From positions 2,909,501-2,973,500 of the forward strand of contig NZ_BAAAXG010000026.1 in NCBI RefSeq assembly GCF_039535475.1: a stretch of DNA of 64,000 bases, given 5' to 3'. Made by a program: the position numbers and the translations under genes. Under the pieces are notes generated by a model, which saw nothing but the letters and a program-made list of their open reading frames with translations, did not search any database and had not been told where the DNA came from. Positions 1 through 64,000 of this stretch are shown here, one piece after another. This stretch comes from Streptomyces showdoensis (lineage in GTDB: Bacteria; Actinomycetota; Actinomycetes; Streptomycetales; Streptomycetaceae). The stretch's first letter is position 1; every line of letters begins with the position of its first letter.

Positions 1-1
1 C

Positions 2-766
2 GTCGCCGCCGCCTTCCTGGAGGCCCAGCCGATGCTCGTGCTGGGCGCCGCCGCCCCGGACGGCCGGGTCTGGGCGAGCCTGCTCACCGGCCTCCCCGGC
101 TTCACCCGGGCGACCGGCCCGCACACCCTCTCCGTCGCGGGCGGCATCCCCTCCCGCGACCCGCTCGCGCAGGCCGTCACCGAGGCCGGCACCCCCGTCG
201 GGACGATCGCCCTCGACCCGCGCACCCGCCGCCGGCTCCGCCTCAACGGGACCGCGCGCCCCAGCGCCCGGGGCCTGGTCGTCGAGACGGAGCAGGTCTT
301 CTCGAACTGCCCGAAGCACCTCACGCGGCGCGCGCTGCGCGGCTGGGCGCCGATTCCCGGCCCGGGCTCCGGCGCCGTCCGCCGCACCGGCTCCCTCACC
401 CCGGACCAGGAACGCCTGATCCGCGCCGCCGACACCTTCTTCGTCGCCACCGCCGCCCCCGACGGCGTCGACGCCAGCCACCGCGGCGGCCCCCCCGGCT
501 TCGTCGAGCTCGTCTCGCCCACCGAACTGCGCTGGCCCGACTACCCCGGCAACGCCATGTTCCTCACCCTCGGCAACCTGGAGGAGGACGGCCGCGCAGG
601 ACTCCTCTTCCTCGACTGGGCCACCGGCACCACCCTCCAGCTCTCCGGCGTCGCCCACACCGAGTACGGCCCCGAGGGCCGTGCGGTCCGCTTCCGCCTG
701 GACGCGGTGGCGGAGACCGAAGCGGCCAGCCCCCTGCGCTGGTCGGCCCCCGAGCACTCCCCGTAG
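2..766 (+). CDS. pyridoxamine 5'-phosphate oxidase family flavoprotein (5' partial)
   Basis: The reading frame is open to the left edge (VAAAFLEAQP precedes the first Met at 32), so the N-terminus lies outside the window and the Met at 32 is probably not the start. The visible 254 residues resemble the PPOX/FMN-binding split-barrel proteins of actinobacteria. The segments LVLGAAAPDGRVWASLLTG, then AVTEAGTPVGTIALDPRTRRRLRLNG and later FFVATAAPDGVDASHRGG and YPGNAMFLTLGNLEEDGRAGLLFLD look like two related flavin-barrel halves, as in family members with a duplicated core. The substrate is unknown. The stop codon is the first unit of an octamer tandem repeat (759-830). Family call fairly secure; specific function not assignable. 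Confidence 0.75.
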   Translation, partial: VAAAFLEAQPMLVLGAAAPDGRVWASLLTGLPGFTRATGPHTLSVAGGIPSRDPLAQAVTEAGTPVGTIALDPRTRRRLRLNGTARPSARGLVVETEQVFSNCPKHLTRRALRGWAPIPGPGSGAVRRTGSLTPDQERLIRAADTFFVATAAPDGVDASHRGGPPGFVELVSPTELRWPDYPGNAMFLTLGNLEEDGRAGLLFLDWATGTTLQLSGVAHTEYGPEGRAVRFRLDAVAETEAASPLRWSAPEHSP

Positions 767-830
767 CCCCGTGGCCCCGTAGCCCCGTGGCCCCGTAGCC
801 CCGTGGCCCCGTGGCCCCGTGGCCCCGCAG
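759..830. repeat. 9-copy 8-bp tandem repeat (ccccgtag/ccccgtgg)
   Basis: Nine consecutive octamers run from 759 to 830. The units are ccccgtag, ccccgtgg, ccccgtag, ccccgtgg, ccccgtag, then three ccccgtgg, then ccccgcag. The first unit supplies the TAG stop of the upstream gene. An 8-bp period breaks the reading frame, so the array is intergenic, not coding. It fills most of the gap before the HPP-family gene. Confidence 0.95.
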
Positions 831-901
831 ACCCCGTCCCACTCGTCCCGCCTGCCCGTCCGTCCGGACCCGTCCCGCCCGCCCGTCACGAAGGACCGCC
901 C

Positions 902-1438
902 ATGACCACCGCTCCGGCCGCCGAGGCCACCCCCGCCACCGCCCCGGCCCCCGCGCCCGCCCGCGCCACCGCCCCCGCCCGCCCCCGGCCCCGCGTGCTG
1001 CTCGCCTCCACCGCCGTCAGCGTCACCGCGCTGCTCCTGCTCGTCGCGATCGGGACCCTGCTCCACGAGCCGCTGCTCATCCCGCCGCTCGCCGCGAGCA
1101 TGGCCCTGGTCGCGGGCGCGCCCGACCTGCCGCTCGCCCAGCCCCGCTCCGTCGTCGGCGGCCAGCTGCTCTCCGCCCTCACCGGCTTCGCCGTCCTCGC
1201 GGTCACCGGCCCGGGCCCGTGGGGCGCCGCCGTCGCCGGCGGCCTCGCCCTCGGGGTGATGTCCGCGGCCCGCACCCCGCACTCCCCGGCCGCGGCGACC
1301 GCGGTGATCGTGACCCTCCAGAACCCGCCGTTCTGGCTCTTCCTCGGGCTCCTCGCCCTCGCCGCCCTCGTCCTGGTCGCCACCGGCCTCGCCGGCGCGC
1401 GCCTCACCGGGCGGCGCTACCCCTCGTACTGGATCTGA
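902..1438 (+). CDS. HPP family membrane protein
   Basis: A 178-residue protein starting at ATG 902, with GAAGGA eight bases upstream. The N-terminal 35 residues are Ala/Pro-rich. About four hydrophobic segments follow (LLASTAVSVTALLLLVAIG; LLIPPLAASMALVAGA; a Gly/Ala-rich segment near residues 95-120; FWLFLGLLALAALVLVATGLAG). The helix with SAARTPHSPAAATAVI matches the HPP family, named for its His-Pro-Pro motif; here the equivalent is PHSPAAAT. Some cyanobacterial HPP proteins transport nitrite; the substrate here is unknown. A longer in-frame start upstream lies inside the octamer repeat and has no ribosome site. Confidence 0.75.
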   Translation: MTTAPAAEATPATAPAPAPARATAPARPRPRVLLASTAVSVTALLLLVAIGTLLHEPLLIPPLAASMALVAGAPDLPLAQPRSVVGGQLLSALTGFAVLAVTGPGPWGAAVAGGLALGVMSAARTPHSPAAATAVIVTLQNPPFWLFLGLLALAALVLVATGLAGARLTGRRYPSYWI

Positions 1439-1444
1439 TGCCCT

Positions 1445-1450
1445 TAACCT
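1445..1450 (+). promoter_or_regulatory. candidate -10 element TAACCT of a leaderless promoter
   Basis: TAACCT (TANNNT class) lies exactly 6 nt before the ATG at 1457. There is no Shine-Dalgarno sequence between them. Transcription would therefore begin at or next to the start codon. The same spacing occurs before valS, folC and the CYTH-CHAD gene. Confidence 0.5.
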
Positions 1451-1456
1451 CCTCCC

Positions 1457-1924
1457 ATGCAGACCGAGTTGCGGGTGGCGGCCTACGCCGTGTGTGTGCG
1501 GGACGGGCAGATACTCCTGGCGCGCTGGGTGGACCGGGAGGGGGTGAAGCGGTGGACGCTGCCCGGCGGCGGGATGGACCACGGTGAGCTGCCGGTGGGG
1601 GCCGTCGTGCGGGAGGTCGAGGAGGAGACCGGCTACCTCGCCGAGGCGACCGCGCTGCTCGGGATCGACTCCATCCGGCGGCGGCGGACCCGTGCGCTCG
1701 GCGGGGCCTACGACTGGCAGGGGCTGCGGATCGTCTACGAGGTCCGGGTCACCGGCGGCGAGCTGCGCAACGAGGAGGACGGCTCCACCGACCTCGCCGC
1801 CTGGCATCCGCTGGAGTCCGTGCCCTCGCTCACCCGGGTCGAGCTCGTCGACATCGGCCTCCAGCTCTGGCGCGACCGGCCCCCGCTGGGGCACTCGCCG
1901 CTGCACGATCCGGCGAACGGCTGA
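1457..1924 (+). CDS. NUDIX hydrolase
   Basis: A 155-residue single-domain Nudix protein. The Nudix box (G-x5-E-x7-REVEEETGY) begins at the GGGMDHGE segment near residues 37-44 and ends with REVEEETGY, with all metal-binding glutamates present. The N-terminal AAYAVCVRDGQILLARW strand is typical of the family. It probably hydrolyses a nucleoside-diphosphate-linked substrate with Mg2+; the substrate cannot be told. It sits 18 bp after the HPP gene but has its own leaderless-type -10 element. Confidence 0.9.
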   Translation: MQTELRVAAYAVCVRDGQILLARWVDREGVKRWTLPGGGMDHGELPVGAVVREVEEETGYLAEATALLGIDSIRRRRTRALGGAYDWQGLRIVYEVRVTGGELRNEEDGSTDLAAWHPLESVPSLTRVELVDIGLQLWRDRPPLGHSPLHDPANG

Positions 1925-2031
1925 AAACGGCTCAACCGTCACGGACGCGCTCAACCCGCCGCCCGTGCCCCGTGGTCCCCTCCCGTGACCGAAGCAGTAC
2001 GCAGCTGTACGTACGTCAGGGGAGCCCGCAC

Positions 2032-3165
2032 ATGTCAGCCGCACGCACCGCCCGTACCGTCCTGGCCGCCACCCTCGTGGCCGGCCTCGCCGCCACCGCC
2101 CTCGCCGCGCCCGCCGTCGCCGCCGCGCCTCCGAAGCCCTCGCACGCCGCCACCCAGCAGGCGCTGGACGCGGCGGTGGCGGCGGGCGTGCCCGGCGCCG
2201 TCGCCCAGGCCCGGGACGGCAAGGGCCGCTGGACCGGCACCGCCGGCGAGCGCAAGGGGAACGACCGCTTCAGGGTCGGCTCCATCACCAAGACCTTCAC
2301 CGCGACCGTCCTGCTCCAGCTGCAGGCCGAGGGGCGGATCGACCTCGACGACCCGGTGGAGAAGTGGTTGCCCGGGGTCGTCAGCGGCCACGGGCACGAC
2401 GGGCGCGGGATCACCGTCCGGCAGCTGCTCAACCACACCAGCGGCATCTACAGCTACACGAGCGACCCGGCCTTCCAGGAGCGCGTGTTCGGGGCCGGGT
2501 TCCTCCAGCACCGCTACGACACCTGGACCCCGAAGCAGCTCGTCGACGTCGCCATGGCCCACGAGCCCGACTTCGCCCCCGGCACCTCCTGGAACTACTC
2601 CAACACCAACTTCGTCCTGGCCGGCATGGTGATCGAGAAGGTCACCGGCCGCTCCTACGCCAAGGCGGTCGAGAACAGGATCGTCAAGCCGCTCAAGCTG
2701 CGCGCCACCAGCGTCCCCGGCACCGACTCCCGGATGCCGAGGCCGCACTCCGGCGCGTACTCGAAGCTCGCGTCCGACGCGAGCGGACCGACCTACGACG
2801 TGACCGCGCTCAACCCGAGCATCGCGGGCGCGGCGGGGGAGATGATCTCCGACTCCAACGACCTGCAGACCTTCTACCGGGCCCTGCTCAAGGGCCGGCT
2901 GCTGCCGGCGGCCGAGCTGAAGGAGATGACGGACACCGTCCGGGTCACGCCCGAACTGGGCTACGGACTCGGGCTCATGCAGCAGAAGCTCAGCTGCGGC
3001 AAGGAGGTGTGGGGCCACGGCGGCGGCATCCACGGCTCCAGCTCCCAGGCGGTCGTCACCCGGGACGGCGAGCACTCCCTCGCCGGGAACCTCAACGCGG
3101 ACTGGACGGGCGACAGCCAGGCGCTGATCGAGGCCGAGTTCTGCGGGACGGTCCCGAAGAAGTAG
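2032..3165 (+). CDS. secreted serine hydrolase, class C beta-lactamase / D-Ala-D-Ala carboxypeptidase family
   Basis: A 377-residue exported enzyme. ATG 2032 is chosen because of AGGGGAG seven bases upstream and because it gives an Ala-rich signal peptide (residues 1-32, cleavage near AVAAA). All three serine-penicilloyl motifs are visible: SITK (S84, K87), YSN (Y189-N191) and HGGG (H329). This fits family S12 (Streptomyces R61-type DD-peptidases, AmpC and EstB-like esterases). It likely acts outside the cell on peptidoglycan peptides or small esters or lactams. M. tuberculosis carries a related protein, LipP, in the equivalent neighbourhood (from memory). Physiological substrate unknown. Confidence 0.88.
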   Translation: MSAARTARTVLAATLVAGLAATALAAPAVAAAPPKPSHAATQQALDAAVAAGVPGAVAQARDGKGRWTGTAGERKGNDRFRVGSITKTFTATVLLQLQAEGRIDLDDPVEKWLPGVVSGHGHDGRGITVRQLLNHTSGIYSYTSDPAFQERVFGAGFLQHRYDTWTPKQLVDVAMAHEPDFAPGTSWNYSNTNFVLAGMVIEKVTGRSYAKAVENRIVKPLKLRATSVPGTDSRMPRPHSGAYSKLASDASGPTYDVTALNPSIAGAAGEMISDSNDLQTFYRALLKGRLLPAAELKEMTDTVRVTPELGYGLGLMQQKLSCGKEVWGHGGGIHGSSSQAVVTRDGEHSLAGNLNADWTGDSQALIEAEFCGTVPKK

Positions 3166-3211
3166 CCCCCGCGGCGGCGGCCTCGCGGGTACGGGGGTCC
3201 GGCGGGGCCGC

Positions 3212-4042
3212 TCAGCGGGGCAGGACGACCACGTAGGCGGCCGGCTGCCGGTCGGACGCGGCCATCAGCGCCGTGCGGACCACGGCCGCCTGCTGGTCCA
3301 TCGCCTCGCGCAGCTTGCGCGGGGTGAGGTGGACGACGGTGATGCCCAGCCGCTCCAGGTGCTCGCGCTTGCGCGTGTACTCGGACCAGAGCGCGTCGTC
3401 GTCCTGCCGCGGCGCCCGGGTGTCCAGCTCCACGGCGACCGCCTGGTCCGGCCAGTAGGCGTCCAGGCCGCCGAGGTGCGGGCCGCCCGGCAGCCGCAGG
3501 TCCACGTTCCACAGCGGGTCCGGCAGCGCGAACTCGCGCACCATCGCGTACAGCCGGTCCTCGGCGAGCGAGCGCCCCTCGGCGAGGAGGGCGTCGACCG
3601 CGTCCACCACGTGCGGACGGTTGAGCAGCCGGGCCCGGTTCAACTCCCGCACCACGGCGGCCGGTTCGCAATGACCGCCGCTCACGGCCTCGGTGAGCAG
3701 CCGGCGCACCGTGCCCGGGTCGGTCAGCGCCGCGACGGCGTCGGCCAGCGCCCGCGGGACCGGGGCGACCGGGAAGCCGTCGATCTCGGCCGGCTGCGGC
3801 GGCTCGGCGCTCCGCACCACCCGGACCCGACCGGTGGACCGCAGCCGCCGGGCGCGCGGGACCAGGACGTCGACCCGGTCGATGAGTCCGGCGGGCGGGG
3901 CGGCGGTGAAGCGGTGCAGGGAGAGCGCGGCGAGCCCGGTGAGCATCGCCTCGGCGCGGGCGTAGCGCAGTGCCTCCCGGAACCGGTCGTCCCCGGTGCG
4001 GGGGAGGGGCGGGAGGGGGGTCTTGGGGGTGTTGGGGTTCAT
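3212..4042 (-). CDS. AbiEi-antitoxin-like / DUF559-like PD-(D/E)XK-fold protein
   Basis: A 276-residue protein of a common actinobacterial family. Residues about 20-150 (GLAALSLHRF, VDVLVPRARR, VPRALADAV, LLTEAVSGG) resemble the middle region of AbiEi-type antitoxin proteins. Residues 157-260 resemble the DUF559/Vsr-like nuclease fold: RSLAEDRL (E161), GGLDAYWPDQ (D194), VAVELDTR (E205, D207), then RKREHLERLGITVVHLTPRKL. No toxin gene is adjacent; the neighbours are convergent or unrelated, so a working toxin-antitoxin role is not supported. It may bind or cut DNA; activity is not demonstrated by motif alone. It is convergent with the serine hydrolase gene (46-bp gap). Confidence 0.6.
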   Translation of the reverse strand: MNPNTPKTPLPPLPRTGDDRFREALRYARAEAMLTGLAALSLHRFTAAPPAGLIDRVDVLVPRARRLRSTGRVRVVRSAEPPQPAEIDGFPVAPVPRALADAVAALTDPGTVRRLLTEAVSGGHCEPAAVVRELNRARLLNRPHVVDAVDALLAEGRSLAEDRLYAMVREFALPDPLWNVDLRLPGGPHLGGLDAYWPDQAVAVELDTRAPRQDDDALWSEYTRKREHLERLGITVVHLTPRKLREAMDQQAAVVRTALMAASDRQPAAYVVVLPR

Positions 4043-4140
4043 GTCGTCGGTCTTCCGCCGGACGGACCGCCCCTAACCGCTGTTACGAAGCGGTCGCACA
4101 ATCCGGACAACTCCGCACTAAAGTACGCGCGTTCGAGTGC

Positions 4141-4190
4141 CGATGAACAACGGCCCCCGGTGGGGGTCCACCGGGGGCCGTCGTTCATCG
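4141..4190 (-). terminator. terminator hairpin of pepN
   Basis: Two 23-nt arms (4141-4163 and 4168-4190) pair with one mismatch around a GGGT loop, 8 nt past the pepN stop. There is no U-tract, as is usual for Streptomyces hairpin terminators. Confidence 0.85.
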
Positions 4191-4198
4191 GACGGCGA

Positions 4199-6760
4199 CT
4201 ACGACGCGCGCCCGTCGCACTCCTGCGCGCGCAGCGCCCGCGCCAGGTCGTCGCGCGACTCCAGCACGAGCCGGCGCAGCGCCGGGGCGGCCGAGGCGTG
4301 CGCGGCGAGCCACGCGTCCGTCGCCGCCAGCGTCTCCGCGCGGTCCTGGAGCGCCGGGAACAGGCCCCGCACCACGTCCATGCCGATCTGGATGGAGCGC
4401 TCCGCCCAGATCCGCTCGATCGCCGCGAAGTACTTCTCGGCGTAGGGCGCGATCAGCTCGCGCTGCGAGGGCTGGGTGAAGCCCGAGATGGTCGCCTCCA
4501 CCAGGGCGTTGGACAGGGCGTCCGACTCGACGACCTGCGCCCAGGCCTGCGCCTTGACCGCGGCCGAGGGCCGGCCGGCCAGACAGCGCGCCTGGTGGCG
4601 CTTGCCGGTCGCCGTGTCGTCGCGGGCCAGCTCCGCGCCGATCCGGGCCTCGTCGGCGCGGCCGTGCACGGTGAGCGGCTCCAGCAGGGACCAGCGCAGC
4701 TCCTGGTCGACCTCCAGCCCGTCGATCACCGCGCTGCCGTCGAGCAGGCCCTCCAGGAGCTGGAGGTCGGCGTCGGAGGAGGACACCGAGGCGAGGAAGC
4801 GCGCCCAGGTCAGCTGGTGCTCGCTGCCCGGCTCGGCCTGCCGCAGCTCGCGCAGCCCCGCCTCGGCGAGCAGCCGCCCGCCCTCGGGCCGCCAGTCGTG
4901 CGCCGCGTACTCGGTGACGGCGGTCCGGGTCCACGCGTGCACCATCTGGAGCACGCCGATGTCGGTCTCGCGGCCCGCGAACTCGAGCGCGATCCGGACG
5001 AAGTCCCGGGCCGGCATCAGTCCGTCGCGGGTCAGGTTCCACAGCGCCGACCAGCACAGGGCGCGGGCCAGCGGGTCGGTGATGTCGCCGAGGTGGGCGC
5101 GCAGGGTGGCCAGCGAGCCCTCGTCGAAGCGGACCTTGCAGTAGGTGAGGTCGTCGTCGTTGACCAGCACCAGGTCCGGCTTCTCGGCACCGGCCAGCTC
5201 CGCCACGACGGTGGAGACGCCGGTGATGTCGGCCTCGGCCCGCGCGTACCGCACGAGCTCCCCGCCGGAGAGCCGGTAGAGGCCGACGGCGGCGCGGTGC
5301 GGGCGCAGCTCGTCGCCCTCCTGGAGGACGGCGAGCTCGGTGATCCGGCCCTCGGCGTCGTAGGTGACGGCCGGGGTGAGGCTGTTGACGCCGGAGGTCT
5401 GCAGCCAGGACTTGGCCCAGCCCTTCATGTCCCGGCCGGAGGTCTCCTCCAGGACGGTCAGCAGGTCCGCGAGGCGCGTGTTGCCGTAGGCGTGGCGCTT
5501 GAAGTAGACGCGCGCGCCCTCCAGGAACGCGTCCCTGCCCGCGTACGCGACGAGCTGCTTCAGGACGGAGGCGCCCTTGGCGTAGGTGATGCCGTCGAAG
5601 TTCAGCTTGGCGTCCTCCAGGTCACGGATGTCGGCCGTGATCGGGTGGGTGGACGGCAGCTGGTCGGCGCGGTACGCCCAGGCCTTGCGGTTGTTGGCGA
5701 AGGTCACCCAGCTGTTGGTGAAGCGGGTCGCCTCGGCCAGCGAGAACGAGCCCATGAAGTCCGCGAAGGACTCCTTCAGCCACAGGTCGTCCCACCACAC
5801 CATGGTGACCAGGTCGCCGAACCACATGTGGGCCATCTCGTGCAGGATCACGTTGGCCCGGCGCTCGTACGCCGCCTGGGTCACCTTGCCGCGGTAGATG
5901 TACTCCTCGCGGAAGGTCACCATGCCCGGGTTCTCCATCGCGCCGAGGTTGTACTCGGGGACGAAGGCCTGGTCGTACTTCCCGAAGGGGTACGGGAAGT
6001 CGAAGTTGTCGTGGAAGAAGTCGAGGCCCTGCTTGGTGACCAGGAAGACGTCGTCCGCGTCGAAGTGCTTCGCGAGGCCCTTGCGGCACATCGCGCCGAG
6101 CGGGATCTCCAGCTCGGTGCCGTCGGCGAACGACCGCGTGTAGCTGTCCGTCACGTAGTGGTACGGGCCGGCCACGACACAGGTGATGTACGTGGAGATG
6201 GACGCCGTCTCGGCGAACCGCCACACCCCCTCGGCGTCCTGCGCGCCCGCCCCGTTGGACCACACGGTCCAGCCCTCGGGCGCGTCCACCGAGAAGCGGA
6301 ACGGCGCCTTGAGGTCCGGCTGCTCGAAGGTGGCGAAGACCCGGCGGGCGTCGGCCGGCTCGTACTGCGTGTAGAGGTAGACCTCGCCGTCCTCGGGGTC
6401 GACGAAGCGGTGCATGCCCTCGCCGGTGCGGCTGTAGGCGCAGCGGGCGTCGACCACGAGCTCGTTCTCGTCGGCCAGGCCGTCCAGCGCGATCCGGGCC
6501 CCGTCGAAGACGACGGCCGGGTCCAGCGCGCGCCCGTTGAGGGTGACCGCGTCGACCGCGGGGGCGATCAGGTCGACGAACGTGGTGTCGCCCGCGCCGG
6601 TGCGGCGGAAGCGCAGCGTCGTCACGGAACGGAACGTGCGCACGTCCTCCGTGGACTCGCCGACCGCCGACCGCAGGTCGAGGTAGACCTCGTACCCGTC
6701 GACGGACAGCAGCTCCGCCCGCTCATGGGCCTCGTCGCGGGACAGGTTCTCACCGGGCAC
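4199..6760 (-). CDS. pepN: aminopeptidase N (M1 family zinc metallopeptidase)
   Basis: An 853-residue cytoplasmic M1 aminopeptidase, close to the length I recall for Streptomyces lividans PepN. GTG at 6760 is chosen because AAGGAG lies 5 nt upstream; the longer open frame upstream reads through the divergent promoter region. Key motifs: exopeptidase GAMEN (LGAMENPGMVTF), zinc site HEMAH (H307, H311) with E330 in WLKESFADF, and a long helical C-terminal ERAP1-like domain. It removes N-terminal amino acids from peptides, completing degradation of proteasome/Clp products. It is divergent from the nitroreductase-like gene (154-bp intergenic region) and ends at a strong hairpin. Confidence 0.97.
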   Translation of the reverse strand: MPGENLSRDEAHERAELLSVDGYEVYLDLRSAVGESTEDVRTFRSVTTLRFRRTGAGDTTFVDLIAPAVDAVTLNGRALDPAVVFDGARIALDGLADENELVVDARCAYSRTGEGMHRFVDPEDGEVYLYTQYEPADARRVFATFEQPDLKAPFRFSVDAPEGWTVWSNGAGAQDAEGVWRFAETASISTYITCVVAGPYHYVTDSYTRSFADGTELEIPLGAMCRKGLAKHFDADDVFLVTKQGLDFFHDNFDFPYPFGKYDQAFVPEYNLGAMENPGMVTFREEYIYRGKVTQAAYERRANVILHEMAHMWFGDLVTMVWWDDLWLKESFADFMGSFSLAEATRFTNSWVTFANNRKAWAYRADQLPSTHPITADIRDLEDAKLNFDGITYAKGASVLKQLVAYAGRDAFLEGARVYFKRHAYGNTRLADLLTVLEETSGRDMKGWAKSWLQTSGVNSLTPAVTYDAEGRITELAVLQEGDELRPHRAAVGLYRLSGGELVRYARAEADITGVSTVVAELAGAEKPDLVLVNDDDLTYCKVRFDEGSLATLRAHLGDITDPLARALCWSALWNLTRDGLMPARDFVRIALEFAGRETDIGVLQMVHAWTRTAVTEYAAHDWRPEGGRLLAEAGLRELRQAEPGSEHQLTWARFLASVSSSDADLQLLEGLLDGSAVIDGLEVDQELRWSLLEPLTVHGRADEARIGAELARDDTATGKRHQARCLAGRPSAAVKAQAWAQVVESDALSNALVEATISGFTQPSQRELIAPYAEKYFAAIERIWAERSIQIGMDVVRGLFPALQDRAETLAATDAWLAAHASAAPALRRLVLESRDDLARALRAQECDGRAS

Positions 6761-6802
6761 GGTCACTCCTTCGTGGCTCGTTCGAAACAGCACCGATCCT
6801 CC

Positions 6803-6814
6803 CATGTGCACATG
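6803..6814. promoter_or_regulatory. 12-bp perfect palindrome CATGTGCACATG
   Basis: A perfect palindrome in the divergent pepN/nitroreductase intergenic region, 43 bp upstream of the pepN start. It could be an operator for a dimeric regulator; no regulator is identified. Confidence 0.4.
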
Positions 6815-6829
6815 ACCGCGCGTACCCGG

Positions 6830-6855
6830 GGAATGCGCGGCTGTCCGGTGGTGTT
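6830..6855 (+). promoter_or_regulatory. SigR/SigH-type promoter GGAAT-N18-GTT
   Basis: GGAAT (6830-6834) is followed after exactly 18 nt by GTT (6853-6855). This is the known Streptomyces SigR (M. tuberculosis SigH) consensus used for thiol-oxidative stress genes. It faces the mycothiol nitroreductase-like gene whose start is 60 nt further on. The M. tuberculosis homologue Rv2466c is SigH-dependent (from memory), so the functional context agrees. Confidence 0.75.
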
Positions 6856-6914
6856 GCCGCCAGGCGCACCCACACCGCCTTCCGGGCGACCTGAGCGATC
6901 TTCCGAGGAGAGAC

Positions 6915-7550
6915 ATGTCCGAGAGCAGGACCACCGCCGACTTCTTCTTCGACCCGCTGTGCCCGTGGGCCTGGATGACCTCCCGCTGGATGCTGGAGGT
7001 GGAGAAGGTGCGCCCGGTCGACGTGCGCTGGAAGGTCATGAGCCTGGCGGTCCTCAACGAGAACCGGCTCGACGAGGTGCCGGCGGAGTACCGCGAGATG
7101 CTGGAGACGAAGGCCTGGGGCCCGGTCCGCGTGGTGATCGCCGCCCAGCAGCTGCACGGCGACGAGGTCGTCGGCAAGCTCTACACGGCGCTCGGCACCC
7201 GCTTCCACAACGAGGGCGAGGGTCCGACCCGCGAGGCGATCGTCGGCGCCCTGACCGACGTCGGCCTGCCGGAGGAGCTGGCGGACTTCGCCGACCAGGA
7301 CACCTACGACACCGAGCTGCGCGCCTCCCACAAGGAGGGCATAGAGAAGGTCGGCCAGGACGTCGGCACCCCGGTGATCGCGGTCCCCGGCCCGGACGGC
7401 GACGAGGTGGCCTTCTTCGGTCCGGTCGTCACCCCGACCCCGCGCGGCGAGGCCGCCGCCCGGCTCTGGGACGGCACGCTGCTGGTGGCGGCGACCCCCG
7501 GCTTCTACGAGATCAAGCGCACCCGGACGGCGGCGCCCAGCTTCGAGTAG
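6915..7550 (+). CDS. mycothiol-dependent nitroreductase Rv2466c family protein (DsbA-like), CPWA active site
   Basis: A 211-residue thioredoxin-fold DsbA-like protein, with AGGAGAG six bases before ATG 6915. It aligns by eye along its whole length with M. tuberculosis Rv2466c: FFDPLCPWAW, VMSLAVLNENR, AWGPVRVVIAA, VGTPVIAV, FFGPVV and KRTRT. Rv2466c has a CPWC motif; here the codons TGC CCG TGG GCC give CPWA, so the second cysteine is replaced by alanine and only a monothiol mechanism with mycothiol is possible. Rv2466c is a mycothiol-dependent reductase that activates a nitro prodrug; the natural substrate is unclear. A SigR-type promoter lies upstream. Confidence 0.88.
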   Translation: MSESRTTADFFFDPLCPWAWMTSRWMLEVEKVRPVDVRWKVMSLAVLNENRLDEVPAEYREMLETKAWGPVRVVIAAQQLHGDEVVGKLYTALGTRFHNEGEGPTREAIVGALTDVGLPEELADFADQDTYDTELRASHKEGIEKVGQDVGTPVIAVPGPDGDEVAFFGPVVTPTPRGEAAARLWDGTLLVAATPGFYEIKRTRTAAPSFE

Positions 7551-7569
7551 CCGCGGCCCGCAGGTACAG

Positions 7570-7606
7570 AAGAACCCCCGTGATTCACGTCATCACGGGG
7601 GTTCTT
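7570..7606. terminator. bidirectional terminator between nitroreductase gene and sodF
   Basis: Perfect 15-bp arms (7570-7584 and 7592-7606) with a 7-nt loop, followed on the plus strand by a pyrimidine run. It lies between convergent genes and can serve both. Confidence 0.85.
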
Positions 7607-7667
7607 CCTCTTTACGCCCGCAGGTGAAGGTTGAGAAGACGATCACGAGCAGGACGAACAGGGGGTG

Positions 7668-8312
7668 TCAGAACGAGATCAGCGGGATGCTCGCCTTGGC
7701 GGCCTGGTAGCGCTTGTTCACGTCCTGCCAGTTGACGACCTGCCACATGGCCTCGATGAAGTCGACCTTCTGGTTCTTGTACTGCAGGTAGAAGGCGTGC
7801 TCCCAGGCGTCGAACACGAGGACCGGGACCGAGCCCTGGCCGACGTTGCCCTGGTGGTCGTAGACCTGCTCGACGATCAGGCGGCCGCTGATCGGCTCGT
7901 AGGCGAGGACACCCCAGCCGGAGCCCTGCGTGGTCGCCGAGGCCTTGGTGAGCTGGGCCTTGAACTTGGCGAAGGAACCGAAGGACTCGGTGATCGCGTC
8001 GGCGAGGTCGCCGACCCCGTCGGCCGCCAGCGGCTCGCCGCCGCCACCGTCCTTCGGGCTGTTCATGTTGTTCCAGTAGATGGAGTGGAGGATGTGGCCG
8101 GAGAGGTGGAAGGCCAGGTTCTTCTCCAGGCCGTTGATGGCGCCCCAGGCGTCCTTCTCCCGAGCCTCTTCCAGCTGCTCCAGGGTGTCGTTGGCACCCT
8201 TCACGTACGCGGCGTGGTGCTTGTCGTGGTGCAGCTCGATGATCTGCGGGTTGATCACCGGCTCCAGGGCCGCGTAGTCGTACGGCAGTTCCGGAAGGGT
8301 GTAGATGGCCAT
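7668..8312 (-). CDS. sodF: superoxide dismutase [Fe-Zn] (SodF)
   Basis: A 214-residue Fe/Mn-type superoxide dismutase with ligands H28, H76, D168 and H172 ([20 protein letters not shown]). It converts superoxide to oxygen and hydrogen peroxide in the cytoplasm. The Gly-rich [13 protein letters not shown] stretch and overall sequence are like Streptomyces SodF. ATG 8312 has GAGAGG upstream. The promoter region holds a Nur-type inverted element (8342-8358), so it should be repressed when nickel is available and nickel SodN takes over, as known in S. coelicolor. SodN itself is not in this window. Confidence 0.96.
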
Positions 8313-8341
8313 GTGCCGAGCCTCTCGCCGACGTCTTCTAA

Positions 8342-8358
8342 TTGCAACCTACTTGCAG
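8342..8358 (-). promoter_or_regulatory. Nur (nickel uptake regulator) box, TTGCAA-N5-TTGCAG
   Basis: TTGCAA (8342-8347), five bases, then TTGCAG (8353-8358), 30 bp upstream of the sodF start. This agrees with the Nur box half-sites (tTGCaa-N5-ttGCAA) described for S. coelicolor sodF and nik promoters. Confidence 0.7.
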
Positions 8359-8455
8359 GTGCAGGCTAACAGTAGATGCTGTCCAAATTGATCAGTGGGC
8401 CGTCAGAGCGTGGGCCCAGGACCGGACGGAGCACAGGGGACCCCGGACACGACAG

Positions 8456-8489
8456 CGCGCCCCGCCGAGCTCGTGCTCGGCGGGGCGCG
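8456..8489 (-). terminator. terminator hairpin after amino-acid permease 1
   Basis: Perfect 15-bp arms (8456-8470, 8475-8489) around a TCGT loop, 30 bp past the permease stop at 8519. Confidence 0.8.
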
Positions 8490-8518
8490 GTGACGGGGTT
8501 CTCGCGGGGGTACGGGCC

Positions 8519-9955
8519 TCAGGCCTCCTCGACCGCCGTCCCGCGCGCGGCGCGCGCCTTCTGGAGCGCGAAGCCCACCGCCGCGAGCAGCAGGGTCAGG
8601 GCGCCGGTCGCGTAGAGCTGGACCCGGGTGCCCTCCTCGCGGGCCATCAGGAAGAAGATGGCGGCCATGCCGGCCAGCGCCACCCAGGTCAGCACCGGGA
8701 AGCCCCACATCTTCACGACCAGCTTCTCGGGCGCCTCGCGCTCGGTGCGGCGGCGCAGCACCAGCTGGGAGGCGGCGATGAAGAACCAGACGACCAGGAT
8801 GATCGCGCCGATGGTGTTGAGCAGCCAGATGAAGACGTCGTCCGGGCGCCAGTAGCTGAGCAGCACGCAGCCGAAGCCGAAGACGGAGGAGACCAGCACC
8901 GCCGGGCGCGGCACGCCGCCGAAGGTCCGGCCGAGCGCCTTCGGGCCCTGGCCGCGGGCGACCAGCGAGCAGGCCATGCGGGAGGCGCCGTACACGTTGG
9001 CGTTCATCGCCGAGAGCAGCGCGACCAGGACGACCACGTTCATGATCTGGCCGGCCGCCGGGATGCCCAGGTGGTCGAGGGTGGCCACGTACGGGCCCTT
9101 CTCGACGACGGCCTTGTCGCCCCACGGGACGAGGGTGACGATGACGGCCATCGAACCGATGTAGAAGAGCGCGATCCGCCACATCGCCGTACGGACCGCC
9201 TTGGCGACGCCCTGCACGGGGTGCTCCGACTCGGCCGCGGCGATGGTGACGGTCTCCAGACCGCCGTACGCGAAGACGGAGGCCAGCAGGCCGACGATGA
9301 GGCCCTCGGAGCCGTTCGGGAAGAAGCCGCCGTCGCCGGTGAGGTTGGTGGTGCCCGGGGCGTCGGTGCCCGGCAGGACGCCGGTGATGGCGAGCACGCC
9401 GATGCCGAGGAAGAGGACGATCGCGCCGACCTTGAGCGCGGCGAACCAGAACTCGAACTCGCCGAAGTTCTTCACCGCCGCCAGGTTGGTGCCGCAGAAG
9501 ACCAGCATGAACAGGGCCACCCAGGCCCACTCCGGGGTGCCGGGGAACCAGCCGGTCATGATCTTCGCCGCGCCGATGCCCTCCAGGCCGACGGCCACGC
9601 AGAGCAGGAACCAGAAGGCCCAGCCCGCGGTGAAGCCGGCCCAGGGGCCGAGCGCGCGCTCGGCGTGGACGGAGAAGGAGCCGGAGGCCGGGTTCGCCGC
9701 CGACATCTCGCCCAGCATGCGCATCACGAGCATGACGAGCACACCGGAGATCGCGTACGCGAGGACGATCGAGGGACCGGCGGCGGCGATGCCGGCGCCG
9801 GAGCCGACGAAGAGCCCGGCGCCGATCACGCCGCCGAGGGCGATCATCGACAGATGGCGCTGCTTGAGGCCGTGCGTGAGGCCCCCGGCAGGGGCGGTGG
9901 CGCTGGTGGCGGCGTCCTTGCGGTCGGCCGGCGCGGGCGCGGGAGTCCGAGACAT
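8519..9955 (-). CDS. amino acid permease (APC superfamily), paralog 1
   Basis: A 478-residue polytopic transporter of the amino acid-polyamine-organocation superfamily (AAT, GabP/AnsP/CycA-like). ATG 9955 is chosen because the conserved region starts soon after (LTHGLKQRHLSMIALGGVIGAGLFVGSG); the upstream extension lacks a ribosome site. The helix-1 consensus GGVIGAGLFVGSGAGI, MRMLGEMSAANPASGSFSVHAERALG, the loop FGEFEFWFAALKV, and about 12 membrane segments are visible. It likely takes up a neutral or amide amino acid or GABA by proton symport; substrate not assignable. Two paralogs follow within 4 kb in the same orientation. Confidence 0.92.
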   Translation of the reverse strand: MSRTPAPAPADRKDAATSATAPAGGLTHGLKQRHLSMIALGGVIGAGLFVGSGAGIAAAGPSIVLAYAISGVLVMLVMRMLGEMSAANPASGSFSVHAERALGPWAGFTAGWAFWFLLCVAVGLEGIGAAKIMTGWFPGTPEWAWVALFMLVFCGTNLAAVKNFGEFEFWFAALKVGAIVLFLGIGVLAITGVLPGTDAPGTTNLTGDGGFFPNGSEGLIVGLLASVFAYGGLETVTIAAAESEHPVQGVAKAVRTAMWRIALFYIGSMAVIVTLVPWGDKAVVEKGPYVATLDHLGIPAAGQIMNVVVLVALLSAMNANVYGASRMACSLVARGQGPKALGRTFGGVPRPAVLVSSVFGFGCVLLSYWRPDDVFIWLLNTIGAIILVVWFFIAASQLVLRRRTEREAPEKLVVKMWGFPVLTWVALAGMAAIFFLMAREEGTRVQLYATGALTLLLAAVGFALQKARAARGTAVEEA

Positions 9956-9991
9956 GGGCGAGCCCTGTTCACTAGCTGAGACGGGGAGGGT

Positions 9992-10010
9992 GGCCCACAG
10001 TCTGTGGGCC
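9992..10010 (-). terminator. small hairpin between permeases 2 and 1
   Basis: GGCCCACA (9992-9999) pairs with TGTGGGCC (10003-10010) over a 3-nt loop, about 60 bp past the permease 2 stop. It is shorter than the other hairpins here and could be a weak terminator. Confidence 0.4.
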
Positions 10011-10053
10011 CGCACCGCTCACAGGGAACGGATGTCCGCTATACGGGCACGAC

Positions 10054-10078
10054 CTTCACACAAGGTGAAGATTCACCT
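10054..10078. promoter_or_regulatory. overlapping inverted repeats of TTCAC/GTGAA (operator candidate)
   Basis: CTTCAC-N5-GTGAAG (10054-10070) overlaps AGGTGAA-N2-TTCACCT (10063-10078), giving three TTCAC half-sites in 25 bp. It lies about 100 bp upstream of permease 1 and overlaps the permease 2 stop codon (10073-10075). Confidence 0.4.
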
Positions 10079-11467
10079 CCGCTTCGTGCGCAGCTCGCGC
10101 ACCCCCGCCACCCCCAGGACCAGCGCGGTCGCCCCGCCGGACCACAGCACCTGCGGCCGGGCCCCGTCGTCGGTCAGCATCAGCACCAGCACCGCGGCCA
10201 TCGCCGCCAGCGCCGTCCAGGTCAGCCAGGGGAAGCCCCACATCCGCAGCGTCAGCGTCTCGGGCGCCTCCCGCTCGATCCGGCGCCGCAGCCGCAGCTG
10301 CGAGACCGCGATCAGCGCCCACACGAAGAGCAGCACCGCGCCGACCGCGTTGAGCATGTAGAGGAACACGGAATCCGGCCACTTCAGATTGAGCAGCACG
10401 GAGACGAAGCCGAAGGCCACCGAGGCCAGCACCGCCCGCCGCGGCACCCCTCCGCCGGACACCCGCAGCAGCCCCTTCGGCGCCTCCCCGCGCTCGGCCA
10501 GCGAGAACACCATCCGCGAGGAGCCGTAGAGGTTGGCGTTGAGCGCCGAGAGCAGCGCCACGAACACCACCACGTTCATGATCTGCCCGGCCCCCGGCAC
10601 CCCGATCGAGTCCAGCACCGCCACGTACGGCGACTCCCCCGGCTCCATCGAGGTCCACGGCAGCAGGGTCACGATCACCAGCATCGAACCCACGTAGAAG
10701 AAGAGGATCCGCCACACCGCGCTGCGCACCGCCCGCGCCACGTTGCGCGCCGGGTCGTCCGACTCGGCCGCCGCGATCGTCACGACCTCCAGGCCGCCGA
10801 AGGCGAAGACCACGGCCAGCACCCCGGAGACCACCCCCGCCCAGCCGTTGGGCAGGAAGCCGCCCTGACCGGTCAGGTTGGCGAGCCCCACCGGGTCGGT
10901 GTCCGGCAGCCGGCCGAGGATCGCCAGCGTGCCCAGCACCAGGAAGAGCACGATCGCGCCGACCTTGAGCGCGGCGAACCAGAACTCGAACTCGCCGAAG
11001 TTCTTCACCGCCGCCAGGTTCGTCGCGGTGAACAGCACCATGAAGGCCAGCACCCAGCCCCACTGCGGGACCCCCGGCACCCAGCCGTGCGCGATCCGGG
11101 CCGCACCCGTCGCCTCCACCGCGAGCACCACCACCAGCAGGAACCAGTAGAGCCAGCCCGCCGAGAAGCCCGCCCAGCGGCCCAGCGCCCGCTCGGCGTG
11201 CACCGAGAAGGAGCCCGAGGCCGGCATCGCCGCCGACATCTCGCCCAGCATCCGCATGACCAGCATCGCCAGCGCGCCGGCGATCAGGTACGACACGACG
11301 ATGCCGGGGCCGGCGACCGCGATGCCCGCGCCGGAGCCCACGAAGAGCCCGGCGCCGATCACCCCGCCGAGCCCCAGCATGGTCAGGTGACGCTGCTTCA
11401 GTGCGTGCGTGAGGGGCTCCGGTCCGGGGGCCAGCGGCTCCGGTCCGGAGGTGGGGGCGTCGTGCAT
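10073..11467 (-). CDS. amino acid permease (APC superfamily), paralog 2
   Basis: A 464-residue permease with the same signatures as its neighbours: LKQRHLTMLGLGGVIGAGLFVGSGAGI, MRMLGEMSAAMPASGSFSVHAERALG, NFGEFEFWFAALKVGAIVLF and MNVVVFVALLSALNANLYGSSRM. It most resembles paralog 1, so a tandem duplication is likely. ATG 11467 gives MHDAPTSGPEP; no strong ribosome site is visible, so the start is uncertain and a longer in-frame start at 11578 exists. The N-terminal tail has a short repeated GPEPLAPGPEPL. Substrate unknown. Confidence 0.9.
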   Translation of the reverse strand: MHDAPTSGPEPLAPGPEPLTHALKQRHLTMLGLGGVIGAGLFVGSGAGIAVAGPGIVVSYLIAGALAMLVMRMLGEMSAAMPASGSFSVHAERALGRWAGFSAGWLYWFLLVVVLAVEATGAARIAHGWVPGVPQWGWVLAFMVLFTATNLAAVKNFGEFEFWFAALKVGAIVLFLVLGTLAILGRLPDTDPVGLANLTGQGGFLPNGWAGVVSGVLAVVFAFGGLEVVTIAAAESDDPARNVARAVRSAVWRILFFYVGSMLVIVTLLPWTSMEPGESPYVAVLDSIGVPGAGQIMNVVVFVALLSALNANLYGSSRMVFSLAERGEAPKGLLRVSGGGVPRRAVLASVAFGFVSVLLNLKWPDSVFLYMLNAVGAVLLFVWALIAVSQLRLRRRIEREAPETLTLRMWGFPWLTWTALAAMAAVLVLMLTDDGARPQVLWSGGATALVLGVAGVRELRTKRR

Positions 11468-11725
11468 GCGGGGGGCTCGCGCTCTGGGAGGGTTTATGGA
11501 GACCCCACAGTCTCTCCGCTGAGAGTCCCCTGGCGCAAAAGGGACCTCATGGCGCGAGTGGCCAGTGACAAGCGTCACGTGGCGCGCGGCATGATCCGGC
11601 GGGTTTGTTTGATCTCCACGAAGGGCTCAACTCACGCTTTGTGGGCGGCTGACGGTGATCGGCCGTTCACTCCTGGCATACGGTCGAGCCTGTCCCCCCG
11701 TCCCCTGCATCCCCGCGGAGTACCG
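11468..11725. promoter_or_regulatory. divergent intergenic region, permease 2 / bioY
   Basis: A 258-bp region between divergent genes must hold both promoters. The only clear symmetry is GTGAC-N4-GTCAC at 11565-11578. I see no known biotin-operator sequence (no BirA- or BioQ-like palindrome) and no gene. Confidence 0.4.
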
Positions 11726-12319
11726 ATGAGCACCGCCGTCGCCCCCGTCCGTTCCCTCCGCTCCGGAACGGTCCTCGCCGACCTGATCCCCGCCAGCCGC
11801 GCCCGCGACATCGCGCTGGTCGTCGGCGGCGCCGCGCTGACCGGCCTGGCCGCCCAGCTCTCCGTCCCGGTCCCCGGCTCCCCGGTCCCGGTCTCCGGCC
11901 AGACCTTCGCCGCCCTGCTCGTCGGCACCGCGCTCGGCGCCCGCCGCGGCTTCCTCTCGCTCGGCCTGTACGCCGTCGCCGGCATGGTGGGCATGCCCTG
12001 GTTCGCCGAGGGGAGCTCCGGCTGGTCCATGCCGTCCTTCGGCTACATCCTCGGCATGCTGCTCGCCGCCACCGTCGTCGGCGCCCTCGCCCGGCGCGGG
12101 GCCGACCGCTCGGTGCTGCGGACCGCGGGCACGATGGTGCTGGGCTCCGCGATCATCTACGCGGTCGGCGTGCCGTACCTGGCCCTGGCCACCGGCATGA
12201 CCCTCGGCCAGGCCGTCACCGCCGGCCTTGTCCCCTTCCTCATCGGCGACGCGCTCAAGGCCGCCCTCGCGATGGGCGCCCTGCCCACCGCGTGGAAGCT
12301 GGTCGGCCGCAAGGGCTGA
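11726..12319 (+). CDS. bioY: biotin transporter BioY (ECF S-component)
   Basis: A 197-residue membrane protein with six hydrophobic segments. BioY signatures are visible: the VPVPGSPVPVSGQTFAALLVG segment between helices, GARRGFLSLGLYAVAGMVGMPWF, and GYILGMLLAA. GGAG lies 6 nt before ATG 11726. It binds biotin with high affinity; ECF ATPase and T components (BioM/BioN or shared EcfA/T) are not adjacent, so it either uses a shared module elsewhere or works alone, as shown for some solitary BioY proteins. It ends at a hairpin shared with the convergent permease 3. Confidence 0.95.
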   Translation: MSTAVAPVRSLRSGTVLADLIPASRARDIALVVGGAALTGLAAQLSVPVPGSPVPVSGQTFAALLVGTALGARRGFLSLGLYAVAGMVGMPWFAEGSSGWSMPSFGYILGMLLAATVVGALARRGADRSVLRTAGTMVLGSAIIYAVGVPYLALATGMTLGQAVTAGLVPFLIGDALKAALAMGALPTAWKLVGRKG

Positions 12320-12352
12320 CCCCGGCCCCGTACGGGAGAGCCGTGAGAACAC

Positions 12353-12384
12353 GAAGAGGCCCCGCCGACCGGCGGGGCCTCTTC
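12353..12384. terminator. bidirectional terminator between bioY and permease 3
   Basis: Perfect 14-bp arms (12353-12366, 12371-12384) with a GACC loop between the convergent genes. Confidence 0.85.
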
Positions 12385-12423
12385 ACGTCCTCACGCGCTC
12401 CGGGAGGTCCGGGGCGCCCGGAC

Positions 12424-13887
12424 TCAGACCCGGTCGAGCTCCGGCCCGGAGTCGGCGCGCTTCAGGAGCCGCTCCTTGACCAGCGCGATCGCCAGCACCA
12501 GCGCGGCCACCAGCAGCGAGAGCACGACCTGCTCCCGGTTGCTCCCGCCGTCGTAGACCATGTAGCCGAGCACGCCGACGATCATGGCGATGGTCGCCCA
12601 GGTCAGGTACGGGAAGAGCCACATCCGCACGACCAGCTTCTCGGGCGTCTCGCGCAGGATGATCCCGCGCATCCGCAGCTGGGTCACGCAGATGACCAGC
12701 CAGACGAAGAGGGCGACGGCGCCGGAGGAGTTCAGCAGGAAGGCGAAGACGGTGTCGGGCCACTTGTAGTTGAAGAAGACCGCGACGAAGCCGAAGACCA
12801 CGGAGGCGAGGATCGCCGTCGTCGGCACGCCCCGCTTGTTGGCCTTGGCGAAGGCCTTCGGCGCGTCACCGCGCTGGCCGAGCGAGAAGGCCATGCGGGA
12901 GGCGGTGTAGAGGCCCGAGTTCAGGCAGGACAGGACGGCGGTCAGGACGATCACGTTCATGATCTGGCCGGCGTGCGGGATGCCGATGGAGTCGAGGGCG
13001 GCGACGTACGAGCCCTTCTCGAGGATCGACTTGTCGTTCCAGGGCAGCAGCGTCAGGACGACGAAGATCGAGCCCAGGTAGAAGACGCCGATCCGCCAGA
13101 TCACGCTGTTGGTGGCCTTGGTGACGGCCTTCTGCGGGTCCTCCGACTCGCCGGCGGCCAGGGTGACGATCTCACTGCCCATGAAGGAGAAGACGACCAT
13201 CAGCACACCGGTGAGCACGGCACCCGCGCCCATCGGGAAGAAGCCCCCGGCGTCGGTGAGGTGCGCGAAGCCCGCGCCCGGGTTGTCCGAGCCCGGCAGC
13301 ACGCCGAAGACGGCGAGCAGGCCGACCACGACGAACGCGGCGATGGCGACGACCTTGATGCCGGCGAACCAGAACTCGAACTCGCCGTACGAGGCGACCG
13401 AGCCGAGGTTGGTCGCGGTGAGCACCACCATCACGATGAGCGCCCAGCCCCACTGCGGGACGGCCGGGATCCAGCTCTCCAGGATCTTGGCGCCGGCGGT
13501 CGCCTCGACCGCGAGCACGACCACCCAGAAGAACCAGTACAGCCAGCCGATGGTGAAACCGGCCCAGCGGCCCAGCGCCCGGTCCGCGTAGGCGGAGAAG
13601 GAGCCGGAGGAGGGGCGGGCGGCCGCCATCTCCCCGAGCATCCGCATCACGAAGACGACCATCGCGCCGACCAGCGCGTACGACAGGAGGATGGCGGGGC
13701 CGGCGGCGGCGATGCCGGAGCCGGAGCCGACGAAGAGGCCGGCGCCGATCACGCCACCGATGGCGATCATCGAAAGGTGGCGGTTCTTGAGGCCTGCCTT
13801 GAGGCCGTGGGAGCCGTCGGACTGCTGCGAATCACCGGTGGTTCCGGTGTTCTCGCCTTCCTTCGCCAGGGTCGGTTGCGTGTTCAT
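12424..13887 (-). CDS. amino acid permease (APC superfamily), paralog 3
   Basis: A 487-residue APC transporter with GAAGGAAG upstream of ATG 13887. It carries LKNRHLSMIAIGGVIGAGLFVGSGSGI, MRMLGEMAAARPSSGSFSAYADRALG, SYGEFEFWFAGIKV and MNVIVLTAVLSCLNSGLYTASRMAF. It differs from paralogs 1 and 2 at positions such as SYGEFEFWFAGIKV versus NFGEFEFWFAALKV, so it is an older branch (GabP-like or aromatic amino acid). It is transcribed on its own and shares a terminator with bioY. Substrate unknown. Confidence 0.92.
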   Translation of the reverse strand: MNTQPTLAKEGENTGTTGDSQQSDGSHGLKAGLKNRHLSMIAIGGVIGAGLFVGSGSGIAAAGPAILLSYALVGAMVVFVMRMLGEMAAARPSSGSFSAYADRALGRWAGFTIGWLYWFFWVVVLAVEATAGAKILESWIPAVPQWGWALIVMVVLTATNLGSVASYGEFEFWFAGIKVVAIAAFVVVGLLAVFGVLPGSDNPGAGFAHLTDAGGFFPMGAGAVLTGVLMVVFSFMGSEIVTLAAGESEDPQKAVTKATNSVIWRIGVFYLGSIFVVLTLLPWNDKSILEKGSYVAALDSIGIPHAGQIMNVIVLTAVLSCLNSGLYTASRMAFSLGQRGDAPKAFAKANKRGVPTTAILASVVFGFVAVFFNYKWPDTVFAFLLNSSGAVALFVWLVICVTQLRMRGIILRETPEKLVVRMWLFPYLTWATIAMIVGVLGYMVYDGGSNREQVVLSLLVAALVLAIALVKERLLKRADSGPELDRV

Positions 13888-14082
13888 GAACGCTTCCTTC
13901 GGTGTGGGGGGCTGCTCGGGTCGCGAGCTGGAGACATGTAACCCGGAGACCGGCGAGTACGGAAGGGCCGACTCCGGATCGTGATTCAGGACATATTCGG
14001 GACATAAGGTCCGGACCGGGCGGGACCAAGGTCCCGACCCCGCTGACCGCTACCCCGTCCCCGCCGTGCCACACTCGGAACC

Positions 14083-14574
14083 ATGCGCGTCTACCTCGGC
14101 TCCGACCATGCCGGCTACGAACTCAAGAACCACCTCGTCGAGTGGCTGAAGGCCCACGGCCACGAGCCCGTCGACTGCGGCCCCCACATCTACGACGCCC
14201 TCGACGACTACCCGCCGTTCTGCCTGCGCGCCGCCGAGAAGACGGCCGCGGACGCGGACAGCCTCGGCATCGTGATCGGCGGCTCCGGCAACGGCGAGCA
14301 GATCGCCGCCAACAAGGTCAAGGGAGTGCGCGCCGCCCTCGCCTGGAGCGAGCAGACCGCCGCCCTGGGCCGCGAGCACAACAACGCCAACGTCATCTCC
14401 ATCGGCGGCCGCATGCACACCGAGGAGGAGGCGACCAAGTTCGTCGAGATCTTCCTCGCCACCCCGTACTCGGGCGACGAGCGCCACACCCGCCGGATCG
14501 AGATGCTCTCCCGCTACGAGGAGACCGGCGAGCTCCCCGCGATCCCGGCCCACCACCCGCAGCACGAGGCCTGA
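14083..14574 (+). CDS. rpiB: ribose-5-phosphate isomerase B
   Basis: A 163-residue RpiB that interconverts ribose-5-phosphate and ribulose-5-phosphate in the pentose phosphate pathway. Signatures: SDHAGYELK, IGGSGNGEQIAANKVKGVRAALAW and NNANVISIGGRMH. As in the M. tuberculosis enzyme, GNGE supplies a glutamate (E72) where the E. coli type uses a cysteine base. No Shine-Dalgarno sequence is obvious; CACACT 7 nt before the ATG may be the -10 of a near-leaderless promoter. It is followed 9 bp later by the Nei-type glycosylase, so the two are probably cotranscribed. Confidence 0.96.
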   Translation: MRVYLGSDHAGYELKNHLVEWLKAHGHEPVDCGPHIYDALDDYPPFCLRAAEKTAADADSLGIVIGGSGNGEQIAANKVKGVRAALAWSEQTAALGREHNNANVISIGGRMHTEEEATKFVEIFLATPYSGDERHTRRIEMLSRYEETGELPAIPAHHPQHEA

Positions 14575-14583
14575 TCCGCACCC

Positions 14584-15393
14584 ATGCCTGAGGGGCACAC
14601 GATCCACCGGCTGGCCGCCGACTACCGGGAACGGTTCGGCGGCCGGCCCGTGCGCGCCTCCAGCCCGCAGGGCAAGTTCGCCGACTCGGCCGCCCTGCTC
14701 GACGGCACGGTCCTCACCGCCACCGAGGCCCACGGCAAGCACCTCTTCCTCGGCTTCCCGGGCGAGGAATGGGTCCACATCCACCTGGGCCTCTTCGGCA
14801 AGGTCGGCTTCGGCGACGCGCCCGCGCCGCCGCCCACCGACACGGTCCGGCTGCGCCTGGCCAACCCCGAGGCGTACGTCGACCTGCGCGGCCCGACCAC
14901 CTGCGCGCTGATCACCGACGCCGAGAAGCGGGCGATCCACGACCGGCTCGGCCCCGACCCGCTGCGCGCGGACGACGGCCCCGAGAAGGCCTGGCGGCGG
15001 ATCTCGAAGTCCCGCACCACGATCGCCGCCCTGCTCATGGACCAGAAGGTCATCGCGGGCGTCGGCAACGTCTACCGCGCCGAGGTCCTCTTCCGGCACG
15101 GCATCGACCCGTACCGCGCCGGCAAGGACCTGACCGCGGGGGAGTGGGACGCGATCTGGGCGGACCTGGTCCTCCTGATGCGCGAGGGCGTCCGCCTGAA
15201 CCGGATCGACACGGTCCGCCCCGAGCACACCCCCGAGGCGATGGGCCGCCCGCCCCGCGTCGACGACCACGGCGGCGAGGTCTACGTCTACCGCCGCGCG
15301 AACCTCCCCTGCCACCTCTGCGGCACGGAGATCCGCACGGCGGACCTGGCCGCCCGGAACCTCTTCTGGTGCCCGGGCTGCCAGACGCGCTGA
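14584..15393 (+). CDS. nei: Fpg/Nei family DNA glycosylase (endonuclease VIII-like)
   Basis: A 269-residue base-excision repair glycosylase/AP lyase. P2 and E3 of MPEGHTIHRL are the catalytic residues, and K52 (GKHLF) is the beta-hairpin lysine. The helix-two-turn-helix is QKVIAGVGNVYRAEVLFRHGIDP. A C-terminal zinc finger (CHLCG then CPGC) starts near residue 240. The PEGHT opening favours the Nei branch rather than Fpg/MutM. It should remove oxidised pyrimidines from DNA. It follows rpiB, as in mycobacteria. Confidence 0.93.
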   Translation: MPEGHTIHRLAADYRERFGGRPVRASSPQGKFADSAALLDGTVLTATEAHGKHLFLGFPGEEWVHIHLGLFGKVGFGDAPAPPPTDTVRLRLANPEAYVDLRGPTTCALITDAEKRAIHDRLGPDPLRADDGPEKAWRRISKSRTTIAALLMDQKVIAGVGNVYRAEVLFRHGIDPYRAGKDLTAGEWDAIWADLVLLMREGVRLNRIDTVRPEHTPEAMGRPPRVDDHGGEVYVYRRANLPCHLCGTEIRTADLAARNLFWCPGCQTR

Positions 15394-15406
15394 CGCCGCC
15401 GGCCGA

Positions 15407-16636
15407 CTAGAAGCCGTGCGGCAGCCACGGTGCGACCGGCGACCCGAAGGCCACCGACGCCTCCACGAGCGCCCCCTCCCGCAGCTCCCGCACCCGCCCC
15501 GCCGAGGCGAGCGACGCGAGCGAGTTGCCGCCCAGGTAGACCGAGCCCAACTCCCGTACGGACAACGAGAGATCAGCGGCGTCCTCGGTCCGCACGCACA
15601 CCGCGCCCTTCGCGTCCCCGGTCAGCCGCCACCGCCCCTCGTTCCAGGGGCAGAACGCGTCCGCGACCTCGAACACCACGTCCACCGGCGCCTGGTACGT
15701 CCGCGCCTCCAGCGCCGCCCCCACGTCCACGAGCCGCACGTGCAGCCCGTCCCGCAGCGTCGGCTCACAACGGCGCACATCGCTCACCAGGTGCTGCCAG
15801 GCGTCATCCACCGGCCGGCTGTGGACCAGCACCCGCGAGGTCAGGTCCACCGAGCTCAGGAACCGCCACAGCGCCCCCTCCGCCGCCGGATCGAGCCCCG
15901 CCAGCTGGTGCAGCACCACCGCCCCGTTGGCCCCGTTGAACGACCACTCGGGCTTGATCGCGTACAGCGCGTAGCCCACGACCTCGCCCCCGCGCTCCGC
16001 CAGCACGCACTGCCGCGGCGAGGCGCCCTCCCGGTCGCCCGGCGGGTCGATCAGCGCGAGCCGCTCCCAGCCGGGCCGCCGCTCCAGCATCCCGGGCCGG
16101 CCGGGGACCAGCCGCGCGTACACCGCCTCGCAGGCCTCCAGCGCCTCCGTCGGCGACGCGTACCGCAGCGTCACCTCGTCCGCGCCCTCCGGCACGGCGA
16201 GCCGCACCCGGGTCGTGTCGATCGTGGCCCGCGCCGAGTACGCCGCCACCGCGTAGCCGAACCGCCCGTAGATCTCCGGCTCCGAGGCCGTCAGCACCGC
16301 GAGCGGCTCGCCCCCCGCCCGTACGTCCTCCAACTGGCGCCGCATCATCGAGGTGAGGATGCCGCGCCGCCGGTGCGTCGCGGCCACGCTCACCATCGTC
16401 ACGCCCGCCGCCGGGACCACGGCCCCGCCCGGCACCGAGAGCCGGAACGAGAACGCCCCCGCCGTCCCGACGCACCGGTCCCCGTCCCACGCGCCGATCG
16501 ACCGCTCGTACTCGGTCAGCTCCTGCCAGAGCTTCCGCTCCTCGTCCGCCTCCGGAACCCCGCCGAAGGCGAGCTCCAGCACCCCGTACCAGCGGTCCCA
16601 CTCCGATGGGTCGAGAACCCGCAGTTCAGTCGTCAT
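15407..16636 (-). CDS. Eis-like GNAT N-acetyltransferase
   Basis: A 409-residue protein matching the three-domain Eis family: N-terminal GNAT with AATHRRRGIL (acetyl-CoA loop), a second GNAT-like region, and a C-terminal sterol-carrier-like domain. By alignment with M. tuberculosis Eis, the general acid tyrosine is Y123 (EIYGRFGY) and the C-terminal carboxylate that acts as base is also kept: the chain ends in Phe (WLPHGF, F409). Eis acetylates several amines of aminoglycosides and other substrates; here it may be self-protective or housekeeping. It is convergent with nei (13 bp apart). Confidence 0.85.
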   Translation of the reverse strand: MTTELRVLDPSEWDRWYGVLELAFGGVPEADEERKLWQELTEYERSIGAWDGDRCVGTAGAFSFRLSVPGGAVVPAAGVTMVSVAATHRRRGILTSMMRRQLEDVRAGGEPLAVLTASEPEIYGRFGYAVAAYSARATIDTTRVRLAVPEGADEVTLRYASPTEALEACEAVYARLVPGRPGMLERRPGWERLALIDPPGDREGASPRQCVLAERGGEVVGYALYAIKPEWSFNGANGAVVLHQLAGLDPAAEGALWRFLSSVDLTSRVLVHSRPVDDAWQHLVSDVRRCEPTLRDGLHVRLVDVGAALEARTYQAPVDVVFEVADAFCPWNEGRWRLTGDAKGAVCVRTEDAADLSLSVRELGSVYLGGNSLASLASAGRVRELREGALVEASVAFGSPVAPWLPHGF

Positions 16637-16743
16637 ATGCCATCGATATCAGCGCCCCGCCGTCCGACGCGACCCGATTTCAAATGCATTGTCACCTGGG
16701 TCCCCCTGCACGAGCGCCGATCGGGTGGATAGGGTCCAGGCCA

Positions 16744-17889
16744 ATGGGACGTCGCGGCGGAGTGGACTCGTACGCGGCCCGGATGCGCAAGAGCGCCCTC
16801 CGGGCCCGCGTCGCGCTGCGCCGCTCCGGCGTCGACTACTTCCGCGGCGACGGCTCCGACTGGATCGCCCTCGCCGGACTCCTGCTCACCGTCCCCGCCA
16901 TCACCTGCGGCACCCTGCTCAACCCGGTGTGGTGCTCGCCCGTCGCCCTCGCCCTGCCGATCGTCGCCGGCGGACTGCTGCTGCGGCCCGCCAGCCTGCT
17001 CGGCCTGTACGCGGCGTCGGCCGCCGCGCTCATCGTCGAGTCGCTCGTCCTCGGCCCGTACACCGAAGGGCCCGCCCGGGTCACCCCCGGCACCGTCCTG
17101 GTGGTCGCCGCCTGCGGACTCTTCGGCCTGCTCATCGCCCAGTTCCGGGCCCGCGTCGGCGTGCCCTGGCGGCGCGGCGGCACCATGCTCTTCGACCTGC
17201 GCGAACGCATCCGGGTCCAGAGCGCCCTGCCCCGCCTGCCGCAGGGCTGGCACCGCGAGATGGCCCTGCGGCCGGCCGGCGGCCAGTCCTTCTCCGGCGA
17301 CTTCGTCGTCGCCGCCCGCACCAACGGCGGGCGCACCCTGGAGGTCCTGCTCACCGACGTCTCCGGCAAGGGCATGGACGCGGGCTCCCGCGCCCTGCTG
17401 CTCTCCGGCGCCTTCGGCGGCCTCCTCGGCTCGCTGCCCCCGCACGGCTTCCTGCCCGCCGCCAACGGCTACCTCCTGCGCCAGGACTGGGACGAGGGCT
17501 TCGCCACCTCCATCCACCTCGTCCTCGACCTGGAGTCCGGGGACTACGAACTGCTCTCCGCCGGCCACCTGCCCGCCCTCCAGCTGCACGCGGGCAGCGG
17601 CCGCTGGGAGGAGAAGGCCGGCGAAGGCCCCCTCCTCGGCGTCTACGACGGCGCCGAGTTCCACCCGGTCAAGGGCTCCCTGCGCCCCGGCGACGTCCTC
17701 ATGCTCTTCACCGACGGCCTCGTCGAGGCCGCCGACCGCGACATCGCCGAGGGCATCGACCGCCTCACCGGCGAGGCGGACCGCTATGTCGCCGCCGGAT
17801 TCGAAGGCGCCGCCTGGCACCTGATCGAGGCCTGCGCCAAGGACGTCAACGACGACCGCGCACTGCTCCTGATCAGCCGCCGGGGCTGA
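16744..17889 (+). CDS. membrane-anchored PP2C-type (SpoIIE-like) serine/threonine phosphatase
   Basis: A 381-residue protein with about four N-terminal membrane segments (residues 35-140) and a cytoplasmic SpoIIE/RsbU phosphatase domain (about 165-381). Metal-binding motifs are FSGDFVV, TDVSGKGMDAG, FTDGLVEA and the late DVNDDRA. Such proteins dephosphorylate anti-anti-sigma factors in partner-switching pathways or act as membrane sensors. No anti-sigma or STAS gene is adjacent. TAGGGT 8 nt upstream of the ATG may be a -10 element. An upstream in-frame extension is not needed by any domain. Confidence 0.9.
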   Translation: MGRRGGVDSYAARMRKSALRARVALRRSGVDYFRGDGSDWIALAGLLLTVPAITCGTLLNPVWCSPVALALPIVAGGLLLRPASLLGLYAASAAALIVESLVLGPYTEGPARVTPGTVLVVAACGLFGLLIAQFRARVGVPWRRGGTMLFDLRERIRVQSALPRLPQGWHREMALRPAGGQSFSGDFVVAARTNGGRTLEVLLTDVSGKGMDAGSRALLLSGAFGGLLGSLPPHGFLPAANGYLLRQDWDEGFATSIHLVLDLESGDYELLSAGHLPALQLHAGSGRWEEKAGEGPLLGVYDGAEFHPVKGSLRPGDVLMLFTDGLVEAADRDIAEGIDRLTGEADRYVAAGFEGAAWHLIEACAKDVNDDRALLLISRRG

Positions 17890-17988
17890 CCCGCCGGGAG
17901 GCTGTCCCGGCCCGTCCCCCGCTCCGGGGTGGGGACACCCCCACCCCGGAGAGACCGGCCGCCTCCATCGCCCCCGACCTGCGGGGAT

Positions 17989-18022
17989 CCGTACGTTCGT
18001 AGAGTCGATCACGAACGTACGG
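17989..18022. promoter_or_regulatory. perfect 12-bp inverted repeat flanking a -10 element (operator candidate)
   Basis: CCGTACGTTCGT (17989-18000) and ACGAACGTACGG (18011-18022) are perfect inverted copies separated by 10 bp. TAGAGT (18000-18005) in the spacer fits a -10 element. The right arm runs into the ribosome site (GGAGG, 18021-18025) of the ABC ATPase gene. A bound dimer would block the promoter, or the RNA hairpin could mask the ribosome site. Confidence 0.7.
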
Positions 18023-18031
18023 AGGACACTC

Positions 18032-18801
<770 letters not shown>

Positions 18802-18802
<1 letters not shown>

Positions 18803-21222
18803 TGCTCCGCTCCAACGGCCTCGCCCGCGCGGCCCTCCGCTTCAAGCCCTCCGCCTTCGCCGGCACCTTCGTCGCGCTGCTGCTCGCCGCCGCCGTGATC
18901 TCCGGCTGCGGCCTGCTCCTCCAGACCGGCGTCACCGCCTCCGTCCCGCCCGGGCGCTACGCCGGCGCGCCCGTGGTCGCCGCCGCCGACCAGCAGCTGC
19001 ACACCACCGTCGGCCGCGGCGAGGAGCGGGAGACGCTCTCCGCCGCCGTGCCCGACCGGGTCCGCCTCGACGCCTCCCTGGTCCGCGCCGCCACCACCGC
19101 CCCGGGCGCCGCCAGCGCCGTCGGGGACGTCTCCTACCCCGTACGCGACGCCTCCGGCGCCCCGCTCACCGCCTCCGGCTGGGGCTCCGCCGCCTTCACC
19201 GGCGCCCGCCTCGCCACCGGCACGGCCCCGGGCCCCGACCAGGCCGTCGTGGGCCCCGGCCACGGCCGGACCGGCGAACGGATCACCCTGCACACCCCGG
19301 CCGGCCCGCGCACCTTCACCGTGTCCGGAGTGGCGACGGCCCCCGGCGTCTGGTTCTCCGACGCCCGCGCCCTCGCCCTCTCCGGCCACCCCCGCACCGT
19401 CGACGCCATCGCCGTCCTGCCCACGGACGGCACCACCCCCGCCGCGCTCGCCGCCCAGGTGGAGCGGGCCCTGCAGGGCAAGGCCCAGGTGCACACCGGC
19501 GACGACCGCAGCCTCGCCGAGGGCGCCGCGCTGCCGGCCGCCAAGGAGTTCCTGATCGCCCTCGGCGGCTCCTTCGGCGGCACCGCCGCGCTCGTCGCCG
19601 TCTTCACCGCGGCCGGCACCGTCGCCCTCTCCGTGGGCCAGCGCTCCCGCGAGTTCGCCCTGCTGCGGGCGATCGGCGCGACCCCGCGCCAGCTCCGCCG
19701 CTCCATCGCCACCGAGTCCCTGCTCGTCGCCCCGCTCGCCGGCGCCCTCGGCTGCCTGCCCGGCCTCGCCCTCGCCACCTGGTGGTTCGGGCAATTGCGG
19801 GAGAAGGGCGCGATCCCGGAGGGGGTCCGGCTGGACACCGGCCCGGTCCCGTTCGCCGCGGCCGTCGGCGCCGCCGTGCTGACCGCCCTGCTCGCCGGGC
19901 TCGCCGCCGCCCGCCGCCCCTCCCGCATCGAACCGGGCCGCGCGCTCGCCGAGTCCCAGGTCGAGCGCCGCGCCACCGGCCGGGTCCGCACCACCTTCGG
20001 CGTGCTCGCCGTCGCGGGCGGCGCCTCGCTCGCCGGCGCCGCCGCCCAGGCCTCCGGCGAGGACGCCGCCAACCTGGCGCTCGGCGTCGTCATGCTCTTC
20101 ATGCTGGGCGTCGCCCTGCTCGGCCCCCTGCTCGCCCGGCTCTGCGCCGCCCTCATCGGACTGCCCCTGCGCGCCTCCGGCGCCTCCGGCCACCTGGCCG
20201 CCGCCAACTCCCGCAGCAACGCGCGCCGGCTCGCCTCCGCGCTCACCCCGATCGTCCTCGCGATGTCCTTCGCCTCGACCCTGGTCTTCCTGCACACCAG
20301 CACCGAACGGGCCACCGAGCGCCAGCAGCGCGCCGGGGTCGTCGCCGACCACGTCGTCACCGCCCCCGCCGGGCTCCCCGCCGACGCCGCCGAGCGCGCC
20401 GGGCGGACCCCCGGGGTCACCGCCGCCGTCACCGTCCAGCGCACCGGCGTCCTGCTCGCCGACGGCACCGCGGGCTTCCGCGGCGCCACCGCGCAGGGCG
20501 TCTCCGCCGACCCCACCCCGGTCCTCGACCTCGACGTGCGGACCGGCTCCCTCGCCGCGCTGCGCCCCGGCACCGTCGCCGTCGACGCCAACCTGGCCGA
20601 CGCCCAGCACGTACGGACCGGGGACCGGCTGGAGCTCCGGCTGCCCGACGGCACCCGGACCGAGCCCCTGGTCGTCGCCACCTACGGCCGCGGCCTCGGC
20701 CTGTCCGAGGTGACCCTGCCGGCCGCCGCCCTGACCGGGCACGTCACCGCCCCGTACGCCACCGAGCTCCTGGTCCGCGGCGGCGCGTCCGCCGCCCTGG
20801 CCCCCCTCGGCACCGTCACCGACGCCGCCGGCTGGTCCACGGCCCAGAGCCGCGACCGCGCGCTGGGCGCCTGGGCCAACACCACCATGGCCGCCGTCCT
20901 CGGCGGGTTCGCGGCCGTCGCGGCCGTCAACACCCTGGTGATGACGGTCCTCGACCGGCGCCGCGAACTGCGCACCCTCCGCCTGGTGGGCACCACCCGC
21001 CGCCAGGTGCTGCGCATGATCCGCTGGGAGTCCCTGCTGGTCACGGTCGCGGGCCTGGCCATCGGCACCGGCATCGCGCTCGCCACCCTGGTCCCGATGA
21101 CCAACGGCCTCACCGGCGAGGGCCCCTACGTCCCGCCGCTGCTGTACGGCTCCTTCGCCGCGGCCACCGTCGGCCTCGGCCTGGCCGCCACGGCCCTGCC
21201 CGCGCGGGCGGCACTACGCTGA
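18802..21222 (+). CDS. FtsX-like ABC permease
   Basis: An 806-residue permease with an N-terminal helix, a large extracellular region, three helices (about residues 250-360), a second helix and extracellular domain, and three final helices. The two FtsX domains (GQRSREFALLRAIGATPRQLRR and LDRRRELRTLRLVGTTRRQVLRMI) show internal duplication. The ATG overlaps the ATPase stop. With the ATPase it makes a mechanotransducing MacB-type complex rather than a classical importer. The extracellular part is Ala/Thr-rich and not recognisable. Confidence 0.93.
21215..21220 (+). promoter_or_regulatory. candidate -10 TACGCT, leaderless type
   Basis: TACGCT sits 7 nt before the ATG at 21228, inside the end of the FtsX gene. 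No Shine-Dalgarno sequence precedes the start. Confidence 0.3.
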
Positions 21223-21227
21223 CCGCC

Positions 21228-21689
21228 ATGACCGGCACCCCGTACCTCACCCTCGCCGAGATCGAGGCCCTGGCCGTCGCCGCCCACGCGGGCCAGACCG
21301 ACAAGGCCGGACGGCCCTACGCGGAGCACCTGCGGGCGGTCGCCGAGGGGGTACGGGCCCGGGGCGGCGGCGAGCGGCAGATCGCGGCGGCCTGGCTGCA
21401 CGACTCCGTCGAGGACGCGGCCCTGTCCTCCGCGTGGCTGGCGGAGGCGGCCCTGCCGCGGGAGGTCAAGGACATGGTCCTGGCGCTCACCAAGCGCCCG
21501 GGGGAGGAGCTGGAGTCCTACACGGGTCGGATTCTGGCCACGCCGGGCGCCCTCCTGGTCAAGGAGGCCGACCTCGCCCACAACGCGGATCCGGCCCGCC
21601 TGGCCCTCCTCGACCCCCCGACCCGGGACCGCCTGACCGCCAAATACGCCCGGGTCCGGGCCCTGTTGGGACTCACCCCGCCGAACTGA
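21228..21689 (+). CDS. small HD-domain phosphohydrolase (RelA/SpoT hydrolase-like)
   Basis: A 153-residue protein containing only an HD hydrolase domain. Motifs: AAHAGQTDKAGRPYAEHL, AAWLHDSVEDA (HD) and VKEADLAHNAD. This is the pattern of the (p)ppGpp hydrolase half of RelA/SpoT and of small alarmone hydrolases (metal His/His-Asp/Asp). It could hydrolyse a guanosine alarmone or a related nucleotide; there is no synthetase domain. It begins 5 bp after the FtsX gene. Confidence 0.8.
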   Translation: MTGTPYLTLAEIEALAVAAHAGQTDKAGRPYAEHLRAVAEGVRARGGGERQIAAAWLHDSVEDAALSSAWLAEAALPREVKDMVLALTKRPGEELESYTGRILATPGALLVKEADLAHNADPARLALLDPPTRDRLTAKYARVRALLGLTPPN

Positions 21690-21848
21690 TCAAGACGAAT
21701 TTCGTCATGTTGGCCGGTTTTCTACGGCGACGATTCGTCACCCACCCCTGCGGGGCAGGTAGTTGGTGGCACGATAGATGCGGCGGGGGTGTTCTGTGGC
21801 GTGCGCTCCCGGGCGGCAAGGCGAGACCGACCGAGGGTGTGATCAGTT

Positions 21849-22043
21849 GTGGCCATTTCACTGTCTGTGGTGCTGCTGTTGGCGATCATCCTGGTGGTGC
21901 TGATCCGTGGCGGAAACCTGAAGGCCGGCCCGGCCGTCGTCGCGGTGCTCTTCGGCTTCTTCCTCGCCTCCACGGGCATGGCCGACGACATCCAGCGCTT
22001 CCTGGACTCGATAACGCAGACGGTCGGCTCCATCAAGTTCTGA
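21849..22043 (+). CDS. small membrane protein of unknown function
   Basis: A 64-residue protein starting at GTG 21849, preceded by GAGGGTG. Two hydrophobic segments (ISLSVVLLLAIILVVLI and GPAVVAVLFGFFLASTG) are joined by a short RGGNLKAG loop, with an amphipathic C-terminus. I recognise it as a conserved Streptomyces hypothetical but no function is known. It ends 6 bp from the convergent amphi-Trp gene. Confidence 0.65.
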   Translation: MAISLSVVLLLAIILVVLIRGGNLKAGPAVVAVLFGFFLASTGMADDIQRFLDSITQTVGSIKF

Positions 22044-22049
22044 CCCCGC

Positions 22050-22586
22050 TCAGCCCGCCTTCGCCCCGGACTTCTTGACGGACTTCGTGGCGGACTTCTT
22101 GGCGGGTGCGCTCTTACGGGCGGTCTTGGCGGCCTTCTCGGCCTTCGAGGCCGGCTTCGCCGCGGGCTTGGCGGGGGACTTCTTCGCGGACGCCTTCTGG
22201 GGAGACGCCTTCTTCGCGGACGCCTTCTCGGCGACGGCCTTCTTGGCGACGGCCTTCTTCGCCGCGGCCTTCTTGGTGGCCGGCTTGGCGTCGGGTTTCT
22301 TCGGAGCCGCCTTCTTGGCGGCCGGCTTCGCCGCGGGCTTGGCGTCGGACTTCCGCGGCTTGCCCGCCGCCCACTTGAGCTCGATCTCCAGCTCGATCTC
22401 CCCGTCCTCGATCTCCACCTCCACCTCACCGGCGAGCTCGTCGGGGATCCGCAGCGCCAGGGTCCCGGCGCCCAGCTTCAGCTCGGCCTCACCGCCCTTC
22501 CTGAGCGCCGCGGCGAGCGCCGCCAGCTGGTCGGCGGCCTCGATGCGGGACAGGGAGCGCTTCTGCTCGAACTTCAGATCCTTCAT
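22050..22586 (-). CDS. amphi-Trp domain protein with histone H1-like Lys/Ala tail
   Basis: A 178-residue protein; ATG 22586 has GGAGG 7 nt upstream, and an upstream in-frame Met lacks one. Residues 1-75 form an amphi-Trp-type domain (MKDLKFEQKRSLSRIEAADQ, EAELKLGAGTLALRIP, VEVEIEDGEIELEIELKW). Residues 76-178 are almost only Lys, Ala, Pro and Ser with repeated AKKA/PAAK units, like the tails of histone H1, HupS and Obg-neighbour proteins. The tail should bind DNA or RNA nonspecifically; the role of the head domain is unknown. Confidence 0.75.
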   Translation of the reverse strand: MKDLKFEQKRSLSRIEAADQLAALAAALRKGGEAELKLGAGTLALRIPDELAGEVEVEIEDGEIELEIELKWAAGKPRKSDAKPAAKPAAKKAAPKKPDAKPATKKAAAKKAVAKKAVAEKASAKKASPQKASAKKSPAKPAAKPASKAEKAAKTARKSAPAKKSATKSVKKSGAKAG

Positions 22587-22689
22587 GACTGCCTCCGGTC
22601 CGGGTGGACAATCGGGAATAAAGCGGACAGCGCCCATTCTTCTGCCCCGCGCCGGACCCGGCATCCCACGGGCGGCCACAGACATGACG

Positions 22690-22723
22690 CAGGCCCCTCC
22701 GGACGGTGTCCGTGAGGGGCCTG
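22690..22723 (-). terminator. terminator hairpin downstream of tRNA-Gly
   Basis: A 10-bp plus 5-bp stem with one bulge (22690-22704 with 22708-22723) lies 9 bp past the tRNA 3' end on the minus strand. Confidence 0.7.
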
Positions 22724-22731
22724 GGCCGTAA

Positions 22732-22805
22732 TGGAGCGGGCGACGGGAATCGAACCCGCGTAGCTAGTTTGGAAGACTAGGGCTCTACCATTGAGCTACG
22801 CCCGC
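22732..22805 (-). tRNA. tRNA-Gly (anticodon TCC), CCA encoded
   Basis: A 74-nt cloverleaf read on the minus strand. The acceptor stem GCGGGCG/CGCCCGC, D-arm with GGTA, anticodon loop CTTCCAA (TCC), T-loop TTCGATT and encoded TCCA end are all visible. It is terminated by a hairpin just downstream. Confidence 0.97.
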
Positions 22806-22937
22806 ACAAGGTGCGCCGCGGGCCATCGGCCGCGGCAACGGACGCCATCGTAGCGGGTCCTCGCAGGTCCCCGCACACCCCTTGAAAAGAGGGGGCGTCG
22901 CACCGTCTCCGTCCATGTACCCTACGTGTCGCACCGA

Positions 22938-23014
22938 CGGGGTGTGGCGCAGCTTGGTAGCGCGTCCGCTTTGGGAGCGGAAGGCCGTGGGTTCAAATCC
23001 CGCCACCCCGACCA
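22938..23014 (+). tRNA. tRNA-Pro (anticodon TGG), CCA encoded
   Basis: A 77-nt cloverleaf with acceptor stem CGGGGTG/CACCCCG, D-loop AGCTTGGTA, anticodon loop TTTGGGA (TGG), T-arm GTGGG TTCAAAT CCCGC and encoded ACCA. It lies just upstream of the tig promoter. No integrated element is present at its 3' end. Confidence 0.97.
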
Positions 23015-23042
23015 GCCAAGATCACATTGTGGGCCGTGAGGC

Positions 23043-23063
23043 GCTTGCGGTTACTATGCAAGC
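23043..23063 (+). promoter_or_regulatory. tig promoter -10 inside an inverted repeat
   Basis: TACTAT (23052-23057) is a good -10 element. It is bracketed by GCTTGC (23043-23048) and GCAAGC (23058-23063), a perfect 6-bp inverted repeat. TTGTGG at 23027-23032 may be the -35 (19-bp spacing). The symmetric site over the -10 suggests an operator. Confidence 0.5.
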
Positions 23064-23160
23064 TGCGTGCCCGTGTGTCTCTCTGACCGGGCCGATCGGC
23101 CGGAACCGCCCCCAGGCGGTACCGGCGAAACCAGGAATCAGCCACCAAGGAGACCGAACC

Positions 23161-24540
23161 GTGAAGAGCGCCGTGGAGACCCTGAACCCGACCCGGGTTC
23201 GGCTCACTGTCGAGGTGCCCTTCGAGGAGCTCAAGGACAGCCTCGACGCGGCGTACAAGAAGATCAACCAGCAGGTCACGGTCAAGGGCTTCCGTAAGGG
23301 CAAGATCCCGGCTCGCGTGATCGACCAGCGGTTCGGCCGTGGTGCGGTGCTGGAGGAGGCCGTCAACGACGCGCTCCCGAAGTTCTACACCGAGGCCGTC
23401 AACGAGGCCGAGGTCAACCCGCTGGGTCAGCCGGAGGTCGACATCACGGAGCTGAAGGACGGCGAGCTGCTGGCCTTCACCGCCGAGGTCGACATCCGCC
23501 CGGCCATCGAGATCCCGGACTTCTCCGGCATCGAGGTCGAGGTCGACGCCGTCGAGGTCACCGACGAGGACATCGAGAAGTCCGTGGAGCAGCTCCGCGA
23601 GCGCTTCGCGTCCACCAACCCGGTCGAGCGCGCCGCCGCCGAGGGTGACGTCGTCACCATCGACCTGGAGGCCAAGGTCGACGGCGAGGTGCTGCCCGAC
23701 GGTGTCGCCAGCGACGTCTCGTACACCATCGGTTCCGGCGAGCTCCTCGACGGCATCGACGAGGCCGTCACCGGCCTGGAGGCCGGCGGCGAGGCCACCT
23801 TCACCTCGCAGCTGAAGGGCGGCTCCGCCGAGGGCAAGGACGCCGAGGTCACCGTCAAGGTCACCGCCGTCTCCGCCCGCGAGCTCCCCGAGCTGGACGA
23901 CGAGTTCGCGCAGCTGGCCTCGGAGTTCGACACCCTCGACGAGCTCAAGGCCGACAGCCGCAAGCGCCTCGAGAACATGAAGCAGTTCGACCAGGCCACC
24001 CAGGCCCAGGAGCGCGTCCTGGAGAAGCTCCTGGAGCTGGCGGAGATCCCCGTTCCCGAGAAGCTGCTCGAGGACGAGGTCAACACCCGCAAGCACAACC
24101 TGGAGCACCACCAGCTCGGCCAGATGGGCCTGAGCCTGGAGAAGTACCTGGAGTTCCAGGGCAAGACGGTCGAGGAGTTCGAGGCCGAGACCAAGGACCA
24201 GGCCGTCAAGGGCATCAAGACCCAGTTCATCCTCGACGAGCTGGTCAACAAGGAGAAGCTGAACGTGGACCAGGAGGAGCTCACCGAGCACCTCATGCGC
24301 CGCGCCGCCTCCTCCGGCATGTCCCCCGACCAGTTCGCCCAGGCCGTCGTCCAGGGCGGCCAGGTGCCGATGCTGGTCGGCGAGGTCGCCCGCGGCAAGG
24401 CGCTCGCGCTGGTCGTCGAGGCCGCCAAGGTCGTCGACACCAACGGCGTCGAGGTCGACCTGTCCGACGAGGACGAGGAGCAGGCCGCCGAGACGGTCGA
24501 GGCCGTCACCGGCGAGGCCGAGGTCTCCGAGGAGAAGTAA
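23161..24540 (+). CDS. tig: trigger factor, ribosome-associated chaperone
   Basis: A 459-residue trigger factor. GTG 23161 has AAGGAG 8 nt upstream. The ribosome-binding signature [10 protein letters not shown] (residues 41-50) is in the N-terminal domain, the FKBP-type prolyl isomerase domain spans about 165-245 ([16 protein letters not shown] and on), and the C-terminal chaperone cradle follows, ending in an acidic tail. It binds ribosomal protein L23 near the exit tunnel and assists folding of nascent chains. It ends at a strong 18-bp hairpin, so clpP1P2 is a separate unit. Confidence 0.98.
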
Positions 24541-24588
24541 GTCTCCCCGGGGGGACGCGGGCGGCCCGGCCGCCCGCCGAACCCCGTG

Positions 24589-24628
24589 CCACGGGCCCGG
24601 ACGCACTGCTGTGCGTCCGGGCCCGTGG
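24589..24628 (+). terminator. terminator of tig
   Basis: Perfect 18-bp arms (24589-24606, 24611-24628) around a TGCT loop, 48 bp past the tig stop. Confidence 0.88.
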
Positions 24629-24666
24629 ACGTACCGGGACCCGTTTATGCGCCCCCAACTACCTTG

Positions 24667-24680
24667 CGCTCCCAGCGAAC
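24667..24680 (-). promoter_or_regulatory. ClgR activator box GTTCGC-N5-GCG
   Basis: On the minus strand 24680-24667 reads GTTCGC TGGGA GCG, an exact match to the ClgR motif (GTTCGC-N5-GCG) recalled from S. lividans clpP1P2. TAGGGT at 24719-24724 fits the -10 of clpP1, which would place the box about 58 bp upstream of the transcription start, an activator position. No good -35 is present, consistent with dependence on ClgR. Confidence 0.75.
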
Positions 24681-24800
24681 AGTTCGGGAACCGGGATGGC
24701 GTTGTCCTACCTGCGCGTTAGGGTCCATGAATACGAGGGCAGTGCCCTCTGAACGAGACGCTGAGACGGCCCTGGCCGTCGGAGACGAGCAGGTGGATAC

Positions 24801-25418
24801 GTGACGAATCTGAAGCCTTACGCCGCGGGTGAGCCGTCCATCGGTGGCGGCCTCGGCGACCATGTCTACAACCGGCTGCTCGGCGAGCGCATCGTCTTCC
24901 TCGGCCAGCAGGTCGACGACGAGATCGCCAACAAGATCACCGCGCAGATGCTCCTCCTGGCCGCCGAGCCGGAGAAGGACATCTACCTCTACATCAACAG
25001 CCCCGGCGGCTCCGTGACGGCCGGCATGGCCGTCTACGACACCATGCAGTTCATCCCGAACGACGTCGTCACCATCGGTATGGGCATGGCGGCCTCGATG
25101 GGCCAGTTCCTGCTGACCGCGGGCACCCCCGGCAAGCGCTTCGCGCTGCCGAACACCGACATCCTGATGCACCAGGGCTCCGCCGGCATCGGCGGCACGG
25201 CCTCCGACATCAAGATCCAGGCCGAGTACCTGCTCCGCACCAAGAAGCGCATGGCCGAGATCACCGCGCACCACTCCGGCCAGACCGTCGAGGCCATCAT
25301 CCGCGACGGCGACCGCGACCGCTGGTTCACCGCGGACGAGGCCAAGGAGTACGGCCTCATCGACGACATCATCACGCACGCCGCGGGTGTTCCGGGCGGC
25401 GGCGGCACGGGCGCCTGA
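24801..25418 (+). CDS. clpP1: ATP-dependent Clp protease proteolytic subunit ClpP1
   Basis: A 205-residue ClpP with catalytic triad S99 (MGMAASMGQ), H124 (MHQG) and D173 (DRDRWF). Start is GTG 24801. It has no obvious long propeptide. Together with ClpP2 it forms a mixed two-ring tetradecamer in actinobacteria, fed by ClpX or ClpC. The pair is activated by ClgR in Streptomyces; a ClgR box lies 120 bp upstream. clpP2 follows after 50 bp, probably in the same transcript. Confidence 0.97.
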
Positions 25419-25468
25419 GCGCCGGCAGTCCGCCGAAGAGCCCCAGCCCCCCGAACGCCACCAGGACG

Positions 25469-26143
25469 GTGAACACCCAGATGCAGAACAACCTCTCCGC
25501 GAGCGGCCTCTACACCGGCGCGCCGATGGACAACCGCTACGTCGTGCCGCGCTTCGTCGAGCGCACCTCGCAGGGCGTGCGCGAGTACGACCCGTACGCG
25601 AAGCTCTTCGAGGAGCGCGTGATCTTCCTCGGCGTGCAGATCGACGACGCCTCGGCCAACGACGTCATGGCGCAGCTGCTGTGCCTGGAGTCGATGGACC
25701 CGGACCGCGACATCTCGATCTACATCAACAGCCCGGGCGGCTCCTTCACGGCCCTCACGGCCATCTACGACACGATGCAGTTCGTGAAGCCCGACATCCA
25801 GACGGTCTGCATGGGCCAGGCGGCCTCCGCCGCGGCCGTGCTGCTCGCCGCCGGCACCCCCGGCAAGCGGATGGCCCTGCCGAACGCCCGTGTGCTGATC
25901 CACCAGCCCTCGGGCGGCACCGGCCGTGAGCAGCTCTCCGACCTGGAGATCGCGGCCAACGAGATCCTGCGCATGCGCAGCCAGCTGGAGGAGATGCTGG
26001 CCAAGCACTCCTCGACGCCGATCGAGAAGATCCGCGACGACATCGAGCGCGACAAGATCCTGACGGCCGAGGACGCCCTGGCGTACGGCCTGATCGACCA
26101 GATCGTCTCGACCCGCAAGAGCACGGCCGCCGCGGCACACTGA
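25469..26143 (+). CDS. clpP2: ATP-dependent Clp protease proteolytic subunit ClpP2
   Basis: A 224-residue ClpP with catalytic S120 (QAASAAA), H145 (IHQPS) and D195 (ERDKIL). It has a longer N-terminus than ClpP1 (about 45 residues before the core), which may be processed. The GTG at 25469 has AGGA only 3 nt away; the ATG at 25481 (MQNNLSASG) has a spacing of about 14, so the exact start is uncertain. It partners with ClpP1. A separate clpX unit follows after 156 bp. Confidence 0.96.
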
Positions 26144-26299
26144 CGCCCGACCTTCCCCTGGCACGGGGCATGTGGCCGAATCCCGACCATGTGAACCGTG
26201 CCAAGGGGGGCCCGAACGGGGGGCCCGGCAAGGTACCGTCGAATATGAGGCACCAGGAGTCGCTGAACCAAGCACTCCCAGGCGAAGGGGAAGCACCTC

Positions 26300-27583
<1,284 letters not shown>

Positions 27584-27596
27584 TCCGAAGCGACGA

Positions 27597-27632
27597 GAAG
27601 GGGCGCCCCGCCGTTCGGCGGGGCGCCCCTTC
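27597..27632 (+). terminator. terminator of clpX
   Basis: Perfect 16-bp arms (27597-27612, 27617-27632) around a GTTC loop, 14 bp past the stop. Confidence 0.88.
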
Positions 27633-27751
27633 GTGCGTTGCACCGCGTCGCTTGGTTCAAGCCGTATCGAACAAGTGACCTTGCGGGCGTGAAGCGACCC
27701 TGTTCTGCTTGATCTTGACCAGTTCCACTCTCAAGCAACTCGGGGGAACAC

Positions 27752-28021
27752 ATGCTTCGTTCCAAGTCCGGGCGAGTCATTGCCGCACTGTCCCTGGCAG
27801 GTGTCGCGGCCATGGCGCCTGTGGCGACCGCCGCACCTGCTCAGGCCTCGCAGTTCGATTGCCAGCAGTATTTGCTCGATGTCGGCTACAAGGTCGGCGC
27901 AAAGACGAGGCAGGCGTGCAGCTACGGGGGGAGCGTCACCCACGCGGGACTCTGTTACCCGATCCTGGTGTCCATCGGGGTGAAGAGCCTCCACGCGACC
28001 ACGGCGTGCCGACTGTCCTGA
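27752..28021 (+). CDS. small secreted protein with four cysteines
   Basis: An 89-residue protein with GGGGGA 6 nt before ATG 27752. Residues 1-32 are a signal peptide (positive RSKSGR, hydrophobic [21 protein letters not shown] cleavage site). The mature 57-residue part has C37, C56, C68 and C86, enough for two disulfides. Base use at third positions is less GC-biased than neighbours (for example GATTGC, TATTTG), which may point to recent arrival or weak selection. It resembles other small Streptomyces exoproteins but I do not recognise a function. Its own terminator follows. Confidence 0.6.
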
Positions 28022-28062
28022 CGCCTCCGTCAGTGGTCGGGGCTGGTGACGCCCCGCGAACT

Positions 28063-28107
28063 CTGAGGCGTCCGGCCGGCTCTTCCGTGGCCGGCCGGAC
28101 GCCTCAG
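28063..28107. terminator. bidirectional terminator after the secreted peptide gene
   Basis: Perfect 18-bp arms (28063-28080, 28090-28107) with a 9-nt loop between convergent genes. Confidence 0.88.
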
Positions 28108-28124
28108 GGGGCGGCCTCGACCGC

Positions 28125-29087
28125 TCACGCCTTGACGCGGACTTCCTTGCGGAGCTTCGCGGTGACGGCCGCGGCGTCCTCGGCGGAACCGCCCTTGCCG
28201 GAGAGCAGGGAGGCCATGTCGACGGGGACGACGAAGCCCAGCGTGCTGTGGTCGGCCCAGGCGCACAGCGTCATGGTCATCGCGGGGGCGCCCTTGGCGG
28301 CGTCGGCCTGGGTCTTGGCCTGCTGGCACTTCAGGACCGCCCCGTCGAGGTCGGCCGGCTTGTACTCCTGCGGGCTGCCCTCCAGTTGCGGCTGGTCGCC
28401 CTGGCCCTTGTCCTTCTCGGCCTCCGCCTTGATGCCGGCGAAGAGGTCGTCGAGGACCTTCTCCGGGTCGTCGATCTCGCCGTAGAGGCCGCTGAACGAA
28501 AGGATCTTGCCCGCCAGCGGGTTGGCCTCGTTCTTCACCTCGTAGCCGGCGCTGACCTCCTTGGCGTTCTTGACGCCGGTCTTGGCCGCGTCCATCGACT
28601 TCTTGTCGCTGGAGCTCTCCTCCTTGGAGGACTTCTTGTACTCGCCGAGCACCGTCTCCGGGGTGACCAGCTTGTGCGGGCCGTCGTCCGCGACGGAGGA
28701 GCCGCCGCCCCCGCCGATCACGAAGTACGCGGCCACCGCGACGGCCGCGACCACCGCGACGCCGCCGATGATCCAGCCGGCCTTGCTCTTCTTCGGGGCC
28801 GGCGGCGGGGGCAGGTAGCCGCCGGGGCCCTGCGGGGCGCCGTACGGGGGCTGCTGGCCGTAGGGGCCGGGCTGCGGCTGGCCCTGGGGCGGGTAGCCGT
28901 ACGGCTGCTGCTGGGGCGGGACGCCCTGGGGGGCCTGCTGCGGGTAGCCGTAACCGGGCTGCGGGGCCTGCGGCGGCTGACCGTACGGGCCGGGCTGCGG
29001 CGGCTGCTGGCCGTAGGGGCCGGGCTGGCCGTACGGGCCGGGCTGCTGGGGCTGGCCGCCGTACGGGCCCGGCTGGTTGTAGCTCAT
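28125..29087 (-). CDS. Pro/Gln/Gly/Tyr-rich single-pass membrane protein
   Basis: A 320-residue protein. Residues 1-97 are low-complexity repeats of PGPYGQP/QQP type, cytoplasmic. One membrane helix (about 103-124, GWIIGGVAVVAAVAVAAYFVIG) is followed by a Gly stretch and an extracellular domain of about 190 residues with two cysteines (LKCQQ and LCAW). This is a common actinobacterial architecture for proteins of unknown function. AGGGGAA lies upstream of ATG 29087. It is divergent from valS and sits where I recall a similar hypothetical in S. coelicolor. Confidence 0.7.
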   Translation of the reverse strand: MSYNQPGPYGGQPQQPGPYGQPGPYGQQPPQPGPYGQPPQAPQPGYGYPQQAPQGVPPQQQPYGYPPQGQPQPGPYGQQPPYGAPQGPGGYLPPPPAPKKSKAGWIIGGVAVVAAVAVAAYFVIGGGGGSSVADDGPHKLVTPETVLGEYKKSSKEESSSDKKSMDAAKTGVKNAKEVSAGYEVKNEANPLAGKILSFSGLYGEIDDPEKVLDDLFAGIKAEAEKDKGQGDQPQLEGSPQEYKPADLDGAVLKCQQAKTQADAAKGAPAMTMTLCAWADHSTLGFVVPVDMASLLSGKGGSAEDAAAVTAKLRKEVRVKA

Positions 29088-29213
29088 GGACAGGTTCCCC
29101 TCACAAGATGTTTATGCGTAGCGAACATCCTGTCGGAAGCCGTGTCCCGCCGGGGCGGTGGGGGGCACACCGTTACGGAACAATCGAGTTTCAGGGACAC
29201 CCCCGGAGCCCCC

Positions 29214-29219
29214 TAAACT
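29214..29219 (+). promoter_or_regulatory. candidate -10 TAAACT of leaderless valS promoter
   Basis: TAAACT is 6 nt from the GTG start of valS at 29226, and no Shine-Dalgarno sequence is present. No T-box structure fits between it and the start. Confidence 0.55.
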
Positions 29220-29225
29220 GGGCCC

Positions 29226-31847
29226 GTGACCGAGAACACTCAGCAGCAGACAGCCGCCCCCACCGAACTGCCGACCGCGTACGCGCCGGCCGAAGTAGAG
29301 GGGCAGCTGTACGAGCGCTGGGTAGAGCGGGGCTACTTCGAGGCGGACGAGAAGAGCGACAAGCCGCCGTTCACCATCGTCATCCCGCCGCCGAACGTCA
29401 CCGGCTCGCTCCACCTGGGCCACGCCTTCGAGCACACCCTCATCGACGCCCTGACCCGCCGCAAGCGCATGCAGGGCTACGAGACGCTGTGGCAGCCGGG
29501 CATGGACCACGCCGGCATCGCCACCCAGAACGTCGTCGAGCGCGAGCTCGCCAAGGAGGGCAAGTCCCGCCACGACCTCGGCCGCGAGGCCTTCGTCGAG
29601 CGCGTCTGGAAGTGGAAGGCCGAGTCCGGCGGCCAGATCTCGGGGCAGATGAAGCGCCTCGGTGACGGCGTCGCCTGGTCCCGTGAGCGCTTCACCATGG
29701 ACGAGGGCCTCTCCCAGGCCGTCCAGACCATCTTCAAGAAGCTCTACGACGACGAGCTGATCTACCGCGCCGAGCGCATCATCAACTGGTGCCCGCGCTG
29801 TCTCACCGCGATCTCCGACATCGAGGTCGAGTACCAGGACGACGACGGCGAGCTCGTCTCCATCCGGTACGGCGAGGGCGACTCCGAGATCGTCGTCGCC
29901 ACCACCCGCGCCGAGACGATGCTGGGCGACACGGCCGTCGCCGTCCACCCGGACGACGAGCGCTACCGGCACATGATCGGCACCGAGATCGAGCTCCCGC
30001 TCACCGGCCGCCGCATCCCGATCGTCGCCGACACCCACGTCGACCCCGCGTTCGGCACCGGTGCCGTCAAGGTGACCCCGGCGCACGACCCGAACGACTT
30101 CGAGATCGGCCAGCGCCACGACCTGCCGTCGATCGCCGTCATGGACGAGCACGCGGTCATCACGGTGCACGGCCCGTTCCTCGGCCTGGACCGCCTGGAG
30201 GCCCGCTCCGCCATCGTCGCCGCGCTGCGCGCCGAGGGCCGGATCGTCGCCGAGAAGCGCCCGTACACCCACTCCGTCGGCCACTGCTCGCGCTGCAAGA
30301 CCACCATCGAGCCGCGCCTGTCGATGCAGTGGTGGGTCAAGGTCGGGCCGCTCGCGAAGGCCGCCGGTGACGCGGTCCGCGACGGCAAGGTCAAGATCCA
30401 CCCGCAGGAGATGGAGAAGCGGTACTTCGACTGGGTCGACAACCTGCACGACTGGTGCATCTCGCGCCAGCTGTGGTGGGGCCACCGCATCCCGGTCTGG
30501 TACGGCCCCAACGGCGAAGTCGTCTGCGTCGGCCCGGACGAGGAGCCGCCGAGCGGCGAGGGCTGGACCCAGGACAGCGACGTCCTGGACACCTGGTTCT
30601 CCTCCGGCCTGTGGCCGTTCTCCACGCTCGGCTGGCCCGAGCAGACCGAGAGCCTCAAGAAGTTCTATCCGAACTCCGTCCTGGTCACCGGCTACGACAT
30701 CCTCTTCTTCTGGGTCGCCCGGATGATGATGTTCGGTCTGTACGCGATGGACGGCACCCCGCCGTTCCACACCATCGCCCTGCACGGCATGGTCCGTGAC
30801 CAGAACGGCAAGAAGATGTCGAAGTCCTTCGGCAACGTGGTCAACCCGCTGGACTGGATGGACACGTACGGCTCCGACGCCGTCCGCTTCACCCTGGCCC
30901 GCGGCGCCAACCCCGGTGTCGACGTCCCGATCGGCGAGGACTGGGTCCAGGCGTCCAGCAAGTTCGCCAACAAGATCTGGAACGCCACGCGCTTCGCGCT
31001 GATGAACGGCGCGACGATCGAGGGCGAGCTGCCCGACCCGTCCGAGATGACCGCCACGGACCGCTGGATCCTGTCGCGGCTCAACGAGACGGTCGCGGAC
31101 GTCGACGCCTTCTACGACGACTACCAGTTCTCGAAGCTGTCGGACGCGCTCTACCACTTCGCGTGGGACGAGGTCTTCGACTGGTACGTCGAGCTGTCGA
31201 AGACGACCTTCTTCGCCGGCGGCGAGGGCGCGCGGGTCTCCGGCCGGGTCCTCGGCGAGGTCCTCGACGTCATGCTGCGGCTGCTGCACCCGGTGGTCCC
31301 CTTCGTCACCGAGACCCTGTGGACCACGCTCACCGGCGGCGAGTCCCTCGTCATCGCCGACTGGCCGAAGGACAGCGGCTTCCGCGACGCCGCCGCCGAG
31401 CAGGAGATCGCGCTGGTCCAGCGGGTCATCACGGAGGTCCGCCGGTTCCGCAAGGAGCAGGGCCTCCAGGACGCCCAGAAGGTGCCCGCCCGCCTCACCC
31501 TGGACGGCACCCCGCTCGCCGCGCACGAGGCCGCCATCCGGCAGATCCTGCGCCTCCAGCCGGAGGGCGAGGGCTTCGCGGCCACCGCCACCCTGCCGGT
31601 CGCCGGGGCCGAGGTCGCGCTGGACCTGTCCGGCACGATCGACGTCGCCGCGGAGCGCAAGCGTCTCGCCAAGGACCTCGCCGCCGCCGAGAAGGAGAAG
31701 GCGCAGGCCCAGGGCAAGCTGGGCAACGAGGCCTTCCTGGCCAAGGCGCCGGACAACGTGGTCGACAAGATCCGCGGCCGGCTCGCCAAGGCGGACGAGG
31801 ACATCGCCCGCATCCAGGCGCAGCTGGAGAAGCTGCCCCAGGCCTAG
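29226..31847 (+). CDS. valS: valine-tRNA ligase
   Basis: An 873-residue class I synthetase. HLGH (63-66) and KMSKS (530-534) form the catalytic site, the CP1 editing domain spans about 190-360 ([34 protein letters not shown]), and the C-terminal coiled coil (about 810-873, Lys/Ala/Glu-rich) is typical of ValRS. It charges tRNA-Val and hydrolyses Thr-tRNA-Val. The GTG start has a leaderless-type promoter. It ends at an 18-bp hairpin shared with the convergent glycosyltransferase gene. Confidence 0.98.
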
Positions 31848-31855
31848 GGACCCAT

Positions 31856-31897
31856 GCGGAAGGGCCCGGAACCACGACTGGTTCCGGGCCCTTCCGC
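31856..31897. terminator. bidirectional terminator between valS and the GT2 gene
   Basis: Perfect 18-bp arms (31856-31873, 31880-31897) with a 6-nt loop, 9 bp past the valS stop. Confidence 0.88.
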
Positions 31898-31929
31898 GTA
31901 CCCCGCCCCTCCCGGCACGTCGTCCCCGC

Positions 31930-33276
31930 TCAGGACTCCGTGGCGATGGGGCCGACCCCGGCGGTCTCGGCGTTGCGGCGGGTCTTGGCCCAGCCGGTGC
32001 GGCCGCGCAGCAGACGGACGAAGCCGCGGGCCGAGACGATGAAGAGGTGGTACGCGTACAGCCACAGCGCGAAGCCCCACAGCAGGCCCTTGAGGCGGGA
32101 GCGGTCGGGGGCGAACTCCCGCCGGTAGACCGGGCCCCACAGGAGGAAGGGCGCGATCGAGGCGAGGCCGAGCGCGAGGGCCAGCGGCCAGGCGGCGAGC
32201 AGGACCTCGGCCGCGCCGCCGCCCGTGACGAGGGCGACCAGCATGATCGCGGTCAGGACGAGGGTCGCGAGGTGGGCGATCGGCTGGAAGAAGGTGTAGA
32301 GCGACTCCATCACCCCGGACGCCTTGTAGTGGCGGGAGCCGATGATGCGGCCGGAGTAGCGGACGCACTGGATGTTGCCCTGGGCCCAGCGGGTGCGCTG
32401 GGTGAGGAAGCGGCGGGTGTAGGGCAGCGCCTCCTGGGAGACCCAGGTGTCGGCGACGTGGGTGACGCGGTAGCCGGCCAGCCGCATGTGCAGGCCGAGT
32501 TCGTAGTCCTCCAGGAGGGCGTCCTGCTGCCAGGGGCGGCGCTCGGCGGCGGCGATGCGGTCGAGCGCGGTGAGCCGGGTGAACTGGCCGTTGCCGCCCA
32601 GGCCGACCGAGCCCGTGCGGCGGCGCAGCAGCTGCATCCCGGTGTTGGAGACGGCGAACTCGGCGTCCTGCATGCGGATCAGCAGCCGGGCGTACGCGTT
32701 GGCGGCCCGGCCGCGGTCGGGCAGCGGCCGCTCGTCGTCGACGTTGCGCATGCGGACGCCGATCTGGACCCCGCCCATGTCGGGGTCGGCGAACGCGTCG
32801 GGGCCGCTGACGTGTGCGAGGGCGTTCGGGGAGACCTGGCCGTCGGCGTCGACGACGCAGACGACCACGCGGGCGCGGTCGGCGTGCCCGCCGAGGTGCG
32901 CGTTCAGGGCGTCGTAGGCGGAGTTGAGGGCCGCGCCCTTGCCGATGCGGGCGTCGGGGCGGCGCCGGGACACCAGGTGGACCTTCGGGTCCCGCTCGGC
33001 GAGCGCGGTGACGATCGGCGCGGTGAGGTCGTCGCTGGCGTCGTCGATGACCCACACGTGGGAGCCGGTGAAGTCGGCCCGCAGCCGGGCGACCGTGGTC
33101 GCGATGACGGCCTCCTCGTCACGGCAGGGGACGAAGAAGTGCCAGTCGAACGCGGTGGGGTCGCCGGTCTCGGCGGGCTCGCGGCGCGCGTAGGCGTGCC
33201 GGGCACCGGCCCAGTAGACCAGGAAGCCGCCGAGCAGCAGGAACGGGAAGGCGTAGAGCAGGAGGTGGAGGCTCAA
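31930..33276 (-). CDS. processive-type glycosyltransferase family 2 (BcsA/chitin/hyaluronan synthase-like)
   Basis: A 448-residue membrane glycosyltransferase. One N-terminal helix (1-24) precedes a GT-A domain with VIDDASDD (D78/D79), DAD (143-145), LLEDYELG (E256-D257) and QRTRW (293-297), the full set for processive GT2 enzymes. Three to four C-terminal helices follow (from about 325). It should polymerise a nucleotide-sugar at the membrane. The gene upstream encodes WecB (UDP-GlcNAc 2-epimerase), 97 bp away in the same direction, so UDP-ManNAc or UDP-GlcNAc is a plausible donor. Product unknown. Confidence 0.85.
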   Translation of the reverse strand: MSLHLLLYAFPFLLLGGFLVYWAGARHAYARREPAETGDPTAFDWHFFVPCRDEEAVIATTVARLRADFTGSHVWVIDDASDDLTAPIVTALAERDPKVHLVSRRRPDARIGKGAALNSAYDALNAHLGGHADRARVVVCVVDADGQVSPNALAHVSGPDAFADPDMGGVQIGVRMRNVDDERPLPDRGRAANAYARLLIRMQDAEFAVSNTGMQLLRRRTGSVGLGGNGQFTRLTALDRIAAAERRPWQQDALLEDYELGLHMRLAGYRVTHVADTWVSQEALPYTRRFLTQRTRWAQGNIQCVRYSGRIIGSRHYKASGVMESLYTFFQPIAHLATLVLTAIMLVALVTGGGAAEVLLAAWPLALALGLASIAPFLLWGPVYRREFAPDRSRLKGLLWGFALWLYAYHLFIVSARGFVRLLRGRTGWAKTRRNAETAGVGPIATES

Positions 33277-33373
33277 GGGGGTCTCCGGGGGTGTGGCGGG
33301 AGGGGAGCGGGCGGAGGCGGCCGCCCGCCGGGGTGTGGCGGGGCGGGGCCTGCGGGGCGGCCCGGGGCGTCGG

Positions 33374-34513
33374 TCAGGCGGCCAGCGCGGGGGAGCGGTG
33401 GGCGGTCCGCTCCTCGGCCAGTTCCGCGATGAGGCCCGCGATGCGGCGGGAGGCGGTGCCGTCGCCGTACGGGCTGGGGAGGTTCGCGAGGCGGTGCAGG
33501 CCCGGGGCGCCCTCGGAGAGGCGGCGGCGGGCGGCGGTCCCGATCTGCGGGCCGGGGTCGACCAGCTCGGCGAAGTCGGCGAGCGACTCGGGGCGCTCGG
33601 TGGAGTTGCGGACGACGACCAGCGGCCGGCCGAGGACGGTGGTCTCCTCCTGCACGCCTCCGGAGTCCGAGACGATCAGGGCCGCGTGCCGGGCCAGCGC
33701 CAGGAAGGTGCCGTAGCCGGCCGGGGGCAGCACGGTCACGCCGTCGAGCAGCGGCAGCAGCCCGGCGGCCTCGATGCGGGCCCGGGTGCGCGGGTGCAGC
33801 GGCAGCACGACCGGCAGCTCGCGGGCGAGACCGGCGAGCTCGTGGAGGACGGCGGTGAGCGCGAGCTCGTCGTCGGTGTTCTCGGGGCGGTGCACGGTCG
33901 CCAGCACGTAGCGGTCGGCGTCGAGGCCGTGCGCGGCGAGCAGCCGGGCGCGCTCCGCCGCCGCCGGCAGGTGGTCGCGCACGGCCTCGACGACCGGGTT
34001 GCCGGTGACGGCGATCCGCTCGTCCGGTACGCCCTCGGCGAGCAGCAGCTCGCGGTTGTCGGGGGTGGCCGCGCACAGCACGTCGGCGAGGCGGTCGATG
34101 AGGACCCGGTTGTGCTCCTCGGGCATGGCCCGGTCGTGGCTGCGCAGCCCCGCCTCGACGTGCACCAGGGGCAGGTCGCGGGCGTTGGCGGCGAGGGCGC
34201 CGGCCAGGGCCGCGTTGGTGTCGCCCTGGACGACGACGGCGAGCGGCGGCTCGGCGGCGAAGAGCGCGTCCAGACCCTGCAGCGCGGCGGCGATCTGGAC
34301 GGCCCTCGGCTGCCCGCCGACGCCGGTCAGGTACGCGGGCTCGGGCAGGCCGAGCTCGGCGAGGAAACCGCCGGAGAGCTCCTCGTCGTAGTGCTGCCCG
34401 GTGTGGACGACACGGGCGGCGGGGCCGAGGACGCGGATCAGCTCGGCCAGCTTGACCAGCTCGGGGCGGGTACCGAGCACGACGACGACACTGCGGGCAG
34501 GAAGGGTCTTCAT
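33374..34513 (-). CDS. wecB: UDP-N-acetylglucosamine 2-epimerase (non-hydrolysing)
   Basis: A 379-residue WecB-type epimerase that converts UDP-GlcNAc to UDP-ManNAc. Motifs: VVLGTRPELVKLAEL at the N-terminus, HTGQHYDEELS, VVQGDTNAALAGALAA, HVEAGLRSHDRAMPEEHNR, ATVHRPENTDD and ISDSGGVQEE-type VSDSGGVQEETTVLG. ATG 34513 has GGAAG close upstream; a longer frame runs back into the intergenic region. No WecC dehydrogenase is adjacent, so the product sugar stays ManNAc unless oxidised elsewhere. It lies between a two-component pair and a processive GT2. Three ACGGTYGC repeats sit 20-61 bp upstream. Confidence 0.92.
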   Translation of the reverse strand: MKTLPARSVVVVLGTRPELVKLAELIRVLGPAARVVHTGQHYDEELSGGFLAELGLPEPAYLTGVGGQPRAVQIAAALQGLDALFAAEPPLAVVVQGDTNAALAGALAANARDLPLVHVEAGLRSHDRAMPEEHNRVLIDRLADVLCAATPDNRELLLAEGVPDERIAVTGNPVVEAVRDHLPAAAERARLLAAHGLDADRYVLATVHRPENTDDELALTAVLHELAGLARELPVVLPLHPRTRARIEAAGLLPLLDGVTVLPPAGYGTFLALARHAALIVSDSGGVQEETTVLGRPLVVVRNSTERPESLADFAELVDPGPQIGTAARRRLSEGAPGLHRLANLPSPYGDGTASRRIAGLIAELAEERTAHRSPALAA

Positions 34514-34532
34514 GCTTCCAGGCTGCGGGCCG

Positions 34533-34574
34533 ACGGTCGCGCGCTGAGGTGGCGCACGGTTGCCCGACGGTTGC
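34533..34574 (-). promoter_or_regulatory. three-copy ACGGTYGC direct repeat, OmpR-family operator candidate
   Basis: ACGGTTGC occurs at 34556-34563 and 34567-34574, exactly 11 bp apart, and ACGGTCGC at 34533-34540 (23 bp before the first). Direct repeats at an 11-bp period are the usual target of OmpR/PhoB-type regulators. One such regulator is encoded just upstream (34644-35330). The array is 20-61 bp upstream of the wecB start, in the promoter zone. Confidence 0.6.
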
Positions 34575-34643
34575 GATGGGCCCGCGGCGGGGAGCTCGGG
34601 ACGTACGGCCGGGACTTCCGTCCCTGGCGGGTGGTGTTCCTCG

Positions 34644-35330
34644 TCACCCGGAGCTCTCGTAACGGTAGCCCATGCCCCGGACCGCCTCGATGGGGTCGCG
34701 GACCTGTGGGCCGGCCGAGGCACGCAGCTTACGCCGCAGCCGGAGCACCGCGAACTTCACGCGGTCGCGGCCGATCGCCGTGGTGTCGTCCCAGACCTGG
34801 TCGAGGAGCTGCTCGGTGGTGACGACCCGGCCCCGGTTGCGGACCAGGAGCTGGAGCAGCCGGTACTCGATGTCGCTGAGCCGGATCTCGCCGCCGTGCC
34901 AGAGCGCGGAGCGGCGCTCGGGGACCAGCCGCAGGTCCTCCTCGACGGGTTCGCCGGCCCAGCGGCCGGGGCCCGAGCGGCGCAGCAGGGCCTCGACGCG
35001 GGCCAGCAGTTCGGCCTGGGCGAAGGGTTTGACCAGGTAGTCGTCGGCGCCGGAGCGCAGCCCGCGCACCCGGTCGTCGACGGCGCCGAGCCCGGACAGG
35101 ACGAGGACCGGCACGTCGGACATGTCCCGGGTCCGGTCGAGCACCTGCCAGCCGTCGAGCCCGGGCAGCAGCAGGTCGAGCACCATCAGCGAGGGGTGCT
35201 CGGCGAAGAGCAGCCGCAGGGCCTCGCGGCCGTCGGCGGCGAGCGAGACCTCGTAGCCGCGGCGGCCGAGGAGGACGCGCAGGGCGAGCGAGAGGTCGGG
35301 GTCGTCCTCGACGACGAGCAGCCGGGTCAT
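34644..35330 (-). CDS. OmpR/PhoB-family response regulator
   Basis: A 228-residue regulator. The receiver domain has acidic E8/D9/D10, phospho-acceptor D52 (LMVLDLLLPG), S79 and K101. The C-terminal winged helix (about 135-228) has IRLSDIEYRLLQLLVRNRGRVVTTEQLLDQVWDD and RDPIEAVRGMGYRYE. ATG 35330 overlaps the kinase stop by 4 bases, so the pair is coupled. Direct repeats before wecB are its likely target. No known named orthologue is assigned. Confidence 0.93.
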   Translation of the reverse strand: MTRLLVVEDDPDLSLALRVLLGRRGYEVSLAADGREALRLLFAEHPSLMVLDLLLPGLDGWQVLDRTRDMSDVPVLVLSGLGAVDDRVRGLRSGADDYLVKPFAQAELLARVEALLRRSGPGRWAGEPVEEDLRLVPERRSALWHGGEIRLSDIEYRLLQLLVRNRGRVVTTEQLLDQVWDDTTAIGRDRVKFAVLRLRRKLRASAGPQVRDPIEAVRGMGYRYESSG

Positions 35331-36577
35331 CCGGCGGCCCCGTGCCCCGGCGCGCCTCCGTCCCCGGCGGTACCGCGTCGCGCCGCGGGACCGTCCCCGG
35401 CGGCCCCGCGCCCCGGCCCGCCCCCGTCCCCCGAGGCCCCGCGCCCCGGCGCGCCTCCGTCCCCCACCGGCAGCCGCACCGTGAAGACCGCGCCCGGGCG
35501 GTTCTCGCGGTCGCGGACCGTGAGGGTGCCGCCGTGCAGGCGGACCGCGTCCAGGGCGCTCGCCAGGCCGAGGCCGGTGCCGGGGAAGCCGCCGCGGCGC
35601 GCGTTGGGGGCCCGGACGAACGGGGTGAAGATCTCCTCCTGGTACTCCAGCGGGACGCCGATGCCGGTGTCCCTGACCTGGATGGTCCAGTGCTCGCCGT
35701 CCGTCCGGCCGACGATCTCGACCCGCCCGTCCTCGGGGGTGTACCGCAGCGCGTTGGCCACCAGCTCCTCCAGGGCCCCGGTCAGCAGGTGCGCGTCGGC
35801 GACCAGCGGCGGGCCGTCGGCCGGGCAGTCGGCGGCGAGGTACGGGCCGGCGCCGCCGGAGCGCTGGAGGGCCTCCAGGGTGACCCGCTCGATCAGCTCG
35901 TGGACCGCGAGCGACGAGGGGTGCGGCGGGGCCGGGGGCGTGCCGGCGGCCGCGTTCGGCAGGTTCTCGGCGACGAGCTGCATCCGGCGCGCGTTGCGGT
36001 GGATGGCGTCGACGAACGCGGCCTGTTCGGGGTCGAGGGGGCCGCCCGCGGGCTCCAGGAGCAGTTCGGCGAAGCTCAGCACGGTCGCCAGCGGGGTGCG
36101 CAGCTCGTGCAGGACGCGGCCGGCGAACGCGGCCCGCTCGTCGGCGAGCGCCGCGAGCTTCCGGACCTGCTCGTACATGTCCTCCTCGGCCTCGTGCTGC
36201 CGGGTGACGTCCTCGATCAGCCACAGGTGCCCGAAGAACCCGTCGCCGTGGCCGACCGGGGTACGGCGACGGCGCAGCGTCCGTCCGTCGCCGAGGTGGT
36301 AGTCGGCGATCCGGGTGACGGGCGCGCGGGTCCGGGCCTCCTCCAGGAAGCGGCGCCGCTCCTCCGGGCGGTCGAGCATCCCGGCGACGTGGTCGAGCAG
36401 CAGGTCCCGGGGGGTGCCGGGGGAGAGGTCGAGCCCCTCGGGCAGCCGGAGCAGTCCGGCGAGGCGGCGGTTCACCCGGACGATCCGCAGTTCGCGGTCG
36501 ACGAGCATGGCCGCCTGGGGGAGGGCGTCGAGCACGGCGCCGGCCAGCGACAGCTGCTCCTGGGATGCTTCGTACAC
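35327..36577 (-). CDS. soluble PAS-domain sensor histidine kinase
   Basis: A 416-residue kinase without membrane helices. A PAS domain (about 12-130, LPQAAMLVDRELRIVRVNRRLAGLL) is followed by HisKA with H157 (VLHELRTPLATVLSF) and HATPase_c with N-box N275 (EELVANALRYTPEDG), G1 box D303 (VRDTGIGV) and G2 GGFPGTGLGLA. Residues 373-416 are a Gly/Ala/Pro-rich repetitive tail (GDGGAPGRGAS, GDGGGPGRGAA and variants). It presumably phosphorylates the OmpR-type regulator that overlaps its 3' end. It senses an intracellular signal; ligand unknown. Confidence 0.9.
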   Translation of the reverse strand: MYEASQEQLSLAGAVLDALPQAAMLVDRELRIVRVNRRLAGLLRLPEGLDLSPGTPRDLLLDHVAGMLDRPEERRRFLEEARTRAPVTRIADYHLGDGRTLRRRRTPVGHGDGFFGHLWLIEDVTRQHEAEEDMYEQVRKLAALADERAAFAGRVLHELRTPLATVLSFAELLLEPAGGPLDPEQAAFVDAIHRNARRMQLVAENLPNAAAGTPPAPPHPSSLAVHELIERVTLEALQRSGGAGPYLAADCPADGPPLVADAHLLTGALEELVANALRYTPEDGRVEIVGRTDGEHWTIQVRDTGIGVPLEYQEEIFTPFVRAPNARRGGFPGTGLGLASALDAVRLHGGTLTVRDRENRPGAVFTVRLPVGDGGAPGRGASGDGGGPGRGAAGDGPAARRGTAGDGGAPGHGAAG

Positions 36578-36667
36578 ATTTCAGAGTCAAACAGCAATCT
36601 GGGCGAAGTGCCCGATCTCACAGCAGACGGGACTTCAGGTCCACGGCGACGGGACGAAGGACCCTGG

Positions 36668-37822
36668 ATGATGGAAGGCATGCTCCGCCTCCCCGCCCTC
36701 CCCGCGCTGCGCCGCTGTGCGGACCGGTGGGCCGTGTCGCCGCGGGCCATGGACGTCGTCGCCGCGGTCAGCGCCTTCGGCCTGATGGTCCTGGACGTGC
36801 CGGGACTCGCCCGTGCCGACAACTCGCTCACCGGCGTCACCGCGACCCTCGTCCTCGCGGCCGGCGCGGCCACCCTCGTGCTGCGCCGCAGGGCGCCGTG
36901 GGTGCCGTTCGTGGTCGCGCTGTTCCTGATGGGCTGGCTGCACGAGCTGACGATGGTCCAGTTCGCGCTGTACTCGCTCGGCCGCTTCCGGGGCCGGCGG
37001 GCGGCCGTGCTGGCGACCCTGCTGTACGTGGCCGCCTCCTACGTCCTGTTCAACCTGCCCGGCTGGCCCGCCAAGCACGGCGAGACCCTCAGCGAGTTCC
37101 TGGGCCTGGTCGTCCCGATCGGCGCCCTGGCCGCGGGGGTCGGCATCGCCGCGTACCGCCAGGACCTCGTCCTCGCCCTCCAGGTCCAGCGCAGCGAGTC
37201 CGCGGCCCGGCAGGCCGTCCAGGAGGAGCGGATCTCGGTCGGCCGGGACGTCCACGACCTGGTGGGCCGGGAGCTGACCGTGCTCGCCGTGCGGGCCGAG
37301 GTGCTGGCCGTGCGGGCCCGGGGGGACGCGCACCAGAAGGACTTCGAGGAGCTCGCCGACACCGCCCGGCGCGCCCACCACATGCTCAACGAGACCATCG
37401 TGCGGCGCGCCGACGGGGCCGCCGCCACGCCCGGCCTCGAAGGGCTCGCCGCGCTGGCCGAGGAGAGCGAGCGGATGGGCAGCCCGGTGGACCTGACGGT
37501 CGCCCAGGAGGCGAAGGCGCTCTCGCCGCTGCGGCAGACGGCGGTGCACCGGGTGGTGCAGGAGTGCCTGACGAACGCGGCCAAGCACGCCCCCGGCCTG
37601 CCGGTGACCGTCTCGATCACGGTCGAGGGCCGGGACCTGCGCGTCGAGGTCCGCAACCCGCTGCCCAAGTCGCCGCCGGACCGCGCGCCCGTCTCGACCG
37701 GCACCGGACTCTTCTCCATGGAGGAGCGGGTCACCAGCATGGGCGGCTCGCTGCGGGCCGGCCGCGAGCACGGCGCGTACGTGGTGACGGCACTGCTCCC
37801 GACGGGCTTCGGCCACCGCTGA
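36668..37822 (+). CDS. orphan NarL-type (HisKA_3) membrane sensor kinase
   Basis: A 384-residue kinase with about five N-terminal membrane segments (residues 28-165). The DHp helix carries H196 in ERISVGRDVHDLVGREL, the HisKA_3 form. The N-box VVQECLTNAAKHA is intact and a G2-like STGTGLFSMEERV is present. The G1 DxGxG box is missing: the equivalent place reads LRVEVRNPLPKSPPD. No response regulator gene is adjacent (next gene is the minus-strand MreB paralog), so its partner is elsewhere or absent. AAGG lies upstream of ATG 36668; ATG 36671 is an alternative. Confidence 0.82.
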   Translation: MMEGMLRLPALPALRRCADRWAVSPRAMDVVAAVSAFGLMVLDVPGLARADNSLTGVTATLVLAAGAATLVLRRRAPWVPFVVALFLMGWLHELTMVQFALYSLGRFRGRRAAVLATLLYVAASYVLFNLPGWPAKHGETLSEFLGLVVPIGALAAGVGIAAYRQDLVLALQVQRSESAARQAVQEERISVGRDVHDLVGRELTVLAVRAEVLAVRARGDAHQKDFEELADTARRAHHMLNETIVRRADGAAATPGLEGLAALAEESERMGSPVDLTVAQEAKALSPLRQTAVHRVVQECLTNAAKHAPGLPVTVSITVEGRDLRVEVRNPLPKSPPDRAPVSTGTGLFSMEERVTSMGGSLRAGREHGAYVVTALLPTGFGHR

Positions 37823-37939
37823 CCCCGGGTCGGGGCCAGTCGGCGACCCCGGCAGGGCGCGGCCGCCGGGAGCCCCCTCGCCCCGGGGTACCTGCGTGGG
37901 CCGTGTCTTCCGGATCAGGCCCGATCCGAAGGACACGGC

Positions 37940-38962
37940 CTAGCGGACCACCTCCGCCTTCCCCAGCACCCGCTGGAGCGCGTCGAAGTCCTCCACGCAG
38001 CGGCCCGAGCCCAGGGCCACGCAGTCCAGCGGGTCGTCGGCGACGAAGACCGGGATGCCGGTCGCCGAGGCCAGGCGCAGGTCCAGGCCGGGGAGCAGGG
38101 CGCCGCCGCCGGTGAGGACGATGCCGTGTTCCATGACGTCGCCGGACAGCTCGGGCGGGCACTCCTCCAGGGTGACCCGGACCGCCGCGATGATCGCCTC
38201 CACCGGCTCGTCGAGCGCGGCCCGCACCTCCGGCACGGTCAGCTCGACCGTGCGCGGCAGCCCGCTGACCTTCTCGCGGCCCCGCACGGTGAAGGTGGAG
38301 CGCTCGAACTCCTCGCCGCCCGGCACCGGCCAGGCCGAGCCGATGGCGATCTTGATGTCCTCGGAGGTCCGCTCGCCGACCAGCAGCGAGTGCTCCTTGC
38401 GCACGAAGTCCGCGATGGCGGTGTCCAGCCGGTCGCCGCCCACCCGCAGGGACTGGGCCGTGACGATCCCGCCGAGCGAGATGACGGCCACCTCGGTCGT
38501 GCCGCCGCCGATGTCGACGACCATCGAGCCGCGCGGGTCCGAGACCGGCAGCCCCGCGCCGATCGCCGCCGCCATCGGCTCCTCGATGAGGTGGACCGCC
38601 CGCGCGCCCGCCGAGCGCGAGGCGTGCACGATGGCCCGCCGCTCGACCGGGGTCACGCCGCTCGGCACGCACACCACCATCCGGGTGCGCGGGCGCCGGC
38701 GCCCGGGGACGGCCTTGCGCACGAAGTGCCGGATCATCTCCTCGGCCGCCTCGTAGTCGCTGATCACGCCGTCCCGCAGCGGGCGGATCGCGGTGATCGA
38801 ACCGGGCGTGCGGCCGATGGTCTCCTTCGCCTCCGCACCGACCGCGAGCGCCGTCCGCGAGCCGGCCTGGACCGCCACCACGGACGGTTCGTTGAGGACG
38901 ATGCCCTGGCCCCGGGCGTAGAGGAGGGTGTTGGCCGTGCCGAGGTCGATGCCTATGTCCAT
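37940..38962 (-). CDS. mbl: MreB-like actin homologue (Mbl type)
   Basis: A 340-residue bacterial actin, paralog of MreB at 41720-42739. Motifs: phosphate-1 [16 protein letters not shown], connect-1, phosphate-2 [18 protein letters not shown], adenosine [15 protein letters not shown]. It keeps the MreB fold but diverges in surface segments (for example WPVPGGEEFERSTFTV). In S. coelicolor, Mbl is encoded away from the mre cluster (SCO2451, from memory) and acts in spore-wall synthesis; here the paralog lies 0.1 kb from folC and 2.8 kb from mreB, on the opposite strand. ATG 38962 lacks a clear ribosome site. Confidence 0.85.
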   Translation of the reverse strand: MDIGIDLGTANTLLYARGQGIVLNEPSVVAVQAGSRTALAVGAEAKETIGRTPGSITAIRPLRDGVISDYEAAEEMIRHFVRKAVPGRRRPRTRMVVCVPSGVTPVERRAIVHASRSAGARAVHLIEEPMAAAIGAGLPVSDPRGSMVVDIGGGTTEVAVISLGGIVTAQSLRVGGDRLDTAIADFVRKEHSLLVGERTSEDIKIAIGSAWPVPGGEEFERSTFTVRGREKVSGLPRTVELTVPEVRAALDEPVEAIIAAVRVTLEECPPELSGDVMEHGIVLTGGGALLPGLDLRLASATGIPVFVADDPLDCVALGSGRCVEDFDALQRVLGKAEVVR

Positions 38963-39050
38963 GATCGCCAAGTTTGCCCGGCCGGCCGGGCGGGCGGCGG
39001 GCCGAAAGTCCCGAATGGGGTGGGTCCAATGTCCTGTCGGCCCCCCTCCG

Positions 39051-39056
39051 TAGACT
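39051..39056 (+). promoter_or_regulatory. candidate -10 TAGACT of leaderless folC promoter
   Basis: TAGACT is 6 nt from the folC GTG at 39063 with no ribosome site. The promoter lies in the 100-bp divergent gap with the MreB paralog. Confidence 0.6.
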
Positions 39057-39062
39057 GGGGGC

Positions 39063-40580
39063 GTGAGTGAGCCGAGCGACCGCAGCGACCAGTTCGACGA
39101 CAGCGAGCAGTTCCACGACATCGTCGATGCCGAGACCGACCGGGACCCGGACCTGGCGGTGATCGAGGCCGGCAGCCGCACCCTGCGCGCGATGTCCGGC
39201 CCGCCGCAGGGCGACCCCGTCCCCTCCCGCCCGCTCGACCCCGAGGTCGACAAGGCGCTGCGGGACGTGGAGACCGAGCTGTCGACCCGTTGGGGCGAGA
39301 CCAAGCTGGAGCCCTCGGTCACCCGGATCGCGGCCCTGATGGACGTGCTCGGCGAGCCGCAGCGCGCCTACCCCTCCATCCACATCACCGGCACCAACGG
39401 CAAGACCTCGACCGCCCGCATGATCGAGGCCCTGCTCGGCGCCTTCGACCTGCGCACCGGGCGGTACACCTCGCCGCACGTGCAGACCATCACCGAGCGG
39501 ATCAGCCTGGACGGCGCCCCGATCGAGGCCGAGCGCTTCGTCGAGACGTACCGCGACATCAAGCCGTACGTGGAGCTGGTGGACGCCCGCGAGGAGTACC
39601 GCCTCTCCTTCTTCGAGGTCCTCACCGGCATGGCGTACGCGGCCTTCGCCGACGCCCCGGTCGACGTGGCCGTCGTCGAGGTCGGCATGGGCGGCACCTG
39701 GGACGCCACCAACGTGATCGACGGCTCCGTCGCCGTCGTCACCCCCATCGACCTGGACCACACCGACCGGCTCGGCGACACCACGGGTGCCATCGCCGGC
39801 GAGAAGTCCGGGATCATCAAGCCGGACGCCACGGTCATCCTGGCCCAGCAGCCGGTGGACGCGGCCCAGGTGCTCCTGAAGAAGGCCGTCGAGGTCGACG
39901 CGACCGTGGCCCGCGAGGGCATGGAGTTCGGCATCGTCTCCCGCGAGGTGGCGGTCGGCGGCCAGCTGCTGACCCTGCGCGGCCTGGGCGGCGAGTACGA
40001 CAACGTGTTCCTGCCGCTGTACGGCGCGCACCAGGCGCACAACGCGGCCGTGGCGCTCGCCGCCGTCGAGGCCTTCTTCGGCATCGGCTCCCAGCACGCC
40101 CGCACCCTGGACCTCGACACGGTCCGCCGGGCCTTCGCCCAGGTGGCCTCGCCGGGCCGCCTGGAGGTCGTGCGCTCCTCGCCGACGGTCATCCTGGACG
40201 CCGCGCACAACCCGCACGGCGCCCGGGCCACCGCCGACGGCATCACCGAGTCCTTCGGCTTCTCCCGGCTGATCGGCGTGGTCTCCACCAGCGGGGACAA
40301 GGACGCTCGCGGTCTCCTGGAGGCCTTCGAGCCGATCTTCGCGGAGGTCGTGGTCACGGCGAACTCCAACCCCCGGGCCACCGACGTCGACGCGCTCGCC
40401 GCGATCGCGGTGGAGGTCTTCGGCGAGGACCGCGTGGTCGTCGAGCCGCGGCTGGACGACGCCCTGGAGGCGGCGATCACGCTCGCCGAGGAGCACGAGG
40501 AGTTCTCCGGCGCGGGTGTCCTCGTGACCGGATCGATCTTCACGGTCGGCGACGCCCGGCTGCTGCTGAAGAGGGGCTGA
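39063..40580 (+). CDS. folC: folylpolyglutamate synthase / dihydrofolate synthase
   Basis: A 505-residue Mur-ligase-family enzyme that adds glutamate to dihydropteroate and folates. An acidic N-terminal extension (about 60 residues, DQFDDSEQFHDIVDAETDRD) precedes the core. Motifs: P-loop HITGTNGKTST (108-117), GRYTSPHVQTITERI, DVAVVEVGMGGTWDATNVI, the omega-type KSGIIKP and LDAAHNPHGARATAD. GTG 39063 follows a leaderless-type -10. It is followed after 3 bp by the DUF4233 gene. Confidence 0.96.
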   Translation: MSEPSDRSDQFDDSEQFHDIVDAETDRDPDLAVIEAGSRTLRAMSGPPQGDPVPSRPLDPEVDKALRDVETELSTRWGETKLEPSVTRIAALMDVLGEPQRAYPSIHITGTNGKTSTARMIEALLGAFDLRTGRYTSPHVQTITERISLDGAPIEAERFVETYRDIKPYVELVDAREEYRLSFFEVLTGMAYAAFADAPVDVAVVEVGMGGTWDATNVIDGSVAVVTPIDLDHTDRLGDTTGAIAGEKSGIIKPDATVILAQQPVDAAQVLLKKAVEVDATVAREGMEFGIVSREVAVGGQLLTLRGLGGEYDNVFLPLYGAHQAHNAAVALAAVEAFFGIGSQHARTLDLDTVRRAFAQVASPGRLEVVRSSPTVILDAAHNPHGARATADGITESFGFSRLIGVVSTSGDKDARGLLEAFEPIFAEVVVTANSNPRATDVDALAAIAVEVFGEDRVVVEPRLDDALEAAITLAEEHEEFSGAGVLVTGSIFTVGDARLLLKRG

Positions 40581-40583
40581 CCG

Positions 40584-40940
40584 ATGCGCGTGCTCTGCTC
40601 CTCGACCCTGATCGGCGAGTTCTTCGTGATCGGTTTCGCCGGTCTGGTGGCCATGAAGGACGACTCCCTGGAGATGTCCACGGTCTGGACGGTCTGCGGG
40701 ATCGCCATGGTCCTGTCGGTGCTGCTGTGCGGGATGATCACCCGTCCGGGCGGCGTGCAGCTCGGCTGGGTCCTCCAGCTGGGCCTGGTCGCCAGCGGTT
40801 TCTTCGTGCCGGTGATGTTCTTCCTCGGCGCGGTCTTCGCCGTGCTGTGGTGGGCGTCGGTGCACTACGGCCGGAAGATCGACGAGATCAAGGCGGGCTG
40901 GGCCGCCCGCGAAGGCTCCGCAGGGCCTGACGCTGCGTGA
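40584..40940 (+). CDS. DUF4233 membrane protein
   Basis: A 118-residue protein with four hydrophobic segments (FFVIGFAGLVAM; WTVCGIAMVLSVLLCGMI; LQLGLVASGFFVPVMFFLGAVFAVLWW). The position directly after folC and before ndk is the constant setting of DUF4233 (M. tuberculosis Rv2446c). It is probably cotranslated with folC (3-bp gap). Function unknown. It ends before a U-tract terminator. Confidence 0.85.
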   Translation: MRVLCSSTLIGEFFVIGFAGLVAMKDDSLEMSTVWTVCGIAMVLSVLLCGMITRPGGVQLGWVLQLGLVASGFFVPVMFFLGAVFAVLWWASVHYGRKIDEIKAGWAAREGSAGPDAA

Positions 40941-40947
40941 TCGCGGC

Positions 40948-40987
40948 CGGTGCGGGCCCTGTAGCCTTCAAGGCCCGCACCGTTTTT
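40948..40987 (+). terminator. intrinsic terminator of folC-DUF4233 with a candidate ndk -10 in its loop
   Basis: An 11-bp stem (40948-40958 with 40972-40982) is followed directly by TTTTT (40983-40987), one of only two U-tract terminators in the window. TAGCCT (40962-40967) lies in the 13-nt loop and could be the -10 of ndk. Confidence 0.75.
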
Positions 40988-41003
40988 CCGAAGGAGTTCC
41001 CCC

Positions 41004-41417
41004 GTGAGCCAGCGCACGCTCGTCCTGCTCAAGCCCGACGCCGTCCGCCGTGGCCTGGTCGGTGAGATCATCGGTCGCATCGAGCGCAAGGCCGGCTGGA
41101 CCCTCGCGGCCCTGGAGCTCCGCACGCTGGACCAGGAGACGCTGGAGCAGCACTACGGCGAGCACAAGGGCAAGCCCTTCTACGAGCCGCTGATGGGCTT
41201 CATGGCCTCCGGCCCGGTCGTCGCGCTCGTCGTCGAGGGCGAGCGGGTCATCGAGGGGCTGCGCACGCTGGCCGGCCCGACCGACCCGATCGCCGCCGCC
41301 CCCGGCTCCATCCGCGGCGACTTCGGCACCATCGTGCGCGAGAACCTCATCCACGCCTCGGACTCCGAGGAGTCCGCCGACCGCGAGCTGAAGATCTTCT
41401 TCCCGGGTCTCGTCTGA
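41004..41417 (+). CDS. ndk: nucleoside diphosphate kinase
   Basis: A 137-residue NDK that equilibrates nucleoside triphosphates through a phospho-histidine, H117 (ENLIHASDS). RTLVLLKPDAVRRGLVGEII and GPTDP complete the signature. GTG 41004 has AAGGAG 7 nt upstream. It is isolated by the preceding terminator and a following hairpin, so it should be transcribed alone. Confidence 0.97.
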   Translation: MSQRTLVLLKPDAVRRGLVGEIIGRIERKAGWTLAALELRTLDQETLEQHYGEHKGKPFYEPLMGFMASGPVVALVVEGERVIEGLRTLAGPTDPIAAAPGSIRGDFGTIVRENLIHASDSEESADRELKIFFPGLV

Positions 41418-41468
41418 CCCCCCTCGCTCTCCCGTTGATCCCGCGTCAGCCGATCAGCGCCACGCCCT

Positions 41469-41497
41469 GGGGCGACCGAAGGAATTTCGGTCGCCCC
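41469..41497 (+). terminator. terminator of ndk
   Basis: Perfect 12-bp arms (41469-41480, 41486-41497) around a 5-nt loop; the pairing continues outward with one bulge. It lies 50 bp past the ndk stop. Confidence 0.8.
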
Positions 41498-41520
41498 CAG
41501 GCATATGAACACCAATCCCG

Positions 41521-41546
41521 GGAACGGATCGCCGCGTCCTACCGTC
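41521..41546 (+). promoter_or_regulatory. SigE-type (ECF, envelope stress) promoter GGAAC-N17-CGTC before mreB
   Basis: GGAAC (41521-41525) and CGTC (41543-41546) are 17 bp apart, fitting the Streptomyces SigE consensus (GGAAC, 15-17 bp, CGTC). It would start an mRNA with a leader of about 165 nt to the mreB ATG. The remaining 41547-41719 holds no gene; TACGAT at 41602 may be another -10. Confidence 0.5.
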
Positions 41547-41719
41547 ACCTATACAGAGGTGGGCAGAGGCGGTCCGCCGCGCGGTATCCGGGCGGGCGGC
41601 ACTACGATGGAAAACTCCACGCCGTACCATCCTCAGCCACCACCTCGCCGACCTGAGAAGCCGTCAACGCTCCGCTAGGGAAGGCCCGACGCATCCTCAT
41701 GGGAAACAAGGGGAACTCA

Positions 41720-42739
41720 ATGTCGTTCATCGGCCGTGACATGGCTGTCGACCTCGGGACCGCCAACACGCTGGTGTACGTCAGGGGTCGCGGCATCGTT
41801 CTGAACGAGCCGTCCGTCGTCGCGATCAACACCAACACCGGCGGCATCCTCGCGGTGGGTGCCGAGGCGAAGAAGATGATCGGCCGGACGCCCGGCAACA
41901 TCGTCGCCGTCCGCCCGCTCAAGGACGGCGTGATCGCCGACTTCGAGATCACGGAGCGGATGCTCCGCTACTTCATCCTCAAGATCCACAAGCGCCGCTA
42001 CCTGGCCCGCCCCCGGGTCGTCGTCTGCGTCCCCTCCGGCATCACCGGAGTCGAGCGCCGCGCCGTCATCGAGGCCTCCACCCAGGCCGGCGCCCGCCAG
42101 GTGCACATCATCGAGGAGCCCATGGCCGCCGCCATCGGCTCGGGCCTCCCGGTCCACGAGGCCACCGGCAACATGGTGGTCGACATCGGCGGCGGCACCA
42201 CCGAGGTCGCCGTCATCTCCCTCGGCGGAATCGTCACGGCACAGTCCATCCGGGTCGCCGGCGACGAGCTCGACAACGCGATCATCCAGCACATCAAGAA
42301 GGAGTACTCGCTCCTCCTCGGTGAGCGCACCGCCGAGCAGATCAAGATCACCATCGGCTCCGCCTACGACCTCGACCAGGACGAGCACACCGAGATCCGC
42401 GGCCGTGACCTCGTCTCGGGCCTCCCCAAGACCGTCGTCATCTCCGCCGCCGAGGTCCGCAAGGCCATCGAGGAGCCGGTCAACGCGATCGTCGACGCGG
42501 TGAAGACCACGCTCGACAAGTGCCCGCCGGAGCTCTCCGGTGACGTCATGGACCGCGGCATCGTTCTCACCGGTGGCGGCGCCCTGCTCCGCGGGCTCGA
42601 CGAGCGGCTGCGCCGTGAGACCGGGATGCCGATCCACATCGCCGAGGACCCGCTGGACTCGGTGGCGCTCGGCTCCGGCAAGTGCGTCGAGGAGTTCGAG
42701 GCCCTCCAGCAGGTCCTCGACGCCCAGCCGCGCCGCTGA
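41720..42739 (+). CDS. mreB: rod shape-determining protein MreB
   Basis: A 339-residue actin homologue. ATG 41720 is preferred because AAGGGGAA lies 4 nt upstream; ATG 41699 has no ribosome site. Phosphate-1 [15 protein letters not shown], phosphate-2 [19 protein letters not shown] and adenosine [16 protein letters not shown] are present. In Streptomyces, MreB directs sporulation-septum and spore-wall thickening rather than vegetative elongation. First gene of the mreB-mreC-mreD-mrdA-rodA cluster. Confidence 0.97.
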
Positions 42740-42861
42740 ACCGGCCCGACACGACCGGCCCCTGAGGCCGGCACCCACAACTCCATCCGACCCCCGGGCC
42801 TCCGGGCCCGGGGGCGCGTCACACCCCCCGTACCAATCGAGGAAGGGCACGGCCGCCGCAC

Positions 42862-43950
42862 GTGAGGGACACACGAGAGAGCCGGCTGCTCCTGGTGCTG
42901 CTGATCGCCATCGCGTTCGCACTGATCACGGTGGACATCCGAGGAGGCCAGGAGTCGCCGGTCGACGGTGCCCGACAGGCCGCGGCCGCGGTCTTCGGTC
43001 CCGTCGAGAACGGAGTCGCCTCGGCGGTCGACCCGATCGGCAACGCCATAGGAGCGGTCCGCGACTCAGGGGAACGGCACAACCGCATCGCCGCCCTGGA
43101 GCAGGAGAACGCCGCCCTCAAGGCCAGGCTGGGCAGCGACGACCGCAACCGCAACCGGCTGCGCGAGCTCGACGCCATGCTGAAGACCGCCGGCGCCGGC
43201 CAGTACGGCATCAAGGGCGCCGAGGTCATCGCCATAGGAGCCGCCCAGGGCTTCTCCTGGACCGTCACCATCGACGTCGGCGCCCGCGACGGCATCCGCC
43301 GCGACATGACCGTCCTCAACGGCTCCGGACTCGTCGGCCGGGTCACCACCGTCGGCCCCTCCACCTCCACGGTCCTGCTGGCCAACGACCCCGACTTCAC
43401 CGTCGGCACCCGCATGGAGAAGACCGACGAACTCGGCTTCGCCACCGGCCAGGGCGACCGCCCGCTCCTCGTCCAGCTGCTCAACGGCAAGGCCAAGGTC
43501 AACAAGGGCGACCGGCTCGTCACCTTCGGCTCCCAGGCCGACAAGCCCTTCGTGCCCGGCGTGCCCGTCGGCGAGGTGGTCCGCGTCGACCCCGCGGGCG
43601 GCGGCCTCACCCGCAACGTCTACGTCCGCCCGTACGTCGGCTTCACCAAGCTCGACATCGTCGGCGTCGTCGTCCAGGCCCCGCGCAGCGACCCGCGCGA
43701 CATGGTGCTGCCGCAGAAGCCCAAGCCCGCCCCGACCGTCACCGTCACGGTCACCCCGCCGCCGCCGGACGGACAGCAGGCCGGCCGGCAGCAGGGCGAG
43801 GCCCAGCAGAAGCCCGACGGGCAGGCGGCCGACCGGCAGACGCCGGACGGCCAGGCGGCCGACCGTCAGAAGCCCGACGGGCAGGCGGCCGACCAGCCGA
43901 ACCAGCAGGCGGACCAGCAGCCGCAGGACCAGGGGGACGCAACACCGTGA
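42862..43950 (+). CDS. mreC: rod shape-determining protein MreC
   Basis: A 362-residue MreC. One N-terminal helix (LLLVLLIAIAFALITVDI), a coiled-coil (about 70-110, HNRIAALEQENAALKARL) and the beta-domain pair (about 120-280) are followed by an unstructured Pro/Gln/Asp tail (residues 285-362). The tail contains three KPDGQAADRQ-type decapeptide repeats (43810-43899). It scaffolds PBP2/RodA from outside the membrane. Its GTG is 120 bp after mreB, and the stop overlaps the mreD GTG. Confidence 0.93.
   Translation: MRDTRESRLLLVLLIAIAFALITVDIRGGQESPVDGARQAAAAVFGPVENGVASAVDPIGNAIGAVRDSGERHNRIAALEQENAALKARLGSDDRNRNRLRELDAMLKTAGAGQYGIKGAEVIAIGAAQGFSWTVTIDVGARDGIRRDMTVLNGSGLVGRVTTVGPSTSTVLLANDPDFTVGTRMEKTDELGFATGQGDRPLLVQLLNGKAKVNKGDRLVTFGSQADKPFVPGVPVGEVVRVDPAGGGLTRNVYVRPYVGFTKLDIVGVVVQAPRSDPRDMVLPQKPKPAPTVTVTVTPPPPDGQQAGRQQGEAQQKPDGQAADRQTPDGQAADRQKPDGQAADQPNQQADQQPQDQGDATP
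43810..43899 (+). repeat. three 30-bp tandem repeats in the mreC 3' end
   Basis: Units 43810-43839, 43840-43869 and 43870-43899 encode KPDGQAADRQ, TPDGQAADRQ and KPDGQAADQP. They are in frame and lengthen the disordered tail. Confidence 0.9.
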
Positions 43951-44615
43951 AGCTCAACCGCATCCTCCTCTCCGCCGCCCTGGTCGTCGTCGCCCTGGTC
44001 GTCCAGGTCTCCGTCCTGGCCCGGCTCCAGCTCCCCGGCGCCGTCCCGGACCTCGTCCTGCTCACCGTCGTCGCCCTCGCCCTCGTGTACGGGCACGTCA
44101 CCGGCGCCCTCGTCGGCTTCACCGCCGGGCTGCTCGCCGACCTCGCCCCGCCCGCCGACCACGCCGCCGGGCGCTACGCCCTGGTGCTCTGCGTCGTCGG
44201 CTACCTCTGCGGCCTGGCCCGCCCCGACAACGGGCGGCTGAAGTCCGCCACCGGCCCCATGGCCGTGGTGGTCGCCGCCGCCATCGGCTCCACCCTGCTG
44301 TACGCCGGTGTCGGCGCCCTCGTCGGCGACACCGCCGCCCGTCATGTGGGCCTCGGCTTCCTGCTGTTCACCGCGGCCCTCTACGACCTGCTCCTCGCGC
44401 CCTTCACCGTGCCGCTGATCATGGCGCTGGCCCGGCGCGCCGAGAACGACCCGCTCGCCGACGCCACCGGTGCCAACGGAGCCGACGTCTCCTCCGGCTG
44501 GCTCTCCTCCGGCACCGGCCTGCGGATCGGCAACCAGCGCGGCGGCCTGCGCGTCAAGGCCGCCCGGACCCGCGCCTCGCGCGCCGGTCGCATCAAGGGA
44601 GTCAAGCGACTGTGA
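43947..44615 (+). CDS. mreD: rod shape-determining protein MreD
   Basis: A 222-residue membrane protein. The GTG at 43947 overlaps the mreC stop (GTGA), giving translational coupling. About five hydrophobic segments start with ILLSAALVVVALVVQVSVLARL, then VPDLVLLTVVALALVYG, VGFTAGLLADLAPP and more. The C-terminal 60 residues are basic (RTRASRAGRIKGVKRL). It is a partner of MreC in the elongasome-like complex. Confidence 0.92.
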   Translation: MKLNRILLSAALVVVALVVQVSVLARLQLPGAVPDLVLLTVVALALVYGHVTGALVGFTAGLLADLAPPADHAAGRYALVLCVVGYLCGLARPDNGRLKSATGPMAVVVAAAIGSTLLYAGVGALVGDTAARHVGLGFLLFTAALYDLLLAPFTVPLIMALARRAENDPLADATGANGADVSSGWLSSGTGLRIGNQRGGLRVKAARTRASRAGRIKGVKRL

Positions 44616-44634
44616 CCCAGGGGGCAGCGGCAGC

Positions 44635-46890
44635 ATGAGCAACATCCCCGAGACCGGGCGGACCCCCCGGGTCCAGATCCGGCTCGTCGTCATCCAGGTC
44701 CTCGTCTTCTCCCTGCTCTTCACCCTCGGCGGACGCCTCTGGTACCTCCAGATCCGCAACGGCAAGGAGTACACCGACGAGGCCAAGAACAACCACGTCC
44801 AGCAGGTCGTCCAGCCCGCCGTGCGCGGCTCCATCCTGGACGCCCGCGGCGTCCCGCTCGCCGACAACGAGACCCGGCTGGTGGTCTCCGCCTCGCGCAC
44901 CGAGCTGATGAAGATGAAGGACGACGGCAAGGCCGTCCTCACCCGGCTGGCCGGCGTCCTCGGGATGAAGCCCGACGAGGTCGTCCACAAGATCCGGCTC
45001 TGCGACTCCAAGACCCCCAAGCCCTGCTGGAACGGCTCGCCCTACCAGCCGATCCCCGTCACCGACGAGGCCACCACCCAGCAGGCCCTGCAGATCCGGG
45101 AGCGCGCCGAGGACTTCCCCGGCATCACCGCCGAGCCCGCCGCCGTCCGCCGCTACCCGGCCCCCGGCAAGTCCCGCACCTCCCAGGTCCTCGGCTACCT
45201 CTCGCCCGTCACCGACGGCGAGATCGAGAAGGCCAAGGACAGCGACTCCCCGTACCTGCGCTCCGACCAGGTCGGCCGCTCCGGCCTGGAGCGCACCTAC
45301 GACAAGGAGCTGCGCGGCAAGGCCGGCGTCACCCGCTACGAGGTCGACAACCTCGGCCGGGTCATCGGCCAGGCCAGGAGCGACGCCGCCGTGCCCGGCG
45401 CCAACGTGGTCACCTCCATCGACGCCCGCGTCCAGGCGGTCGCCGAGTGGGAGCTGCACAACGCGATGGTCGAGGCCCGCAAGGTCTACGACAAGAACAC
45501 CAGCGAGAACTACAAGGCCGACGCCGGCGCCGTCGTCGTCATGGAGGCCAAGACCGGCCGGATCGTCGCCATGGCCTCCCAGCCCGACTACGACCCCAAC
45601 GCCTGGGTCGGCGGCATCTCCGCGAAGGACTACGCGGCCCTCACCGGCAAGGACTCCAACTTCCCGCTGCTGAACCGGGCCATCCAGGGCCAGGCCGCCC
45701 CCGGCTCCATCTTCAAGGTGGTCTCCAGCACGGCCGCCGTCAACGCCGGGTACGACTTCAACGGGCGCTACCCGTGCCCCTCCTCGTACTCCATCGGCAA
45801 CCAGGTCTTCAAGAACTTCGAGTCCCAGGGCCACGGCTCCATCACCATCGGGCAGGCCCTGGAGGTCTCCTGCGACACCGTCTACTACGCCCTGGCGCAC
45901 CAGCAGTGGCAGAAGGACGGCGGGATGAAGCCGAAGAAGAACCCGGGGGACTGGTTCTACAAGACCGCCCACCAGTTCGGCCTCGGCGCCGAGACCGGCA
46001 TCGACCTCCCCAACGAGGTCACCGGCCGCGTCCCCGACCGCCAGTGGAAGCAGAGCTTCTGGGAGGCCAACAAGGACTGGTGGTGCAAGTACGGCAAGAA
46101 GGGCGGCAGCTACGTCCAGCAGCTCTCCTACGAGAACTGCCTCGAAGGCAACCTGATGCGCGCCGGTGACTCCGTCAACTACTCCATCGGGCAGGGCGAC
46201 ACCCTCGTCACCCCCATCCAGATGGCCACCATCTACGCCGCCATCTCCAACGGCGGCACGCTGTGGAACCCCACCGTCGGCAAGGCCGTCATCAGCGCCG
46301 ACGGCAAGAAGACCACCGAGATCGCGCCCAAGTCGCACGGGCGGCTGCCGTTCGACGCGGACACCCGCGAGTTGATAGACGAAGCCCTCGCGGGAGTCGC
46401 CACCCGCGGCACCGCCGCCTGGCGCTTCGGCGGCTGGCCGCAGGACAAGATCCCGATGCACGCCAAGACGGGCACCGCGGAGGTCTACGGCAAGCAGACG
46501 ACCTCCTGGTTCGCCACCTACACCAAGGACTACGCGATCGTCATGACGATCGCCCAGGGCGGTACGGGCTCCGGCGCCTCCGGCCCCGCCGTGCGCAACA
46601 TCTACGACGCGCTCTACGGGCTCGACGACGCCGGCAAGCAGGACCTGAAGCGGGCCCTGCTGCCGCAGCCGCAGAAGGCCCTGCCGAAGATCGAGGCGGA
46701 CGGCTCCATCGACGCCCCGAAGATCGAGCCGTACGACCCCGAGGCCGGGAAGGTCGACCCCGACGGGGTCAAGCAGGTCGCCGACCAGCCGGGCGGCAAC
46801 CAGCCCGCCGATCCCGCCGACCCCGCCGTACCGGGGAAGAAGCCCGACGACCCGCTCGCCGGGCCGCCCGCCACCCGAGGGAGGCTCTGA
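44635..46890 (+). CDS. mrdA: penicillin-binding protein 2 (class B transpeptidase)
   Basis: A 751-residue class B PBP. An N-terminal anchor (VQIRLVVIQVLVFSLLFTLGGRLWYLQI) is followed by the pedestal domain with VRGSILDARGVPLADN, and the transpeptidase domain with SIFK (S358-K361), SVN (in GDSVNYSIGQGD) and KTGT (611-614). The C-terminus ends in a Pro/Asp-rich tail (about 700-751). It crosslinks peptidoglycan made by RodA, encoded 4 bp downstream. In Streptomyces this gene is the sporulation-linked PBP2 of the mre cluster. Confidence 0.96.
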   Translation: MSNIPETGRTPRVQIRLVVIQVLVFSLLFTLGGRLWYLQIRNGKEYTDEAKNNHVQQVVQPAVRGSILDARGVPLADNETRLVVSASRTELMKMKDDGKAVLTRLAGVLGMKPDEVVHKIRLCDSKTPKPCWNGSPYQPIPVTDEATTQQALQIRERAEDFPGITAEPAAVRRYPAPGKSRTSQVLGYLSPVTDGEIEKAKDSDSPYLRSDQVGRSGLERTYDKELRGKAGVTRYEVDNLGRVIGQARSDAAVPGANVVTSIDARVQAVAEWELHNAMVEARKVYDKNTSENYKADAGAVVVMEAKTGRIVAMASQPDYDPNAWVGGISAKDYAALTGKDSNFPLLNRAIQGQAAPGSIFKVVSSTAAVNAGYDFNGRYPCPSSYSIGNQVFKNFESQGHGSITIGQALEVSCDTVYYALAHQQWQKDGGMKPKKNPGDWFYKTAHQFGLGAETGIDLPNEVTGRVPDRQWKQSFWEANKDWWCKYGKKGGSYVQQLSYENCLEGNLMRAGDSVNYSIGQGDTLVTPIQMATIYAAISNGGTLWNPTVGKAVISADGKKTTEIAPKSHGRLPFDADTRELIDEALAGVATRGTAAWRFGGWPQDKIPMHAKTGTAEVYGKQTTSWFATYTKDYAIVMTIAQGGTGSGASGPAVRNIYDALYGLDDAGKQDLKRALLPQPQKALPKIEADGSIDAPKIEPYDPEAGKVDPDGVKQVADQPGGNQPADPADPAVPGKKPDDPLAGPPATRGRL

Positions 46891-46894
46891 ACCG

Positions 46895-48094
46895 ATGACC
46901 GCACCCCACGGCTTCTCCGTCTCCCGCTACGCGCCCGAACGCGGCACGCTGGCCCGGCTGACCGCCCGCGACTCCGTGCTGCGCCGGCTCGACTGGCCGA
47001 TCCTGCTCTCCGCGCTCGGCCTCTCCTTCATGGGCGCCCTGCTCGTCTGGTCCGCCACCCGCGGCCGCACCGAGCTCAACAACGGCGACCCGTACTACTT
47101 CCTGTTCCGGCACGTCCTGAACACCGGCATCGGGCTCGCCCTGATGATCGGCACGATCTGGCTCGGCCACCGCACCCTGCGCGGGGCCGTGCCGGTCCTC
47201 TACGGACTGTCGATCCTGCTGATCCTCGCCGTCCTCACCCCGCTCGGCGCGACCATCAACGGCGCGCACGCGTGGATCGTCGTCGGCGGCGGCTTCTCGC
47301 TCCAGCCCAGCGAGTTCGTGAAGATCACGATCATCCTGGTGATGGCGATGCTGCTGGCCGCGAAGGTCGACGCGGGCGACCAGCTCCACCCCGACCACGG
47401 CACCGTGGCCAAGGCGCTCGCGCTCGCCGCGCTGCCCATGGGCATCGTCATGCTGATGCCTGACCTCGGCTCCGTCATGGTCATGGCCGTCATCGTGCTC
47501 GGCGTGCTGCTCGCCTCCGGCGCCTCCAACCGCTGGGTCCTCGGCCTCATCGGCGCGGGCGTCCTCGGCGCGGTGCTGGTCACCACGCTCGGCATGCTCG
47601 ACGAGTACCAGATCAACCGCTTCGCCGCCTTCGCCAACCCCGACCTCGACCCGGCCGGCGTCGGCTACAACACCAACCAGGCCCGGATCGCCATCGGCTC
47701 CGGCGGACTGCTCGGCTCGGGCCTCTTCAAGGGCTCCCAGACCACCGGCCAGTTCGTGCCCGAACAGCAGACCGACTTCGTCTTCACCGTCGCCGGCGAG
47801 GAACTCGGCTTCGTCGGCGCCGGACTGATCCTCGTGCTGCTCGGCGTGATCCTGTGGCGGGCCTGCCGGATCGCCCGCGAGACCACCGAGCTGTACGGCA
47901 CGATCGTCGCCGCCGGCATCATCGCCTGGTTCGCCTTCCAGTCCTTCGAGAACATCGGCATGACCCTCGGCATCATGCCGGTGGCCGGACTGCCGCTGCC
48001 GTTCGTCTCGTACGGCGGCTCGTCGATGTTCGCGGTGTGGGTGGCGATCGGGCTGCTGCAGTCGATCCGGGTGCAGCCGAAGATAACGGCCTGA
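46895..48094 (+). CDS. rodA: RodA/SfR SEDS-family peptidoglycan polymerase
   Basis: A 399-residue SEDS glycosyltransferase with about ten membrane segments. Signatures: INGAHAWIVVGGGFSLQPSEFVKI, MPDLGSVMV, the extracellular loop with YNTNQARIAIGSGGLLGSGLFKGSQ (with Asp/Glu region FVPEQQTDFVFTVAGEELGF) and PLPFVSYGGSSM at the end. It polymerises lipid II with PBP2. It is the last gene of the cluster. Confidence 0.96.
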   Translation: MTAPHGFSVSRYAPERGTLARLTARDSVLRRLDWPILLSALGLSFMGALLVWSATRGRTELNNGDPYYFLFRHVLNTGIGLALMIGTIWLGHRTLRGAVPVLYGLSILLILAVLTPLGATINGAHAWIVVGGGFSLQPSEFVKITIILVMAMLLAAKVDAGDQLHPDHGTVAKALALAALPMGIVMLMPDLGSVMVMAVIVLGVLLASGASNRWVLGLIGAGVLGAVLVTTLGMLDEYQINRFAAFANPDLDPAGVGYNTNQARIAIGSGGLLGSGLFKGSQTTGQFVPEQQTDFVFTVAGEELGFVGAGLILVLLGVILWRACRIARETTELYGTIVAAGIIAWFAFQSFENIGMTLGIMPVAGLPLPFVSYGGSSMFAVWVAIGLLQSIRVQPKITA

Positions 48095-48124
48095 GCCGTA
48101 CTGCCGCCGGACCCGGACAGGGCC

Positions 48125-48130
48125 TAGATT
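48125..48130 (+). promoter_or_regulatory. candidate -10 TAGATT of leaderless CYTH-CHAD promoter
   Basis: TAGATT ends 6 nt before the ATG at 48137, the same spacing as for valS, folC and the Nudix gene. Confidence 0.55.
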
Positions 48131-48136
48131 CGAGGT

Positions 48137-49661
48137 ATGGCGGAGACGAAGCGCGAGATCGAGCGCAAGTACGAGGCCGGGGACGGGACGGTGCTCCCGG
48201 ACCTCACCCGGGCCGCCGGGGTCGCGGCGGTGACGGACGAGGGCGTCACCGAACTCGACGCCGTCTACTACGACACCGCCGACCTGCGGCTCGCCGCCGC
48301 CTCGCTCACCCTGCGCCGCCGCACCGGCGGCGCGGACGCCGGCTGGCACCTGAAGTTCCCGGTCGCCACCGGGATCCGCGACGAGATCAGAGCCCCGCTC
48401 TCGGAGACCCTCCCCGGCTCCCTGGCGGGGCTCGTCCGTTCCCGGGTCCGCGACGAACCCGTCCGCCCCGTCGTCCGCCTGCGCTCCCGCCGCGACGTGC
48501 ACCTGCTGACCGGGAAGGACGGCGCCCCCCCTCGCCGAGCTCTCCGTCGACACCGTCCACGCCCAGCGCCTCACGGGCCCCGGCGAGGCGGCCTGGACCG
48601 AGATCGAGGTCGAACTCGCCGACGACGCCGACCCGGCGGTCCTCGACGCCGTCGGCCGGCGCCTGGAGAAGGCCGGGATCCGGCCCTCGGCCGCCCCCTC
48701 GAAACTGGCCCGGGCGCTGGCCGAGACCGGCGCCCTGGCCGGGGCGGCGAGCACCGAGGACGCGACCGGCGCCCCCGGCAGCGCCGGCCACGCCGTCCTC
48801 GCCCACCTGCGCGCCCAGCGCGACAAGCTCGTCGCGCTCGACCCCGCCGTGCGGCGCGGGCTGCCCGACGCCGTGCACCGGATGCGGGTCGCCTCCCGGC
48901 GCCTGCGCAGCGCGCTCACGACCTACCGCAAGGTGCTCGACCGGACCGTCACCGACCCGGTCGGCGAGGAACTGAAGTGGCTCGCGGGCGAGCTCGGCGC
49001 CGCCCGCGACGAGGAGGTGCTGGGCGAACGGCTCGCCGCCCGGATCGACGAGCTGCCCGACACCCTGGTGCTGGGCCCCGTCCGCGCCCGGCTGCGGCTG
49101 CGCGCCGTGGCGCGCGCGGAGGAGGCCCGGCGCACGGTGCTCGCCGCGCTGGACTCGCCGCGCCACCTCGCGCTCCTGGACGCCCTCGACGCGCTCCTCG
49201 CGGACCCGCCGCTGCGCCCCGCCGCCGCCCGCGACGCCCGGGAGGTGCTCGCCCGCGCCGCCCGGAAGGACCTCGACCGGCTCACCGGGCGGGTCGCGCA
49301 CGCCCTGGCCCTCGACCCCGGCCCCGCGCGCGACCTCGCGCTGCACGAGGCCCGCAAGGCCGCCAAGCGCGCCCGGTACGCGGGCGAGGCCGCCCGTCCC
49401 GTTCTGGGGAAGCCGGCGAAGCGCTTCGCCAAGCGCATGAAGGCGGTCCAGTCCCTGCTCGGCGAGCACCAGGACACCGTGGTCACCCGCACCGCCCTGC
49501 GCGAGATCGCCGCCCGGGCCCACGCGGCCGGCGAGACCACCTTCACCTGGGGACTCCTGTACGGACGGGAGGAGGCCGCGGCCGCCGCGCAGGAGCGTGA
49601 GCTGCCCGGACTCTGGGAGTGGGCCGCGGCCCCGGAGATCCGGGCGTCCCTGACCCGCTGA
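48137..49661 (+). pseudogene. CYTH and CHAD domain protein, interrupted by a frameshift at a C7 run
   Basis: The frame from ATG 48137 encodes a CYTH domain: EIERK (E7, E9, K11), YYDTADLRLAAASLTLRRR, WHLKFP. It is intact to about codon 131 (TGKDGAP). At 48525-48531 a run of seven C shifts the frame. From 48531 the next frame continues without stops (LAELSVDTVHAQRL, WTEIEVELAD) through the rest of CYTH and then a CHAD domain (VHRMRVASRRLRSAL, HEARKAAKRARYAGE, LGEHQDTVV) to the stop at 49661. With six C the gene would encode about 507 residues. CYTH-CHAD proteins bind or hydrolyse polyphosphate. The shift may be a sequencing error, a real mutation or slippage-based switching. Confidence 0.85.
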
Positions 49662-49713
49662 GCACCGGGGTACGCTTGAGAGTCGCCCCCCTGCCAGCTC
49701 ACGAAGGTTCGAG

Positions 49714-51645
<1,932 letters not shown>

Positions 51646-51662
51646 GCGCGTAACGCCTTGAT

Positions 51663-51700
51663 GACGGCCCGGCGCGGGGGAAACCCCACGCCGGGCCGTC
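51663..51700 (+). terminator. hairpin after the radical SAM gene
   Basis: GACGGCCCGGCG (51663-51674) pairs with CGCCGGGCCGTC (51689-51700), with an inner GGGG/CCCC pairing. It lies between the radical SAM gene and the Trp-rich gene. Confidence 0.75.
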
Positions 51701-51714
51701 GCGTCATTTCCGTC

Positions 51715-52377
51715 ATGAACACGGAGAAGACCAGCTCGCAGCCCGCGTACGAGCCCGGGGGCTGCCTGACCGCGGTGGCGCGGGGGATCGCCCTCGTGGT
51801 CGTCGTCCCCGTCCGGCTGGTCTGGGACGCCCTCGGCTACTGCCTGAAGCACCTGTGGCGCTGGGTCCTCGCCCCGCTCGCCCGCGCCCTCGGATGGCTG
51901 ATCGAACACCTGCTGCTCATCCCGCTGCGGTGGCTGTGGGAGTGGCTCGTCGTCCCGGTCGCCCGGGCCCTGTGGTGGCTGGTCGAGCACCTGCTCCTGA
52001 TCCCGCTGCGGTGGCTGTGGGAGTGGGTGCTCCGTCCCGTGGCCCGGGCCCTGTGGTGGGTGGCCGACCTGCTGGTCGTCACCCCGATCGGATGGCTCTG
52101 GCGGCACGTGTTCGCGCCCGTCGGCCGGGTGGTGGGCGCAGCCCTCGCCTGGGCCTGGGGGATCGCCGGACGGATCTCCCGGGCCGTCGGCAGGGCCCTC
52201 GCCCTGGTCCTGTGGCACGCGGTGGGCCGCCCCCTCGCCTGGGCGTACCGGGTGGTCCTCACCCCCGTCGGCCACTGGCTGCGCACCTACGTCGGCCGCC
52301 CGGTCGCCGAGGCCGCGCGGGCCGTCCGGGCCGCCACCCGGGAGGTGTGGCGGGCCCTCTTCGGCGGGCCCCGCTGA
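51715..52377 (+). CDS. Trp-rich repeat membrane-associated protein of unknown function
   Basis: A 220-residue protein starting at ATG 51715. After GGCLTAVARGIALVVVVPVRL it consists of 27-residue repeats: residues 53-79, 80-106 and 107-133 share PVARALWWLVEHLLL and IPLRWLWEW, then a degenerate fourth unit, and a basic Arg-rich end (REVWRALFGGPR). About 10% of residues are Trp. Each unit would form amphipathic or membrane helices ending in a Pro turn. I recognise no family. It is inserted between the radical SAM gene and its usual DUF2344 partner, in the same direction. Confidence 0.6.
   Translation: MNTEKTSSQPAYEPGGCLTAVARGIALVVVVPVRLVWDALGYCLKHLWRWVLAPLARALGWLIEHLLLIPLRWLWEWLVVPVARALWWLVEHLLLIPLRWLWEWVLRPVARALWWVADLLVVTPIGWLWRHVFAPVGRVVGAALAWAWGIAGRISRAVGRALALVLWHAVGRPLAWAYRVVLTPVGHWLRTYVGRPVAEAARAVRAATREVWRALFGGPR
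51871..52113 (+). repeat. three 81-bp direct repeats in the Trp-rich gene
   Basis: Units 51871-51951, 51952-52032 and 52033-52113 encode 27 residues each. The first two are nearly identical at DNA level (ctgctcatcccgctgcggtg versus ctcctgatcccgctgcggtg), which points to recent duplication. Confidence 0.9.
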
Positions 52378-52563
52378 CCGGGCCGGGGAACCACGGGCGG
52401 CCCGGGCGCGTACTCTGGGTAGTACAACGAACGTCCCCGGCGCGGCGCCCGCACCCGAGATCTCCCCGTCCCGACGGGGGTGAGCCGGGCGGGCCCCCCA
52501 GGGCACACCGCATTTCGTGGGCGGCGCCACACCGCGCCCGCCCCGCACCGAGGAGAAGAACCA
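52378..52563 (+). promoter_or_regulatory. intergenic/5' leader before the DUF2344 gene
   Basis: This 186-bp stretch has TACTCT (52411) and GTAGTACAAC as possible -10 signals and an AGGAG ribosome site at 52551-52555. No gene is seen in it. Confidence 0.35.
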
Positions 52564-53397
52564 CTGGGCAAGCGACAGCCCGAAGGCCCGCCGCCCGCAC
52601 CGGCGGTGCAGCGCATCCGACTGCGCTACACCAAGCGCGGCCGCCTCCGGTTCACCAGCCACCGTGACTTCCAGCGCGCCTTCGAGCGGGCCCTGCGCCG
52701 CGCCGAGGTGCCGATGGCCTACTCGGCCGGCTTCACCCCGCACCCCAAGGTGTCGTACGCCAACGCCGCCCCCACGGGCACGGGCTCCGAGGCCGAGTAC
52801 CTGGAGATCGCCCTCGCCGAGGCGCGCGACCCGCAGACGCTCCGGCGCCTGCTCGACGAGTCCCTGCCGGACGGACTCGACATCACCGACGCCGTCGAGG
52901 CCCGGACCTCCGGCCTCGCCGACCGGCTGACCGCCTCCGTGTGGGAGCTGCGGCTGGAGGGCGTCGACCCCGAGGACGCGCGGAAGGCCGTCGAGACGTT
53001 TCTCGCGGCCGAGACGGTGGAAGTACAGCGCAAGACCAAGAACGGCATCCGCACCTTCGACACCCGTGCCGCCGTCGTCGAGCTGACCTCGGCCGCCGCC
53101 CCGGGCGATCCCCAGGGTGATAGGCCGCTGGACAGCGCCTGTGCGATACTGCGGCTGGTTGTTCGGCACGTGACACCTGCCGTGCGACCCGACGACGTCC
53201 TGTCCGGTCTCCGAGCTGTGGCCGACCTGGCGCCGCCGGTCCCCGCTGCGGTGACCAGGCTGGCGCAGGGGCTCTTCGACGAGGAGTCCGGCACGGTGAC
53301 CGACCCGCTCGCGCCCGACCGCGAAGCAGTCACGGCCGCTCCATCCACGGCCGCCGCGACCGCCTCAGCGACGGCGCCGGGTGCGGGCACCGCGTAG
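52564..53397 (+). CDS. TIGR03936-family radical SAM-associated protein (DUF2344)
   Basis: A 277-residue protein if it starts at CTG 52564, nine bases after AGGAG; GTG 52480 and GTG 52606 are in-frame alternatives without as good a ribosome site. The conserved part begins VQRIRLRYTKRGRLRFTSHRDFQRAFERALRRAEVPMAYSAGFTPHPKVSYA, typical of DUF2344. It has no iron-sulfur motif and accompanies TIGR03960 radical SAM proteins, upstream of RNase E/G and rplU-rpmA in many bacteria. Its role is unknown; a function in tRNA or ribosome modification is an inference from context. The C-terminal 35 residues are Ala/Thr-rich. Confidence 0.88.
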   Translation: MGKRQPEGPPPAPAVQRIRLRYTKRGRLRFTSHRDFQRAFERALRRAEVPMAYSAGFTPHPKVSYANAAPTGTGSEAEYLEIALAEARDPQTLRRLLDESLPDGLDITDAVEARTSGLADRLTASVWELRLEGVDPEDARKAVETFLAAETVEVQRKTKNGIRTFDTRAAVVELTSAAAPGDPQGDRPLDSACAILRLVVRHVTPAVRPDDVLSGLRAVADLAPPVPAAVTRLAQGLFDEESGTVTDPLAPDREAVTAAPSTAAATASATAPGAGTA

Positions 53398-53632
53398 GGA
53401 GCGGTCGTCGTAGCGCAGCCCTCGTACTCGGGAGCCACCTGGGTCGGGCAGCGCACTGACCAGGAGACTTTCGCCAGGCCGTCCGCAGAGGGCGTACGGA
53501 ACCGGCGAGCCAGACATACAGCTCCCGTGCGGCGCCCGCGCCCCGGACGGCGGCACCGCGCACTTCGCGCGTTCGTGCCGCCGGACCGGAACCAGACGCG
53601 GCGCCCGGGGGCGTGACGGGAGAACCGCCCGC

Positions 53633-56600
53633 ATGCTCGAACAGCACGAAGAAACCCCTGACAACGCACCCGGTGACAAGCTGCCTCCGCGCCGTCGGCG
53701 CCGCGCAGCGTCCCGCCCGGCCGGTCCGCCGGTGACCTCCGGCACCGCCGAGGCCACCGAGGCCCCCGCGGCTCCGGTCGCCGAGGCCGCGCCGGTGGTC
53801 GAGGAGGCCGCTCCGGCCCCGCGTACCCGCCGCCGTGCCACCCGCAAGGCCACCACGCCGGAGCCGGCCGTCGAGGCCGCCCCGGTCGCTGAGGCCCCCG
53901 CCGCTCCGGTAGCCGAGGCCGCGCCGGTGGTCGAGGAGGCCGCTCCGGCCCCGCGCACCCGCCGCCGTGCCACCCGCGCCGCCACGTCCGCCGAGGCCCC
54001 GGCCGCCCCGGTCGCCGAGGCCCCCGCGGCTCCGGCCGCTCCGGTAGCCGAGGCCGCGCCGGTGGTCGAGGAGGCCGCTCCGGCCCCGCGCACCCGCCGC
54101 CGTGCCACCCGCAAGGCCACCACGCCGGAGCCGGCCGTCGAGGCCGCCCCGGTCGCCGAGGCCCCCGCCGCGCCGGTAGCCGAGGCCGCGCCGGTGGTCG
54201 AGGAGGCCGCTCCGGCCCCCCGTACCCGCCGCCGCGCCACCCGTAAGGCCGCCGCGCCCGCGGTGACCCCGGACGCCGCCGCCGAAATCGCGGCCGAGAC
54301 CTCCGGCGAGACGCTGCCCGCGGACACCGTCGAGGAGATCGCCTCGCACGCCGTCGAGGTCGCCGCCGCCGAGCAGGCCGCCACCCGTGGCCGCACCCGC
54401 CGCCGCGCCACCTCGCCGCAGTTCACCGCCGAGCCGTCCACCGAGGCCGAGGCGCCGCGCACCCGCCGCGCCGCCCGCCCCGCGGTGGCCGTCTTCCAGC
54501 CGCCGGTCTTCACCGAGCCGATGTTCCAGACCCCGGAGACGGCCGCGTACATCGCCGCCGCCGAGGCCGTGGAGGAGCTCGACGAGGCCGCCGAGGACAT
54601 CGAGGACACCGAGGAGCTCGTGGAGGCCGCCGAGGCCCCCGAGGCCGTCGAGCCCGAGCGCGCCGAGACCGGCTCCCGCCGTCGCCGTCGCCGCCGTGGC
54701 GAGCCCGTCGCCGTGGAGCCCGTGCCGGCCACCGTCGCCGACGAGCCCGAGGTCGAGTCCACCCCCGAGGCCGAGGCCGAGGGCGCGGAGGCCGTCGACG
54801 CCGACGACACCGACGAGTACGAGGACCGCCCGTCCCGCCGCCGTCGCCGGGGCGGCCGTCGCCGTCGCCGCGGCGAGCTCGCCGAGGTCGAGGAGGCGGA
54901 GGAGTCCGAGGAGGGCGAGGAGACCGAGGAGCTCCACGCCGAGGACGAGGCCGACGAGGCCGACGAGGACACCGCCGCGGGCAGCAGCAGCTCCCGTCGT
55001 CGCCGTCGTCGCCGTCGTCGCAGCGGTGACGCCTCCGCCGAGGCCGAGGGCACCGACGAGGACGGCGTCCGCACGGTCGTCAAGGTCCGCGAGCCCCGCC
55101 CCGCGCGCGAGAAGGGCGAGCCGTCCGACGAGGTCCAGTCCATCAAGGGCTCGACCCGCCTGGAGGCCAAGAAGCAGCGCCGCCGCGAGGGCCGCGAGCA
55201 GGGCCGCCGTCGCGTCCCGATCATCACCGAGGCCGAGTTCCTCGCCCGCCGCGAGGCCGTCGAGCGCGTCATGGTCGTCCGCCAGAACGGCGAGCGCACC
55301 CAGATCGGCGTCCTGGAAGACAACGTGCTCGTCGAGCACTACGTCAACAAGGAGCAGGCCACCTCCTACGTCGGCAACGTCTACCTGGGCAAGGTCCAGA
55401 ACGTGCTGCCGTCCATGGAGGCCGCCTTCGTCGACATCGGCAAGGGCCGCAACGCCGTCCTGTACGCCGGCGAGGTCAACTTCGAGGCGCTCGGCATGGG
55501 CAACGGCCCGCGCCGCATCGAGGCCGCCCTCAAGTCCGGCCAGTCGGTCCTGGTGCAGGTCACCAAGGACCCGATCGGCCACAAGGGCGCCCGCCTGACC
55601 AGCCAGGTCTCGCTGCCCGGCCGCTACCTGGTGTACGTGCCCGAGGGCTCGATGACCGGCATCAGCCGCAAGCTCCCGGACACCGAGCGCGCGCGTCTGA
55701 AGACCATCCTCAAGAAGATCGTCCCCGAGGACGCGGGCGTCATCGTGCGCACCGCCGCCGAGGGCGCGAGCGAGGACGAGCTGCGCCGTGACGTCGAGCG
55801 GCTGCAGGCGCAGTGGGCCGACATCCAGAAGAAGGCCGCCCAGATCTCGACCTCCGCGCCGAGCCTGCTCTACGGCGAGCCGGACATGACCGTCCGGGTC
55901 GTCCGCGACATCTTCAACGAGGACTTCTCCAAGGTCATCGTCAGCGGCGACGACGCGTGGGAGACCATCCACGGCTACGTGAACCACGTCGCCCCGGACC
56001 TGGCCGACCGCCTGTCCAAGTGGACCAGCGAGGTCGACGTCTTCGCGACGTACCGGATCGACGAGCAGCTGATGAAGGCGCTGGACCGCAAGGTCTGGCT
56101 GCCCTCCGGCGGCTCGCTGGTGATCGACAAGACCGAGGCGATGGTCGTCGTCGACGTCAACACCGGCAAGTTCACCGGCCAGGGCGGCAACCTCGAGGAG
56201 ACCGTGACGAGGAACAACCTCGAAGCGGCCGAGGAGATCGTGCGCCAGCTGCGGCTGCGCGACCTGGGCGGCATCGTCGTCATCGACTTCATCGACATGG
56301 TCCTGGAGTCCAACCGCGACCTGGTGCTGCGCCGCCTCCTGGAGTGCCTGGGCCGTGACCGGACCAAGCACCAGGTGGCCGAGGTCACCTCGCTGGGCCT
56401 CGTCCAGATGACCCGCAAGCGGGTGGGCCAGGGCCTCCTGGAGTCCTTCTCCGAGACCTGCGTCCACTGCAACGGCCGCGGTGTCATCGTCCACATGGAG
56501 CAGCCGCCCACCCACGGTGGCGGTGGCGGCGGCAAGCGCTCGAAGAAGCGCGGCCGCGGTGGCGACGGGCACGCCCACGAGCACGAGCACGCCCACGAGA

Positions 56601-57427
56601 CCGAGGTCCACGAGACCCCGGCCGAGACCGAGGCCGAGCTCGCGGCGGAGCTGGCCGCGCCGGTGGCGCTGCCCGAGCCCATCGCCGCGGACGAGGAGCT
56701 GTACGGCAGCGCCGCGGAGGCCGAGGCCGCCGCCACGCGCGGCCGTGGCCGCCGCCGGGCGACCCGCCGGGTCTCCGCCCCGGTGGTCGCGACGCCCGCC
56801 GTGACCGAGACGGAGACCTTCGAGGTCGTCGTCCCGGAGCCGAAGCCCGAACCGACGCCGGAGCCGGCCGTCGAGCCCGAGCCGGTCGTCGAGGCCGCCC
56901 CGGTGGCCGAGGAGCGGACCCCCGAGGCCCCCGCGCCCCGGACCCGCCGCCGTGCCACCCGCAAGGTGTCCGCCCCGGTGGTCTCCACCCCGGAGCCGGC
57001 CGCCGAGCCGGTGACGGAGCCGGTCGCCGAGCCGGTCGTCGCCGAGGAGGTCCCGGCGCCCGTCGCCGAGCCCGCCCCGGTCGTCGAGGAGGCCCCCGTG
57101 GCCGCCCCGCCGAAGGCCCGCCGCCGGGTGGTCCGCAAGGCCACCGCCCCGGCCGGCGCGCCGGCGGGTGCCGAGGAGGCCGCCGTGCTCGTGGTGGCTT
57201 CGGCCCCCGCCGCCGAGGCGCCCGCCGAGGCTCCGGCCGACGAGCCCGCCGCGGAGGCCGAGGCCGCTCCGGCGGCCAAGAAGACGGCCCGCAAGACGGC
57301 CAAGAAGGCCACCGCCAAGAAGGCCACCGCCACCAAGAAGACGGCGGCGGCCAAGAAGACGGCGGCGAAGAAGACGACGACCGCCAAGAAGGCCGTGAAG
57401 AAGACCGCGGCCCCCGCGCAGGACTGA
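53633..57427 (+). CDS. rne: ribonuclease E/G with long Ala/Pro/Arg-rich N- and C-terminal arms
   Basis: A 1264-residue RNase E/G. Residues 1-520 are low complexity, with four copies of APVAEAAPVVEEAAPAPRT plus RRRATR (47-71, 91-115, 136-160, 180-204) and acid/Arg clusters. The catalytic core (about 530-960) has the S1 domain (NVYLGKVQNVLPSMEAAFVDIG), the DNase I-like region with VVVDVNTGKFTG and GGIVVIDFIDM (metal aspartates), and the zinc-link CVHC (C943, C946). Residues 970-1264 repeat the RTRRRATRK theme and end in a Lys/Ala tail. It cleaves A/U-rich single-stranded RNA and scaffolds a degradosome. Streptomyces RNase ES has this two-armed layout. Confidence 0.96.
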   Translation: MLEQHEETPDNAPGDKLPPRRRRRAASRPAGPPVTSGTAEATEAPAAPVAEAAPVVEEAAPAPRTRRRATRKATTPEPAVEAAPVAEAPAAPVAEAAPVVEEAAPAPRTRRRATRAATSAEAPAAPVAEAPAAPAAPVAEAAPVVEEAAPAPRTRRRATRKATTPEPAVEAAPVAEAPAAPVAEAAPVVEEAAPAPRTRRRATRKAAAPAVTPDAAAEIAAETSGETLPADTVEEIASHAVEVAAAEQAATRGRTRRRATSPQFTAEPSTEAEAPRTRRAARPAVAVFQPPVFTEPMFQTPETAAYIAAAEAVEELDEAAEDIEDTEELVEAAEAPEAVEPERAETGSRRRRRRRGEPVAVEPVPATVADEPEVESTPEAEAEGAEAVDADDTDEYEDRPSRRRRRGGRRRRRGELAEVEEAEESEEGEETEELHAEDEADEADEDTAAGSSSSRRRRRRRRRSGDASAEAEGTDEDGVRTVVKVREPRPAREKGEPSDEVQSIKGSTRLEAKKQRRREGREQGRRRVPIITEAEFLARREAVERVMVVRQNGERTQIGVLEDNVLVEHYVNKEQATSYVGNVYLGKVQNVLPSMEAAFVDIGKGRNAVLYAGEVNFEALGMGNGPRRIEAALKSGQSVLVQVTKDPIGHKGARLTSQVSLPGRYLVYVPEGSMTGISRKLPDTERARLKTILKKIVPEDAGVIVRTAAEGASEDELRRDVERLQAQWADIQKKAAQISTSAPSLLYGEPDMTVRVVRDIFNEDFSKVIVSGDDAWETIHGYVNHVAPDLADRLSKWTSEVDVFATYRIDEQLMKALDRKVWLPSGGSLVIDKTEAMVVVDVNTGKFTGQGGNLEETVTRNNLEAAEEIVRQLRLRDLGGIVVIDFIDMVLESNRDLVLRRLLECLGRDRTKHQVAEVTSLGLVQMTRKRVGQGLLESFSETCVHCNGRGVIVHMEQPPTHGGGGGGKRSKKRGRGGDGHAHEHEHAHETEVHETPAETEAELAAELAAPVALPEPIAADEELYGSAAEAEAAATRGRGRRRATRRVSAPVVATPAVTETETFEVVVPEPKPEPTPEPAVEPEPVVEAAPVAEERTPEAPAPRTRRRATRKVSAPVVSTPEPAAEPVTEPVAEPVVAEEVPAPVAEPAPVVEEAPVAAPPKARRRVVRKATAPAGAPAGAEEAAVLVVASAPAAEAPAEAPADEPAAEAEAAPAAKKTARKTAKKATAKKATATKKTAAAKKTAAKKTTTAKKAVKKTAAPAQD
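53771..54244 (+). repeat. four imperfect in-frame repeats in the RNase E N-terminal arm
   Basis: Units begin near 53771, 53903, 54038 and 54170 and share 25 residues each (APVAEAAPVVEEAAPAPRT then RRRATR), spaced 44-45 residues. DNA identity between copies is high, so unequal crossing-over is likely. Confidence 0.9.
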
Positions 57428-57445
57428 CCCAGTCCCCGACGCAGT

Positions 57446-57488
57446 CCGTGTGGACCGTCCTCCTCCCGGGGACGGTCCACACGGTTTT
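57446..57488 (+). terminator. terminator of rne
   Basis: Perfect 15-bp arms (57446-57460, 57470-57484) with a 9-nt loop followed by TTTT (57485-57488). Confidence 0.85.
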
Positions 57489-57519
57489 GACCCCGGATCG
57501 GAAACCAGGAACCAGCCCG

Positions 57520-58458
57520 ATGAACAACACCCCCGCCCCCCAGGTGCGCAAGGCCGTCATCCCCGCCGCCGGTCTCGGCACGCGCTTCCTTCCCGCCACG
57601 AAGGCGACGCCCAAGGAGATGCTGCCGGTCGTCGACAAGCCGGCGATCCAGTACGTGGTGGAGGAGGCGGTCTCGGCGGGCCTGTCGGACGTCCTGATGA
57701 TCACGGGCCGCAACAAGCGTCCGCTCGAGGACCACTTCGACCGGAACTACGAGCTGGAGGAGGCGCTCACCCGCAAGGGTGACGACGAGCGCCTCGCCCG
57801 GGTGCAGGAGTCCAGCGAGCTCGCCACCATGCACTACGTCCGCCAGGGCGACCCGCGGGGCCTCGGCCACGCCGTGCTGTGCGCGCAGCCGCACGTCGGC
57901 GACGAGCCCTTCGCGGTCCTCCTCGGCGACGACCTGATCGACCCGCGCGACCCGCTGCTCGCCCGGATGCTGGAGGTCCTGGCGACCGCCGGCGGCAGCG
58001 TCGTCGCGCTGATGGAGGTCGACCCGGCGCAGATCCACCTGTACGGCTGCGCGGCCGTCGAGCCGACCGGCGACGCCGACGTCGTCCGGATCACCGGCCT
58101 GGTCGAGAAGCCGGACCCGGCGGAGGCGCCGAGCAACTACGCGATCATCGGACGCTACGTCCTGGACCCGGCCGTCTTCGGCGTCCTCGGCGAGACCGAG
58201 CCGGGCCGCGGCGGCGAGATCCAGCTCACCGACGCCCTCCAGAAGATGGCGGCCGACGAGGAGCTGGGCGGCCCCGTGCACGGCGTCGTCTTCAAGGGCC
58301 GCCGCTACGACACGGGCGACCGCGGCGACTACCTGCGGGCCATCGTGCGGCTCGCCTGCGAGCGCGAGGACCTGGGTCCGGACTTCCGCGCCTGGCTCAA
58401 GGGCTTCGTCGCGGAGACCTCCGCGGCCGACCCGGCGGGCGACGCGGCCGGGATTTGA
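57520..58458 (+). CDS. galU: UTP-glucose-1-phosphate uridylyltransferase
   Basis: A 312-residue nucleotidyltransferase making UDP-glucose. VRKAVIPAAGLGTRFLPATKATPKEMLPVVDKPAIQYVVEEA, LLGDDLID, VEKPDP and DTGDRGDYLRA are GalU signatures. ATG 57520 has AGGA about 9 nt upstream; the upstream frame runs through the rne terminator. UDP-glucose feeds cell-wall glycans, trehalose and the teichoic-type polymers suggested by the distal TagF-like gene. Confidence 0.95.
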   Translation: MNNTPAPQVRKAVIPAAGLGTRFLPATKATPKEMLPVVDKPAIQYVVEEAVSAGLSDVLMITGRNKRPLEDHFDRNYELEEALTRKGDDERLARVQESSELATMHYVRQGDPRGLGHAVLCAQPHVGDEPFAVLLGDDLIDPRDPLLARMLEVLATAGGSVVALMEVDPAQIHLYGCAAVEPTGDADVVRITGLVEKPDPAEAPSNYAIIGRYVLDPAVFGVLGETEPGRGGEIQLTDALQKMAADEELGGPVHGVVFKGRRYDTGDRGDYLRAIVRLACEREDLGPDFRAWLKGFVAETSAADPAGDAAGI

Positions 58459-58478
58459 CCCCCCGCAGCAGCCGCCCG

Positions 58479-58643
58479 TAACCTAGACCGTCGGCGTGTC
58501 TGATTGCGCCACACCTCTGAGCACCTCCCTCCCGGTCCTCCGGGAGAGGCCGCTCGACCGATTCCGGATCGCTGCGGGCCCCCGGCCCGCGCGTGGGCGG
58601 CTGGCATCAGAGGTCCCGATTTCCGAGTGAGAGAGAGATCCGC
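58479..58643 (+). promoter_or_regulatory. rplU promoter and structured leader
   Basis: TAACCT (58479-58484) fits a -10, giving a leader of about 150 nt before the rplU GTG. The leader holds a perfect 7-bp hairpin (58529-58535/58540-58546) and a GC-rich CGGGCC/GGCCCG hairpin. Autogenous control by a ribosomal protein is possible. Confidence 0.45.
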
Positions 58644-58964
58644 GTGTACGCCATCGTGCGCAGCGGTGGTCGCCAGCACAAGGTTGCTGTCGGCGACATC
58701 GTTGAGGTTGACAAGATTTCCACCGCCAATGTTGGCGACACGGTCGAGCTCTCGACCCTGCTCGTCGTCGACGGCGACGCCGTGACCAGCGACCCGTGGG
58801 TCCTGGCGGGCATCAAGGTCCAGGCCGAGGTCGTGGACCACCACAAGGGCGCCAAGATCGACATCCTGCGCTACAAGAACAAGACCGGCTACCGCCGTCG
58901 CCAGGGTCACCGTCAGCAGTACACGGCGATCAAGGTCACGTCCATCCCGACGGCCGCGAAGTAA
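58644..58964 (+). CDS. rplU: 50S ribosomal protein L21
   Basis: A 106-residue L21 starting at GTG 58644 ([52 protein letters not shown]). An in-frame upstream ATG has no support. The Shine-Dalgarno element is a GAGAGAGA run. It forms an operon with rpmA (14-bp gap) and is followed by obgE, the standard ribosome-assembly order. Confidence 0.97.
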
Positions 58965-58978
58965 AGAGGGACTGAGCA

Positions 58979-59233
58979 ATGGCACACAAGAAGGGCGCAT
59001 CGTCCACCCGGAACGGTCGCGATTCCAACGCCCAGCGGCTCGGCGTGAAGCGCTTCGGCGGTCAGGTCGTCAACGCGGGTGAGATCCTGGTCCGCCAGCG
59101 TGGCACCCACTTCCACCCGGGTTCGGGTGTGGGCCGTGGCGGCGACGACACGCTGTTCGCCCTGCAGGCCGGTTCGGTGCAGTTCGGCACCTTCCGTGGC
59201 CGCAAGGTCGTGAACATCGTTCCGGTCGCCTGA
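58979..59233 (+). CDS. rpmA: 50S ribosomal protein L27
   Basis: An 84-residue L27 beginning [21 protein letters not shown]. There is no N-terminal propeptide, unlike Firmicutes L27. AGAGGGA precedes ATG 58979. The N-terminal residues reach the peptidyl-transferase centre. Confidence 0.97.
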
Positions 59234-59248
59234 TCGGAAGCTTTGCGG

Positions 59249-59290
59249 AGGCGGACCTCACTTCCCGACAGGGAAGCGGGTCCGCCTTTC
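59249..59290 (+). terminator. two-part hairpin terminator after rpmA
   Basis: AGGCGGACC (59249-59257) pairs with GGTCCGCCT (59279-59287), enclosing an inner CTTCCC-GACA-GGGAAG hairpin, and is followed by TT. It attenuates or ends the rplU-rpmA transcript before obgE. Confidence 0.7.
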
Positions 59291-59344
59291 GCGTGTTACT
59301 AGATAGACATTCCACCTGTTTCACGTATCTGGAGGCACAGAACC

Positions 59345-60784
59345 ATGACCACCTTCGTGGACCGCGTCGAGCTGCACGTCGCCGCGGGTAACGGAGGCCA
59401 CGGCTGCGCCTCCGTCCACCGGGAGAAGTTCAAGCCGCTCGGCGGCCCCGACGGCGGCAACGGCGGCCGCGGCGGTGATGTGATCCTGGTCGTCGACCAG
59501 GCGATCACCACCCTCCTGGACTATCACCACTCGCCGCACCGCAAGGCGACCAACGGTCAGCCCGGCGCCGGCGACAACCGCTCCGGCAAGGACGGCCAGG
59601 ACCTCGTCCTGCCCGTGCCCGACGGCACCGTCGTCCTCGACAAGGCGGGCAACGTCCTCGCCGACCTGGTCGGACAGGGCACCACCTACATCGCGGGCCA
59701 GGGCGGCCGCGGCGGCCTCGGCAACGCGGCGCTGTCCTCGGCCCGCCGCAAGGCCCCCGGCTTCGCGCTGCTCGGCGAGCCCGGCGAGGCGGGGGACATC
59801 GTCCTGGAGCTCAAGACGGTCGCCGACGTGGCGCTCGTCGGCTACCCGAGCGCCGGCAAGTCCTCGCTCATCTCGGTGCTCTCGGCCGCCAAGCCGAAGA
59901 TCGCCGACTACCCCTTCACGACGCTCGTCCCGAACCTGGGCGTGGTCACCGCCGGCTCGACCGTCTACACGATCGCCGACGTCCCCGGCCTGATCCCCGG
60001 CGCGAGCCAGGGCCGTGGCCTGGGCCTGGAGTTCCTGCGCCACGTCGAGCGCTGCTCGGTCCTCGTCCACGTCCTCGACACGGCGACGCTGGAGTCCGAC
60101 CGCGACCCGGTCTCCGACCTCGACATCATCGAGGAGGAGCTGCGGCAGTACGGCGGCCTCGAGGACCGCCCGCGCCTCGTCGTCCTCAACAAGATCGACA
60201 TCCCGGACGGCCAGGACCTCGCGGACATGATCCGCCCGGAGCTCGAAGAGCGCGGCTACCAGGTGTTCGAGGTCTCCGCCGTGGCCCGTACGGGTCTGAA
60301 GGAGCTCTCCTACGCCCTCGCCGGCATCGTCGGCGAGGCCCGCGCGGCCAAGCCCGTCGAGGAGGCGACCCGCATCGTCATCCGCCCGAAGGCGGTCGAC
60401 GACGCCGGCTTCACCGTCACCTACGACGAGGCCGAGGACGTGTACCGGGTGCGCGGCGAGAAGCCCGAGCGCTGGGTCCGCCAGACCGACTTCAACAACG
60501 ACGAGGCCGTCGGCTACCTGGCCGACCGCCTCAACCGCCTGGGCGTCGAGGACCAGTTGATGAAGGCCGGCGCCCGGGCCGGCGACGGCGTCGCGATCGG
60601 TGCCGAGGACAACGCGGTCGTCTTCGACTGGGAGCCCACGATGATGGCCGGCGCGGAGATGCTCGGCCGCCGAGGCGAGGACCACCGCCTGGAGGCCCCC
60701 CGCCCGGCCGCCCAGCGCCGCCGCGACAGGGAGGCCGAGCGCGACGAGGCGCAGCGCGAGTACGACGAGTTCAACCCGTTCTAG
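59345..60784 (+). CDS. obgE: GTPase Obg
   Basis: A 479-residue Obg. The Gly-rich N-terminal domain (1-158) is followed by the G domain: G1 GYPSAGKS (166-173), switch [16 protein letters not shown], and the C-terminal OCT domain (about 350-430, [23 protein letters not shown]). GGAGG precedes ATG 59345. Obg assists 50S assembly and, in Streptomyces, influences the onset of aerial mycelium formation (from literature). It ends 20 bp before a 58-bp palindrome. Confidence 0.97.
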
Positions 60785-60803
60785 CGCGCGCCGCGCCGGC
60801 AGC

Positions 60804-60861
60804 GGACATGCGGAAGGGGCCCGCCTCCTCGATCGAGGAGGCGGGCCCCTTCCGCATGTCC
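60804..60861. terminator. 58-bp perfect palindrome, bidirectional terminator
   Basis: The whole stretch 60804-60861 is a perfect palindrome (29-nt arms centred at 60832/60833). It is 19 bp past the obgE stop and 13 bp past the convergent gene's stop at 60875, so it can terminate both. Confidence 0.9.
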
Positions 60862-60874
60862 CGCCCGGCGTCCG

Positions 60875-62419
60875 TCAGGCGACCGGTTCCGGCTCCGGTT
60901 CGGGGTCCGGGGTGGCGGTCTCCTTCTTCGGCTCCTGCTGCTCCGGCTGCGGCTTGGAGCCCTTGCCGAAGCGGGGCTTCGCGCCGATCAGGGGCAGCGT
61001 GAGGATGCCCAGGAACATCGGGGCGAACATGTAGCGGGCCAGCGGCGCCGGGTTCGCCGCGACCACCGTGAGCTGGAGCGCCAGCGGGATGGAGAGCAGC
61101 GCCACCGGGGCCCAGGTGCGGTTCCTGCGGGAGAAGGCGAGCACCACGGCGTACGCCGCGTAGCACCAGATCGCGCCGCGGAACAGCAGCCACTGCAGCT
61201 GCGGCGTCTTGCTGGCCTTCCAGGCGAAGAACGCGGCGTCGTGCAGCTGGTCGTTGAGCGGGCGGATCTTCAGGATCGGGCGGTACGGGCTGTCCGCCAT
61301 CTCCGGGTTCCAGTCCGCCCAGCCGAACAGGTTCTTCGGCACGGACGGCGGGCTGATCAGCGTGTGGCCCATCTTGTCGACCGGGCCGGGGAACGGCGAC
61401 CACGCGATGTGCGAGCGGCACACGCGGGCCGCGATCATCTGGTCCGGGGTCCGCTTCAGGACGCGGAACCACAGGTCGATCAGCTGGTCGTTGTACTGGT
61501 CCGCCAGCTTGCGGTTCATGGGCTTCTTCATCGCCCAGTCGGCGTTGTAGCAGTTCGCCGCGCGCCCGCCCCAGTGCGACAGCGGAGCGACCTTCGCCAT
61601 GAGGTCCTTGTCGGCCTGGGTGAAGGTCTGCGGGACCTTGCCGTAGACCACCGCGATGTCCGCGTAGTTCATCGCGTACACCTGGTCCTTGGTCGGCGTG
61701 ATGACGCCGATGGCCGGGTAGATCACCGTCTGCAGCAGCGCCGCGATCGTCACCGGGACGACCGTCGCGAACAGGAGCCACTTGCGCATCTTCGGCAGCG
61801 TCAGCAGCAGCACCGGCACGGCGATGACCGCGACGAGCAGACCGTTGTTGCGGAAGAGGCCCATCGCCAGGAAGCCGATGAACAGCATGACGATCTCGTT
61901 GCGGAAGGCCTTGTCCCGCAGCTGGGACTCGCCCCGCAGCCGGCGCGCCGCGAGCCGCCCGGCCGCGCCGAAGGCGACGACCGCGCCGATCGCGAACGGC
62001 ACGTCCTTCCACACGTAGATGACGAAGGTGCCGATCGACGGCAGCACCGCGCACGCGACCGCGGCCGTGAAGCTCCACTTCCCCTTCACGCCGAACATCC
62101 GCAGCGTGACGACCACGTAGGCCAGCGCCGCGGCCATGGCCACGGACTGGGCGAAGGTCAGCAGCGCCAGGTCACCGGTGAGCTGGAGCGACAGCCAGAC
62201 CAGACCGTCGTACGCCACCGAGTGGTTGGACATCCAGTGACCCGTGGTGACGTGCCACACGTACGAGATCGAGTCGTAGCTCATCCCGCCCGGGTAGAAC
62301 GCCGCCCACCACACCAGGAAGATCAGCTGCGTCGCGGCGTACACGGCCAGCGGCAGCCGCCGCTGGGCCGGGATCCGCTCGACTATCCGGTTCACAAAGG
62401 GGATGGATGGCGTCTTCAA
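60875..62419 (-). CDS. polytopic membrane protein, possible GT-C-type or polymer-export enzyme
   Basis: A 514-residue protein with about 9-10 membrane segments and a large extracytoplasmic region (residues 235-400) rich in Trp/Pro. The N-terminal AFYPGGMSYDSISYVWHVTTG motif, with Asp/Tyr after the first helix, is like the catalytic loop of GT-C-type proteins (DUF6020-like), but the fold is not proven. The start is TTG 62419, overlapping the upstream TagF-like stop (TTGA), with GGAG upstream. The 35-residue C-terminus is a charged, disordered tail. It is probably involved in assembling the same cell-surface polymer as its neighbour. Confidence 0.65.
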   Translation of the reverse strand: MKTPSIPFVNRIVERIPAQRRLPLAVYAATQLIFLVWWAAFYPGGMSYDSISYVWHVTTGHWMSNHSVAYDGLVWLSLQLTGDLALLTFAQSVAMAAALAYVVVTLRMFGVKGKWSFTAAVACAVLPSIGTFVIYVWKDVPFAIGAVVAFGAAGRLAARRLRGESQLRDKAFRNEIVMLFIGFLAMGLFRNNGLLVAVIAVPVLLLTLPKMRKWLLFATVVPVTIAALLQTVIYPAIGVITPTKDQVYAMNYADIAVVYGKVPQTFTQADKDLMAKVAPLSHWGGRAANCYNADWAMKKPMNRKLADQYNDQLIDLWFRVLKRTPDQMIAARVCRSHIAWSPFPGPVDKMGHTLISPPSVPKNLFGWADWNPEMADSPYRPILKIRPLNDQLHDAAFFAWKASKTPQLQWLLFRGAIWCYAAYAVVLAFSRRNRTWAPVALLSIPLALQLTVVAANPAPLARYMFAPMFLGILTLPLIGAKPRFGKGSKPQPEQQEPKKETATPDPEPEPEPVA

Positions 62420-64000
62420 CGCTGCTCCGCGGGATCGGTGGAGGGGCTGTCGGGGTGGGCGAGCTCCAGCATCCGCGTGATCACGCGCTCGGCGGCGTGG
62501 CCGTCGTCGAGGTCGCAGAACACGTCCCGGAACTCGCGGTACGCGTCGGTGTAGCCGGCACTGATCCGGTCGATGTCACCCAGTGCCTCGATCAGCTCGT
62601 CCGACGTCTGCAGCAGCGGACCGGGGGCCCGCTTCTCGAAGTCGAAGTAGAAGCCGCGCAGCTGGTCGCGGTAGTACTCCAGGTCGTACGTGAAGAACAG
62701 CATCGGACGGCCCGTGTTCGCGAAGTCGAACATGAGCGACGAGTAGTCCGTGACCAGCACGTCGGTGATCAGGAACAGCTCGGCGATGTCCGGGTAGGAC
62801 GAGACGTCGAAGACGAAGCCGTCCCCCGCGCCCGGGACCGCGTCCACGATGTTCGAGTGCTTGCGCACCAGCAGGACGTGGTCCTCGCCGAGCCGCTCGG
62901 CGGCCTTCTCGATGTCGACGCGGAGATCGAACTTGTAGTTGCCCGCCTGGTAGAACTGGTCGTCCCGCCAGGTCGGCGCGTACAGCACGACCTTCTTGCC
63001 CTCCGGCAGCCCGATCCGCTCCCGCACGGTCCGCGCCAGGTCGTCGGTCTTCTCCGACAGCAGCACGTCGTTGCGGGGGTAACCGGACTCCAGGATCTCC
63101 CCGTCGTACTGGAACGCCCGCTTCATGATCGGGGTCGAGAAGCGGTTGGGGGAGACCAGGAAGCTCCAGCTCGGGGTCTCCTCGGCGACCTTCGACAGGT
63201 ACTTGCGGTCCGCGAACTGCACGCTGTCGATGTCGTGGCCGATCCGCTTGAGCGGGGTGCCGTGCCAGGTCTGGACGATCACCTGGCCCTCACGGCGCCG
63301 GATCCAGAACGGCAGGTGGGTGTTGGTCACGATGTACCGGCTGTTGCCGAGCGCCTCGTACCACTCGTGGCTCCAGCGGCGGATGACCCGCACGCCCTCC
63401 GGGATCTCGGCCCGGCGGTCCTCCACGACCCACACGTGCTCCAGCTCGGAGCCCTGGCGCAGCAGCTCCTCGTAGACCGCGCGCGGCGAGTCGGAGAACT
63501 GGCGGCCGGAGAAGGAGGCGTACAGCACGGTGTCCTTCAGCGGCGCCGTCCGGGCCTCCTGGTACACCGTGGTGCGCATCTCGCGCTGGCGGAACCAGCC
63601 GACCTCCTCCGCGTTCAGGTCGGGGGAGGCGTCGACCAGCAGCCGGTCGTAGAACCGGTGGGTCAGCGCGTACTCGCGGCCGCGCACCGAGAAGGTGACC
63701 GGCAGGGTGCCGAGGGCCGTCGGGACGGCCCGGACCGGCACCTCGACGCGGCTGTCGACGGTGCGGACGAAGAGGTACCAGCGGCCCTGGCGGAGCGGCA
63801 CCTTGGTGAGCCCGCCGGGCACCGGCAGGAAGTCGGCGTGGAAGACGCCGTCCTCGACGGTGACCGGGTGGCGGTGCTCCTCGGCGTGCCGGCTGTGGCG
63901 CAGCACCAGCTCCAGCGGCTCCTCGGTGCTCGCCGGCAGGGCGCCCTCCAGGACGATCCGGCCCTCGGGGCTCACCGTCGCCTTGGCGACCATGGGCTGG
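62416..64000 (-). CDS. CDP-glycerol glycerophosphotransferase family protein (TagF/TagB-like), 5' partial
   Basis: The frame is open to the right edge, so the N-terminus is outside; the Met at 63993 may be internal. The visible part holds an N-terminal beta-rich section (residues 1-130) and a GT-B-like Glyphos_transf domain (about 150-500): VIVQTWHGTPLKRIGHDI, SGYPRNDVLL, VVLYAPTWRDD, VLLVRKHSN, VTDYSSLMFDFA. It transfers glycerol-phosphate from CDP-glycerol to make teichoic acid. Actinobacterial members often carry an N-terminal GT2 domain, which would be off-window. It is coupled to the membrane-protein gene by a 4-base overlap. Confidence 0.88.
   Translation of the reverse strand, partial: QPMVAKATVSPEGRIVLEGALPASTEEPLELVLRHSRHAEEHRHPVTVEDGVFHADFLPVPGGLTKVPLRQGRWYLFVRTVDSRVEVPVRAVPTALGTLPVTFSVRGREYALTHRFYDRLLVDASPDLNAEEVGWFRQREMRTTVYQEARTAPLKDTVLYASFSGRQFSDSPRAVYEELLRQGSELEHVWVVEDRRAEIPEGVRVIRRWSHEWYEALGNSRYIVTNTHLPFWIRRREGQVIVQTWHGTPLKRIGHDIDSVQFADRKYLSKVAEETPSWSFLVSPNRFSTPIMKRAFQYDGEILESGYPRNDVLLSEKTDDLARTVRERIGLPEGKKVVLYAPTWRDDQFYQAGNYKFDLRVDIEKAAERLGEDHVLLVRKHSNIVDAVPGAGDGFVFDVSSYPDIAELFLITDVLVTDYSSLMFDFANTGRPMLFFTYDLEYYRDQLRGFYFDFEKRAPGPLLQTSDELIEALGDIDRISAGYTDAYREFRDVFCDLDDGHAAERVITRMLELAHPDSPSTDPAEQR

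Follow-up and report, generated by a model that had tools for sequence, protein, structure and literature searches.

A predicted two-component-controlled glycan-synthesis cassette at the valS-folC site of Streptomyces showdoensis

Genes and features between valS and folC

The stretch studied here (the window) comprises 64,000 nt of the Streptomyces showdoensis genome (assembly GCF_039535475.1, contig NZ_BAAAXG010000026.1, positions 2,909,501 to 2,973,500 of the forward strand). All positions are coordinates in the window, counted from its first letter as 1. The valS-folC region contains the following features.

29226-31847, plus strand: valS
31854..31899: 21-bp hairpin (-45.4 kcal/mol, z -9.2) between the convergent valS and GT2 genes, resembling a bidirectional terminator
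31930..33276, minus strand: GT2, membrane family-2 glycosyltransferase (PF13641, NF053846) with a cellulose/hyaluronan-synthase fold
33374..34513, minus strand: wecB, non-hydrolysing UDP-GlcNAc 2-epimerase type (PF02350, TIGR00236), ATG at 34513
34520..34525, minus strand: -10-like hexamer CAGCCT (xAnnnT) of the predicted wecB promoter, separated from the ATG by 6 nt
34534..34573, minus strand: four tandem half-sites (34573-34568, 34562-34557, 34551-34546, which is weak, and 34539-34534; steps of 11, 11, and 12), the proposed RR binding site
34644..35330, minus strand: RR, OmpR/PhoB-type response regulator (receiver domain plus winged-helix DNA-binding domain)
35327..36577, minus strand: HK, PAS-HisKA-HATPase kinase
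36668..37822, plus strand: orphan kinase (HisKA_3/HATPase), divergent from HK
37894..37944: hairpin (-36.8 kcal/mol, z -6.5) between the convergent orphan kinase and MreB paralog genes, resembling a bidirectional terminator
37940..38962, minus strand: MreB paralog (MreB_Mbl family)
39063-40580, plus strand: folC

All six genes between valS and folC lie where the original prediction had placed them, and family scans bore out the identities given to GT2, wecB, the OmpR-type RR, the PAS kinase, and the MreB_Mbl protein. The catalytic and phospho-acceptor motifs sought in the locus proteins were found. The HK and RR genes share 4 bp, and the 130 bp between RR and wecB harbor a promoter-like site.

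The claim of a roughly 7-kb insert between normally adjacent genes also proved correct. Among 131 genomes of the genus searched for valS and folC, 127 carry both on one contig, three have them on different contigs, and one yielded no folC match; the gap is shorter than 400 bp in 80 of the 127, 400 to 999 bp in 2, and at least 1 kb in 45. GT2 was found in only 16 of 199 genus genomes, which, together with the interval comparison, agrees with the accessory status proposed for these genes. Of 80 named GT2 loci, 46 show the exact order HK-RR-wecB-GT2; of these, 38 occupy the valS-folC site. Judged by this distribution, HK-RR-wecB-GT2 is an accessory, self-contained cassette, and the block between valS and folC consists of two modules: this cassette and a separately resident actin and orphan kinase. 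Among the matches listed in literature searches on exosortases, Streptomyces ManNAc/UDP-GlcNAc 2-epimerase, and folC/valS, with most subscription journals outside coverage, none was recognized as dealing with the cassette.

The membrane glycosyltransferase

GT2 scored 675.6 bits against the NCBIfam model NF053846 ("XrtP-associated glycosyltransferase"; cut-off, 520). DD, DxD, ED, and QxxRW-type motifs are hallmarks of processive family-2 synthases, and GT2 carries their counterparts IDD, DADG, LEDYE, and QRTRW, with its membrane helices lying within the shared fold. The predicted membrane polysaccharide-synthase-like enzyme with its own epimerase thus finds backing in both fold and motifs. GT2 shares a near-complete fold and the QxxRW-type motif with BcsA, hyaluronan synthase, and PgaC; the solved chains of BcsA and hyaluronan synthase are 12 to 19% identical to GT2. 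Unlike these systems, the cassette has no second synthase subunit and includes its own 2-epimerase and regulator pair.

GT2 might instead add a single sugar, e.g., ManNAc to polyprenyl-phosphate or another lipid, for a second membrane enzyme of the GT-C type to transfer to wall glycans or proteins. We consider this possible but unlikely, as the QRTRW motif is retained and the match to hyaluronan and cellulose synthases is nearly full length; moreover, no GT-C gene adjoins GT2 in the window, and the GT-C matches are weak. The structure model of the GT-C-like neighbor was poor (pLDDT 51.9) and unfit for structure search.

Putative control of wecB-GT2

HK and RR have the makeup of an OmpR/PhoB-type pair, i.e., a receiver plus winged-helix RR and a HisKA plus HATPase HK, with phospho-acceptor motifs. 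No membrane segment was predicted in HK, and 47 of 48 HK homologues were likewise below threshold; HK therefore appears not to be an envelope sensor.

The half-sites upstream of wecB are GCAACCG-like, spaced in 11- to 12-bp steps, and at a fixed distance from the -10-like xAnnnT. This hexamer occurs at the CAGCCT offset in all 47 aligned loci, whereas no other offset between +40 and +129 has it in more than 7. The half-site box was present in 51 of the 54 loci where RR precedes wecB; the RRs of the three exceptions are divergent (35 to 43%), and the box is missing from all 24 further loci without this RR. Box and orthologous RR are thus gained and lost in step. Within the S. showdoensis genome, the exact tandem occurs once, at wecB. 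This single occurrence and the linkage of the box to RR suggest that wecB has its own promoter downstream of RR, acting as a dedicated switch rather than as part of one long operon. The sensing control envisaged for wecB-GT2 is accordingly backed by box, -10 element, and RR co-occurrence, whereas a four-gene transcript as the only unit is not supported, given a promoter-like site within an RR-wecB gap of 81 to 594 nt (median, 171; 53 loci measured). No RNA structure was supported in this gap (z -0.56). With the -10-like hexamer only 6 nt from the ATG, the wecB mRNA is possibly leaderless.

As in PhoB/OmpR-type promoters, direct repeats at 11-bp spacing lie directly upstream of the -10, but here the repeat is GCAACCG and there are four units. 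In PhoB-type activated promoters, the binding repeats adjoin the -10 and no -35-like element is present. Here, too, 8 nt separate the last half-site from the -10 downstream of it, and no conserved -35-like element was seen in the aligned wecB promoter loci. This layout argues against RR being a repressor or mere modulator of wecB-GT2 with the main switch elsewhere. The box might also serve another OmpR-type regulator. An adjacent HK is missing in 7 of 53 loci with RR before wecB, which counts in favor of such alternatives; the joint gain and loss of box and RR speaks against them, and we regard them as quite improbable.

A search for exact tandems in eight genomes returned 15 matches, compared with 5 for the reversed pattern used as a control. 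A wider RR regulon was considered and rejected: eight of the 15 tandems lie away from wecB, and the four of these that are correctly oriented upstream of a gene mark no recurring gene kind. The predicted target promoters of the box are probably few, or just one.

Predicted product and the neighboring module

WecB belongs to the Epimerase_2 family and scored 274.6 bits against TIGR00236 (cut-off, 210.15). Its QGDT, VEAGLRS, PEEHNR, and TVHRPEN motifs hold the catalytic Asp, Glu, Glu, and His, as placed by eye; the roles of such residues in non-hydrolysing 2-epimerases are described in PMC11464976. The closest solved chains are UDP-2,3-diacetamido-glucuronate 2-epimerases (254.7 bits), followed by the UDP-GlcNAc 2-epimerase 4neq (219.3 bits). 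Given an epimerase in the cassette, the product is most likely a ManNAc-containing surface polymer, to judge from the encoded enzymes.

On balance, gene content and promoter layout suggest that HK-RR-wecB-GT2 probably forms a self-contained accessory cassette for glycan synthesis under signal control. HK, a soluble PAS kinase, would sense a signal, probably intracellular, and phosphorylate RR. RR would then bind the four half-sites just upstream of the -10 and activate wecB-GT2, a step for which the comparative evidence is strong. WecB, by its family and residues, would convert UDP-GlcNAc to UDP-ManNAc, from which GT2 would build a ManNAc-containing polymer and probably extrude it. Because operator, promoter, and start site are all predicted, the signal and product of this two-enzyme system are testable by single deletions and one reporter. 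The MatAB/CslA genes and their site are different from those of the cassette. The Streptomyces matrix polymers made by MatAB and CslA, which are named in PMC6629963, are also surface glycans of hyphae, whereas the cassette is accessory and brings along an epimerase as well as a two-component system of its own.

It is very unlikely that the role of wecB-GT2 is simply to boost or draw on UDP-ManNAc for an ordinary linkage unit of the wall-teichoic type. A second WecB, on another contig, does adjoin a WecG/TagA-family gene, but that locus thereby already owns an epimerase, and the cassette epimerase is paired with the synthase-fold GT2 in 76 of 80 named loci.

The cassette resembles NF053846/exosortase P loci in that GT2 exceeds the profile cut-off and WecB stands beside GT2 there too; some distant relatives do have an exosortase. 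The wecB-GT2 pair also exists apart from this switch: in Microbacterium and relatives it is accompanied by an exosortase, and in Kitasatospora-type genomes it has no regulator. However, three models, including NF012139 and PF09721, revealed no exosortase in the S. showdoensis genome, and TIGR04178 (E 0.1 or better) revealed none in 15 of the 16 GT2-bearing Streptomyces genomes (the exception being G008), i.e., in this genome and 14 of the 15 others; two-component control takes its place. We offer tentatively, as a rather doubtful extension, that a single enzyme resembling cellulose synthase, governed by a private two-component switch, makes an undescribed mannosaminan, and that the same wecB-GT2 pair supplies the glycan for attaching or embedding exosortase-sorted surface proteins in Microbacterium and relatives, Streptomyces having retained the glycan but lost the sorting enzyme. 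Mannosaminan here denotes a ManNAc homo- or heteropolymer built directly from UDP-ManNAc. A GT2 named for exosortase P but parted from it offers a route to learning which glycan exosortase systems use.

The MreB paralog scored 460.6 bits against TIGR00904 (cut-off, 365.75), placing it in the MreB/Mbl family, and is 66% identical to the MreB encoded in the same window; the orphan kinase has five predicted membrane segments. The original prediction had drawn the actin into the system, a view that is not supported. The paralog, found in 32 of 199 genomes, shares only 5 with GT2 (Fisher p 0.15), and the 45 long valS-folC intervals hold actin in 19, GT2 in 8, and both in 2, 17 of the 19 being in genomes without GT2. 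The actin gene is a separate unit, set apart by its own hairpin and convergent orientation, and we rejected it as a cassette member. That the entire 7-kb block, orphan kinase and actin included, is one surface-polymer/morphogenesis system is hardly credible on these counts, even though both genes lie near GT2 in 10 of 80 named loci and both modules occupy the same chromosomal site. As far as gene distribution and layout tell, the orphan kinase and MreB paralog are separate residents of the valS-folC site, outside the cassette. Consistently, the box matrix gave a single match in window positions 24001-44000, and none near the actin gene.

The valS–folC interval and its two modules

Among 131 genomes of the genus searched for valS and folC, both genes lay on one contig in 127; three had them split over contigs and one gave no folC match. 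The gap was shorter than 400 bp in 80 of the 127, 400 to 999 bp in 2 and at least 1 kb in 45. GT2, the membrane family-2 glycosyltransferase of the window, scored above its curated cut-off in 16 of 199 genus genomes (own genome counted). The accessory system anticipated between valS and folC by the original prediction is real, and the cassette is accessory. The long intervals contained GT2 in 8 cases, an MreB paralog in 19 and both in 2, and 20 of the 45 (up to 16 kb; e.g., G086, G089, G103, and G094) carried neither, so that the site takes other cargo too; valS–folC is a general insertion site. Within the window, which belongs to an 8.5-Mb genome, the interval comprises two modules, A and B:

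36577-35327, minus strand: PAS-HisKA-HATPase kinase (HK), module A
35330-34644, minus strand: OmpR/PhoB-type response regulator (RR), module A
34513-33374, minus strand: wecB, UDP-GlcNAc 2-epimerase type, module A
33276-31930, minus strand: GT2, module A
36668-37822, plus strand: orphan membrane kinase, module B
38962-37940, minus strand: MreB paralog, module B

A strong hairpin lies between valS and GT2, and another between the orphan kinase and the MreB paralog; both pairs are convergent. Proline-rich PGPYGQ-type proteins adjoin valS here (28125-29087) and at other loci, in none to five copies per locus.

The prediction of a sensing-controlled ManNAc surface-polymer operon was a good guess at the nature of the system, but its single block resolves into two modules, its actin probably falls outside the system, and a probable dedicated promoter is added. 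Taking at least 68% identity to the query as the mark of an orthologue (three more matches, at 66 to 67%, were left out), we found the MreB paralog in at least 32 of 199 genus genomes; among the matches listed, it occurred together with GT2 in only 5 (Fisher p 0.15), which argues against a part in the polymer system. In another two genomes whose valS–folC interval is long, the paralog is located elsewhere. In the best 80 of 201 GT2 relatives, 10 loci have the actin, all with the orphan kinase, which is present in 15. The actin is thus probably not part of the cassette. One in-frame stop in each of three of the 32 copies (G059, G161, and G085) suggests that it is dispensable in some species. 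A 212-aa membrane-type protein (L031:5964-6602 and 7 more loci) follows HK in L099; in the other seven it separates HK from the orphan kinase.

Conservation and descent of the cassette

The genome collection yielded 201 GT2 relatives, of which the best 80 were taken as named loci; the nearest to the window are from Streptomyces. Of these 80, 46 keep the exact order HK, RR, WecB, GT2 (38 at valS–folC and 8 elsewhere), 7 have RR, WecB and GT2 with no adjacent HK, and 76 have WecB near GT2. In three exceptions (L036, L050, and L085) GT2 lies at the end of a contig or close to it, and the fourth, L092 from S. omiyaensis, looks degraded. At L092, where no wecB was found near GT2, HK and RR matches persist, and GT2 sits on a long branch and matches only from residue 80; the cassette there may be decaying.

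Pairwise divergences of the four cassette proteins were correlated (r 0.89 to 0.94; 48 loci, window included). At the 36 loci also having valS and folC, cassette proteins correlated at 0.93 to 0.97 mutually, 0.84 to 0.92 with folC and 0.68 to 0.71 with valS, so the correlation is not specific and owes much to vertical descent at the site. HK diverges quickest (mean pairwise identity 0.54, and 0.46 in the PAS region; 0.77 to 0.78 for RR, WecB and GT2), and the window kinase (35327-36577) may accordingly sense an input that differs by species.

A tree built quickly from 81 GT2 rows needed 4 changes for the site label and joined the 8 exosortase-linked rows in one supported group, from which the wecB-GT2 pair looks like an old resident of valS–folC. 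Twelve Kitasatospora-type loci carry the pair at this site in reverse order, without HK or RR, and Embleya has one pair of this kind away from it. At this site WecB can be followed by a secreted-looking 511-aa protein (L075:12732-14267 and 8 more Kitasatospora-type loci) with a possible action on the glycan. A membrane protein with weak matches to the GT-C membrane glycosyltransferase class directly follows GT2 in 25 loci (L034:11517-12680 and 24 more) and is absent from the window. Elsewhere in the genome of the window, another WecB is accompanied by a WecG/TagA-family gene (G000:C27:263673-266687; L113) in a separate glycan cluster, whose called genes include, as judged by eye, chain-length-type and flippase-like neighbors.

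A candidate switch upstream of wecB

The window and 44 of the 46 loci with the full gene order show a 4-bp overlap between HK and RR; the RR-wecB gap spans 81 to 594 nt (median 171; 53 loci measured). In the window, an 11-bp-step direct repeat, GCAACCGTCGGGCAACCG, lies in this gap. Upstream regions from 49 loci plus the window were scored with a matrix of this box of four tandem half-sites, the proposed RR binding site, made from 30 strict tandems. Of these 50 regions, 47 exceeded the 99th percentile of shuffles, a partly circular test since the 30 are among the 50. Four loci with a called gap above 400 bp, outside that set and scored separately, all had the box (26.4 to 33.1 bits), bringing the total to 51 of 54. 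The RRs of the misses, L049, L094, and L099, share just 43, 39, and 35% identity with that of the window. When the rows were thinned to 17 whose flanks are dissimilar, half-sites 1, 2 and 4 kept 76 to 100% in their core columns; half-site 3 is weaker (41 to 94%), and upstream flanking columns keep 35 to 70%. Counted from half-site 1, a -10-like xAnnnT hexamer occupies +48 to +53 in all 47 rows, and no other offset between +40 and +129 has it in more than 7; held-out loci have it at +48 in three of four and one base off in L072. These patterns make a dedicated promoter for wecB-GT2 probable. In the window clade and L027-L030 (S. griseus included), 6 to 7 nt separate the hexamer from the start codon, a distance suggesting leaderless wecB mRNA there.

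The box is missing where this RR is missing. In 27 loci without a window-type RR (the three misses included), scores upstream of wecB and GT2 did not exceed 6.0, the top value coming from L088, whose RR is 55% identical and downstream; two accepted boxes in this weak range, L030 (5.2) and L028 (7.9), have the hexamer in place. Thirteen of the 14 first-fetched loci, several of which share a genome with a named locus and are hence not independent, scored at least 11.8; L012 (RR 48%) had a weak box (14.0) and L014 (RR 43%) none. The own genome has a single exact match to the tandem, at wecB, and eight GT2-bearing genomes have 15 matches, 7 of them at wecB; G015 gave no match because of a mismatch in its box. 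The backwards pattern gave 2 matches in the own genome and 5 across all eight, placing the 8 tandem matches away from wecB at about chance level.

Exosortase partners of the wecB-GT2 pair

The evidence assigns the cassette glycosyltransferase to an NCBIfam family (NF053846) that takes its name from exosortase loci, the name referring to exosortase P. XrtP itself (NF012139) had a match in just one of the 199 genomes of the genus, with a score below cut-off, and the broad exosortase signature occurred in only 1 of the 16 GT2-bearing genus genomes (G008, with a GT2 44% identical, beside the exosortase). Among the best 80 of 201 relatives, GT2 and WecB accompany an exosortase in 8 loci, from Microbacterium and Candidatus Ruania, with L091 and L100 assigned by us from an exosortase-like neighbor cluster. 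Eight more stretches around GT2 matches from the class were examined by loose protein comparison. Three of them had an exosortase next to GT2, two from outside the genus (G463 and G504) and one from a further genome within it (G457, with a GT2 40% identical); the other five gave none. Set against the HK-RR loci, the exosortase loci indicate that the wecB-GT2 pair is partnered in two alternative ways, by a sorting enzyme or by a two-component switch. By a crude test, 7 of 12 exosortase loci had no recognizable cargo-like protein end; in the other 5, the end of a nearby protein carries a short motif, then a membrane segment and arginines, as might be seen in sorted cargo.
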